48,894 nt of DNA from Streptosporangium minutum (GTDB lineage Bacteria; Actinomycetota; Actinomycetes; Streptosporangiales; Streptosporangiaceae): contig NZ_NGFP01000037.1 of NCBI RefSeq assembly GCF_002149035.1, positions 1-48,894 of the forward strand, given 5' to 3'. The position numbers and the translations under genes are program-made. Of the stretch, positions 1-48,894 are shown piece by piece. Every line of letters begins with the position of its first letter. The stretch's first letter is position 1. The notes under the pieces are model-generated. The model worked only from the letters and a program-made list of their open reading frames with translations, was not told the origin of the DNA and did not search any database.

Positions 1-318
1 GGGGGAGGCCACGTACCAGGACTGGAACTTGGTCCCGCCGCCCTGGGAGTTCTCGGAGATGCCGACCTGCTTGGCGGCGAGGACCAGGACCTGCGCGGCG
101 GTGACCTTGGGCAGGCCCTCGGCCGCGGCCTGGAGGGGGGTCTTGTTCGCGTTGACCGGCTGGGCGACCTCGGCGGGGGAGGGGTTGAGGTGGCTCTGCC
201 CGGGGGTGTCCGCCAGGGCGGAGGGGACCGCTACGAGGCTGCCGCCGAGGGCGATGGAGGCGCCCAGGACGAGGTGGGTCAGGTGACGGGTCTTGGGGGT
301 GAGGCGGTTCTTGGCCAT
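1..318 (-). CDS. Secreted protein, probable CHAP-type cell-wall hydrolase (5' part only)
   Basis: The gene runs off the left window edge; 106 codons are visible from an ATG at 318. An AAGGAG ribosome binding site lies about 11 bases upstream. The N-terminus has a basic head (MAKNRLTPKTRH), a hydrophobic stretch and a cleavable-looking AxA site (SALADTP), so the protein is probably secreted. The mature part continues with VLVLAAKQVGISENSQGGGT and KFQSWY. In my knowledge of actinobacterial proteins this type of stretch opens CHAP/amidase-like peptidoglycan hydrolase domains, but the catalytic Cys and His are not in the window. The leader RNA carries a c-di-AMP riboswitch, a common arrangement for wall-hydrolase genes in actinomycetes, which supports the call. 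Secretion is well supported; the exact hydrolase class is inferred. Confidence 0.7.
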   Translation of the reverse strand, partial: MAKNRLTPKTRHLTHLVLGASIALGGSLVAVPSALADTPGQSHLNPSPAEVAQPVNANKTPLQAAAEGLPKVTAAQVLVLAAKQVGISENSQGGGTKFQSWYVASP

Positions 319-344
319 GCGGGGGTGTGACTCCTTGCTTCGCT

Positions 345-472
345 TCTCATTCCGCCTACCGGGTTAGCTGACGGGTTCGGGCTGGGAAGTGCCCTACGGC
401 GCGCGGAGGCGCCGATTCACCCCAAGAACGGTGGTTCCCCGGTTCCGCGGGATTCGCGGATTCGGCGGCCGT
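345..472 (-). promoter_or_regulatory. c-di-AMP riboswitch (ydaO/yuaA family)
   Basis: On the minus strand the leader shows the conserved ydaO-family blocks in order: GCCGAATCC near 470-460, GGGGAACCAC, GGGTGAATC, a GGGCAC...GCCC hairpin, then GAACCCGTCAGCTAACCC (about 361-378) and GGTAGGCGG. The last block can pair with the initial CCGCC to close the P1 helix. The start codon is at 318, about 27 bases past the element, and the gene's ribosome binding site lies between. In this family c-di-AMP binding usually lowers expression of wall-hydrolase genes. The boundaries are read by eye and may be off by about 10 bases. Confidence 0.9.
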
Positions 473-847
473 GATCACCGGGCGGAGCGATCCGCTTGGG
501 TGCAGCACGGTCGGGCAATGTGTTGGCAATGCGTAGGACTGGTTGGTCCTAGGCGTTCACCAGGAATGAGTAGAAGCTACGTGAACCGGACAAACGATTA
601 CAAGTCCGGCACATTGCCCTGACTTGGGAATACGTCTGAATCGAGGGGGAAGACTTGGCCGCACCCAAGATCCCCGGCGAGGCGTCCGGCGGCTGGTGGG
701 CGGCCGGAAACGCCTGCGGGGCAGGCGTTCCCGGGCGCCGGCGTCGGCGGGGAGCCGCCGGGCCGGCCCTTCCCCGTCCCCGGATTTCGCCATCATCGTA
801 GATCTTTTGTCTTGACCCGGTTTTACCTGCGAAAACACCTGATTTGA
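473..847. other. Intergenic region upstream of the riboswitch gene
   Basis: No convincing gene was found here; the short frames lack good starts and recognisable products. It holds two small inverted repeats, TAGGAC...GTCCTA (534-551) and CCGGAC...GTCCGG (586-609). These could be operators or part of the promoter driving the riboswitch transcript, but no clear -35/-10 pair was identified. A hairpin at 709-729 is listed separately. Confidence 0.5.
709..729 (-). terminator. Hairpin downstream of the SDR-tetR operon
   Basis: There is a perfect 9-bp stem, AACGCCTGC / GCAGGCGTT, with a 3-base loop. It lies about 120 bases beyond the stop codon of the TetR gene in the direction of transcription. 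There is no U-run after it, which is usual for high-GC actinomycete terminators. Because it is symmetric it could act in either direction. Confidence 0.5.
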
Positions 848-1426
848 TCAGGTAGTGGCTGTGGACCAGGCGTGGATCAGCGGCAGCAGCACCCGGTCGA
901 CCGTCTCCTCGGCGAAGGCGCCGTCCAGCGGCTCTCCGGTGATGAGGAGCCGGTGCCAGACCAGGGCCTCGGTGACCTTCCTGATCTCGCCGGGGTCCGC
1001 CCCGCCCGGCAGCTCGCCCCGCTCGCGGGCGCGGTCGAGGAGCGGGACGGTGCCGGTGATGTCGGGGCGCGGCACGTTCGCGCGCAGGGCGGCCGCCAGG
1101 CCGGGGGCGGTGAGCAGGGCGGGGACCAGCGCGAAGACCAGGCCGCGCTGCTGCTCCAGGGTCCGGCAGAATCCGGCCACCACCGCCACGAGGTCGCCGC
1201 GCATCGACCCCGTGTCGGGCGGGGGTGCGACGTCGATCTCCAGATGGTTGCAGACCAGGTCCACGACCAGGGCCTCCTTGCCCGGCCAGCGGCGGTAGAT
1301 CGTGGCCTTGCTCGCGCTGGCGCGCTTGGCGATCTGGTCGACGGACATGCGGTCGAATCCGACCTCGGAGAGCAGTTCCATGGTCGCGTCGAGAATCGCC
1401 CGCTCTCGCCTGGGGTCGAGCCGCAA
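848..1426 (-). CDS. TetR/AcrR-family transcriptional repressor
   Basis: The protein has 192 residues. The N-terminal helix-turn-helix (about residues 8-53) carries the typical pattern AILDATMELLSEVGFDRMSV ... IAKRASASKATIYRRW. The C-terminal ligand-binding part (about 75-190) is of the TetR_C type common in actinomycetes. The start is taken as a TTG at 1426, five codons after an in-frame TAG that is the stop of the upstream SDR gene, with GGAGG four bases before it; no ATG is available until MELLSEV. The 15-base gap to the SDR gene implies one operon. The palindrome at 2357-2379 in front of that operon is the likely operator, so the protein would repress itself and the SDR gene. Its inducer cannot be told from sequence. 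Confidence 0.9.
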   Translation of the reverse strand: MRLDPRRERAILDATMELLSEVGFDRMSVDQIAKRASASKATIYRRWPGKEALVVDLVCNHLEIDVAPPPDTGSMRGDLVAVVAGFCRTLEQQRGLVFALVPALLTAPGLAAALRANVPRPDITGTVPLLDRARERGELPGGADPGEIRKVTEALVWHRLLITGEPLDGAFAEETVDRVLLPLIHAWSTATT

Positions 1427-1441
1427 GATGCCTCCGGTGGG

Positions 1442-2314
1442 CTACGAGTGCTGTGTGATCGTCTCGAATCGTACGCCTGTGAGCTCCTCCGACGTCTCCC
1501 ACAGCCGCCGGGCCACGGTCTCGTCCAGCGCCTTGGGCGAGGGGGCCAGCGTCTTCGGGCCGGGGCCGATGAACTGGCCTCCGGTCACCTCGGGAGAGGT
1601 GGCGGCGTAGAGGGAGGGGACCGCGCCACTGTCGGGGGACTGGAGCGCCAGCCGCATGAGGGCGTTGGCCGGCCGGGTGAGCACGCCCAGTTTCATGATG
1701 CCGGTGGCCGTGGCGCCGGGGTGGGTGGCCAGGCTGAGCAGCCGTCCCCCCGCCCGGCGCTGCAGCTCCAGCGTGAACAGCAGGTTGGCCAGCTTCGATC
1801 TGCCGTAGGCCGAGAACCGTCCGTACCGGCGTTCGAGCCCCAGGTCGTCGAAGTCGATTCTGCCCAGGCTGTGCGCGTCGCTGGAGACCGTGACGACCCG
1901 GGCGCCCGGCCTGGCGAGCAGGTGGGGCAGCAGCAGCCCGGTCAGCGCGAAGTGGCCCAGGTGGTTGGTGCCGAACTGCATCTCGAAGCCGTCGGCGGTG
2001 GTCCGCCGGGGAATCATGCCGATTCCTGCATTGTTGACCAATATGTCGATCGGCCCGTCGAAGGCGGCCGCGAATCCCCGCACCGAGCCCAGGTCGGCCA
2101 GATCCAGCGCTCTCAGTTCGATCCGCGCGCCCGGCGTCTCCGCCCGGATCGCCCGCACCGCCGCCTCCCCTCTGGCGAGGTCGCGCGCGGTCATGATCAC
2201 CCGGGCGCCGCGCCCGGCCAGCCGTGACGCGGTCGGAAGCCCGATGCCGCCGTTGGCGCCGGTGACCACCGCGGTGGAACCGGTCAGGTCGGGGATGTCG
2301 TCCGGAGTCCACAT
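1442..2314 (-). CDS. Short-chain dehydrogenase/reductase (SDR)
   Basis: The protein has 290 residues in the size range of classical/WW-oxidoreductase-like SDRs. The Rossmann nucleotide-binding motif is TGANGGIG near residues 18-25, followed by the structural NNAG motif (ILVNNAGIG, about 95). The active site Ser is in VSSDAHS and the YxxxK pair is in [11 protein letters not shown] (about 168-175). It should oxidise or reduce a small alcohol/carbonyl substrate with NAD(P)(H) in the cytoplasm; the substrate is not predictable. The start is the ATG at 2314, because a GAGGAG ribosome binding site lies 7 bases upstream; the frame stays open further upstream but without a Shine-Dalgarno. It is the first gene of an operon with the TetR gene. 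Such SDR-TetR pairs usually form a self-contained response unit to a xenobiotic or metabolite. Confidence 0.93.
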
Positions 2315-2356
2315 GGCCTGTCTCCTCTGAGGTGTGCGGTCGGGATGTGGGGTGTG

Positions 2357-2379
2357 GTGTACGAAACCGTTTCGTACAC
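2357..2379. promoter_or_regulatory. TetR-type operator palindrome
   Basis: There is a perfect inverted repeat with arms GTGTACGAAAC and GTTTCGTACAC around one central base. TACGAAAC/GTTTCGTA arms are typical of TetR-family operators. It lies 42 bases upstream of the SDR start and within the 165-base divergent region shared with the + strand glycosyltransferase gene, so it may affect both directions. Confidence 0.8.
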
Positions 2380-2479
2380 TACGGTAGATCGTTCCGCGCC
2401 GGGCGCGCAAGTGGGCGTATTCGGGTGTTCACCCGCAGTTCCTGGACGTGTAAGACATCCGGGTTACGGTGAGGCGGTC

Positions 2480-3529
2480 GTGAACGGGTCATCGCCCGGC
2501 GTGGAGAACGGTCGAGACCACGCGCGGGAGCAGTGTTCGGCCGTCGCCTGGGTGGAGTCCCCGCTGCAGATGCTCTGCGCCGTGGAGGCCCACCACGCCG
2601 GACTGCTCGGCGCCCACACCCGGGTGCTGCCCCGCGCCGGCCTGCGCCCGCTCGTCGTCACCCGCCGCGAGATCTCCCGGCTCGGCCTCCCCGGCGGCCT
2701 GGAACTGGCCACGCCCGAGCCCGAGATGCCCAGGCCTCGCCGGGGCACGACCTGGGTGGTCGGGGACGCCTTCTCCGGCAAGGTGCAGCTCGGCTGGCTG
2801 ACCGCCCTGCCGGGACGTATCGTGATCGTCGACGACGGCCTGGCGACCATCAGGCTCCTGGAACTGCTCACCGGGCGGATCCGGACGCCGCTGCTACGGG
2901 CCCGCGCCACGGCCGGCCCGCTCGGGGCCGGGCTCAGGAGCGCGCTGGGAACGGCGGCCGGCCTGCGGCTGCGCGCCGCCGCCCGATCCGGCCGGCTGTC
3001 GATCTTCACGGCGCTGCCCGTCCCCGCCGAGCTGGCGCGGGCCGTACGGGACAGGGGCGCGGAGCTGGTCACCCACGACTTCGCCTGGCTGCGGTCGCAG
3101 CCCCTGCGCGGGCCCCGGCCCGAGGAGCGCACCGTCGTGCTCGGCACCTCGCTGGTCCGCAACGGCCTGATCCACCGCGACCGTTACTTCACCTGGCTGG
3201 CCGGGCTCGGCTCGTCCGGGCCGGTCGCGTACTTCCCGCACCGCAGGGAGGACCCTCGCGATCTCGCCCGGGTCGGGGAACAGCCCGGGATCACCGTCTA
3301 CGACGGCGGGATCCCCGCCGAGATGACCCTGCGCGGACTCGCCGCCGAACAGCGGGTGCTGAGCCTGCCGTCCACCGCGGTCACCTCCCTGCGGGTCCTG
3401 CTCTCGGCCCGGGGCGTGGCCGTGGAGACGGTGGACGTCCCCGAGGAGTGGTGGACCGCCCAGGCGGCCCCCTCACTCCGTTCCCACCTGTCGATGTTCG
3501 CCCATCACGACACTGGAGCTACAGCGTGA
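2480..3529 (+). CDS. Putative polysialyltransferase-like glycosyltransferase
   Basis: The product has about 349 residues if it starts at the GTG at 2480; the frame is open back to 2345 but that part looks non-coding and overlaps the operator. The protein opens with AVAWVESPLQMLCAVEAH, an N-terminal strand-helix resembling the ESPLQ-type start of the polysialyltransferase/GT52-like group, and later has VVLGTSLVRNGL and the conserved-looking LSLPSTAVTSL. No transmembrane helix is apparent. It overlaps the next gene by 4 bases (GTGA) and lies near a CMP-nonulosonate pathway, so a role in transferring a nonulosonic acid or related sugar to a surface glycan is likely. The family call is from motif likeness only. 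Confidence 0.55.
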   Translation: MNGSSPGVENGRDHAREQCSAVAWVESPLQMLCAVEAHHAGLLGAHTRVLPRAGLRPLVVTRREISRLGLPGGLELATPEPEMPRPRRGTTWVVGDAFSGKVQLGWLTALPGRIVIVDDGLATIRLLELLTGRIRTPLLRARATAGPLGAGLRSALGTAAGLRLRAAARSGRLSIFTALPVPAELARAVRDRGAELVTHDFAWLRSQPLRGPRPEERTVVLGTSLVRNGLIHRDRYFTWLAGLGSSGPVAYFPHRREDPRDLARVGEQPGITVYDGGIPAEMTLRGLAAEQRVLSLPSTAVTSLRVLLSARGVAVETVDVPEEWWTAQAAPSLRSHLSMFAHHDTGATA

Positions 3530-4728
3530 AGGTCCTGGCCGTGGCCGACTCGGACTCCTACCTGAAATGGGCCGCCCACCTGCTCGGGGACCTGCCGTCG
3601 AGCTGTACGGCGGAGCTGACGGTGATCCGTACGCCCATCACGCCCTCCCCGGCCCAGATCCACGCGGCCGTGGCGGGGGCGGCAGCCGATCCGCCCGTGC
3701 TGTCGGCCCGTGCGCTGCGCCGGGCCGCCGAACGGTTCAGGCCGGACGTGGTGCTCGTCGCCTGCACCGGGCCCGTGGTGGACGTGCTGGTCAGCGAGGT
3801 GCTCGCCGGTCTGAGGCCGAGACCGGTGTTCATCTCCGGGCTGCCGGGGATCTCCATCCCGGCGACCGAGAAGGCGTGGGTGTTCCGCAGCGGATGCGAC
3901 CTGTTCGTCCTGCACAGCCGGCGGGAGGTCGAGGAGTTCTCGGCGATCGGCCGGGAACTGGGCGGAGGCGGGGCGGTGGGCCTGACCCGGCTGCCGTTCC
4001 TCCACGGCGGCGAGGAGGTCCCCGCCACCGGCCCGCGCGACCGGGTGGTGTTCGCGACCCAGGCCAAGGTGCCCAGGCGCAGGGAGGAGCGCGAGCGGAT
4101 CCTGCTCGCGCTGGCCGAGCTGGCCGGGCGGCGGCCCGACCTCGACGTGGTGGTCAAGCTCCGTGCCCTGGACACCGAGCGGCAGACCCACAACGAGCGC
4201 CACCACTACCAGCGCCTGTGGCAGTCGCTGGCCGACGACGGCCGGGTCCGTCCCGGCGCCGTGCGGTTCGCCGTGGGGCCCATGCACGAGCACCTGGCCC
4301 ACGCGGCCGGATTCGTCACGGTCAGCTCGACCGCCGCGCTGGAGGCGATCGCCCGGTCGGTGCCCCTGCTGGTGCTGTCGGACTTCGGGGTCAGCGCCGA
4401 GATGATCAACCTGGTCTTCGAGGACAGCGGCCTGCTCGGCACGCTGGACGACCTGTCCGGGAGCCGCTTCCGTACCCCGGACGAGGCCTGGTGCCAGGCC
4501 AACTACTTTCACCGGCGCGGGGAGAGCGACTGGGTGTCCCACATGGTCACGCTGGTCGCCCAGGTCCGTGCGGGACGCCGGGCCCCGGCCCGGTCGCTGC
4601 TCGACGGCCCGCAGCACGCCGCCGCCCGGCGGCGCGCCCGCCTGCGGGTCGAGGTCCCGCCCAACGTGCTGCGCGTCGGTTACCGGGCCAAGCGCCGGAT
4701 GCGCCGCTACCTCAAGGCGCTGGGCTGA
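3526..4728 (+). CDS. DUF6716-type putative glycosyltransferase
   Basis: The product has 400 residues, starting with GTG at 3526 inside the stop of the previous gene, so the two are translationally coupled. The N-terminus VKVLAVADSDSYLKWA and the layout match, from memory, an actinobacterial family annotated as DUF6716 putative glycosyltransferase, usually found beside sialic-acid synthase genes. A GT-B-like arrangement is suggested by an N-terminal Rossmann-type half with SGLPGISIP and a C-terminal half with VVFATQAKVPRRREER, FAVGPMHEHLAHAAGFVTVS and SSTAALEAIARSVPLLVLSD. The last resembles nucleotide-sugar binding sites of CDP/CMP-using enzymes. The C-terminal 60 residues are very basic. Substrate and acceptor are unknown. 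Confidence 0.65.
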   Translation: MKVLAVADSDSYLKWAAHLLGDLPSSCTAELTVIRTPITPSPAQIHAAVAGAAADPPVLSARALRRAAERFRPDVVLVACTGPVVDVLVSEVLAGLRPRPVFISGLPGISIPATEKAWVFRSGCDLFVLHSRREVEEFSAIGRELGGGGAVGLTRLPFLHGGEEVPATGPRDRVVFATQAKVPRRREERERILLALAELAGRRPDLDVVVKLRALDTERQTHNERHHYQRLWQSLADDGRVRPGAVRFAVGPMHEHLAHAAGFVTVSSTAALEAIARSVPLLVLSDFGVSAEMINLVFEDSGLLGTLDDLSGSRFRTPDEAWCQANYFHRRGESDWVSHMVTLVAQVRAGRRAPARSLLDGPQHAAARRRARLRVEVPPNVLRVGYRAKRRMRRYLKALG

Positions 4729-5024
4729 CGGACTCGCACGTGGTCGGAAACGCCCGTGACGCCGGGCTGTCCGGCCAGCTTGTCCACCCGCCGCGTCAAT
4801 GCCGCTCTCCGGGCCGGCCGGATCGCTTGGTACCGGTCTCGTCGCCGACGGTCCAGGCGCGAGATCGGGCCTTTCGGCGTGCGGAAGTACGTCGTCAGGC
4901 CGGCGGGCCCGCCGATCGCGGGGGTGATCCTGCTCGACACGGCATCCAGGCTCCGCCGCCATCTGGCGGTTGCGGACTGCGAAACTCGACAGTACTTACA
5001 GTAATGGTATAGTCACATTTCGTT
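4729..5024. other. Intergenic region before the prenyl transferase gene
   Basis: No supported gene was found; short frames on both strands have no recognisable product or good ribosome binding site. Its right end becomes markedly AT-rich and carries the promoter described at 4986-5013. Confidence 0.5.
4986..5013 (+). promoter_or_regulatory. Sigma-70-type promoter, probably giving a leaderless mRNA
   Basis: A TCGACA -35 (4986-4991) and TATAGT -10 (5008-5013) are separated by 16 bases. The ATG of the next gene is at 5025, so transcription would begin only about 0-6 bases ahead of it. No Shine-Dalgarno lies in CACATTTCGTT. Together this suggests a leaderless transcript. Confidence 0.65.
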
Positions 5025-5762
5025 ATGGAAATTATCAGCGGACTGCCGCGTCACGTGGCTTGTGTGATGGACGGGAACGGGCGGTGGGCCGCGCAGCGCT
5101 CGCTGTCGCGCACCGCAGGCCACGAGGCGGCGGAGGCCGCCGTGATCGACGTCATCGAGGCGGCACGCTCGGCCGGTATCACCTGGCTAAGCCTGTACGC
5201 CTTCTCCACCGAGAACTGGCGGAGGCCGGCGGGCGAGGTCGACATCCTGATGAGGCTCGTGCGCCGGACCATCCGCAAGCACGCACCGGCGTTGCACGCG
5301 CGAGGTGTCCGGTGCAGGTTCCTGGGCATGGCCGATCCGCGGATCCCCCCATCGCTGGCTCAGGACATCACCGATCTGATGACGCTTACCAGTGACAACA
5401 GGCAAATGACGCTGACGATCGCCTTCGACCACGGGGGACGTCGCGACATCGTGGAAGCCGCCCGTTCGCTGATCCGCGCCGCCGTACCCGCCGAGCAGGT
5501 CACCGAGGCCACCTTCGCTCGGCATCTCCCCTACTCCGACACACCGGATGTGGACCTGGTCATTCGTACCTCTGGAGAGCAACGGATCTCCAATTTCATG
5601 CTCTGGCAAGTGGCCTACGCCGAATGGGTCTTCCCGCAGGTGCTGTGGCCCGACTTTCGCGCGACCCACCTCTGGGAATGCCTTGACGCCTACCGGCGGC
5701 GCCAGCGCCGATTCGGCGATGTCCGCCAGCCGACCGCCACGACGGGAGAGGGACTTCGATGA
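5025..5762 (+). CDS. uppS: Cis-prenyl (undecaprenyl-type) diphosphate synthase
   Basis: The product has 245 residues, the usual length of the isoprenyl transferase (UppS) family. Conserved region I, VMDGNGRWA, contains the catalytic Asp and phosphate-binding Gly-Arg. The region with AFSTENWRRP follows, then DVDLVIRTSGEQRISNFMLW with the RxSGExRxSNF pyrophosphate-binding motif and YAEWVFPQVLWPDF near the C-terminus. It condenses isopentenyl diphosphate onto an allylic primer in cis; chain length cannot be read directly. It overlaps the next gene by ATGA and is read from a probably leaderless message. The essential housekeeping uppS of actinomycetes usually sits near recO/era, so this is probably a second, specialised copy. 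It is flanked by glycan genes, so it could instead make a dedicated lipid carrier. Confidence 0.92.
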   Translation: MEIISGLPRHVACVMDGNGRWAAQRSLSRTAGHEAAEAAVIDVIEAARSAGITWLSLYAFSTENWRRPAGEVDILMRLVRRTIRKHAPALHARGVRCRFLGMADPRIPPSLAQDITDLMTLTSDNRQMTLTIAFDHGGRRDIVEAARSLIRAAVPAEQVTEATFARHLPYSDTPDVDLVIRTSGEQRISNFMLWQVAYAEWVFPQVLWPDFRATHLWECLDAYRRRQRRFGDVRQPTATTGEGLR

Positions 5763-7177
5763 ACCAGACCACCGCAGAGGAGACCGTCGACGTCTTCGGG
5801 CCGAACTCGATGCTGCGCCGACTCGCCAACGAGGCACGCTGGGGCCTTGCGGTGACCCGCGCCACGGTTCTGGAAGCCGCGCATCCGCAGATCGGCGCGG
5901 CGTTGATCGGAAACTCGACGTTCGTGACGCATCCATGGCGGCGTCTGCGCAACACCGTGGTGAGCACGCAGCGGATGCTCGACCCGGACCGGCATGTTCG
6001 CAGCCGGGAGGCGGCTCGTCTCAACCGCATGCATGCCCGCATCTCGGGCACCGACCCGCAAGGCCGCCGCTACGACGCGATGGACGCAGAAGCACGTGCC
6101 TGGGTGGTGGCGACCCTGTTCGAGTCGGCGGTGGCGATGTATCGGCTGGGCGGTGAGTCGCTCGATGGGCCCACGATGGAACAGCTCTACACCGAGTTCC
6201 GGACGCTCCTGGCCCTGCTCGAGGGCAACAGCGACCAGATCCCCGCGACGTTGCAGGAGTTCTGGCCCTACTACGATGACATGATCGACCATCGCCTGGA
6301 GAGCACCGAGGCGGTGCGCGTCATCCTCTACCGGCTCTTCGCCAATGTGCCCGCGCCGCCCCTGCTGCGCAGCCATCCCGCGGTGTGGGCCGCGGGCCGG
6401 GCCGTGGCAGGCCCTGTGGCCGCCGCGGTCACCATCGCGTCGCTGCCGGAATCCTTCTGCCGACGTGTCGCCCTGCCTGACCTTCCAGGGGCGCGGGCGC
6501 TCATGCACGGGGCCTACCTGACCACCGGATTCGCCACCCGCCTGCTTCCGAACAGCTGGATGCATATCGGCTCGTTCATGAGCCTGCTGGATTCCGACCA
6601 CGCCGGTGGTCCTGGACCATGGGAGGACGTACGCCGCAAGGCCGGCCAGGCCGCGGCCATGCTCAGACTCCTCACTCCGGCTCCCGACGAGGTCAATCAA
6701 GCCACACGCTCGGCCGACCAGTTCTTCGCCGAGGTCCTTGACCAGACCGGCGACGGCTACCTCGCCTGGCCCGACCTGGCCGCCATGGCCAGAGAGATCG
6801 CCACCCGGCTCGACCTGGACGAACAGGCCGAGGAGCGGCTTTACAACGCCTACGCCGCCTGGTGGCGGGAGTTGCAAACCAATCTCGACGCCGACGGCGA
6901 CGGACGCGTCACGCGCCAGGAATACGCCGCCTCAGCTGCCTCTCTGCCCAGCTTCGGACTGGTCAAGGTCGCCGACGTGCTGTTCGATGTCACCGACGTC
7001 GACGAGGACCAGACGATCGACGCCCAGGAGTATCAGATGTTGTTCCGCACGGCCTTCCACCGCGATCTGTTGACCGGCAGAGGCGACGGCTACTCGCGCA
7101 GCGCTTTCGTCAGGCAGTTCCTGTCCTTTATGTCCGGACAGCAGCACTCAGTCGCCTATAACTCACTCCTATCCTAG
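5759..7177 (+). CDS. MpaB/DUF2236-family oxygenase fused to an EF-hand domain
   Basis: The product has 472 residues. The N-terminal part (about 1-290) shows the hallmarks of the MpaB/latex-clearing-protein-like family (DUF2236): LEAAHPQIGAALIGNSTF, a basic RRLRNTVVST, the conserved LNRMHARISG with His near 92, and WVVATLFESAV. Family members bind heme b, and fungal MpaB cleaves an internal double bond of a prenyl side chain. The C-terminal part (about 320-440) has EF-hand loops: DQTGDGYLAWPD, a canonical DADGDGRVTRQE and DVDEDQTIDAQE, so calcium binding is likely. Translation is coupled to the cis-prenyl transferase by an ATGA overlap, which suggests its substrate is the polyprenyl product. 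No signal peptide or clear membrane anchor was seen. The family call is good; the reaction is inferred. Confidence 0.8.
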   Translation: MNQTTAEETVDVFGPNSMLRRLANEARWGLAVTRATVLEAAHPQIGAALIGNSTFVTHPWRRLRNTVVSTQRMLDPDRHVRSREAARLNRMHARISGTDPQGRRYDAMDAEARAWVVATLFESAVAMYRLGGESLDGPTMEQLYTEFRTLLALLEGNSDQIPATLQEFWPYYDDMIDHRLESTEAVRVILYRLFANVPAPPLLRSHPAVWAAGRAVAGPVAAAVTIASLPESFCRRVALPDLPGARALMHGAYLTTGFATRLLPNSWMHIGSFMSLLDSDHAGGPGPWEDVRRKAGQAAAMLRLLTPAPDEVNQATRSADQFFAEVLDQTGDGYLAWPDLAAMAREIATRLDLDEQAEERLYNAYAAWWRELQTNLDADGDGRVTRQEYAASAASLPSFGLVKVADVLFDVTDVDEDQTIDAQEYQMLFRTAFHRDLLTGRGDGYSRSAFVRQFLSFMSGQQHSVAYNSLLS

Positions 7178-7250
7178 CTAGTGCTGCATTCCTTAAAGGA
7201 TGTACACAAAACGGCGTTGGCCTTCCCTGAAACGGCCTACGACGTACAGG

Positions 7251-8540
7251 TCAGGAAAGCGCTCGGGACAGGCGGTGGCGGAGCCTGTCCAGAGGGCCGG
7301 GCTGCCGGGCGGAGGGCGCGGGGGCCAGCCCCAGGGCGGCCAGGCGCTGCCGCTTGAAGTAACGGGCGGGCCCGTGGGCGTCGAGGTAGGCGGCGGCCGG
7401 CTCACGCAGGCCGGGGTGGCTCTCGCTCCGCATGCAGTAGCCGACGGCGCGGACCAGGGCCTGAAGGTCCACCGGCGGCGGCTCCTCCAGCGACCCGTCG
7501 GCCGACAGCCGGGGGAGCAGGGCGTCGGTGATGGTGGCGGGCACGCGGTTGCTGTTCTCGTACGGCGAGAGCCGTTCCAGGACCAGTTCCCCGCCCATCG
7601 CCGCCACCGGCAGGCCGAAGTGCCGCCTGGCGGTGATCAGGGCGGTGGAGAAGCACCCCACCACGAGGGCGGGCCTGAGCGCGGCGAAGCACGACTCCGC
7701 CGCGACGCCCTCTCCCGCCACCGCCAGCCGCACGCCCAGCTCTCCGGCCGTCTCGCGGAGCCGCTGGGCGTGCCGCCGCCCGGCGGCCGGGTGGGGCTTG
7801 AACAGCACGGTGCCGAACCCCCGGGCGGCCAGGCCGCGCAGCATGTCCGCGTGGAGCCCGGCCTCCTCCTCGGGGGTGACGATGTCCAGCGCGGACAGGT
7901 ACTGGCCGAGGATCATCGGCGGACCGGCGGGCAGGTCCCGCGTCTCCTCCCCGGCCGCGCCGCTCTGCGCGATCACGTCGAGGAAGGCCCGGTCCGGAAG
8001 GGTCTCGGCGGGCACGCCGTACTCCGACAGCAGCAGCGGGGACAGGCCCGGCACGAGGTCGAGGTGGAGCAGGCGGGTGATCCGGCCGGAGATCTCCGCC
8101 GGGAGCGGGTCGCGGGTGGGGCCGTAGCTCATCAGGCCGTCGGAGTAGACCGTGATCGGGCAGTCCTTGACCAGACCGGCGAGGGTCCGCGACGGAGGGA
8201 CCGCGATGGACTCCAGGATCAGCTCGCCGGGGCCGCCGTCAAGGGAGAGATGGGACAGCAGCAGGCGGCCCAGCATCGGGACCTCGATGATCCGGGCCTT
8301 CCAGTCCGACGGGTGCAGCGGGGCCACGATGTCGTTCCACGACCGGACCTCGTCGAAGCGCGGGCGCAGCGCGGCGAATCCGGGGAGCTGGTCCAGGGAC
8401 GGGGTGATCTCCGGGATGGCCGCGTTGTTGGAGACCAGCAGAATCCGGCGGCCGTCGCGCGGTCCGAAGCGGCCGTCGTCGATCGCCGCCGCCAGCGTCA
8501 TCGCACCGAACAGGGTCGAGGCGTAGAAAAGCTGCGTCAC
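7251..8540 (-). CDS. Polysialyltransferase-family glycosyltransferase
   Basis: The product has 429 residues, starting at a GTG (8540) that overlaps the stop of the GT2 gene by 4 bases, with GGAGG just upstream. It begins with TQLFYASTLFGAMTLAAAID, typical of the bacterial alpha-2,8-polysialyltransferase-like family (PF07388). It has the conserved FGTVLFKPHPAAG motif (about residue 250) and a later VVGCFSTALITARR segment resembling the HP and S/T motifs that bind CMP-sialic acid in GT38/GT52 enzymes. As the last gene of the operon that makes the CMP-activated nonulosonic acid, it is the likely polymerase or transferase for that sugar. The C-terminus is basic, which could help peripheral membrane attachment. 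Confidence 0.8.
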   Translation of the reverse strand: MTQLFYASTLFGAMTLAAAIDDGRFGPRDGRRILLVSNNAAIPEITPSLDQLPGFAALRPRFDEVRSWNDIVAPLHPSDWKARIIEVPMLGRLLLSHLSLDGGPGELILESIAVPPSRTLAGLVKDCPITVYSDGLMSYGPTRDPLPAEISGRITRLLHLDLVPGLSPLLLSEYGVPAETLPDRAFLDVIAQSGAAGEETRDLPAGPPMILGQYLSALDIVTPEEEAGLHADMLRGLAARGFGTVLFKPHPAAGRRHAQRLRETAGELGVRLAVAGEGVAAESCFAALRPALVVGCFSTALITARRHFGLPVAAMGGELVLERLSPYENSNRVPATITDALLPRLSADGSLEEPPPVDLQALVRAVGYCMRSESHPGLREPAAAYLDAHGPARYFKRQRLAALGLAPAPSARQPGPLDRLRHRLSRALS

Positions 8541-9481
8541 CGGGCCTCCAACAGCCGCCGCAGGATCTGGTCGCGTTCCGGGTCCAGGCGTGTTTCGGCG
8601 AGCAGGTCGCCGGGCAGCCGCCGCAGGGCCTCGGCGCCGCGCTGCTCGAAGCGGGCGCGGAGCTCGGGGGAGAAGCGGTCGGCCAGCTCCAGGTGGTGGG
8701 CCAGCAGGGCGCAGAAGGTGCGCGCCGCCTTGGGCGCGAACTCCTCCTCCAGATCGGCGAAGACGAGGTCGAAGGCGTCGAAGAAGTGCAGCTGCCGGGC
8801 GTCGCCGATCCGGGTCAGCGAGCCGGGCACCATCCGCCGGTAGAAGAGCCCGGCCAGCGAGACCACCCCGAACGAGCTCGCCTGGCGGTGCAGCCGCCAG
8901 ATCCACGGCCGGTCCTCGGCGGTGTGCAGGCGCCCGGGGAAGGTCAGCAGGTCGCCCAGGTCGCGGCGGTAGATCCCGGCCCAGGCGTAGGGGTAGTCGA
9001 CCATGGTCCTGACCTCGGCGGGCAGGATGTGGTCGCGCGGCTTGAGCACCACCTCGCGGGTGGCCGGCGGCGCCCGGTGGATCACCCGCCTGCGGCCCTC
9101 CACCTGGACGTGGTCCACCCGGACGAAGTCGCAGCCGAGCCGTTCGATCGCCCCGACCAGGTCGGCGAGGTAGCCGGGCGCCAGCCAGTCGTCGCCGTCC
9201 ATGAAGGTCAGGTAGCGGCCCGAGGCCAGCGACACCCCGAGGTTGCGGGCGTCGGCCAGCCCCACCGGCCTCTCGTTGCGCAGGACGACCAGGCCGGGCA
9301 GGTCCTCGCGGAAGTCCTCGACGATCTGCCCGGTCGCGTCCGTCGATCCGTCGTCCACCACGATGAACTCGAAATCCCTGCGGGCGTTCCTGATGAGCGA
9401 GGTCAGCGCGTCGGAGATGTAGAGCTCGACGTCCCGCACCGGGACGACGACGGACAGTTTGATCAAGTTTCTCTTTCCCAT
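8537..9481 (-). CDS. GT2-family glycosyltransferase
   Basis: The product has 314 residues with a GT-A fold: LSVVVPVRDVELYISDAL, FIVVDDGSTD, and the metal-binding FMDGDDW near residue 95. The mid-region HTAEDRPWIWRLH contains the ED that usually marks the catalytic base region of inverting GT2 enzymes. No transmembrane segment was seen, so it is probably cytoplasmic and extends a glycan on a lipid or nucleotide carrier. The ATG at 9481 is used; its GGAGGA lies inside a small hairpin (9492-9506). An in-frame TTG a few codons later (before IKLSVVVP) is an alternative start. It is the middle gene of the three-gene nonulosonate operon and overlaps the following gene by GTGA. Confidence 0.88.
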   Translation of the reverse strand: MGKRNLIKLSVVVPVRDVELYISDALTSLIRNARRDFEFIVVDDGSTDATGQIVEDFREDLPGLVVLRNERPVGLADARNLGVSLASGRYLTFMDGDDWLAPGYLADLVGAIERLGCDFVRVDHVQVEGRRRVIHRAPPATREVVLKPRDHILPAEVRTMVDYPYAWAGIYRRDLGDLLTFPGRLHTAEDRPWIWRLHRQASSFGVVSLAGLFYRRMVPGSLTRIGDARQLHFFDAFDLVFADLEEEFAPKAARTFCALLAHHLELADRFSPELRARFEQRGAEALRRLPGDLLAETRLDPERDQILRRLLEAR

Positions 9482-9491
9482 TCGGAATCCG

Positions 9492-9506
9492 GTCCTCCGC
9501 GAGGAC
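9492..9506 (-). promoter_or_regulatory. Hairpin covering the GT2 ribosome binding site
   Basis: On the minus strand GTCCTC-GCG-GAGGAC forms a perfect 6-bp stem with a 3-base loop. The right arm holds the GGAGGA Shine-Dalgarno of the GT2 gene. It sits in the 50-base gap after the fusion gene. It may make GT2 translation depend on ribosomes leaving the upstream gene. Confidence 0.45.
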
Positions 9507-9531
9507 ACGCGCCGCCGCCTCCCGGCGCGGA

Positions 9532-11589
9532 TCACACGGTGACGCGGCGCAGGCGGGACTTGGGGGCCTCCTCGCCGGGGAAGACCCGCTTGACGCCGTC
9601 CCCGAGCGCGGTCTCGATGATGCGGATGTCGCGGACCAGGTGCTCCAGGCCGGCCGGCTCCAGCGAGGCGGCGTGGTCGGAGCCCCACATGGTGCGGTCC
9701 AGCGTGATGTGCCGCTCCACGGTCACCGCGCCGAGGGTCACCGCGGCGAGCGAGATCTGCAGGCCGCGCTCGTGGCCGGAGTAGCCGACCGGCACGCCGT
9801 ACCGCTCCTGGAGGGTGACGATCGTGCGGAGGTTGGCCTCCTCCGGGGGGAGCGGGTAGGTGGAGGTGGCGTGCATCAGCACGAGCTTGGAGGTGCCGAG
9901 GATCTCCACCGCCCGGTCGATCTCCTCCAGCGTGGACATGCCGGTGGACAGGATGAGCGGCTTGCCGGTGGCGGCGAGCGCGCGGAGTAGCTCCAGGTCG
10001 GTCACGCCGGCTGAGGCGATCTTGTGGGTGACCACGTCCATGGACTCCAGGAAGTCCACCGACGGCACGTCCCACGGCGAGGCGAACCAGTGCAGGCCCC
10101 GCTCCCGGCAGTGGGCGGCGATCTCGGTGTACTCGTCCAGGCCGAACTCGGTCCTGAGCTTGTACTCCATGTAGGTCATCTCGCCCCACGGCGTCTGCCG
10201 GATCTGGTCGCGCTGCTCCGGCGGCACGCAGATCTCCGGCGTGCGCTTCTGGAACTTGACCGCCTGGCAGCCCGCCTCGGCCGCCACGTCGATGAGCCTG
10301 CGCGCGATGTCCAGGTCGCCGTTGTGGTTGATGCCGATCTCGCCGATCACGTAGACCGGCCGGCCGGCGCCGACCAGCGCGTCGCCGATCTGGACCGGCC
10401 TGGCGACCGGGGTGAGCCGCAGCTCGGCCCGGGGCGCGGGGGCGGGCACGGCCTCGGTCTCCGGGCGGGCCGCGAGGACCCGGTCGCACAGCTCCCGTAC
10501 GGCTCCCGCCCCGCCGGGCCTGGTGAGCACGGTCCGGGCGGCGGCGCGGACCCGGGGGTGGGCGTCGGGGACCGTGACGGGCCAGCCGACGTCGCTCATC
10601 GGGCCCAGGTCGTTGACGTCGTTGCCGATGTAGGCGACGCGGGCCGGGTCCAGTCCCTCGATGGTCAGCCAGTCGCGCAGCACGGTCCGCTTGTCGGTCA
10701 GGCCCTGCAGGACCGGCACGCCCAGCTTGCGGGCGCGGGCGGCGACCACCGGGTTGTGCTCGGTGGACATGATCATCAGTTTGACGCCGGACCGGCGCAG
10801 CAGCGCGACGCCCATGCCGTCGGAGCGGCTGACCGCGACCATCTCGCGGCCGTCCTGGTCGACGTAGGCGCGGTCGTCGGTGTGCACGCCGTCGAAGTCG
10901 GTGATCACGGCGTCCACGTCGATCGGCTCGGGCCGGTCCACGAACGGCGCCAGCGCCCGGACGATCTCCAGGTCCTCGGCGGTGTCCACCTCGACGGCGT
11001 GCCGCGACGGCACCGCCTGGACGGCGACGGCGCCGAAGAAGCGGTGGCCGTGCTCGCGCAGGCCCTCGGCGCGCATCACGTAGAACGCGCCGGTCTCGCG
11101 GAAGTGCGGCTCGCGGTCCTGGCGGCGCGGCCGGAAGGACGGGTCGTGGTTGACGCCCGCGCCGGCGGCGCTCCAGAGGAACTCGTGCGTCCGCAGCCCG
11201 GAGAACACCACGTCGGCGGTGCCGTCGAGGACCTTGACGATGGCGGTGTCCAGGTCGGCGGGGTCGATGAAGGCGCTGGTGCACTGCACCAGGACGACCA
11301 CGTCGGGGCTGTCGGACATGTGGTCGAGCACGTGCAGGACGGCCGACTCGCTGGAGGCGGTCGCGTCGCTCAGCTCCTCCGGCCGGTGGATCACGGTCGC
11401 CCCGGCCTCGCGGGCCACGGCGGCGATCTCCGCGTGGTCGGTGCTGACCACCACCTCGTCGATCAGCTCGGCCCGCACGCAGGCCTTCACCGCGCGGGCG
11501 ACCAGGGGAGTGCCGCCCACCGCGGCCAGGTTCTTCAGCGGGACGCCCACCGAACCTCCACGGGCGGGGACAACGGCCAGGACTCGCAA
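9532..11589 (-). CDS. CMP-nonulosonate synthetase / KdsC-like phosphatase / NeuB-like synthase fusion
   Basis: The product has 685 residues with three enzymes in one chain. Residues 1-225 are a NeuA-type cytidylyltransferase (VVPARGGSVGVPLKNL, VVLVQCTSAF, RETGAFYVM). Residues 228-380 are a HAD phosphatase of the KdsC/NANP kind with intact motifs ITDFDGVHTDD, LTDKRTVL and YIGNDVNDLGPM. Residues 400-685 are a NeuB/SpsE-type synthase (VIGEIGINHNGD, AVKFQKRTPE, LSTGMSTLEEID) that lacks the usual C-terminal SAF domain. The set could condense a hexose(-amine) 6-phosphate with PEP, remove the 9-phosphate and activate the free acid with CTP. That fits Kdn or Neu5Ac made by the phosphate route. The start is TTG at 11589, with GAGGAG upstream. 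It heads an operon with the GT2 and polysialyltransferase-family genes. Confidence 0.93.
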   Translation of the reverse strand: MRVLAVVPARGGSVGVPLKNLAAVGGTPLVARAVKACVRAELIDEVVVSTDHAEIAAVAREAGATVIHRPEELSDATASSESAVLHVLDHMSDSPDVVVLVQCTSAFIDPADLDTAIVKVLDGTADVVFSGLRTHEFLWSAAGAGVNHDPSFRPRRQDREPHFRETGAFYVMRAEGLREHGHRFFGAVAVQAVPSRHAVEVDTAEDLEIVRALAPFVDRPEPIDVDAVITDFDGVHTDDRAYVDQDGREMVAVSRSDGMGVALLRRSGVKLMIMSTEHNPVVAARARKLGVPVLQGLTDKRTVLRDWLTIEGLDPARVAYIGNDVNDLGPMSDVGWPVTVPDAHPRVRAAARTVLTRPGGAGAVRELCDRVLAARPETEAVPAPAPRAELRLTPVARPVQIGDALVGAGRPVYVIGEIGINHNGDLDIARRLIDVAAEAGCQAVKFQKRTPEICVPPEQRDQIRQTPWGEMTYMEYKLRTEFGLDEYTEIAAHCRERGLHWFASPWDVPSVDFLESMDVVTHKIASAGVTDLELLRALAATGKPLILSTGMSTLEEIDRAVEILGTSKLVLMHATSTYPLPPEEANLRTIVTLQERYGVPVGYSGHERGLQISLAAVTLGAVTVERHITLDRTMWGSDHAASLEPAGLEHLVRDIRIIETALGDGVKRVFPGEEAPKSRLRRVTV

Positions 11590-11739
11590 GGTGGCTCCTC
11601 ATGACATACGGCGAAGGCCCCTGAACCGGGGTGTCCGAGGAACGCTAGTCACGGGGGTGGCCGGGCAGGGGTGCCTGAGCTGAACGTCCAGAGTCGCCCG
11701 CCTTAACTTTCCGGGCGAGGTGGGAGCCCCGACACGGAA

Positions 11740-11775
11740 GGCGCCGCGGACGGCGTGAGTGCTGTCCGCGGCGCC
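11740..11775 (-). terminator. Terminator hairpin after csbD
   Basis: A perfect 12-bp stem, GGCGCCGCGGAC / GTCCGCGGCGCC, encloses a 12-base loop, 19 bases past the csbD stop in the direction of transcription. On the minus strand it is followed by TTCCGTGT. Confidence 0.8.
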
Positions 11776-11793
11776 CGTCATCCCAGGCGGTCC

Positions 11794-11979
11794 CTACTCG
11801 GCGAAGTGGCCCCGCGCGTCGTCGGAGACCTTCTTGGCCCTGTCCTTGGCCTTGTCCGCCGCCTCCTTCGCCTTACCCTTGGCACGGTCGGTCCGGCCCT
11901 TGTCGGCCAGCCTGTCGTTGTCGACCGCCTCGCCCGCGGTCTCCTTGACCTTGCCCTTGATCTGGTCGAAGTTCGTCAT
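11794..11979 (-). CDS. csbD: CsbD-family stress protein
   Basis: The product has 61 residues with the family signature MTNFDQIKGKVKETAGEAV at the N-terminus, followed by a highly charged, Lys/Ala/Asp-rich helical stretch. CsbD proteins are small, abundant general-stress proteins of unknown molecular role, under sigma-B-type control in Gram-positive bacteria. GGGGAGC lies 4 bases before the ATG. A sigma-B-like promoter lies at 12022-12046 and a strong terminator follows the gene, so it is a single-gene unit. Confidence 0.95.
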   Translation of the reverse strand: MTNFDQIKGKVKETAGEAVDNDRLADKGRTDRAKGKAKEAADKAKDRAKKVSDDARGHFAE

Positions 11980-12021
11980 CTTGCTCCCCCGTAGTTCAGG
12001 ACCGATTGGTTATTTCCTCTC

Positions 12022-12046
12022 ATAGCCAGTTAGGAGGTCACTAACC
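12022..12046 (-). promoter_or_regulatory. Sigma-B-like promoter of csbD
   Basis: On the minus strand GGTT (12046-12043) is followed by 15 bases and GGCTAT (12027-12022). This resembles the actinomycete sigma-B consensus (GNNT...GGGTAY-like), and csbD is a classical sigma-B target. It predicts a leader of about 35 bases. Confidence 0.6.
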
Positions 12047-12106
12047 GTTACTTAGCTAACTTTAAGTGACAAAATGCCTCTTCATGGTGACAGAGTGCGA
12101 TGGGTG

Positions 12107-13084
12107 TCAGGCTGTCACGCCGATGGAGCCCATGAGCATCGGTAGCGCGCGTTCCAGGCCGCGCTGCCAGTACGGCCAGCTGTGCGTGCCGGGGCCGTAG
12201 AAGTCGACCGCCACCTCGGCGCCGTCCGCCCTGGCCCGCTCGGTGAAGGTGACGGCCTGGCGGAGCAGGGAGGTCTCCCCCTCGTCCACGGAGGCGGCGG
12301 GGGAGTCCAGCGGGCCGGGGGAGCCGTCCCCGCAGGAGACGAAGAGCCGCACCCCGCGCAGCCTCCCGGTGAGGTCGGACGGGTTGTGGGCGGCCCACTC
12401 CGGGTCGCCCGGGTCGCCCCAGAGCTTCCCGGAGTTCTCGCCGCTGCGGCCGAGCAGCCAGTCGACGCCGCCGTTGCCGTCGCGGGTGTGCAGCACGCCC
12501 GAGAAGGAGGCGGCGGCCTGGAACATGCCCGGATGGCGGGCCGCGTAGGACATCGCGCCGAACCCACCCATGGACAGTCCGGCTACCGCGCGGCGGTCCC
12601 CGGCGCCGTAGTCGCGCTCCAGGATCCGGCGGACCTCGGTCAGGTGGAAGCTCTCCCAGCCGGGCCCCTCGCGCCAGTCGGAGTAGAACCCGACCTCGCC
12701 GCCCTCGGGCACGACCACGATCGCCGGGTAGCGCGAGGTGAGCCTGGCGGCCTCCCCCCGGGTGACCCACGCGTCGTACTCGGACTGGCAGCAGCCGTTC
12801 AGCAGGTACAGCACCGGCCACGGCCCCGAACCCGGCCGCCAGCCCTCGGGCAGCAGCACGCGGACCATGCCCTCGCGGCCGAGCGCGGCGGAGGAGATCG
12901 TGAGCACGTGGTCGCGCCCGCTCAGCCGTTCGACCACGACGCCGGGCGAGCCGCCGCGGCCGTCACTTCCGGGCAGGTCGCCGGAGGGTCCGGACGAGAA
13001 GGGTGTCAGCAGCGCGACAAGCACGGCCGTCACCGCCGCTCCGGCCAGCAGGAGCACTCCCAGGCGTACGGCTGTGCGGTTCAC
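12107..13084 (-). CDS. Antigen-85/esterase-D-type secreted or membrane-anchored esterase
   Basis: The product has 325 residues with a GTG start at 13084. An N-terminal hydrophobic helix (about 7-30, VRLGVLLLAGAAVTAVLVAL) is a signal peptide or anchor, followed by a Gly/Ser/Pro-rich linker. The esterase domain (about 50-315) has WPVLYLLNGCC, the nucleophile elbow VAGLSMGGFGAMSYA (Ser near 174) and a C-terminal GTHSWPYW that supplies the catalytic His. This matches the putative esterase family PF00756, which includes mycolyltransferases and S-formylglutathione hydrolases. An extracellular ester hydrolase or acyl transferase is likely; the substrate is unknown. It has no close operon partner. 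Confidence 0.88.
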   Translation of the reverse strand: MNRTAVRLGVLLLAGAAVTAVLVALLTPFSSGPSGDLPGSDGRGGSPGVVVERLSGRDHVLTISSAALGREGMVRVLLPEGWRPGSGPWPVLYLLNGCCQSEYDAWVTRGEAARLTSRYPAIVVVPEGGEVGFYSDWREGPGWESFHLTEVRRILERDYGAGDRRAVAGLSMGGFGAMSYAARHPGMFQAAASFSGVLHTRDGNGGVDWLLGRSGENSGKLWGDPGDPEWAAHNPSDLTGRLRGVRLFVSCGDGSPGPLDSPAASVDEGETSLLRQAVTFTERARADGAEVAVDFYGPGTHSWPYWQRGLERALPMLMGSIGVTA

Positions 13085-13212
13085 ACGCCCAATCCTGGCG
13101 TTTCATCGGTTCCCCGTGAAGCCCGTCGGCGGGATCCCCGGGATCGGTGCGGGCCGAATCCCGGGAAAGCCCGTCGACCGGATGCCCGGGGGCGGCGTGC
13201 CGGTCCCGGGGG

Positions 13213-13926
13213 TCAGCGCGGGCGCGTCCCCGGGATCCGCGGGCCCTCGTCCTCGGGGCCGGGTTCCGGTGCCAGGTGGCGCAGGAACCACTCCTGGGCC
13301 AGCCGGGCGACCTGCTCCAGCGCCCCGGGCTCCTCGAAGAGGTGCGAGGCGCCCGGGACCGTCTCCAGGCGCGTCTCGCCGCCCAACCTGGCGGCCGCCT
13401 CGCGGTTGAGTCCGGCGACGACGGGGTCGTGCCCGCCGACGATCAGCAGCGTGGGCTGGTGGACCGAGCGGAGCGCCTCGCCGGCGAGGTCCGGCCGCCC
13501 GCCACGGGAGACGACCGCCTTGACGAGGGCGGGCCGCGCCGAGGCGGCGACGAGCGCGGCCGCCGCGCCCGTGCTGGCGCCGAAGAGCCCGGCGCGGAGG
13601 CCGGTGGTGGGCGCGTGCCGCACCAGCCAGTCGGTCAGCGCCACCAGCCGTACGGCGAGCCTGTCGATGTCGAAGCGGAACTCACCTGTCTGCGCGTCGG
13701 CCCGTTCCTCCTCCGGTGTGAGCAGGTCGGCGAGGACCGTGGCCAGACCGGCCCTCTGGAGCTCGCCCGCCACGTGACGGTTGCGCGGGCTGTGGCGGCT
13801 GCTGCCGCTGCCGTGTGCGAACAGCACCATCCCGTGCGCCGGTCGCGGCACCGCGACATCGGCCTCCAGCACGACGTCCGCGGCCGGGATCTCCAGGCGC
13901 TCAAGGTTCATCCGGACGGCGTTCAT
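13213..13926 (-). CDS. Dienelactone-hydrolase-like alpha/beta hydrolase
   Basis: The product has 237 residues, starting at the ATG at 13926 with GGGAGGA upstream. It shows the alpha/beta fold order: MVLFAHGSGSSRHSPRN (oxyanion-hole strand), GLFGASTGAAAALVAA with nucleophile Ser near 120, LIVGGHDPVV with the acid Asp, and GASHLFEEPG with the catalytic His. Proteins with this pattern are annotated as dienelactone hydrolase family and often sit beside phosphoribosyltransferase genes, which is not the case here. The C-terminal tail APEPGPEDEGPRIPGT is low-complexity. Cytoplasmic; the substrate is unknown. Confidence 0.88.
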   Translation of the reverse strand: MNAVRMNLERLEIPAADVVLEADVAVPRPAHGMVLFAHGSGSSRHSPRNRHVAGELQRAGLATVLADLLTPEEERADAQTGEFRFDIDRLAVRLVALTDWLVRHAPTTGLRAGLFGASTGAAAALVAASARPALVKAVVSRGGRPDLAGEALRSVHQPTLLIVGGHDPVVAGLNREAAARLGGETRLETVPGASHLFEEPGALEQVARLAQEWFLRHLAPEPGPEDEGPRIPGTRPR

Positions 13927-14301
13927 GGCGTCCTCCCTCGGATGAGGGGACCCGTCCCCGCCCCGGGGCGGGGAGGCCGATCCGCCGCTGATCGGCGTGG
14001 TCCGTTGCTCTCCCCCGGATATGCCCGGATTACGGCGGGCGAGACGGCGGTCCGCGGTGATTTCCCGCCGGGAGGGATGCCCCGCCACCTGGGCCGCGTG
14101 ATCCCGCGCCGCCCTGCCCGGCGCCCGCCGCCGTAGGGGCGGGCCGGCCGTCCGCCGGCCGGGCACTCCGTCGGTCGGCCACCGGCCCGGAGGTCCGCTG
14201 ACCGGACACTCAACCCGAAGGGGGGAGGGCTGCGGCAAAACCGAACAGATGATGCTAAAACGTTTTATTGTGACAGGAGTGAGGCTTGTAAGCTCTCGCC
14301 C
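13927..14301. other. Divergent intergenic region
   Basis: No gene was seen in these 375 bases. The region holds a GC-rich 7-bp hairpin (GGCCGGC / GCCGGCC, 14142-14160) and, near the right end, an AT-rich island with the LacI-type operator and the promoter for the MFS-GH2 operon. Confidence 0.5.
14256..14267 (+). promoter_or_regulatory. LacI-family operator
   Basis: The perfect palindrome TAAAACGTTTTA, 35 bases before the MFS start codon, fits the AAAACGTTTT core of LacI-family operators. The next sequence has TTGTGA (14268-14273) and TAAGCT (14289-14294). If these are the promoter, the message would start at or near the GTG at 14302 and be leaderless. Confidence 0.7.
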
Positions 14302-15591
14302 GTGACAACAGCAGTCGCCCCCCGGCTGGGCCCGCGGCTCTGGGCCGCCCTGATCGTGCTCGGCTTCGTCGGCCAGGTGGCCTGGACCGTCGAGAACATG
14401 TACCTCAATGTCTTCGTCTACGACACGATCAGCGACGACCCCGGAGCCATCGCGACGATGGTCGCGGCCAGCGCGCTGGCCGCGACGCTGGCGACGCTGC
14501 TGATCGGAGCCGTCTCCGACCGCACCGGCCGCCGCAGGGTGTTCATCTCGGTGGGATACGTGCTGTGGGGGCTGGTCACCGCCGCGTTCGGGTTCGTCAC
14601 CGTGGACGCGGTCGCGGGCGTCGTCTCCGCGGCCGGCGCCGTCCTCGTCGCGGTGATCGCCGTCATCGCCCTCGACTGCCTCATGTCCCTCCTCGGCGCC
14701 GGGGCCAACGACGCCGCCTTCCAGGCATGGGTCACCGACGTGACGCATCCGGGCAACCGCGGCAGGGTCGAGTCGGTCCTGGCGACCATGCCGCTGGTGG
14801 CGATGCTGGCCGTCTTCGGCGGGTTCGACGCTCTCACCCGGGCGGGGAACTGGCGGCTGTTCTTCCTGATCACCGGGGCGGCGATCGTCGTGGTGGGGGT
14901 GGCCTCCTGGTTCCTCGTGCGGGACCGGCCCGATCCGGCCCGGCAGGAGGGCGGCTACCTGAGCTCCCTCGTCCACGGCCTGCGCCCGGCCGTGATGCGC
15001 GCCAACCCGGGCCTGTACCTCGCACTGGCGGCGTGGTCGATCTGGGGGATCTCCACACAGGTCTTCCTGCCCTATCTGATCATCTATGTGCAGCGGTACC
15101 TGAACATCGAGGGCTACGCGATCGTCCTGGCGGTCGTCCTGACCGGCGCCTCGGCCGTCAGCGTCGTGTGCGGCCGGTACGTCGACCGGATCGGAAAGAT
15201 CCGCTTCCTGCTGCCGGCGGTCGCGGTGTACGGGGCGGGGCTGCTGCTGATGACCGTCGCGCGCGGCATGATCCCGGTGATCGCGGCCGGGCTGGTGATG
15301 ATGTCGGGCTTCATGCTCGTCCTGGCGCCCATCGGCGCGATCGTCCGCGACTACTCGCCGCCGGGCCGGGCCGGGCACGTCCAGGGGCTGCGGATGGTCT
15401 TCGCGATCCTCATCCCTATGATCGTCGGGCCGTCCCTCGGCGCCGCCGTGATCAAGGGGGCGGACGAACACTACGAGGAGTTGGGCGTGCTCAAACAGGT
15501 CCCCACACCGGCCGTCTTCCTGGCCGCCGCGGCCGTACTGGTGCTCATCGTCGTGCCCGTGCTGGCGCTGCGCCGGAGGGAGGGCCGATGA
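14302..15591 (+). CDS. MFS sugar transporter
   Basis: The product has 429 residues, GTG start, with about 12 hydrophobic helices. The loop after the second helix carries the MFS signature IGAVSDRTGRRRVFI (about 73-87). The segment CLMSLLGAGANDAAFQAWVTD (about 135-155) sits in the first half. It is probably a proton-coupled importer for an oligosaccharide or glycoside that is then cut by the GH2 enzyme, whose gene overlaps the stop by ATGA. Control by a LacI-family repressor is suggested by the operator at 14256-14267. There is no good Shine-Dalgarno at normal distance, consistent with a leaderless message. Confidence 0.9.
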   Translation: MTTAVAPRLGPRLWAALIVLGFVGQVAWTVENMYLNVFVYDTISDDPGAIATMVAASALAATLATLLIGAVSDRTGRRRVFISVGYVLWGLVTAAFGFVTVDAVAGVVSAAGAVLVAVIAVIALDCLMSLLGAGANDAAFQAWVTDVTHPGNRGRVESVLATMPLVAMLAVFGGFDALTRAGNWRLFFLITGAAIVVVGVASWFLVRDRPDPARQEGGYLSSLVHGLRPAVMRANPGLYLALAAWSIWGISTQVFLPYLIIYVQRYLNIEGYAIVLAVVLTGASAVSVVCGRYVDRIGKIRFLLPAVAVYGAGLLLMTVARGMIPVIAAGLVMMSGFMLVLAPIGAIVRDYSPPGRAGHVQGLRMVFAILIPMIVGPSLGAAVIKGADEHYEELGVLKQVPTPAVFLAAAAVLVLIVVPVLALRRREGR

Positions 15592-17342
15592 GCCTGCTCA
15601 CCCGCTGGGGCGCGGACCTCGACCCCGACGCGATCCTGCCCGAACACCCCAGGCCCCAGCTCGCCCGCGACAGCCACCTCAACCTCAACGGCCGCTGGGA
15701 GTACGCCATCACCGGGGCCGAGGAGGAGCCCGAGACCTACGACGGCGCCATCCTCGTGCCGTTCTCGCCCGAGTCGCCGCTGTCGGGCGTCGACCGGCAG
15801 CTGCTGCCCGGCCAGACGCTGTGGTACCGGCGCACCCTCACCGCGCCCGACGGGTTCCCGCCCGCCGGCGACGTGCCCGTCCGGGTGCTGCTGCACTTCG
15901 GCGCGGTGGACCAGACATGCCGGGTGCTGCTCAACGGCGCCGAGGTCGGCGGCCACACCGGCGGCTACCTGCCCTTCACCTGCGACATCACCGACGCCCT
16001 GCACGACGGCGAGAACACGCTGGTCGTGGCGGTGCGCGACGACTCCGACACCGGGCACCACGCGCGCGGCAAGCAGAAGCTGAAGCGCGGCGGCATCTGG
16101 TACACCGCCCAGTCGGGCATCTGGCAGAGCGTGTGGGCCGAGTGCGTGCCCGCCGTCCACGTGGAGCGGCTGACCCTCACCCCGCACCTCGGCGAGGGAT
16201 GCGTCGAGGTGACGGTGCACGCCGAGGCCGCCGGGGAGGCCCGGGTCGAGATCCTCGCCGCCGGGGCCGCCGTCGCGCGGGCCGTCGTGCCGGTGGGGCA
16301 GCCGGTACGCGTCCCGATCCCGGACGCGCGGCCGTGGAGCCCGGAGGACCCCTTCCTGTACGACGTCACGGTGGAGCTCGGCGCCGACCGCGTGCGCAGC
16401 TACGTCGGGATGCGCTCGTTCTCCGTGGGGCCCGACGAGAACGGCGTGCCCCGGCTGCTGCTCAACGGCCGCCCCTACTTCCACGCCGGGATCCTGGACC
16501 AGGGGTACTGGTCCGACGGCATGTACACCGCGCCGTCGGACGAGGCGATGATCCACGACATCACCGAGATGAAGCGGCTCGGCTTCACCATGCTGCGCAA
16601 GCACATCAAGATCGAGCCGTTGCGCTGGTACTACCACTGCGACCGGCTGGGCATGCTCGTCTGGCAGGACATGGTCAACGGCGGCGGCGCCTACCACCCG
16701 CTGGTCATCACCGCGCCCGTGCTCACCCCGCTGCGGCTCAGCGACCGCCGTCACCGGTGGTTCGGGCGTGCCGACGCCCAGGGCCGGGCCCGCTTCCGCA
16801 CCGAGCTCCGCGACACCGTGGAGCACCTGCGCAATGTGGTGAGCCTGGCCGTCTGGGTGCCGTTCAACGAGGGCTGGGGGCAGTTCGACGCGGCGCGGAT
16901 CGCCGCCGAGGTCGCCGAGCTCGACCCCACCCGCACGGTCGACCACGCCAGCGGCTGGCACGACCAGGGCGGGGGCGACCTGAAGAGCCTGCACGTCTAC
17001 TTCCGACGCTTCCGCGTGCCGCGCCGGCGCCGCGGCGACCGGCGGGTCCTCGTGCTGTCGGAGTACGGCGGGTACAACCTGCGGGTGGACGGCCACGCGT
17101 TCAACGACAAGGACTTCGGCTACCGGCGGTACGGCTCGGCCGGGCAGCTCGGCGAGGCGTTCAGCCGCCTGCACACCGAGCAGATCGTCCCGGCCATCCG
17201 GCAGGGCCTGAGCGCGACCGTGTACACCCAGCTCTCCGACGTCGAGGACGAGCTGAACGGGCTGCTCACCTACGACCGCGAGACGCTCAAGCTGCCCGCC
17301 GAGCTGGTGCGGTCGGTCAACGCGCTGCTGCGGCTGGAGTAG
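15588..17342 (+). CDS. Glycoside hydrolase family 2 enzyme (beta-glycosidase)
   Basis: The product has 584 residues. The N-terminal sugar-binding jelly roll (about 25-185) includes LNLNGRWEYAI, LWYRRTL and GGHTGGYLPFTCDIT. A central Ig-like domain (about 190-290) ends with SYVGMRSFSV. The TIM barrel (about 295-584) has the acid/base Glu in VWVPFNEGWGQF and the nucleophile Glu in VLVLSEYGGY, both intact. No signal peptide was found, so it acts in the cytoplasm on sugar brought in by the coupled MFS transporter. The subfamily (galactosidase, glucuronidase or other) cannot be assigned by eye. The gene ends 5 bases from the convergent LacI gene. Confidence 0.93.
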   Translation: MSLLTRWGADLDPDAILPEHPRPQLARDSHLNLNGRWEYAITGAEEEPETYDGAILVPFSPESPLSGVDRQLLPGQTLWYRRTLTAPDGFPPAGDVPVRVLLHFGAVDQTCRVLLNGAEVGGHTGGYLPFTCDITDALHDGENTLVVAVRDDSDTGHHARGKQKLKRGGIWYTAQSGIWQSVWAECVPAVHVERLTLTPHLGEGCVEVTVHAEAAGEARVEILAAGAAVARAVVPVGQPVRVPIPDARPWSPEDPFLYDVTVELGADRVRSYVGMRSFSVGPDENGVPRLLLNGRPYFHAGILDQGYWSDGMYTAPSDEAMIHDITEMKRLGFTMLRKHIKIEPLRWYYHCDRLGMLVWQDMVNGGGAYHPLVITAPVLTPLRLSDRRHRWFGRADAQGRARFRTELRDTVEHLRNVVSLAVWVPFNEGWGQFDAARIAAEVAELDPTRTVDHASGWHDQGGGDLKSLHVYFRRFRVPRRRRGDRRVLVLSEYGGYNLRVDGHAFNDKDFGYRRYGSAGQLGEAFSRLHTEQIVPAIRQGLSATVYTQLSDVEDELNGLLTYDRETLKLPAELVRSVNALLRLE

Positions 17343-17347
17343 CGCCG

Positions 17348-18391
17348 TCACCGCGCCCTCGCCGGGGCGGCGTCGCCGTCCTGGCGGGTCCATCGGGCCC
17401 GCGTGGAGGAGCGGACCACGAGCTCGGGCTGGAAGAGATACTCGGCGGCCTTGGCGGGGCGGCCCTTGATCTCGTCGAGGAGGGCGCGCACGGCCGCCAC
17501 CCCCATGGCCTGGACGGGCTGGCGGACCGTGGTGAGCGGGGGGTCGGTGAAGGACATGAGCGGGGAGTCGTCGGCGCCCACGACCGAGACGTCCTCCGGC
17601 ACCTTCAGGCCGTGCCGCCGCACCGCGCGCACCGCGCCCAGCGCCATCAGGTCGCTGCCGCAGACCAGCGCGGTGGCGCCCCGCTCGACCAGCAGGGAAG
17701 CGGCGCTCTGGCCGCCCTCGACGTCGAAGGGCGACAGCTCGATCAGGTCGGCGTCGTACCCCCGGCCCATCTCCCGCAGCGCGGCCCGGAACCCGGCCAG
17801 CCGCCGCTGGACGGTGGAGTAGCGCAACGGGCCGTTGACGAACCCGATGCGGCGGTGGCCCAGCTCGATGAGGTGCCGGGCGGCCGTACGGCCCGCGGCG
17901 ACGTCGTCGCAGGAGACGCAGGGAACGCCGAGGCCCGGCAGGTCGCCGTTGACGAACACGATGGGCAGCCGCCGCCTCCTGAGGGTGTGGTAGCGGGCCC
18001 GGTCGATGGTCGTGTCCGCGTGCAGCCCGGAGACGAACAGGATGCCGGACACCCCGCGGTCCAGCAGCATCCCGACGTACTCGTCCTCGCCCGCTCCCTC
18101 GGGGGTCTGCGTGCACAGGACCGCGGTGTACCCGTGGCGGGCCAGCGCCGTCTCGATCACCTGGGCGAAGAACGGGAAGACCGGGTTCTGCAGCTCGGCG
18201 GTGATCAGCCCGACAAGCCCGGAGCTGCGCGGGCGCAGCCCGATCGGGCGCTCGTAACCCAGCACGTCCATCGCGGTGAGCACCGCGCTCCTGGCCTTCG
18301 GGCTCACTCCGGGACGTTCGTTGAGCACCCGGGAGACCGTCGCCTTGCTGACCCCGGCCTGCCGGGCGATGTGATCGAGTCGTGCCGCCAT
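17348..18391 (-). CDS. malR: LacI-family regulator, MalR-like
   Basis: The product has about 347 residues from the ATG at 18391; the frame is open to 18436 but family members start with MAARLDHIARQAGVSKATV. Residues 3-50 are the LacI helix-turn-helix and hinge helix (VSRVLNERPGVSPKARSAVLTAMDVLGYERP). The rest is a periplasmic-binding-protein-like effector domain (LVGLITAELQNPVFPFFAQV, RIGFVNGP, LVCGSDLMALGAVRAVRRHG, VSVVGADDSP). It is divergent from malEFG-GH13, and the shared 159-base gap contains TTGCA-type repeats like those bound by Streptomyces MalR. It probably represses the maltodextrin operon and is released by maltose or maltotriose. Confidence 0.9.
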   Translation of the reverse strand: MAARLDHIARQAGVSKATVSRVLNERPGVSPKARSAVLTAMDVLGYERPIGLRPRSSGLVGLITAELQNPVFPFFAQVIETALARHGYTAVLCTQTPEGAGEDEYVGMLLDRGVSGILFVSGLHADTTIDRARYHTLRRRRLPIVFVNGDLPGLGVPCVSCDDVAAGRTAARHLIELGHRRIGFVNGPLRYSTVQRRLAGFRAALREMGRGYDADLIELSPFDVEGGQSAASLLVERGATALVCGSDLMALGAVRAVRRHGLKVPEDVSVVGADDSPLMSFTDPPLTTVRQPVQAMGVAAVRALLDEIKGRPAKAAEYLFQPELVVRSSTRARWTRQDGDAAPARAR

Positions 18392-18421
18392 GCTCGGTGA
18401 TTGTGATGCAGCTTTCTGAAA

Positions 18422-18452
18422 CATTGCAAGATGCAATGAAACATTGCTGCAA
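18422..18452. promoter_or_regulatory. MalR-type operator cluster
   Basis: A perfect inverted repeat CATTGCA-AGA-TGCAATG (18422-18438) is followed by the palindrome TTGCTGCAA (18444-18452) and a further CTGCAA at 18457-18462. TTGCAR repeats are the known pattern of MalR sites in Streptomyces mal promoters. The cluster lies between the divergent regulator and malE genes. Confidence 0.75.
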
Positions 18453-18550
18453 TTCTCTGCAACGCATTCCAGGTCGTGTGAACCCTCTGTTAACTTCGGC
18501 GCACACCGCGGTGCACCCCCTGAAAACCCCTTCCCACCTGGAGCTCAACC

Positions 18551-19819
18551 GTGCGCAGACCCGCACACGCCCTCGCCGGAGCCCTCGCGTTCGGACTCGC
18601 CCTGACCGCCTGCGGAGCGCAGACACCGACGCGGGGACAGCCCTCCCCGGCCCCGGCCGCCGTCGGCGACGCCACACTGCTCATCTGGGCCGACCAGATG
18701 CGCTCGGAGACCCTCAAGCCCTTCGCCGAGGCCTTCGCCAAGGAGAACGGGATCAAGGCCGAGGTCGTCGTCGTGGCCCAGAACCAGCAGCAGACCTTCA
18801 CCACCGCCTCCCAGGCGGGCAAGGGCCCGGACGTGCTGGTCGGCGCGCACGACTGGATCGGCAACCTGGTGCAGAACGGCCTCATCGACCCGATCCAGAT
18901 GACCGAGGACCAGCTCGCCGGATACGTGGACGTGGCCCGTAAGGCCGTCACCTACAACGGCCAGGTGTACGGCGTGCCGTACGCGGTGGAGAACCTGGCG
19001 CTGTTCCGCAACACCGAGCTCGCGCCGGAGGCGCCCAGGAGTTTCGACGAGCTGGTCGAGACGGGCAAGAAGCTCAAGGCCGCCGGGAAGGTCGAGGAGA
19101 TCGTCGGCTACCCGGTCAGCCAGCAGGACGGCCAGTCCGGCGACACCTACCACCTGTACCCGCTCTACACCTCCGCCGGCGCCCACCTGTTCGGCACCAC
19201 TCCGGGCGGCGACCCCGACCCCTCCGACCTGGGCGTGGGCGACAGGAAGTCCGTCGAGGCGTTCGAGAGGATCGCCAAGCTCGGGGAGAAGGGGGAGGGC
19301 GCGCTCAAGCGCTCCTTCACCTCCGACAACTCGGCCGCGGCCTTCAACGAGGGCAGGACCGCGTTCATGGTCGCCGGGCCGTGGCGGCTGGCCGACGCCC
19401 GCAAAGCCGGTGTGAAGTACGACGTCACCCCGGTACCGGGTTTCAAGGGGGCCGAGCCCGCCCAGCCGTTCGTGGGCGTGCAGTCCTTCTTCGTGGCGAG
19501 CAAGGGCGGGAACAAGGCTCTCGCCCAGGAGTTCGTCACCGGCACCCTGGCCTCCGCCGAGGTGGCGCGGGCGCTGTTCGACGCCGAGCCGCGGATGCCC
19601 GCGCTGGAGGAGGCCCTGACCTACGCGGCGGGCAAGGACCCCGACGTCGCCAAGTTCCGGGCCGCCGCGGAGAACGGCACGCCGCTGCCCGCGATCCCGC
19701 AGATGGTGGCCATCTGGGTGCCGTTCAACACGCTCATCCACGCCGCCGTGAAGGGTGAGCCGGTCCCTCCGGCGGTCGAGGCCGCCGGCAAGGCCATCGC
19801 CGAACAGCTCAAGCAATGA
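18551..19819 (+). CDS. malE: Maltodextrin ABC transporter substrate-binding lipoprotein
   Basis: The product has 422 residues, GTG start with GGAG 8-11 bases upstream. The signal sequence ends in the lipobox LALTAC (lipidated Cys near 21). The mature part is a type 1 extracellular sugar-binding protein: ATLLIWADQM, GPDVLVGAHDWIGNL, GVPYAVENLALFRNTEL, AAFNEGRTAFMVAGPW and GVQSFFVASKG. These match MalE-type maltose/maltodextrin binders. It is exposed on the outer face of the membrane and feeds MalF/MalG. It overlaps malF by ATGA. Confidence 0.93.
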   Translation: MRRPAHALAGALAFGLALTACGAQTPTRGQPSPAPAAVGDATLLIWADQMRSETLKPFAEAFAKENGIKAEVVVVAQNQQQTFTTASQAGKGPDVLVGAHDWIGNLVQNGLIDPIQMTEDQLAGYVDVARKAVTYNGQVYGVPYAVENLALFRNTELAPEAPRSFDELVETGKKLKAAGKVEEIVGYPVSQQDGQSGDTYHLYPLYTSAGAHLFGTTPGGDPDPSDLGVGDRKSVEAFERIAKLGEKGEGALKRSFTSDNSAAAFNEGRTAFMVAGPWRLADARKAGVKYDVTPVPGFKGAEPAQPFVGVQSFFVASKGGNKALAQEFVTGTLASAEVARALFDAEPRMPALEEALTYAAGKDPDVAKFRAAAENGTPLPAIPQMVAIWVPFNTLIHAAVKGEPVPPAVEAAGKAIAEQLKQ

Positions 19820-21354
19820 ACACCGGACGATCCGCGGCCGGGGCGTGGCAGGGGAGTGCGGGCGGGATCGCGGCGCGGGTCCTCGTGCTCGGGCTCATCG
19901 TCGCCGTCGCGCTCTGGGCGGTCGCGCCGCTGCTGGCGGCGGACAACTGGACCGGGGTGGCGATCGTCGCGGTCGTCACCGCGGCCGGCCTCTTCGTCTA
20001 CCTGACGCCGCGGCGGCTGCCCGTCAAATACCTGCTGCCCACCACGCTCCTGGTCCTCGCCTTCCAGGTCTTCCCGGTGGTCCACACGATGTCGCTGGCG
20101 CTGACCAACATCGGCGACGGCCACCTGGGCACCAAGCAGGACGCGATCGCCGCGATCGAGTCCTCCTCCGTCAAGCGGCAGCCCGGTTCCGCCGAATTCC
20201 GGCTCACGGTGGCGGAGAAGGACGGCGACCTGGTCTTCCTGCTGGCGTCCGCCGGGCGCGCCTACACCGGCACCGCCGGGGGGCTGCGACCGCTGGAGGG
20301 CGCCACGCTCGGCGCCGGCGGGCGGATCACCGCGGCCGGCGGCTACACGGTGCTGACCGCCGCGCAGGCCTCCGCCCGGAGCTCGGAGATCACCGAGCTG
20401 ATCGTGCCCGTCGAGGGCGGGGCGATCCGCAGCCAGGGCCTGTCGAGGGCCTACCGGGGCACGGCGACGCTGGCCTACGACGAGGGCTGTGACTGCGTCA
20501 CCGGCCAGGACGGGGTCTGGCGGGCCGACGAGGAGCAGGGCAGGTTCGTCTCCGACGACGGGCGGGCGCTGGCGCAGGGCTGGAAGGTCGGCGTCGGCCT
20601 GGCCAACCTCACCGCCGCGCTCACCAACCCGAAGATCAACGCTCACTTCCTCGGCGTCTTCGGCTGGAACCTCGTCTACGCCACGTCCGTGGTCGTGCTG
20701 ACCGCCGGGCTCGGGGTGGCGGTGGCCCTGGTGCTGCACCATCCCCGGATGCGTGCCGTACGGGCCTACCGGACCCTGATCGTGCTGCCGTACGCCATGC
20801 CCGCCTTCGCGATGCTGCTGGTCTGGCGGGACATGTTCAACACCGACTTCGGGCTGATCAACAGGATGTTCGGGCTCGACGTCGACTGGCTCGGCGCGCC
20901 GCTCACCGCCCGGCTGTCGGTCCTTCTGGTCCAGCTCTGGCTGGGCTTCCCCTACATGTTCCTGATCGCCACCGGGGCGCTGCAGACGATCCCGCCGGAG
21001 TATCTGGAGGCGGCCCAGGTCGACGGCGCGACCGCCTGGCAGCGGTTCGGGAAGGTGACGCTCCCGCTGCTGATGCTCGCGCTGGCCCCGCTGCTGGTCT
21101 CCTCCTTCGCGTTCAACTTCAACAACTTCAACGGCATCTTCCTGGTCACCGCCGGAGGCCCGTTCCCCGCCGACAACCCGACGGTGGGGGCGACCGACCT
21201 GTTGATCACCTACACCTTCCGGCTCGCCTTCGGGCAGCAGGGCGCGCAGTACGGCCTGGCCTCGGCGATGTCCATCTACGTCTATCTGATCGTGGCCGTG
21301 CTCTCGATCATCGGCTTCCGGCGCACCCGGGCCTTCCAGGAGGTGGGCCGGTGA
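19816..21354 (+). CDS. malF: Maltodextrin ABC transporter permease MalF
   Basis: The product has 512 residues. Three N-terminal hydrophobic segments (about 20-90) are followed by a large soluble insertion (about 95-275) corresponding to the extracytoplasmic P2 loop of E. coli MalF. This loop carries a Cys pair in EGCDCVTG. The C-terminal permease core (about 280-512) has the EAA motif EYLEAAQVDGATAWQRFGKV that contacts the ATPase. The gene overlaps both neighbours by 4 bases (ATGA and GTGA), so malE-F-G are strictly coupled. No ATPase gene is present; in related actinomycetes a shared MsiK serves such systems. Confidence 0.93.
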   Translation: MNTGRSAAGAWQGSAGGIAARVLVLGLIVAVALWAVAPLLAADNWTGVAIVAVVTAAGLFVYLTPRRLPVKYLLPTTLLVLAFQVFPVVHTMSLALTNIGDGHLGTKQDAIAAIESSSVKRQPGSAEFRLTVAEKDGDLVFLLASAGRAYTGTAGGLRPLEGATLGAGGRITAAGGYTVLTAAQASARSSEITELIVPVEGGAIRSQGLSRAYRGTATLAYDEGCDCVTGQDGVWRADEEQGRFVSDDGRALAQGWKVGVGLANLTAALTNPKINAHFLGVFGWNLVYATSVVVLTAGLGVAVALVLHHPRMRAVRAYRTLIVLPYAMPAFAMLLVWRDMFNTDFGLINRMFGLDVDWLGAPLTARLSVLLVQLWLGFPYMFLIATGALQTIPPEYLEAAQVDGATAWQRFGKVTLPLLMLALAPLLVSSFAFNFNNFNGIFLVTAGGPFPADNPTVGATDLLITYTFRLAFGQQGAQYGLASAMSIYVYLIVAVLSIIGFRRTRAFQEVGR

Positions 21355-22187
21355 AGCGCGAACTGCTCCTGCGGCACCTGGCGGCGATCGCCGTCACCGC
21401 CTTCGCCCTCTTCCCGATCCTGTTCGTGGTCTCCTCGGCGCTCAACCCGCTCGGCACGCTCAGCTCGGCGACCCTGTTCCCGAGCGGCGCGAGTCTCGGC
21501 AACGCCGCGGACCTGCTGACGGGCACGGCCTTTCCGACGTGGTACCTCAACTCCGTCCTGATCGCCGCGCTCACCGCGGTCCTGTCGGTGGCGGTGTCGG
21601 CGGTCTCCGCCTACGCCTTCAGCCGCTTCCGCTTCGCCGGCCGCCGTACGGGCCTGGTGGCGCTGCTGGTCATCCAGGCGTTCCCGCAGTTCCTGGCCAT
21701 CGTCCCGCTGTACGTCATCTTCAGCGTGATCAGCGACAACTGGCCCGCCTTCGGGCTCAACAGCATCTGGGGGGTGATCCTGCTCTACATCGGCGGCCAG
21801 GTCGGCGTGAACACCTGGCTGATCAAGGGCTTCTTCGACACGATCCCACGGGAGCTCGACGACGCCATGCTGATCGACGGCTGCACCCCCACCCAGGCGT
21901 TCCGCAAGGTGGTCCTGCCGCTGTCGGCGCCCATCCTGTCGATCAGCGCGCTGCTCGTCTTCATCGGGACGATCAACGAGTTCCTCATCGCCAGCGTCTT
22001 CCTCACCGGCGACGACGCCCGCACCCTCGCGGTCGGCCTGTTCAGCATGCTGGCCGACCAGCGCAACGCCAACTTCGGCATGTTCGCCGTCGGCACCCTG
22101 CTCACCGCGGTCCCGACCGTCGCCGTCTTCCAGTTCCTGCAGAGATACATCGTCCACGGGCTCACCGCGGGCGCTGTGAAAGGTTGA
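21351..22187 (+). CDS. malG: Maltodextrin ABC transporter permease MalG
   Basis: The product has 278 residues, GTG start inside the malF stop. It has six predicted membrane helices. The EAA loop IPRELDDAMLIDGCTPTQAF lies near residues 165-184, and the C-terminal RYIVHGLTAGAVKG is typical of MalG. It forms the channel with MalF. The GH13 gene begins 2 bases after its stop, in the same transcript. Confidence 0.94.
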   Translation: MKRELLLRHLAAIAVTAFALFPILFVVSSALNPLGTLSSATLFPSGASLGNAADLLTGTAFPTWYLNSVLIAALTAVLSVAVSAVSAYAFSRFRFAGRRTGLVALLVIQAFPQFLAIVPLYVIFSVISDNWPAFGLNSIWGVILLYIGGQVGVNTWLIKGFFDTIPRELDDAMLIDGCTPTQAFRKVVLPLSAPILSISALLVFIGTINEFLIASVFLTGDDARTLAVGLFSMLADQRNANFGMFAVGTLLTAVPTVAVFQFLQRYIVHGLTAGAVKG

Positions 22188-22189
22188 TC

Positions 22190-23977
22190 ATGATAGATCG
22201 GGGCTTCCACCACGACGGCTCGCCGGACCACGTCAGCACGCAGACGCCCGAGCTCGGCGAGACGGTCACCGTCTTCGTCCGCACCCCGCGCGACCAGCGT
22301 TCCGGCGTGCACGTGCGGACCACGCCCGACGGCGAACCACACTTCACCGAAGCGGTGATCGACCGCGAGACCGAGCACGAGACCTGGTGGCGGGCCGACG
22401 TCGTGGCCCGCCACCCGGTGAGCCGCTACCGCTTCCTCATCGACGGGCCGGGCGGCTACCGCTGGCTGACCGCCGCCGGGCTGACCTCCCACGACGTGCC
22501 GGACACCACCGACTTCCGGCTGGTCACCCATGCCGCTCCACCCGCGTGGGCGGCCGGCAGCGTGGTCTACCAGATCTTCCCCGACCGGTTCGCCTCCTCC
22601 GGCGCGGAGCGCGACCTGCCGCCGTGGGCGATCTCCCGGGGCTGGGACGACCCCGTCGCCGGGACCGGGCCCGACACCCCCCGGCAGGTCTTCGGCGGTG
22701 ACCTGGACGGCATCCGGTCCCGGCTCGACCACGTCGCCGCCCTCGGCGCCGACACCCTCTACCTGACGCCCGTCTTCCCCGCCGCCTCCAACCACCGCTA
22801 CAACGCCTCCTCCTTCGCCGAGGTCGACCCGCTGCTCGGCGGTGACGCGGCCTACCGCGCGCTGATCGACGAGACGCACCGCAGGGGCATGCGCATCCTG
22901 GGCGACCTCACGACGAACCACTGCGGCGACACCCATCCCTGGTTCCGGGCCGCGGTGAGGGACAAGGGGGCCGCCGAGCGGGAGATGTTCTTCTTCACCG
23001 ACGACGACCTCGGCTACGAGGCGTGGATGGGCGTTCCGTCCCTGCCCAAGTTCGACTGGTCGAGCGAGCGGCTGGCCGGGGAGATGGAGGAGGTCGTCCG
23101 GCGGTGGCTCCGCTTCGGCCTGGACGGCTGGCGCGTCGACGTGGCGAACATGACCGGCAGGCTCCGCCGGGCGGACCACGCCCACGAGGTGGCCCGGCGC
23201 ATCCGGCGGGCGCTCGCCGGTGAGAGGCCGGACGGGCTGCTCGTCGCCGAGCACGCCCACGACGCCACCGGCGACCTCGACGCCGACGGCTGGCAGGGGA
23301 CAATGAACTACGCCGGCTTCACCCGCCCGGTGTGGAGCTGGCTGCGGGGCCCCGAGCTCCGGCTGCCGTTCCTCGGCGTCCCGGCGGAGGTGCCGAGGAT
23401 CGGCGGCGGCGACGCGGTGGCGACGATGCGGGCGTTCTCCAGCCTCGTGTCGTGGCGCTCGCTGACGCATTCCTGGTCGATCCTCGGCTCCCACGACACC
23501 GCCAGGATCCGCACGGTGTGCGGAGGGGATCCCGCCCTGGTGGAGGTCGCCGCCGGGCTGATGTTCACGCTGCCCGGCACGCCCATGGTGTTCGCCGGCG
23601 ACGAGATCGGCCTGGAGGGGGCCTGGGGAGAGGACTCCCGCCGGACCATGCCCTGGGACCGGCCGGAGCGATGGGACCACGGGACCTTCGGCGTGTACCG
23701 CGATCTGGTCGCGCTGCGCCGGAGCGAGCCCGCCCTGCGCCACGGTGGCCTGCGCTGGCTGCACGTCTCGGAGGACGCCGTGGCCTACGTCCGGGAGCAC
23801 GCGGGCGAGCGCCTGCTGGTGCTGGCCGCCCGCGCCGCCCATCGGCCGGTACGGCTCCCGCTCGCCGCCCGTTCGGCCGTCCCCGTGTACGGCGGAGCGG
23901 AGACGGCCGTTTCGGACGACGGCACCGTCACGCTGCCGGCCGACGGTCCGGCCCTCCACATCTGGCGGCTGGCCTAG
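22190..23977 (+). CDS. Intracellular GH13 alpha-glycosidase (maltodextrin glucosidase/neopullulanase-like)
   Basis: The product has 595 residues with no signal peptide. An N-terminal beta-sandwich (about 1-110) of the MalZ/neopullulanase type precedes the catalytic barrel starting at VVYQIFPDRFASSG. Catalytic residues are intact: nucleophile Asp in DGWRVDVANMTG, acid Glu in LLVAEHAHD, and Asp in ILGSHDTARIRT. FAGDEIGLEG and MPWDRPERW are typical of this group. It would hydrolyse imported maltodextrins to glucose and maltose. The TAG stop is part of the CTAG at which the IS element inserted, so the coding sequence is intact but the operon end is displaced. Confidence 0.93.
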   Translation: MIDRGFHHDGSPDHVSTQTPELGETVTVFVRTPRDQRSGVHVRTTPDGEPHFTEAVIDRETEHETWWRADVVARHPVSRYRFLIDGPGGYRWLTAAGLTSHDVPDTTDFRLVTHAAPPAWAAGSVVYQIFPDRFASSGAERDLPPWAISRGWDDPVAGTGPDTPRQVFGGDLDGIRSRLDHVAALGADTLYLTPVFPAASNHRYNASSFAEVDPLLGGDAAYRALIDETHRRGMRILGDLTTNHCGDTHPWFRAAVRDKGAAEREMFFFTDDDLGYEAWMGVPSLPKFDWSSERLAGEMEEVVRRWLRFGLDGWRVDVANMTGRLRRADHAHEVARRIRRALAGERPDGLLVAEHAHDATGDLDADGWQGTMNYAGFTRPVWSWLRGPELRLPFLGVPAEVPRIGGGDAVATMRAFSSLVSWRSLTHSWSILGSHDTARIRTVCGGDPALVEVAAGLMFTLPGTPMVFAGDEIGLEGAWGEDSRRTMPWDRPERWDHGTFGVYRDLVALRRSEPALRHGGLRWLHVSEDAVAYVREHAGERLLVLAARAAHRPVRLPLAARSAVPVYGGAETAVSDDGTVTLPADGPALHIWRLA

Positions 23978-24016
23978 ATGATCGATTCCAAGGGGTTCAG
24001 TGGTCGTAGGCGGTCA
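23978..24016 (+). repeat. Left inverted repeat of the IS982-type element
   Basis: It starts with ATGATCGATTCCAAGGGG and includes the last codons of the transposase gene. It pairs with 26120-26158. Confidence 0.88.
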
Positions 24017-24911
24017 ATGTGCGCATGGTCGGCTGGCCGGTGTGGTCGTTGTGCCAGATGGCGGCAGTGAGCGCGAGGATGCGCTGCAGGACGCGGACGG
24101 CCACGCCGCCGGGGGTGCGGCCGCGGTGTCGTTCGAGGTCGAGCTGTCCTTTAAAGGTCTCGTTGATCGACTCGATGACTTGCCGCAGGGGCTTGAACAG
24201 CTGTGATCCGGGCCGCTCGGTTTCGCCTTTGCGTCTGGGCCGCAGCAGCCGGATGTCCAGTTCGGCCAGCCGCTGTTCGAAGTCGCGGCCGAAGTAGTTC
24301 TTGTCGCCGATCAGCGTCTGGCCGAGGCGCTCTGCGATGAGCTGCGGTTCGACGGCGAGCAGGTCCGGTAGTGTCTCTCGCTCGTCGGCCTTGGCCCCGG
24401 TCAGCGCGAAGGCGATCGGCAGGCCGTGCAGGGTGCACACCAGGTGCAGCCGCAGCCCCCAGAAGTAGCGTGTGTGGCTGGCGCAGTACCCGTACTGGGC
24501 CCATCCGGCCAGGTCGGAGCGTTTGACGGTCTCCCGGGAGCGTCCGCACTCCACCGGCGTGGAGTCCACGACCCACACGTCGTCGCTCCACAGCATGGTG
24601 TCGCGGGCCAACGCCCGGGTGACGCGGCGAATGAGGTCGGCGGCCTTGCGCAGCCGCTTGTTGTAACCGGGCTGCTGAGGCAGGTAGGGGAACAGGTGCC
24701 GCAGGTGGGCGCGGGCGTACCGCAGCCACCTGGCCTCGGAGGTGAAGCCGAGCATCGCCTGCATCATCGCCAATGTCACCAGCTCCGCGTCGCTGAGCTG
24801 CGGTGCGATGCCCACAGCCGGCCGCCACGGGGCGAGCTGAGGTGAATCCTTCAGCAGGTCGTCGGTCTTCACATAGAGTGCGGCGGCGAGGGAGTCCACG
24901 TCTGTCTTCAC
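23997..24911 (-). CDS. IS982-family transposase
   Basis: The product has 304 residues, apparently intact. It shows the IS982-family landmarks: SDAELVTLAMMQAMLGF, LFPYLPQQPGYNKRLR, the first DDE Asp in VVDSTPVECGRS, RSDLAGWAQYGYCASH, the second Asp in LIGDKNYFG, the acidic Glu near IESINETFKGQLDLE, and the C-terminus TLTAYDH. The left inverted repeat overlaps its 3' end. The start is ATG at 24911. It catalyses cut-and-paste transposition of the element. Confidence 0.93.
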   Translation of the reverse strand: MKTDVDSLAAALYVKTDDLLKDSPQLAPWRPAVGIAPQLSDAELVTLAMMQAMLGFTSEARWLRYARAHLRHLFPYLPQQPGYNKRLRKAADLIRRVTRALARDTMLWSDDVWVVDSTPVECGRSRETVKRSDLAGWAQYGYCASHTRYFWGLRLHLVCTLHGLPIAFALTGAKADERETLPDLLAVEPQLIAERLGQTLIGDKNYFGRDFEQRLAELDIRLLRPRRKGETERPGSQLFKPLRQVIESINETFKGQLDLERHRGRTPGGVAVRVLQRILALTAAIWHNDHTGQPTMRTLTAYDH

Positions 24912-25048
24912 ACACCGACGTTGGACTCCCTTCCCCTATGCACGCAGGCATCGCCTAAGATCGGCCGCTTATGCGGTGGTCCGCCTGAGGGGCAGTTTCT
25001 TGCCCTCCTCCGGCAGAGAGGCTTCGCGGTCGACATGGGGGGCAGGTC

Positions 25049-26047
25049 GTGGACATGGCACGCAGGGTTGCCATACGTGATCATCTGGCAGGAGTCGCAC
25101 GCGCGGCTCTGGGCGCCGAACATCGCCTCACCGGCGTCTCACGGCTTCGCGGCGGCAGTAAGAAAGGCGTGTACCGCCTCACCTTCGATGATGATTCCAC
25201 CGCGATCGCCTACATCTGGGACGACGCCGAGAACTACTGGCCCACCGCGCAGATCGATGAAGTCGACAACCATGCGAATCCGTTTTCGCACGCCTCTGGC
25301 ATCGATCTTTTCGAGGCTGCTCACAGGCGCCTGGACGCCCTGGGGATCCGCACCCCGCGGATCCATCTGGCTGACCGGAGCAGGAGCCACTACCCAGCGG
25401 ACATCGCAGTGGTGGAGGATGTGCCGGGCGCAACGCTGGAGGTGCTGCTCCAACGGGACCAGCACGGCGCGAAGGTGCCTCTGTCACGACTTGCCGACGC
25501 GCTCGGCGCGATGCAGCGGCACCAGGGACCGGGCTTCGGCAAAATCGCCCTGCTCGACAACGGCGGCATCTCCCAGGGCCACTCGTGTGAGCAGGTCGTC
25601 CTCGACCGCGCGCTCGACGACCTCGCTGAAGCCGCCTCGCGCGACACGCGGATCGCGGGCGGCCGCGACCGCCTGGAGGACATGGTTCGCGGGCTGGCCG
25701 CCACAGTGCGCCCGCGCTCGGAGTATGGGCTCATCCACGGCGAACTTGGACCGGACCATGTGCTGGTGGACCGGCATGGGCACCCGGTCCTCATCGACAT
25801 CGAGGGCTTGATGTTCTTCGACATCGAGTGGGAGCACGCGTTTTTGCGACTCCGCTTCGGCGAGCACTACCGATGGCTGCACAAAAGCGGCCTCGACGAG
25901 CAGCGTCTGACCTTCTACACGCTGGCGATGCGCTTGTCGCTCGTTGCCGGACCGCTACGGCTCCTCGACGGCGACTTCCCCGACCGCGACGCCATGATGG
26001 GGATCGCCGAGCACAACCTCCAGCAGGCTCTTGCCTTCCTGCGCTAG
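25049..26047 (+). CDS. Aminoglycoside-phosphotransferase-like kinase (passenger gene)
   Basis: The product has 332 residues if started at GTG 25049 (GGGGGG a few bases upstream); ATG 25055 is an alternative. The small lobe (about 25-130) has LRGGSKKGVYRLTF and a VVEDVPGATLE hinge. The large lobe has IHGELGPDHVLVD in place of the usual HGDxxxxN loop and LIDIEGLMFFDIEWEH as the metal-binding segment. It belongs to the APH/choline kinase superfamily (PF01636). It may phosphorylate an antibiotic or a small metabolite; resistance is plausible because it rides on a mobile element but is not shown. A -10-like TAAGAT at 24956 lies upstream without a clear -35. Confidence 0.8.
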   Translation: MDMARRVAIRDHLAGVARAALGAEHRLTGVSRLRGGSKKGVYRLTFDDDSTAIAYIWDDAENYWPTAQIDEVDNHANPFSHASGIDLFEAAHRRLDALGIRTPRIHLADRSRSHYPADIAVVEDVPGATLEVLLQRDQHGAKVPLSRLADALGAMQRHQGPGFGKIALLDNGGISQGHSCEQVVLDRALDDLAEAASRDTRIAGGRDRLEDMVRGLAATVRPRSEYGLIHGELGPDHVLVDRHGHPVLIDIEGLMFFDIEWEHAFLRLRFGEHYRWLHKSGLDEQRLTFYTLAMRLSLVAGPLRLLDGDFPDRDAMMGIAEHNLQQALAFLR

Positions 26048-26119
26048 GAGCGTGACGCGCCGATCATCATGTCGTTCAGATCAGCATCCGAGTCCAAAGG
26101 GCCAGCCGTCTGCCAACTC

Positions 26120-26158
26120 TGACCGTCTACGACCACCGAACCCCTTGGAATCGATCAT
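26120..26158 (-). repeat. Right inverted repeat of the IS982-type element
   Basis: It matches the left repeat with about two mismatches. On the + strand the sequence just inside and through it reads TLTVYDH, followed by CGA instead of the TGA stop, like the C-terminus of the transposase (TLTAYDH). This end therefore looks like the relic of a second, inverted IS copy. Confidence 0.85.
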
Positions 26159-26212
26159 CTAGCGGGAAGGCGCCGGGGAGCGGTCCCGCCCCTGCCGGCG
26201 CGGAGGGACGCC

Positions 26213-26250
26213 GGGCGGCCACGGCAGGGCACGCCGTACCGTGGCCGCCC
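26213..26250 (+). terminator. Displaced terminator of the mal operon
   Basis: A perfect 12-bp stem, GGGCGGCCACGG / CCGTGGCCGCCC, has a 14-base loop. Without the IS element it would begin about 50 bases after the GH13 stop codon, so it is probably the original end of the mal operon. Confidence 0.75.
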
Positions 26251-26316
26251 ACCGGCGGATCTGTAAAAACAATATTCATTGGTGATAGAGTCCGGGATCT
26301 GACGAAGGAGATGATC

Positions 26317-27288
26317 ATGACCTCATCGACGATCGGGTCCCGGCAACCCGCGGAGCTCGCGGCCGAGACGCTGCGTGCACTGGCGCTGGACGAGGACCTT
26401 AAATGGCGGATCGCGGCCGACCCCGCGCTGCTCCCCGTCGCCCGGCGGGTCGCCGGACGCTACATCGGCGGGGAGACCCCGGAGGAGGCGCTCGGGCGGG
26501 TCCGTGAGATCAACGCCGGGGGACAGGCCGCCTCGGTCGAATACATGGGCGAGAGCTGCCGGGACGCCGCGCGGGCCGTGGCGGAGACGGAGGTGTTCGT
26601 CGCCCTCGCCGGGCAGGTCGCCGAGCAGGGGCTGAACTGCTCCATCTCGCTCGACCTCTCCCACATCGGCTCGGTGGTCGACGCCGAGCTGGGCCTGGCC
26701 AACGCCGTCCGCGTCGCCGAGGCGACGGCGGCCGCCGGCCAGGAGATGATGATCTCCATGGAGGGGTCGGACCGGACCGACCTCATCCTGTGGACCCACG
26801 GGCGGCTGTGCGAGCGGTTCGACCATGTCGGCATCACGGTCCAGGCCCGGCTGCACCGGACCGCCGAGGACCTTCCCCGCCTGCTGGAGCGCCCCGGGCG
26901 CATCCGCCTGGTGAAGGGGGCCTTCCTCGAACCCGAGTCCGTCGCCTACCCGCGCGGCGGGGCCGACCTCCGGACGGCCTACCTCCGCTACGCGAGGACC
27001 CTGCTCGACAGCGGCCACGCCTGCTCCATCGCCACCCACGACCAGGACATCCTCGACGAGCTCCACGGCCACCTGGCCGGTACGCGGCGGGAGGTGGAGC
27101 GCTTCGAGTTCGAGACGCTGCTCGGTCTCGGCCCCGAGCAGCTGCGCTCCGCGCAGTCGCGGGGCTACCCGGTCCGCGAGTACGTCGTCTTCGGCACCGA
27201 GTGGTGGCTCTACGTCTGCAACCGGATCGCCGAGGACCCGTCCCGCCTGTTCCAGGCACTCGCCGACGCCGTACCGGCAGGTGCGTGA
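26317..27288 (+). CDS. Proline-dehydrogenase-family flavoprotein
   Basis: The product has 323 residues from the ATG at 26317, chosen over the ATG at 26311 because AAGGAG touches the latter but is 6 bases from the former. The sequence follows the PRODH beta-barrel: LNCSISLDLSHIGS, GQEMMISMEGSDRTDL, VGITVQARLHRTAEDL, RIRLVKGAFLEP, and IATHDQ. The C-terminal helix reads EYVVFGTEWWLYVCNRIAED. In ordinary PRODH it carries two adjacent Arg (YLxRRxxEN) that hold the proline carboxylate; here the first is Asn. It may be a PRODH paralogue with altered substrate. No P5C dehydrogenase gene is adjacent. An AT-rich promoter-like stretch lies at about 26262-26291. Confidence 0.85.
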   Translation: MTSSTIGSRQPAELAAETLRALALDEDLKWRIAADPALLPVARRVAGRYIGGETPEEALGRVREINAGGQAASVEYMGESCRDAARAVAETEVFVALAGQVAEQGLNCSISLDLSHIGSVVDAELGLANAVRVAEATAAAGQEMMISMEGSDRTDLILWTHGRLCERFDHVGITVQARLHRTAEDLPRLLERPGRIRLVKGAFLEPESVAYPRGGADLRTAYLRYARTLLDSGHACSIATHDQDILDELHGHLAGTRREVERFEFETLLGLGPEQLRSAQSRGYPVREYVVFGTEWWLYVCNRIAEDPSRLFQALADAVPAGA

Positions 27289-27561
27289 CGCCCTCCGGGA
27301 CGGGCCACACGCCGGTCGGCCGGCGTCCTCACCGGTGCGGCCGTGACCGGTGCCGACGCGGGCGTGGCCGTCCGCCCGCACCGGACCGGACCGGGACATC
27401 GAGCCGTACCCCGGCCAACCCTGCTTGACCGCCCAGGGGCCGGGCCGCGACCGGCTCCCCTTCCGGGGCCGCGCGTGGTTCACGCCCCCCTCGCCGGGGT
27501 ACGTCGGTGCCGCCGGCCACCTCGCGCGGGGGTGGGAAGGGGTGGGCGAAGGGGGAGAGGG

Positions 27562-28134
27562 ATGCGCGGACTCGTGTGGATCAAGGACGGGGGCGCCGAA
27601 TACGCCGAGGTGGGCCTCGCGTCGGAGCTGACGGCGGTCGGCGTGGCGATCGGGACGGACCCCGCGCCCTACCGCCTGGAGTACACCCTGCGGACCCTCC
27701 CCGGATACGTGACCGAGCTGCTCTCCGTACGGGCCCACGGCGCGGGCTGGCACCGGGCGCTCGACCTGCGCCGCTCCGCCCACGGCGCCTGGTCGTGCGA
27801 GACGAAGGAGGAGGGCCGTCTCGGCGGACCGCCGCCCGGCGGGGACATGAACGTCCTGAACGACGCGCTCGACTGCGACCTCGGGCTCTCGCCGCTGACG
27901 AACACCATGCCGGTGCTCCGTCACGGCCTCGACAAGTGCGAGGGACGGATGGACTTCGTCATGGCCTGGGTCCAGGTCCCGCACCTGCACGTGATCCACC
28001 ACCCCCAGCGCTACACCCACCTCGGCGCCGGCGCGGTGCGCTACGAGAGCGAGGGCTTCAGCGCCGATCTCACCCTCGACGACGACGGCATCGTCACCGA
28101 CTACCCGGGCCTGGCGAAGCTCGTCGCCTCCTGA
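27562..28134 (+). CDS. Putative glycolipid-binding family protein (PF06475-like)
   Basis: The product has 190 residues, starting at ATG 27562 with GGGGGAGAGG directly upstream; the open frame before this has no ribosome binding site. The pattern fits the glycolipid-binding/DUF1089 family: YRLEYTLRTLPGYVTELLSV, a WHRALDLRRSAHGAW strand pair, DALDCDLGLSPLTNTMPVLR, and VPHLHVIHHPQRYTHLG. These proteins form a single beta-barrel domain, cytoplasmic, with poorly known function. It lies convergent with the NRPS operon. The 270 bases upstream hold no gene and no clear promoter. Confidence 0.85.
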   Translation: MRGLVWIKDGGAEYAEVGLASELTAVGVAIGTDPAPYRLEYTLRTLPGYVTELLSVRAHGAGWHRALDLRRSAHGAWSCETKEEGRLGGPPPGGDMNVLNDALDCDLGLSPLTNTMPVLRHGLDKCEGRMDFVMAWVQVPHLHVIHHPQRYTHLGAGAVRYESEGFSADLTLDDDGIVTDYPGLAKLVAS

Positions 28135-28149
28135 CGTCCCGCGCCCGCC

Positions 28150-28215
28150 GCCCGCCCGGCCGTCCCCGTGTACGGCGGAGCCGAGGCGGTCATCGGGGAC
28201 GGCGGCACCCGGGTC
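28150..28215 (+). pseudogene. Relic of a GH13 3' end
   Basis: The sequence is strikingly like the 3' part of the GH13 gene near 23876-23936, including a 25-base exact run. Read in frame it gives VPVYGGAEAVIGDGGT against VPVYGGAETAVSDDGT in the gene. There is no start or stop, so it is a fragment. It implies a past duplication or rearrangement. Confidence 0.7.
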
Positions 28216-28240
28216 CGGGGCGTCGCCCCGGACCCGGGTG
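28206..28240. terminator. Bidirectional terminator hairpin
   Basis: A perfect 16-bp stem, CACCCGGGTCCGGGGC / GCCCCGGACCCGGGTG, has a 3-base loop, between the convergent glycolipid-binding gene and the NRPS operon. Confidence 0.85.
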
Positions 28241-28259
28241 AGGGGCCGCGAGGCCCCTC
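28240..28259. terminator. Second terminator hairpin overlapping the NRPS stop
   Basis: The 8-bp stem GAGGGGCC / GGCCCCTC with a GCGA loop directly abuts the larger hairpin and covers part of the stop codon of NRPS2. Confidence 0.6.
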
Positions 28260-31200
28260 ACCCTCTCCGGCCGGCACCCTCCAGCAGGACGGCGTCGGCC
28301 TCGGCCTGGACGGCGTCCAGGTCGTCGGCGATCTCAGCGCCCGCGACCGCGTCGGGCAGCGCGTCCTCCATGCGCCGCAGCGGCCGGTACCACAGCCCCA
28401 GCGCGCCCCAGAGCATCAGCAGCGCACCGCAGACGACCAGCAGCAGCCCGACGCCGCGCCCCGGCCCCACTCCGACGACGTCACCGACGACCGTGTCCGC
28501 GAGAGGGCCGCCCGGGACGAGCAGCGGGCCGAAGACGTCGTCGGCCAGCGCCGGCGCGGTGAGGAACGCCAGCGGCGTCATCGACACCGCCAGCATCTGG
28601 TTGGTGGCCAGCACCCGGCCCTGCAGTTCCAGGCCGACCTTGAGCTGGATGAGCGCGAGCCAGTGCGCGTTCAGCACGGTGAGGAACACCCACGACATCA
28701 GCCCGCCGAAGGCCGCCAGCACCAGTGAGGGCCGCAACCCGACCAGCAGCACCCCGGCCCCGAACCCGATCACGAAGCCGACCATGCCGATCGCGCGCCG
28801 CTCGGTGCCGCCCCAGAACACCATGATCAGCGAGCCGAGCACCGCACCCACACCCTGCATCGCGGTCACCGTGCCCACGCCCGCGACGTCGCTGAACGAC
28901 AGCACCGCGGGCACCGTCACGGCCAGGCCGAGCATGTTCAGGTAGTTCATCACGACGAAGAACCCGATCATGATCATCAGGGGGCGGCGCCGTACGAGGA
29001 AGCGCCAGCCGCCGATGATGGCCTGCCCGAAGGACTCCTCCAGGCGGTAGAACAGCCGGTCGGGGAAGCGGACCAGCAGCAGCGTGCCGAGCCCGGCGAG
29101 GAACGTGGCGATGTTCACCGCCACCACGCCGTGCAGCCCGACCAGGGTGATGAGCGCGGCGCCGCCCAGCGGGCCGATGAGCATGCCCAGGCCGGTGCCG
29201 AGGTTCGCCAGCGCGTTGGCCTGCATGATGTACGGCTTGGGCACCAGCTGCGCCACCGCCGCCAGGTAGGCGGGCCGGTGGAAGGCCGTCACCAGGGACA
29301 GCAGCCCGGCGATGATCCCGACCTGCCAGATCTCCAGCCGTCCCAGCCACAGCAGGATCACCAGGAGCGCGGTGGCCACCGCGGAGACGCCGTCGCACAC
29401 CAGCATGACCAGCCGCCGGTCCACCCGGTCGGCGACCGCGCCGCCCAGCGGCGCCGCCAGCAGCGACGGCAGCAGGGCGAGCATGGTGACCAGGGCGTAG
29501 TCCAGCACCCGGCCGCTCGCCTGATAGGCCCACACGCCCAGCGCGAAGGAGGTCAGCGCCGCGCCGAGCAGCGACAGGGTCTGCCCGGCCGCGACGGTGT
29601 AGAAGCGGCGCAGGTCCCGGCGGGCGTTCCGGCCCGCGACCTCGACCTCTCCGACCGGTTCGGGCAGATCGCCGTCGTCCCAGCGGTCCAGGTGCTCGGT
29701 GATCAGCCCGGCCAGGGTCTCGGCCTGGTGTTTGAGGAAGTAGTGCCCGGCCCGGGGGATCGTGGCCAGCCCCACCCGGTCGGCGAACGCCCCCCACTCG
29801 CGGTGGCGCTCCTGGTAGAGCTCGGTCGCGCGGTCCCGCTCGCCGATCACGCACACCAGCGGCGCGGAGAGCCTGCGCTCGGAGTGGGCGGGGGAGTCGA
29901 GGTGGCGGCTGAACCAGGCCTGCGCCTGCTCGACGTCATGCCGCAGACCGCGCAGCATGATCTCGGTGTCACCGAAGTCCTCGTCCAGGGCGCCCAGTGT
30001 GCGCAGGAAGTCGCGCTGGGTGCGGTCGGAGGCCCAGCGGTGGGCGGGGAACCTCCGGTTCCACCAGGCCGACAGCCGTCCGGGCAGCCGTGCGTCGGGG
30101 AAGCTGCCGCCGACGAAGACGCCGGCGACCGGGGTCCCGGACGCCTCCAGCCGCAGTGCCAGCTCGGTCGCGGCGGCCGAGCCGACGCAGTGGCCGTACA
30201 GCGCGATCGGGCCGGAGACGCCGGCCAGCTCGGCCACGATCCGGTCGGCCAGCTCCGGCATCGGCAGCATGTCCTCGCCGGGCCGGGCCGGGTCGTGCCC
30301 GGGCAGTTCGACGGCGAGCACCGCCGTGCCGGGGGAGGTGCGGGCCAGCTCGGCGGCGAGCGGCCGGTAGGCGGCGGCCGAACCGCCGCCGTAGGGCAGG
30401 CAGACGAGGGTGCGCGTCGCCGTACGCGGACCGCCGAGACGGTGCAGCAGCCCGGCCGGGGCCTCGGCGCCGCCGTCGAGGTGAGCGGCCAGCTCGCGGA
30501 CCGTGGGCCGGGTGAACAGGTCGATCACCCGCAGCGCCGGGTCGATCTCCCGGACCGCCCGCACCGCGCGGAAGGAGTCGCCGCCCAGCGTGAAGAAGTC
30601 GTCGTCGACGCCGACGTCCTCCACGCCCAGGATGTCCGCCCACACCGCCGCGATCCGCAGCTCGGTCGGTGTGCTCGGCGCCACCCGCTCCGCGGCGGGC
30701 GCCGCCTCCGGAACCGGCAGGCGGGCCCGGTCGACCTTGCCCAGCGGGGTGAGCGGCAGCTCGTCGAGGACGACGAACACGGACGGGACCATGTAGTCGG
30801 GCAACCGCTCGCGCAGCCCCGCCCGGACCGCGGCGAGGTCCGCGGAGGCGGGCGCGACCCAGGCGGCCAGCCGCCGGGAGCGGCCCTCGCCGACCGGCAG
30901 CACCGCGGCCTCGGCGACGCCGGGCTGCTCCTGCAGGGCGGCCTTCACCTCGCCCAGTTCCACCCGGAAGCCCCTGATCTTGACCTGGTCGTCGACCCGG
31001 CCGAGGAACTCCACGAGTCCGGCGGAGTTGAGCCGGACCCGGTCGCCGGTGCGGTAGCAGCGGCCGGTCCCGGTCACCGGGTCGGGGACGAACCGCTCGG
31101 AGGTCAGGTCGGGCCGGTTCAGATAGCCGCGGGCCAGGCTGGGGCTCGCCACCCACAGGTCGCCCGGCACCCCGGCGGGCAGCGGACGGCCCGCGGGGTC

Positions 31201-33591
31201 GACGATGTGGCATTCGACGCCGGGCAGCGGACGGCCCAGCGGGACCGACCCCGACCCCGACGGCGTGCCGGGCACCCGGCCGCCGAGCACCGAGACCGTC
31301 GTCTCCGTCGGTCCGCAGTGGATCTGCACCTCCAGGTCGGGGCGGGCCGCGCGGACGCGTTCGGCCAGCTCCCACGACGTCGCCTCGCCGGCGAGGATCA
31401 GCAGCCGGCGCGGCAGCATCCGGGCCAGGTCGCCGTGGGCGGCCAGCAACTCCAGATGGCTGGGCACCATCTTGATCACATCGACGGGATGCGCCGCGAG
31501 ATAGGCGGTGTACGCCTCCGGGTCGGTGGCGGCGTCCTGGTCCACGAGATGGACCGCGGCGCCCCGGACGAGCGCGCCGTACAGGCAGGTCATCACCAGG
31601 TCGGAGGCGATCGTGGAGACTACACCGTAAGAGGAGTAGGCGTCGGGCACCAGCTCGGCCAGGCCGTGCAGGTAGTGCAGCGCCGACCGGTGCTCGATCG
31701 CGGCGCCCTTGGGCCGCCCGGTGGAGCCCGAGGTGAAGATCACATGCACCAGGTGGCCGGGGGTGACGTCGACCTCCAGGGGCTCGTCGGGCCCGTCAGC
31801 CAGCAGGTCGGGCAGGACCAGCGCGCCGGGGACCCGGCCGGCGTGCTCGCGGTCGGCCAGCACGACGCGCGCCCCGGACGTCTCGATCATGTAGGCGAGG
31901 CGGTCGTCGGGGTAGGCGGGCTCCATCGGCATGTAGGCGCCGCCCGCCCGCAGCACGCCGAGGAGCGCGGGGACCAGCCCGGTGTGCCGGTCCACCAGCA
32001 CACCGACCGGCTCGTCCGGCCGCACCCCGGCCGCGGCCAGGTGGCGGGCCAGCCGGTCGGCGAGCCGGTCCACCTCGCCGTAGGTGAGCGACCCGGAGGC
32101 GTCCACCACGGCGGTCGCCTCCGGCGTCCGCCGTATCCGGTCGCCGATCACCGCGTGCAGCGGCCGGGTCAGGTCCATCCGCAGCCGCGTGCCCGCGACG
32201 ACGGGCCCGGTCACCGGCTCCAGCGGCACGGCCGCCGCGGGCGCGTCCAGGTCGGCGAGCATGCCCTCCAGCAGGTTCAGGTACCAGCGGGTCATGCGCC
32301 GCACGGTCGCCTCGTCGAACAGGTCGGTGCGGTAGGTGAGCTCGCCGTCGTACTCGTCCCCGTCGTTGACGAAGGCGAGGTTGAGGTCGTACTTGGCGGT
32401 GCGCGGCGGGGCCTGCACGTGCTCCGCGGTCAGGCCGGGGAACTCCAGCGGCCGGGGAGGGTCGTCCAGGACGTTGAGCAGCACCTGGAAGATCGGCGTG
32501 GTGGCGAGGCTGCGGTCGGGGTGCAGGTGCTCCACGATCCGCTCGAAGGGCACGTCGCGGTGGGTGAGGGCGTCCAGCACGGCGCCGTTGGTCCGGGCCA
32601 GCAGCTCGCGGCCGGTCGGCTCGCCGGACCTGTCGCCGCGCAGCACGAGCGTGTTGACGAAGCAGCCGAGCATGCGCGTGGTGTCGGGGTGGAGCCGTCC
32701 CGCCTCGGGCACGCCGACCGGCACGTCGTCGGTGCCGGAGATCCGGCCCAGCAGCTCCTGCCAGGCGGCCAGCAGCACCATGAACGGCGTGCAGCCGGTC
32801 TCGGCGGCGACCTCGCGGACCCTGGCGGTCAGCGCGGGCGCCAGCCGTACCGGGACGGTGGCGCCCGACCAGTCGGCGACCGACGGCCGGGCGCGGTCCA
32901 CCGGCAGGTCCAGAACCGGTTCGAGGCCGGCCAGCCGCTCGGTCCACCAGGCGAGGTCGCCCTCCGGCCGCCCGGCCAGCCAGGCCGCGTAGTCGGCGTA
33001 CTGCACCTTCGGCGATGCGGGCGGCTCGGCCGTGCCGAGCCGTGCCGCGTACAGGGCGGCCAGCTCGGCCAGCGCCAGGTTCCGCGACCAGGCGTCGAAG
33101 GCGATGTGGTGCACGGTCAGCGCCAGGACGTGCTCGTCGGCGCCGGTGAGGCGGAGCAGCAGGGCGCGGGCGGGCGGCTCGGAGTCCAGCGCGAACGGGC
33201 GAGCGAGCTCCTCCTGCAGCCGCGCCTCCAGCAGATCGTGGTCGTCGAGGTCCTCGACCATGATCGGGACCCGGTCGGCGTCGACCGGGGTGGCGCCCTC
33301 GTCGGTTACCAGGCTGCGCAGCACCTCGTGCCGGTCCGCGAGGTCGCGTACGGCGCCCAGCAGCGCGGCGGTGTCCAGCGGGCCGCGCAGCCGTACGGCG
33401 GCGGGCACGTTGTAGGCGGCCCGGTCGTCGAGTTGGGCGAGGAACCACAGCCGTGCCTGGGCGGGCGACAGCGGAGCGGGACCGCCGGTCGCCTCCCTGG
33501 CGGGGATCGCCGGGGCGGCCTGGGCGGCGGTGCGGCGCGCGGACGACAGCCGGGCCGCGAGGGCGCTCCGGCGCTCGTCGCTGATGGTCAT
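28258..33591 (-). CDS. NRPS C-A-T-TE module fused to an MFS exporter
   Basis: The product has 1777 residues, starting at ATG 33591 with GAAGGAG upstream. Domains: condensation (about 40-460, active site HHIAFDAWS near 162); adenylation (about 470-910, VIFTSGSTGRPKG near 618-630); carrier (about 950-1020, FFTLGGDSFRA with Ser near 1004); thioesterase (about 1035-1290); and a complete MFS transporter (about 1325-1745). The adenylation pocket read by alignment to GrsA is D-L-T-K-I-A-H-V-S plus Lys, close to Asp-type codes. The thioesterase elbow is YGHCVGS, with Cys near 1135 in place of Ser. It is the last gene of the operon. It should add the final residue, release the peptide and export it. 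Confidence 0.93.
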   Translation of the reverse strand: MTISDERRSALAARLSSARRTAAQAAPAIPAREATGGPAPLSPAQARLWFLAQLDDRAAYNVPAAVRLRGPLDTAALLGAVRDLADRHEVLRSLVTDEGATPVDADRVPIMVEDLDDHDLLEARLQEELARPFALDSEPPARALLLRLTGADEHVLALTVHHIAFDAWSRNLALAELAALYAARLGTAEPPASPKVQYADYAAWLAGRPEGDLAWWTERLAGLEPVLDLPVDRARPSVADWSGATVPVRLAPALTARVREVAAETGCTPFMVLLAAWQELLGRISGTDDVPVGVPEAGRLHPDTTRMLGCFVNTLVLRGDRSGEPTGRELLARTNGAVLDALTHRDVPFERIVEHLHPDRSLATTPIFQVLLNVLDDPPRPLEFPGLTAEHVQAPPRTAKYDLNLAFVNDGDEYDGELTYRTDLFDEATVRRMTRWYLNLLEGMLADLDAPAAAVPLEPVTGPVVAGTRLRMDLTRPLHAVIGDRIRRTPEATAVVDASGSLTYGEVDRLADRLARHLAAAGVRPDEPVGVLVDRHTGLVPALLGVLRAGGAYMPMEPAYPDDRLAYMIETSGARVVLADREHAGRVPGALVLPDLLADGPDEPLEVDVTPGHLVHVIFTSGSTGRPKGAAIEHRSALHYLHGLAELVPDAYSSYGVVSTIASDLVMTCLYGALVRGAAVHLVDQDAATDPEAYTAYLAAHPVDVIKMVPSHLELLAAHGDLARMLPRRLLILAGEATSWELAERVRAARPDLEVQIHCGPTETTVSVLGGRVPGTPSGSGSVPLGRPLPGVECHIVDPAGRPLPAGVPGDLWVASPSLARGYLNRPDLTSERFVPDPVTGTGRCYRTGDRVRLNSAGLVEFLGRVDDQVKIRGFRVELGEVKAALQEQPGVAEAAVLPVGEGRSRRLAAWVAPASADLAAVRAGLRERLPDYMVPSVFVVLDELPLTPLGKVDRARLPVPEAAPAAERVAPSTPTELRIAAVWADILGVEDVGVDDDFFTLGGDSFRAVRAVREIDPALRVIDLFTRPTVRELAAHLDGGAEAPAGLLHRLGGPRTATRTLVCLPYGGGSAAAYRPLAAELARTSPGTAVLAVELPGHDPARPGEDMLPMPELADRIVAELAGVSGPIALYGHCVGSAAATELALRLEASGTPVAGVFVGGSFPDARLPGRLSAWWNRRFPAHRWASDRTQRDFLRTLGALDEDFGDTEIMLRGLRHDVEQAQAWFSRHLDSPAHSERRLSAPLVCVIGERDRATELYQERHREWGAFADRVGLATIPRAGHYFLKHQAETLAGLITEHLDRWDDGDLPEPVGEVEVAGRNARRDLRRFYTVAAGQTLSLLGAALTSFALGVWAYQASGRVLDYALVTMLALLPSLLAAPLGGAVADRVDRRLVMLVCDGVSAVATALLVILLWLGRLEIWQVGIIAGLLSLVTAFHRPAYLAAVAQLVPKPYIMQANALANLGTGLGMLIGPLGGAALITLVGLHGVVAVNIATFLAGLGTLLLVRFPDRLFYRLEESFGQAIIGGWRFLVRRRPLMIMIGFFVVMNYLNMLGLAVTVPAVLSFSDVAGVGTVTAMQGVGAVLGSLIMVFWGGTERRAIGMVGFVIGFGAGVLLVGLRPSLVLAAFGGLMSWVFLTVLNAHWLALIQLKVGLELQGRVLATNQMLAVSMTPLAFLTAPALADDVFGPLLVPGGPLADTVVGDVVGVGPGRGVGLLLVVCGALLMLWGALGLWYRPLRRMEDALPDAVAGAEIADDLDAVQAEADAVLLEGAGRRG

Positions 33592-33659
33592 GAGATCTCC
33601 TTCGCCGGTCTCGCGACCAAGCCGCCGTGTCTGCTGATGGTCTCGACAAGCTCGGTCAT
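33588..33659 (-). CDS. 23-residue ORF coupled to both NRPS genes
   Basis: ATG at 33659 overlaps the stop of NRPS1 (ATGA), and its TGA overlaps the ATG of NRPS2 (ATGA). A GGAGG lies 7 bases before its start. The peptide is short and mildly amphipathic, beginning MTELVETISRHGGLV and ending PAKEIS. No family is recognised; it is far too short for an MbtH protein. It may be a true micropeptide, a translational relay between the two large genes, or the worn remains of a lost gene. Confidence 0.5.
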   Translation of the reverse strand: MTELVETISRHGGLVARPAKEIS

Positions 33660-36600
33660 GAATCCGCCTCCAGGTCGGCCAGCAGCAGGGCCTCGAGCCG
33701 TGCGGCGTAGTCGGCCAGCCTCCGCCGTTCGAACAGCAGGCGCACGGGCACCCGCAGGTCCAGGGCGTCGCTCAGCCGGGCCGTCACGAGGGCGGCGGTC
33801 ACGGAGTGACCGCCGAGTGCGAAGAAGTCGTCGTGCGCGCCGAGGTCGGAGCGGTCCAGCACGGCGGACCACACCTCGGCGACCAGCAGCTCGGCCTCGG
33901 TGCTCGGTGACACCCGCGAGGCCTCACCGCCGGGTTCGGGCAGAGCGGTGCGGTCCACCTTGCCGGAGGCCGTGACGGGCAGGGCATCCAGGAGCACCCA
34001 GCGGCGGGGAACCATGTAGTCGGGGAGCCGGGAGCTCAGACGCCACTCCAGCTCGTCGGTGTCGGTCCCCGGTGGCGCGACGAGGTAGCCGACCAGGTGG
34101 TCGCCTCCATACACGGTCACGGCCGCGTCGGCGACGTTCTCGCGGAGCACGGTCTCGATCTCGCCCAGCTCGATCCGGTGGCCGCGGACCTTCACCTGCT
34201 GATCCCGGCGGCCGAGGAAGTCGAGCGTGCCGTCGGGCCGCCAGCGGGCCAGGTCGCCGGTACGGTAGCGGCGCCCGCCCAGCGGGTCCTCGGTGAAGGC
34301 CGCGGCGGTCAGCTCCGGCCGGCCCCGGTAACCCCTGGCCACGCCGGCGCCGCCGATCCACAGCTCGCCGGGCCTTCCGGCGGGCAGCACGCGACCTGCC
34401 CGGTCGAGCACGTAGGCCCGCTCCCCGGCCAGTGGCGTGCCGATCGGCACCTGGTCGCCGACCGGGGCCGTGATCTGGAGCATGGTGGAGTAGATCGTGG
34501 TCTCGGTGGGGCCGTAGGCGTTCCACAGTTCGGCGACCCGCTCCAGCAGGTCACCGGCGAGGGCGGGGTCGAGCACCTCGCCGATGCTGACCACGCGCAC
34601 GTCCCCGCCGTGCCAGCCGGAGGCGACCAGCATGCGCAGCGTCGTCGGGGTCGCGGTCATCAGCGTGACCCCCGCCTCCTCGATCCGCCGCGCGACGGCC
34701 CGCCCGTCGAGCGCGTCGTCACGGCCCAGCAGCTCCAGCCGCAGGCCGTGGCAGAGGCTCACCCACAGGTCGAAGCCGAACACGTCGAACGAGAACGGCG
34801 TCAGGCCGAGCATCACGTCGTCGGGCCTGATCCCCGGGGCGATCGTCATCGAGGCGACGAACGCGGCGAGGTTGGCGTGGGTGACCTCGACACCCTTGGG
34901 CCTGCCGGTGGAGCCGGAGGTGTAGAGGACGTAGGCGAGGTCGCGGGGTTCCACCCGTGAGGGATCATCGGGATCCGCCCCGTCCCGTACGGCTTCCGCC
35001 GAGGGCAGTCCGGCCAGATCGACGACGGTGTCGCCCAGCTTCCCGGCCACCGCCAGCCCCTCGCCCGCCGCGATGATCATCTTGATGCCGGAGTCGTCGA
35101 CCTGGTGGCGGAGCCGCCGGAGCGGGTGGCCGGGGTCGAGCGGAACGTAGGCGGCACCGGCGAGCAGCACGCCCAGCAGCGCCGCGGGCAGGTACCGGTC
35201 GCGGGGCAGGCACACGCCCACGCAGGCGCCCGCGGCCGTCGGGCCGAGCGCCGCGGCCACCCGTCGCGACCAGCCGGCCAGCTCGCCGTAGGTGAGGACG
35301 CCGTCGGCGTCGACGACCGCCGGGGCGTGCGGGCGCCGTACCGCCTGCTCCAGCACCGCCTCCACCACGGTCCGCGGCACGTCGGCGGGCAGCGGCACGC
35401 CGGTCCCCGCGGCCAGCAGCGCCGCCCGCTCCTCGGCGCCGACCACCTCGAACGCCGACAGCGACCGGTCGGGGTGGGCCAGCGCGTCCACCAGCAGGCG
35501 GACCAGCCGGTCGGTGAGGATCTCGGCCCCGGCCCGGTCCAGATACTCCACGTCGTACTCAACCTGGAGCTCGGGCCCGGCCGCCGTGGCGTTGACGTAA
35601 ACGATCAGCGGCGCCTGGGCGCTGCCCGCGTCCAGCTCGCCGATCAGGTCCACGCCCACGCCTTCGCGCTCCAGGGAGAGGGGGACCTCCGACGGCTGGA
35701 TCGAGAGCGTGACAGGTGTCAGCACCGCGCCGGGCGGGCGCTCGACGCCGCTGGCCTCGGCCCGCTCCCACGCGGACAGCGCGCGGTGGTCCATCACCCG
35801 GGCGGTCACGGCTCCCGCGTGCCGTACGGCCGCGCGCAGCGACAGCCCGTCCTCCAGGCGCAGCCGCACCGGCACCACGTCGACCAGCACGCCGACCACG
35901 GCCTCCAGGCCGGGGTCGGCGCGATCGGCCACGGCGGCGCCGAGGACGACGTCCCGCCGGTCGGTCAGCCCGGCGACCAGCATGCCGAGCACGGTCAGGT
36001 AGACGGCGAACGGGGTGGCGCCGCAGTCGGCCGCGAGTTCGCCGACCCGCGCGGTCGTCGCCGGGTCGATCGGGCGCACCAGGCGCTCGCCGCGCAGGCG
36101 GCTGGGGCCGTCGTCCGGGCGGGGCAGCAGCTCGTACGGCGGGACCGCCCCGGCGAGCTCCTCGGCCCAGAAGGCCCGCAACGCCTCGGCGTCTCTGGCG
36201 GTCGCCTGCTCGCGCAGCGCGACATCGCCGAGCTGGAACGGCGGCTCCGGGACGCCGCCGGAGTGGGTGAGCCCGTCGAGGAGCTCCCGCATGACGATCC
36301 CCAGCGACCAGCCGTCGAACGCGGTGTGGTCGGTGAGGAGCACCAGCTCCGCGCTGTCCGGTTCCGACCACAGCAGGGTGGCCCGCAGCAGCGGCGACAC
36401 CCGGGTGACGTCGAAGTCGTGGGCGACCGCTGCCCGCCGCAGCGCGTCGGCCTCCTCCGCCGAAGCCGGGCGGTGCTCGTCCAGCGGCACCGCCACCGGC
36501 GGCCCGACCTCGACGGTCGTGTTGTCCACGACGACGGCGCGCAGCGCCTCGTGGCGGCGTACGATCGCGTCCAACGCGGCCCGCAGCGGCTCCGCCGAGG

Positions 36601-38509
36601 TGAGGCCGCGCAGCCCGAGCCGGAAGGCGATGGCGGTGGCGCCGGGGTTGTGGCTGACCTCGCGCAGCAGGAGCATGCCGCGCTGGTCCTCGGTCAGCGG
36701 GTAGCGGCTCCGCCCGGTATGGCGGACCAGCGGCGTCACGGCGGCCGGGGCGGCCTCGGCGACGTACGACGCCAGCTCCGCGACCGTGGGCCGGGCCAGG
36801 AACGTCGTCAGCGGGACGTGGACCCCGAGCGCGTGCTCGATCCTGGCGCAGATCTTGGCGGCGGCCAGGGAGTGCCCGCCCAGGTCGAGGAAGTGGTCGT
36901 GGACGCCGACCCGATCGGCGCCGAGCACCTCGGCGGTGATGGCGGTGAGCCGCAGCTCGGTCTCGTCGCGGGGGGCGACGTACTCGTTCCCGGCCGCGTC
37001 CACGGTGGCGGAGGAGGCCGGGGCGGAGGAGTCCCGGGTGGAGGAGAACGTCACCGCGGGAAGCCGGGAGCGGTCGGCCTTCCCCGTGGGGCCCACGGGG
37101 ATGGCGTCGAGGAACACGATCCTGGAGGGGATCATGTAGTCGGGCAGCCAGTCGCGTAGCCAGGACCGCAATCGCCCGTCGTCGAGGCCGGGACCGGCCG
37201 GTTCGACGTAGGCGACCAGCCGCCGGGTGCCCTCCTCGTCGACGGGGGCGAGCACGACGGCGTGGTTCACCAGCGGATGGCGTACCAGCCTGCCCTGCAC
37301 CTCGCCCAGCTCGACGCGGAAGCCCGCGACCTTCACCTGGTCGTCGATCCGCCCCTCGTAGAAGTGGACTCCGCCCTCTCTGCGGACCAGGTCGCCGGTG
37401 CGGTAGTGGCGCACGCCTCCGGCGTCGGTCACGAACCGCTCGGCGGTCAGCTCGGGCCGGTTCAGGTAGCCTCGGCCGACCAGCGGCCCGGCCACCCACA
37501 GCTCGCCGAGCTCGCCGTCGCCGAGCGCCTCGCCGCTGGCGCCGCGCACCGACAGCTCCGACCAGGCGTACGGCGTGCCGATCGGCGGCTCGCCCGTCTG
37601 GTCCCTGGAGATCTCGTGAGCGCAGCAGTGCACGGTGCACTCGGTCGGCCCGTACAGGTTCATCATGCGCCGCACGCCGGGGTTGGCGAAGACGCGGTCG
37701 GCCAGCGCCCGGCTCACCGGCTCGCCGCTGGAGAGCACCGTGCGCACACCCGGGGGCAGCGGCTCCCGCAGCAGCGCGGTCAGCGCCGAGGCCGCCGCGC
37801 TGATCATCGTGACCTCGTCCCTGGCGGGCAGAGTGTGCAGTGCGAGGGGGTTCTCCGCCATGATCACCGTGCCGCCCAGCAGCAGGGGGAGGTAGAGCTG
37901 GGGGACGGACGGATCGAAGCAGACCGAGGTCGAGGCGAGGAACCCGGCCAGCTCCTCGGCGGTGAAGTGGTCGGCGTCCCAGCGCAGCAGCGTCATCACG
38001 TTGCGGTGTTCGATCACGACGCCCTTGGGGCGGCCGGTCGAGCCGGAGGTGTACATGACGTAGGCCAGGTCGGCCGGGTCGCTCGGCAGGTCCGGATCGT
38101 CCTGCGAACGGTTGCCGATCTTGTCCACCAGGATGAGGTCGCGCCCCGGCAGCCGCTCCGCCAGCGCCGCGGAGGTCACCACGTGTGACACTCCGGCGTC
38201 CTCGATGATGAACTCAAGACGGTCGGCCGGATAGGCCGGGTCCAGCGGCACGTAGGCGGCGCCGGTCTTCCAGACGCCCAGCAGCGCCGCGATCAGCGTC
38301 TCGTCGCGGTTCAGGCACACGCCGACGGTCGAGCCTCGCCGTACTCCCCGGGAGACGAGTTCGTGCGCTATCCGGTTGGCCTGAGCGTTGAGGCCGGTGT
38401 AGGTCGTGTGGATCGTTCCCGCGATGATCGCCGTGCGCTCCGGGGTCCGTCGCGCCTGCTGCTCGAAGGCCTTGTGGACAGGTTCGAGCAGGGCGAGTTT
38501 GCCAGCCAC
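33656..38509 (-). CDS. NRPS A-T-C-A-T, initiating enzyme
   Basis: The product has 1617 residues from the GTG at 38509, which has GAGGAG 9 bases upstream; the frame reaches 38596 but without a start signal. Domains: A1 (about 10-500, YVMYTSGSTGRPKG near 150), carrier T1 (DHFLDLGGHSLAAAK, Ser near 545), condensation (about 600-1020, LTDHTAFDGWS near 725; first His is Asp, catalytic His kept), A2 (about 1050-1530, YVLYTSGSTGRPKG near 1191) and carrier T2 (DDFFALGGHSVTAAL, Ser near 1565). There is no N-terminal condensation domain, so it starts the chain. Pocket codes read by eye: A1 D-P-P-S-L-S-L-V-H (no match known to me), A2 D-V-F-T-V-I-A-I-Y (weakly like aromatic codes). No epimerase or MbtH gene is in view. 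Confidence 0.93.
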   Translation of the reverse strand: MAGKLALLEPVHKAFEQQARRTPERTAIIAGTIHTTYTGLNAQANRIAHELVSRGVRRGSTVGVCLNRDETLIAALLGVWKTGAAYVPLDPAYPADRLEFIIEDAGVSHVVTSAALAERLPGRDLILVDKIGNRSQDDPDLPSDPADLAYVMYTSGSTGRPKGVVIEHRNVMTLLRWDADHFTAEELAGFLASTSVCFDPSVPQLYLPLLLGGTVIMAENPLALHTLPARDEVTMISAAASALTALLREPLPPGVRTVLSSGEPVSRALADRVFANPGVRRMMNLYGPTECTVHCCAHEISRDQTGEPPIGTPYAWSELSVRGASGEALGDGELGELWVAGPLVGRGYLNRPELTAERFVTDAGGVRHYRTGDLVRREGGVHFYEGRIDDQVKVAGFRVELGEVQGRLVRHPLVNHAVVLAPVDEEGTRRLVAYVEPAGPGLDDGRLRSWLRDWLPDYMIPSRIVFLDAIPVGPTGKADRSRLPAVTFSSTRDSSAPASSATVDAAGNEYVAPRDETELRLTAITAEVLGADRVGVHDHFLDLGGHSLAAAKICARIEHALGVHVPLTTFLARPTVAELASYVAEAAPAAVTPLVRHTGRSRYPLTEDQRGMLLLREVSHNPGATAIAFRLGLRGLTSAEPLRAALDAIVRRHEALRAVVVDNTTVEVGPPVAVPLDEHRPASAEEADALRRAAVAHDFDVTRVSPLLRATLLWSEPDSAELVLLTDHTAFDGWSLGIVMRELLDGLTHSGGVPEPPFQLGDVALREQATARDAEALRAFWAEELAGAVPPYELLPRPDDGPSRLRGERLVRPIDPATTARVGELAADCGATPFAVYLTVLGMLVAGLTDRRDVVLGAAVADRADPGLEAVVGVLVDVVPVRLRLEDGLSLRAAVRHAGAVTARVMDHRALSAWERAEASGVERPPGAVLTPVTLSIQPSEVPLSLEREGVGVDLIGELDAGSAQAPLIVYVNATAAGPELQVEYDVEYLDRAGAEILTDRLVRLLVDALAHPDRSLSAFEVVGAEERAALLAAGTGVPLPADVPRTVVEAVLEQAVRRPHAPAVVDADGVLTYGELAGWSRRVAAALGPTAAGACVGVCLPRDRYLPAALLGVLLAGAAYVPLDPGHPLRRLRHQVDDSGIKMIIAAGEGLAVAGKLGDTVVDLAGLPSAEAVRDGADPDDPSRVEPRDLAYVLYTSGSTGRPKGVEVTHANLAAFVASMTIAPGIRPDDVMLGLTPFSFDVFGFDLWVSLCHGLRLELLGRDDALDGRAVARRIEEAGVTLMTATPTTLRMLVASGWHGGDVRVVSIGEVLDPALAGDLLERVAELWNAYGPTETTIYSTMLQITAPVGDQVPIGTPLAGERAYVLDRAGRVLPAGRPGELWIGGAGVARGYRGRPELTAAAFTEDPLGGRRYRTGDLARWRPDGTLDFLGRRDQQVKVRGHRIELGEIETVLRENVADAAVTVYGGDHLVGYLVAPPGTDTDELEWRLSSRLPDYMVPRRWVLLDALPVTASGKVDRTALPEPGGEASRVSPSTEAELLVAEVWSAVLDRSDLGAHDDFFALGGHSVTAALVTARLSDALDLRVPVRLLFERRRLADYAARLEALLLADLEADS

Positions 38510-38628
38510 CTTTGATCTCCTCTTGGTGTACGGAAAAGGGGGCACAGGCCGTACGACGGCAAGGGTGACAAAGGGGGTTCTAGCAAGGTAGGGCAAAGAT
38601 CTTTTTGTTACCTTAACGGTATTGATTG

Positions 38629-38641
38629 GGACAAGTTGTCC
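38629..38641 (-). promoter_or_regulatory. Palindrome in the NRPS promoter region
   Basis: GGACAA-G-TTGTCC is a perfect 6-bp inverted repeat in the only AT-rich part of the 290-base gap upstream of NRPS1. Its minus-strand TTGTCC can serve as a -35 with TAACAA 18 bases further on. A regulator bound here would block the promoter. The regulator is not identified. Confidence 0.45.
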
Positions 38642-38763
38642 TTGAGTGGGATTTCGGTTACCCGGTGTGACGTGATGTCCCGTAGTTCTCCCAGGTGGGC
38701 AGCGTCGCGATGGGACACGTCGGTCACCTGTGCGTGGTCGCCGAGCGGGCCGGTGGCCCCGGG

Positions 38764-38795
38764 GGTCCGCCGGCGGCCGTCGCCGCCGGCGGACC
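38764..38795 (-). terminator. Terminator of the amylase-pullulanase operon
   Basis: A perfect 14-bp stem, GGTCCGCCGGCGGC / GCCGCCGGCGGACC, with a CGTC loop begins 5 bases after the amylase stop codon. Confidence 0.85.
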
Positions 38796-38800
38796 GTGTC

Positions 38801-41800
38801 CTACCTCAGGTACGGCCCCGCCGTGCCGACCTTGCCGGGCGCCGGGTTGCCCGGCAGTGACAGGACGTAGGCCCGCATGTTGCCCTTGCCGCCGCCGGCG
38901 ATCGTGAGCGTCCCGCCGGTCACGGCCTTGCTGTCACCGGTGACCGCGTCGACGTAGGTGCCGTTCGGGACGCCGGTGAAGGTCGCGCCCCCGGAGACCG
39001 AGACCAGCACGAAGCTGTCCACCGACCCCTGGGTGAAGCGGCGCTTGTAGGCCATCTGGCCGGTGACGCCCTCGGTCGAGTACTGCCCCTTCTGCAGTGC
39101 CGGGATGGCCCGGCGGATCTGGTTGAGCCGCTGCACGTGCTTGACCAGCGGCTTGTCCAGCGTCTGCGCCACCGCGCCGGTGGCCGAGGAGACGACGCCG
39201 AAACCGGAGGCGGTGACGCTGCCCGCGAGGTGGTCGCCGTAGTAGGCGCGGCCGGTGGTCGCCAGCGGGCAGGTGGGCCCGCAGTCGATCCGCTGACCCT
39301 TCTGGAACTCGATCTCCGAGCCGTAGTAGAGCGTCGGGATGCCGCGGAAGGTCCACATCAGCGACATGTTCTCCGCCCACGCGTCGGTCCCGCCGGTGTA
39401 GCGCTCGTTGGACTTGTTGGGGCCGAAGTCGTGGGAGTCGACGTAGACGGTGTTGTAGGTGGCGTCGTTGTAGCTGTCGTCGGAGTCCTTGCCGTTGTTG
39501 AAGGCGTTGGGCGCGTCGCCGAAGTTCATGTGCATGCGCATGTCGATGACGTTCATGCCGGAGAACTTCGAGTGGTCGGGCGCGTGGTAGGCGTTGCCGC
39601 GCAGGAAGGCGTTGTCGGTGGTGGGCTGGTTGCCGGTGCCCATCAGGTTCTCGTAGTCGAACTGCTCGACGACCGCCCTGGCGTCGTCGGGGCTGAACTC
39701 CCTGCGCTCCTTCCAGGTGTAGAACTGCGCGGAGTGGTTGACCGAGCCGCGGTTCCACTTGTCGTTGACGAACGCCCCGACCTCACCGAAGACGTAGAAG
39801 TCCTTGCCCTTGTCCCCGTGCGTGGCCACGGCGTGCTGCTGCAGGGCCGGCAGGAAGCGGCGGTTCCACATCAGCCGCGAGACGTGCACGGCGGTGTCGA
39901 CGCGGAAGCCGTCGACCCCCATGTCGATGTACTTGTTGTAGGCGTCGATCAGGTAGTCCTGCACCGCCTTGTTCTCGGTGTTGAGGTCGGCCAGGTCGTC
40001 GTGGAGCCAGCAGCTCTTGGAGTCCGAGCCCTCCCAGTTGCCGATCCAGCACCGGTGGTAGTACTCGGCGGGGAACATGCCCGAGGTGGGGCTGGGCCAC
40101 TGGCAGTTGTGGATGGTGAAGCCCTCGGGGCTCTTCCACTGGGTGGGCGTGCCGTAGTCCCCGCAGGTGTTGCCCGCCGGGGCCGCGGTGGACCACAGGT
40201 CGCCGTTGTACGGCCTGCCCTTGGCCATCTCGTTCTGTCTGGCCGTCATCTCCGGGTCGTCGCCCTGGTGCTCCTCCATCGGGTCGTACTCCTTGCCCGG
40301 GACCTTCTCGCTGTAGAGCCACTTCCACTGCTCGTCACGCGCGCCCCACACCGGGGGGACGTACAGCCCCTTGGCGCCCCAGCGGGAGCTGTGGTTGTAG
40401 ACCACGTCCTGGAAGATCTTGATGCCCTTGGCGTGCGCCTTGTCGATCAGGTCCTGGTAGGTCGCGCCGGGGGTCTCCAGCCGCGTGTCGACGCGGTGGA
40501 AGTCCCAGCCGTGGTAGCCGTGGAAGTCGTAGTCGGAGCGGTTGAGCACGACCGGGGTGATCCACAGCGCGGAGAAGCCGAGGCCCTTGATGTAGTCGAG
40601 CTTGTCGATCAGGCCCTTGAAGTCGCCGCGGAACATCGGGTCGTTGTTCCTGGCGTTGCCCGAGACGGTGTGCTGGCCGCCGCCCCGGTTGTTGGAGGTG
40701 TCGCCGTCGTTGAAGCGGGCGGTCATCACGAAGTAGATGGAGTCCTCGCGCGGGTCGCCGCCCAGTGGCGACCCCTTGGCCGGTTCCGGTGGGGCGTCGC
40801 CGGTCTTCGCCGCCGCCTCGGTGCTCGCCCCGGACCGGTTGCCCGCCGCGTCGCGGGCCTTGACCGTGTAGGCGTAGGTGGTCCGCGCCTCCAGGCGGGC
40901 GTCGGTGTAGACGGTGTTGGTGCCCGTCGTGAGCGTCACCGGGGCCTCGGAGCCCTTCCTGCGGGTGATCTCGTAACCGGTCACCGCGATGTCGTCGCCG
41001 GCCTCGTTCCAGCTCAGTTTGACGGTGGTGCCCTCCGCCGTGGCGGTCAGCCCGGTGGGGACGGAGGGGGCGGTGGTGTCCGGAGGTTCGGGGGTGCACG
41101 GCTCGGTGGCGTTGGCGCGCACCACCCCGTCCTTGACGGTGGTCAGTCCGGTGCCGATGGCGTAGTCGGCGCCGCCGTTGTTGTCCCAGGTGCCGGAGCC
41201 GTTGTTGAAGGCGGCCTTGAGTCCGGTGGCGGTGCCGAGGTCGACGGTCTTCTTGGCCCAGCCGGCGCAGGCGGTCTCGTCCATGGCGACGCCGGGGACG
41301 GGGGTCCAGGTCCCGCCGGTGGGCTGGTAGTGGATGTTGGCGGCGTTCCAGCCCTTGGTCTTCTTGTGGAAGTAGACGACGGCCTGCTTGCCGGGCGGCT
41401 CGGTCGGCCCCCCACCTGGGCAGGGGTTACCGGCCGTGACCTGGCCGCCGGAGACCTTCACGGTCCCGGTGCCGATGGCGTAGTCGCGGCCGCCGTTGTT
41501 GTCCCAGGTGCCGGAGCCGTTGTTGAAGGCGGCCTTGAGTCCGGTGGCGGTGCCGAGGTCGACGGTCTTCTTCTTCCAGCCGGCGCAGGCGGTCTCGTCC
41601 ATGGCGACGCCGGGGACGGGGGTCCAGCTGCCGCCGGTGGGCTGGTAGTGGATGTTGGCGCCGGTCCAGGCGGTGGAGTAGTAGACGGTGGCGTCACCGG
41701 TCGGCGGGTCGGTCGGCCTGACGCCACCGGTGTGGATGGCGACCGCGCCCTTGGCGGGGACGGTCACCGAGGCGGTGCCGTTCGAGCCGACCGTCACCGG

Positions 41801-43117
41801 GCCGCCGCCCAGGTCGTCGGCGTAGGTCCCGGCGGGCAGACCGGTGCTGAAGGTCCGGGTGACGGAGCCGCCCTCGTTGTTGATCGCGACCCAGCCCTTG
41901 CCGCCGCGGCTGAAGGCGATCACGTTGTTGCCGTTGTCGTACCAGTTGCCGACCGAGGTGCCCGCGACGGCCCGGTTGAAGCCGACCATCCCGCTCATCC
42001 GGCGGTGGAAGCAGGTCCACCGCCCGTTGCCGCAGTCGGCGTCGGTGACGAAGCCGCCGTTGGCCGAAGGGGGGCCGCCCTCCGCGTTGCTCCAGGTGAA
42101 GCCGGAGTAGACGCGCGGCGTGCCGTACGGCCACGCCAGCATGAAGACGTTGGCCAGCTTGTAGGCGTCGCCGTACTTGTAGTTGAGGGTGGAGCCGTTG
42201 CGCTCGGTGTCGTGGTTGTCGACGAAGACCACGGCCTTGTCGCTGGGCACCGACAGGCCCCAGCTCTGGCCGAAGCTCTGCAGCCACTTGATCTGGCCGG
42301 TGAACTGCTCCTTCATCTTGCGGCCGTACACGAACTCGTGGACGTCGCCGATCCCGGTGTAGTGGCTCGGCTTGACCGCCTCGTTCGGGCCCTCGATGAC
42401 CTCCTGGTGGATGTACGGCGAGCCCCTCAGCCTGGACTTGATCGCCGCCAGGTCGCCGGGGGCGATGTGCTTGGCGGCGTCGACGCGGAAGCCGTCCACG
42501 CCGAGGTCGGTCAGCTTGTTGAGGTAGCCGGCGATCTGGTCGCGGACGTACTCGGAGCCGGTGTTGAGGTCGGACAGGCCGACCAACTCGCAGTTCTGCA
42601 CCCGCCGGCCGTCGTTGACGTAGTCGCCGTCGTTGATCGCGCAGGCGGGGGAGTGGAAGTCCGAGGAGGAGTAGAGCCCGGGGTAGTCGTACTTACCGAA
42701 GTCGTAGCCGCCGTAGCTTCTGCTGCCCTGGCCGGTCATGTGGTTGACGACCACGTCGGCGTGGACCTTGACGCCCGCGTCGTGGCAGGCCCTGACCATG
42801 TTCCTGAACGCGTTCTCGTCGCCGAACTTGCTGTTGAGGGTGTAGCGGGCGGGCTGGTAGACGTCCCACCAGACCGAGCCGCCCTTGCTCATCGAGTCGC
42901 TGGGCGGGGAGACCTGGACCGCGCCGTACCCGGCGGGGCCGAGCACGTCGGTGCACTCGCGCGCGACCGAGTTCCAGTTCCAGTTCCACAGCTTGACGAT
43001 CGGGCCGGGCGCGGGCGGTGCCGCCTGGGCGGGGGCGCTGAGCACGGTGGGCACCACCACGACGGCGCTTGCCAGGGCGCTTAACGCTGTGGTGACAATG
43101 ACTTTGTAGGATCTCAT
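38801..43117 (-). CDS. Secreted two-catalytic-domain amylase with starch-binding modules
   Basis: The product has 1438 residues. A signal peptide (1-33, ending PAQAAPP) precedes a first alpha-amylase domain (about 36-385: DVVVNHMTG, GFRVDAAKH near 209, HQEVIEG, FVDNHDTER) and a beta-sheet C domain (to about 465). Two nearly identical CBM25/26-like starch-binding modules follow (about 474-570 and 577-675), then a fibronectin type III domain (about 681-775). A second GH13 domain (about 786-1430) starts EDSIYFVMTARFNDGD and has GFRVDTAVHV, YVFGEVGAF and VDSHDFGPN. All six catalytic carboxylates are present. It should cut raw starch outside the cell, the second domain perhaps acting on branches or shorter dextrins. 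It lies 79 bases after the pullulanase gene in the same direction. Confidence 0.93.
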   Translation of the reverse strand: MRSYKVIVTTALSALASAVVVVPTVLSAPAQAAPPAPGPIVKLWNWNWNSVARECTDVLGPAGYGAVQVSPPSDSMSKGGSVWWDVYQPARYTLNSKFGDENAFRNMVRACHDAGVKVHADVVVNHMTGQGSRSYGGYDFGKYDYPGLYSSSDFHSPACAINDGDYVNDGRRVQNCELVGLSDLNTGSEYVRDQIAGYLNKLTDLGVDGFRVDAAKHIAPGDLAAIKSRLRGSPYIHQEVIEGPNEAVKPSHYTGIGDVHEFVYGRKMKEQFTGQIKWLQSFGQSWGLSVPSDKAVVFVDNHDTERNGSTLNYKYGDAYKLANVFMLAWPYGTPRVYSGFTWSNAEGGPPSANGGFVTDADCGNGRWTCFHRRMSGMVGFNRAVAGTSVGNWYDNGNNVIAFSRGGKGWVAINNEGGSVTRTFSTGLPAGTYADDLGGGPVTVGSNGTASVTVPAKGAVAIHTGGVRPTDPPTGDATVYYSTAWTGANIHYQPTGGSWTPVPGVAMDETACAGWKKKTVDLGTATGLKAAFNNGSGTWDNNGGRDYAIGTGTVKVSGGQVTAGNPCPGGGPTEPPGKQAVVYFHKKTKGWNAANIHYQPTGGTWTPVPGVAMDETACAGWAKKTVDLGTATGLKAAFNNGSGTWDNNGGADYAIGTGLTTVKDGVVRANATEPCTPEPPDTTAPSVPTGLTATAEGTTVKLSWNEAGDDIAVTGYEITRRKGSEAPVTLTTGTNTVYTDARLEARTTYAYTVKARDAAGNRSGASTEAAAKTGDAPPEPAKGSPLGGDPREDSIYFVMTARFNDGDTSNNRGGGQHTVSGNARNNDPMFRGDFKGLIDKLDYIKGLGFSALWITPVVLNRSDYDFHGYHGWDFHRVDTRLETPGATYQDLIDKAHAKGIKIFQDVVYNHSSRWGAKGLYVPPVWGARDEQWKWLYSEKVPGKEYDPMEEHQGDDPEMTARQNEMAKGRPYNGDLWSTAAPAGNTCGDYGTPTQWKSPEGFTIHNCQWPSPTSGMFPAEYYHRCWIGNWEGSDSKSCWLHDDLADLNTENKAVQDYLIDAYNKYIDMGVDGFRVDTAVHVSRLMWNRRFLPALQQHAVATHGDKGKDFYVFGEVGAFVNDKWNRGSVNHSAQFYTWKERREFSPDDARAVVEQFDYENLMGTGNQPTTDNAFLRGNAYHAPDHSKFSGMNVIDMRMHMNFGDAPNAFNNGKDSDDSYNDATYNTVYVDSHDFGPNKSNERYTGGTDAWAENMSLMWTFRGIPTLYYGSEIEFQKGQRIDCGPTCPLATTGRAYYGDHLAGSVTASGFGVVSSATGAVAQTLDKPLVKHVQRLNQIRRAIPALQKGQYSTEGVTGQMAYKRRFTQGSVDSFVLVSVSGGATFTGVPNGTYVDAVTGDSKAVTGGTLTIAGGGKGNMRAYVLSLPGNPAPGKVGTAGPYLR
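41151..41342 (-). repeat. Starch-binding module repeat, copy B
   Basis: This 192-base segment is almost identical to 41469-41660, in the same orientation inside the amylase gene. It encodes the core of the second CBM (NIHYQPTGGTWTPVPGVA ... NNGSGTWDNNGG). Confidence 0.9.
41469..41660 (-). repeat. Starch-binding module repeat, copy A
   Basis: Partner of 41151-41342. It differs at only a few positions, such as the KKK versus AKK codons, which points to a recent duplication or gene conversion. Confidence 0.9.
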
Positions 43118-43154
43118 GCGGGGGGCCTCCAGGGTTGTGGACGGGTTCCCTTGA

Positions 43155-43184
43155 TCGGGCCGGGTGCTGCAACACCCGGCCCGA
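43155..43184 (-). promoter_or_regulatory. Intercistronic hairpin between pullulanase and amylase genes
   Basis: A perfect 12-bp stem, TCGGGCCGGGTG / CACCCGGCCCGA, has the loop CTGCAA (+ strand). It lies just after the pullulanase stop. It could terminate or attenuate readthrough, or protect the upstream message. The segment TGCTGCAA also matches part of the mal operator, so a MalR role is possible but speculative. Confidence 0.55.
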
Positions 43185-43196
43185 GCTCTTTTCCGG

Positions 43197-48894
<5,698 letters not shown>

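Follow-up and report, generated by a model that had tools for sequence, protein, structure and literature searches.

The question raised by the window, the whole 48,894-nucleotide stretch of Streptosporangium minutum DNA analyzed here, is whether the terminal module of a nonribosomal peptide synthetase (NRPS) is truly joined to an MFS transporter in one protein, and what such a protein would release and export. The initial annotation had described a single frame coding for C-A-T-TE and then MFS, with no stop or frameshift, and this description stands. The open reading frame (ORF) begins with an ATG immediately preceded by the Shine-Dalgarno (SD)-like sequence GAAGGAGATCTC and contains zero internal stops in its single frame (Table 1). 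The core motifs HHIAFDA, TSGSTGRPKG, GGDS, GHCVG, GERD, GHYF and GAVADRVDRR (motif A of the MFS) are intact, and the Pfam matches lie above the curated cut-offs, with the adenylation domain split into AMP-binding (residues 485 to 824) and AMP-binding_C (881 to 952), the Thioesterase match beginning at residue 1060, and the transporter matched by both MFS_1 (1334 to 1668; score of 75.1 versus a cut-off of 33.4) and MFS_3 (1337 to 1626; 54.4 versus 27).

Table 1. Features of the fusion gene and of its partner gene, in positions of the window.
Feature	Positions	Strand	Residues	Basis and remarks
NRPS terminal module + MFS transporter, C-A-T-TE-MFS	28258..33591	-	1777 aa	ORF, Pfam, motifs
Condensation domain	32233..33477	-	39-453	PF00668, 3.9e-80; HHIAFDA at 161
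Adenylation domain	30736..32139	-	485-952	PF00501/PF13193; code DLTKIAHVS, Asp/beta-OH-Asp-like
Carrier (T) domain	30478..30657	-	979-1038	PF00550; GGDS
Thioesterase, ObiF/SulM-type (predicted)	29698..30420	-	1058-1298	Pfam, sequence, fold, profile
Predicted catalytic Cys (GHCVG)	30187..30189	-	1135	aligned with ObiF1 Cys1146
Predicted catalytic Asp (GERD, position II)	29833..29835	-	1253	aligned with ObiF1 Asp1254
Predicted catalytic His (GHYF)	29743..29745	-	1283	aligned with ObiF1 His1284
TE-MFS linker	29611..29697	-	1299-1327	ortholog identities, start-codon scan
MFS transporter domain, 12 TM, motif A intact	28381..29610	-	1328-1737	Pfam, AF2 model, alignment
Conserved C-terminal tail (RRMEDALPDAVAGAEIADDLD)	28261..28380	-	1738-1777	
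Partner NRPS gene, A-T-C-A-T	33656..38509	-		Pfam, code reading, start-site motif

The C-A-T-TE-MFS fusion is confirmed as real. An assembly error, which the initial annotation had named as a way in which the fusion could have been created, is ruled out by orthologs that are intact in independently assembled genomes, including some with one contig or a few; a genome search recovered full-length, stop-free orthologs with 86 to 93% identity in eight other genomes. The seven full PCP-TE-MFS matches in the S. minutum genome itself, each in a single open frame, and the relatives in five phyla argue in the same direction. Within the genus, TE-MFS matches at 1e-100, one or more per genome, are present in 13 of 16 genomes, and the close ortholog is found in 8 of 16 (S. 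minutum included). Among 296 genomes sampled from the class, with three candidates scored per genome and the rows read by us, any match at 1e-40 was present in 34, a full-length match in 14, and a PCP-TE match without the MFS in 8. The best 80 of 416 loci, picked by similarity with Cys-type sequences as probes, belong according to the titles of the named genomes to Actinomycetota (63), Chloroflexota (8), Bacillota (4), Myxococcota (Corallococcus, 4) and a Spirochaetes MAG (1). PCP, TE and MFS lie within a single open frame in 80/80 of them (the lone "*" in the range of L057 is beyond the gene end), so the position of the transporter after the thioesterase, for which a family search had been proposed, is conserved. 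That NRPS/MFS fusions occur in genome annotations had also been noted and agrees with our search: 462 NCBI proteins match over TE-MFS, and the name "non-ribosomal peptide synthetase/MFS transporter" is borne by many among the 120 listed, including proteins of Streptosporangium, Nonomuraea, Kitasatospora and Dactylosporangium. The NRPS/MFS fusion occurs widely and already has a name, and it is not peculiar to the S. minutum genome. Phage records gave 21 matches, none of them covering 80% of TE-MFS.

We also inspected seven loci in which the match ended near the TE (at about residue 1299). MFS-like hydrophobic tails were found in six, judged by eye in L025, L027 and L031 and from the helix count alone in L028, L029 and L032, and the idea that these relatives use another type of transporter was discarded, the seventh (L033) being without any transporter. 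L033 (7477-11808, minus strand) codes for an unfused C-A-T-TE with a GHCAG motif, its sequence stopping after the TE, and its code DMYNFGLIH is Thr-like; this could possibly be a Thr-derived beta-lactone synthetase. At the other extreme of length, L031 (6376-13113, minus strand) has about 300 aa C-terminal to the MFS, by eye an aminoglycoside-phosphotransferase-type kinase fold, and L120 (G288:C234) has about 400 residues without membrane helices beyond the MFS of its PCP-TE-MFS.

Two features had been missed by the initial annotation, a thioesterase that appears to be of the ObiF1/SulM cysteine type and a conserved code in the terminal A domain that looks Asp-like. The predicted triad is Cys1135-Asp1253-His1283, with the Asp in position II, and is not of the ordinary serine type; position I is a Gly that aligns with G1173 of ObiF1. 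In an alignment of 53 sequences (A2, in which the window is joined by 52 of the 80 loci), position II is Asp in 53/53 and position I is Gly in 49/53. The nucleophile is Cys in 79 of the best 80 of 416 loci and Ser in one, with the Ser-type TE also found in the fusions L121 and L124, while among the 120 proteins listed of the 462 the motif is GHCVG in 108 and GHSVG in 10, 2 being unmatched by the pattern. The six TE-only loci that were read have Cys in two cases and Ser in four. By both sequence and fold, the nearest solved structure to the PCP-TE is the beta-lactone-forming ObiF1. The beta-lactam-forming SulM comes second by profile and fold and sixth in a single-sequence search, where it falls behind the type II TEs BorB and RifR, which are the next closest group, and the scores of ObiF1 far exceed those of any type II TE. 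When the A domain was compared with the PDB, ObiF1 ranked 33rd among the 60 sequences listed of 97 matches, so the likeness to ObiF is confined to the PCP-TE unit. The Gln-Cys-Asn motif of SulM is absent from the fusion TE, which has GHCVG instead. In sequence and fold, the fusion TE resembles the ObiF1/SulM cysteine class, a rare type known to form strained, reactive rings. Such a rare triad suggests that the product is released through attack by an internal nucleophile rather than by plain hydrolysis, which makes ring closure by the fusion TE plausible; as type II TEs also have Asp in position II, the triad by itself is no proof of it, and we propose internal ring closure on release only tentatively, at clearly less than even odds.

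The code of the last A domain was read in 71 of the 80 loci, with the nine positions mapped by eye onto GrsA. The remaining nine have either a last module lacking the A domain (L057, L059, L062, L064, L073 and L082) or incomplete contigs (L078, L106 and L110). DLTKIAHVS was found in 32 loci, DFTKIAHMI in 13, DLTKVAHVS in 6 and others in fewer, with Lys at position 278 in 67/71 and His at position 322 in 66/71. Four of the 71 codes are Gly-like, and the mapping also yielded a Thr-like code. A PLP gene lies directly downstream of the fusion in 17/80 loci; its best NCBIfam model was threo-3-hydroxy-L-aspartate ammonia-lyase in the six of six tested, always below the cut-off and with threonine ammonia-lyase models scoring close behind. 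The tistrellabactin code DLTKVGHVGK, with Asp reported as the prediction and erythro-OH-Asp as the residue loaded (PMC10391617), is identical to the window code at 6 of the first 9 positions, and DATKIGEVGK, an Asn/Asp code in the table of the same source, matches it at 5/9. Based on the likeness of the code and on the PLP gene downstream of some of the fusions, our best guess is that the terminal residue would be Asp or beta-hydroxy-Asp.

Two homologous genes placed right after the fusion, L085:4790-6124 and L108:12453-13766, accompany the terminal code DLIKITHCA in both cases, and the L085 gene is KamA-family radical SAM-like, below the cut-off. Neither a PLP gene nor a KamA-like gene was seen in the window. 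Of the 17 nearest loci, four have other same-strand genes adjoining the fusion and one further, on a cut contig, has no neighbor in the run. In four Amycolatopsis loci (L059, L062, L064 and L082), the last module without an A domain is followed by SbnA-family, carbamoyltransferase-like and SbnB-like genes; scoring one copy of each put SbnA above and the SbnB-like gene below the cut-off, and diaminopropionate or ureidoalanine chemistry is possible there. For the window fusion, a beta-lactam made via Dap was rejected, as the window showed no SbnA/SbnB-like genes and its TE lacks the motif of SulM. A search for SulM, whose Dap code would have served as a comparison, gave remote relatives on plasmids only. 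The loci from Herpetosiphon and Paenibacillaceae (L074, L079, L084, L087, L096, L098, L099 and L103) have a short NRPS gene and a glycosyltransferase-like gene (one tested) before the fusion, and in the three read the first A domain has a Tyr-like code.

The transporter had been called complete, and the AF2 model of PCP-TE-MFS (pLDDT of 86.3, pTM of 0.83) bears this out, as twelve predicted membrane helices can be read in a 6+6 arrangement, with motif A intact and the N terminus on the TE side. The count of Lys and Arg residues, 26 on the TE side versus 4 on the other side of the MFS, would likewise put the MFS N terminus and the TE together on the cytosolic side. Motif A residues D388 and R392/R393 and the polar membrane residues Q337, N549, H643, Q649 and K651 (A2 numbering) are 98 to 100% conserved in the 53 sequences. 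The MFS part is, as estimated from codons, under purifying selection, with a dN/dS of 0.19 to 0.48 in nine ortholog comparisons (Nei-Gojobori, a crude measure where codons are GC-rich); among the four long domains it is also the one with the highest identity. The TIGR00900 model (2A0121 H+ antiporter) scored 163.3, below its curated cut-off of 319.6, and phmmer found no PDB relative of the MFS part at an E value of 0.01. The linker is the least conserved of seven parts in 8/9 ortholog comparisons, tied in the other, and ranges from 21 to 82 aa across the family.

TE and MFS appear to have been inherited together, a conclusion supported by the agreement between their trees (r = 0.905; highest of 500 permutations, 0.158). 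Each of the 23 TE splits with support is found again for the MFS, as are 27/32 in the reverse direction, with 32/50 shared overall, and the A-domain tree (46 of the 53 sequences) gave an r of 0.915 with the MFS and 25/31 supported splits. Unfused MFS relatives lie directly behind NRPS genes in Nostoc UHCC 0870 (gap of 1 bp) and Trichormus (gap of 14 bp), where the TEs are of the Ser type. In Streptomyces NBC_01136, a more distantly related MFS gene overlaps its NRPS gene by 4 bp. These arrangements suggest a route by which the fusion may have arisen.

Upstream of the fusion and separated from it by 64 bases, the partner NRPS gene (codes DPPSLSLVH and DVFTVIAIY) likely starts at a GTG at 38509 with AGGAG 5' of it, the longest ORF beginning at 38596, and completes an assembly line of three modules in total. 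Gene calls for the window and the loci come from our own codon-usage script. Pfam found no release domain other than the TE in the two NRPS genes, and no tailoring enzyme or exporter of the NRPS operon was found among the window neighbors scored, nor a hydroxylase among the window genes scored. Farther upstream lie two giant starch-degrading genes (38801-48893, minus strand; 1,438 and about 1,900 aa), one with amylase domains and CBM25 and the other a pullulanase-type protein. Downstream, on the opposite strand, there are a glycolipid-binding gene and a proline-dehydrogenase-like gene (26311-27288, plus strand; NF045947, below the cut-off). A DDE transposase gene (23997-24911, minus strand) sits between the operon and a sugar cluster of the sialic acid type in this actinomycete host (7251-11589, minus strand), with polysialyltransferase-like, GT2 and NeuB/cytidylyltransferase-like genes.

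The reading that we prefer, with a probability of about 0.65, is a two-gene line that makes a small peptide, releases it at the membrane through an ObiF-type cysteine TE and exports it via its own pump. The three-module NRPS (A-T-C-A-T, then C-A-T-TE-MFS) would build a small peptide with, as judged by the code, an Asp-like last residue; the chain would pass from the last carrier domain onto the Cys of the TE, which would release it with internal nucleophile attack favored over plain hydrolysis. Tied within one chain to the 12-helix MFS, at some 30 residues from its cytosolic face, the TE would work beside a transporter that may both anchor the assembly line at the membrane and export the product. 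Sequence, fold or comparison supports the fusion, the intact domains, the TE class and triad, the terminal code, the topology, the co-inheritance of TE and MFS and the selection on the MFS. Points that weigh against this reading are the low rank of SulM in the single-sequence search, the distance of the A domain from ObiF1, the Ser fusions, the TE relatives without MFS, the four Gly-like codes, the negative result for a hydroxylase among the window genes scored and the differing neighbors at some of the nearest loci. Export of the NRPS product by the fused MFS is quite probable. A direct hand-over from TE to MFS without free diffusion seems unlikely, although the channelling role raised in the initial annotation is compatible with our results, and a reactive product, if the TE is of the strained-ring class, would supply a reason for tight coupling. 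The most far-reaching version would be a pan-phylum family of release-and-export megaenzymes for small reactive peptides. Its ObiF-type cysteine TE would cyclize the peptide to a strained ring, in the most specific form a beta-lactone at a terminal beta-hydroxy-Asp, and the electrophile would pass directly to the fused pump without ever being free in the cytosol. We consider this version doubtful. The Asp position in type II TEs, the Ser fusions and the lack of a visible beta-hydroxyl source in the window all count against a ring-forming reading.

The strongest competitor, to which we give close to an even chance, is that the fusion only serves co-expression: the MFS exports, the joined chain fixes a 1:1 stoichiometry and a membrane location, the product diffuses freely and the TE may just hydrolyze. 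The separate downstream MFS genes of Nostoc and Trichormus and the TE relatives without MFS agree with it, as does the poorly conserved linker, whose variable length implies no rigid coupling. Against this, the finding that every supported split of the TE is seen again for the MFS and the presence of the fusion in five phyla indicate that it is kept, without giving the reason for its keeping. The MFS might instead have lost transport and serve only to hold the synthetase at the membrane. Cereulide offers a parallel, in that the transporter CesCD has been shown to act as a scaffold for CesAB in addition to transporting (PMC7527721). The near-invariant motif A and polar membrane residues and the low dN/dS of the MFS make such a pure anchor quite unlikely.

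It is also very unlikely that a type II proofreading enzyme, which clears misloaded carriers, has been fused on as the TE, with release by other means. BorB and RifR precede SulM in the single-sequence search and share the Asp in position II, but the TE lies in cis after the last carrier, the two genes have no other release domain by Pfam, Cys is nearly universal among the 80 loci, and the true release TE ObiF1 outscores every type II TE by a wide margin. As for an artefact of assembly or gene calling, or two proteins produced through internal initiation, the source is a draft of 548 contigs and some family linkers contain ATG (14/53) or any start with an SD (4/53). Yet an ATG with an SD occurs in 0/53, the scanned stretch of the window linker has zero in-frame ATG, GTG or TTG, which leaves an internal start for a separate MFS without support in the window, and the fusion is intact in independent assemblies, so the chance of an artefact is close to negligible.

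Among known systems, the obafluorin NRPS ObiF/ObiF1 is a C-A-PCP-TE-MLP protein that loads beta-OH-p-nitro-homophenylalanine (PMC6668435). It shares with the fusion the Cys-Asp(position II)-His triad, the Gly in position I and an LPGHDPA motif, but ends in an MbtH-like domain where Pfam places an MFS after the TE of the fusion, and the A domain of the fusion has no special kinship to it. SulM, of the sulfazecin NRPS, also has a Cys TE with Asp in position II and differs in its Gln-Cys-Asn motif, Dap as last residue and sulfonation by SulN (PMC11298585). In the cereulide system, tethering of the assembly line CesAB to the membrane transporter CesCD has been shown to matter; we read the fusion in a similar way, as a line tethered to the membrane through its transporter, whereas the cereulide parts are separate proteins, with an ABC-type transporter and contact through C domains (PMC7527721). 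For the NRPS siderophore piscibactin, the exporter is Irp8, an MFS that is a protein of its own (PMC9408133).

The Mef-type exporters (MFS_3, DHA3) belong to the same superfamily, with Mef(A) and Mef(B) among the tblastn relatives, but stand alone and have 24 to 27% identity among the matches listed. Aas-LplT fusions and the epsilon-polylysine synthetase Pls combine an adenylating enzyme and a membrane-spanning part in one chain; they differ in their chemistry and have no TE-MFS cassette. The NRPS/MFS proteins named by NCBI are alike in domain order and length, and the name gives neither a function nor the TE class nor the terminal code. In the open-license PMC literature (titles and abstract starts), we found no published description of an NRPS-MFS fusion and no biochemically characterized member. 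The linkage of a cysteine TE, an Asp-like terminal code and an MFS across phyla is, as far as could be checked, apparently undescribed.

If our preferred reading is right, the fusion would provide a single-polypeptide system for examining if the making of a natural product is coupled to its export, a question that is hard to address when synthetase and exporter are separate. The family can be recognized from sequence by its DLTKIAHVS-like code, a TE mostly of the ObiF1/SulM cysteine class and the MFS, and, with seven fusions in one genome, it would be a place to seek small peptides with unusual, possibly strained-ring ends. If both the ring and the straight delivery proved true, the architecture would amount to inbuilt self-protection, and these proteins to a large reservoir, so far unseen, of beta-lactone-like peptides.
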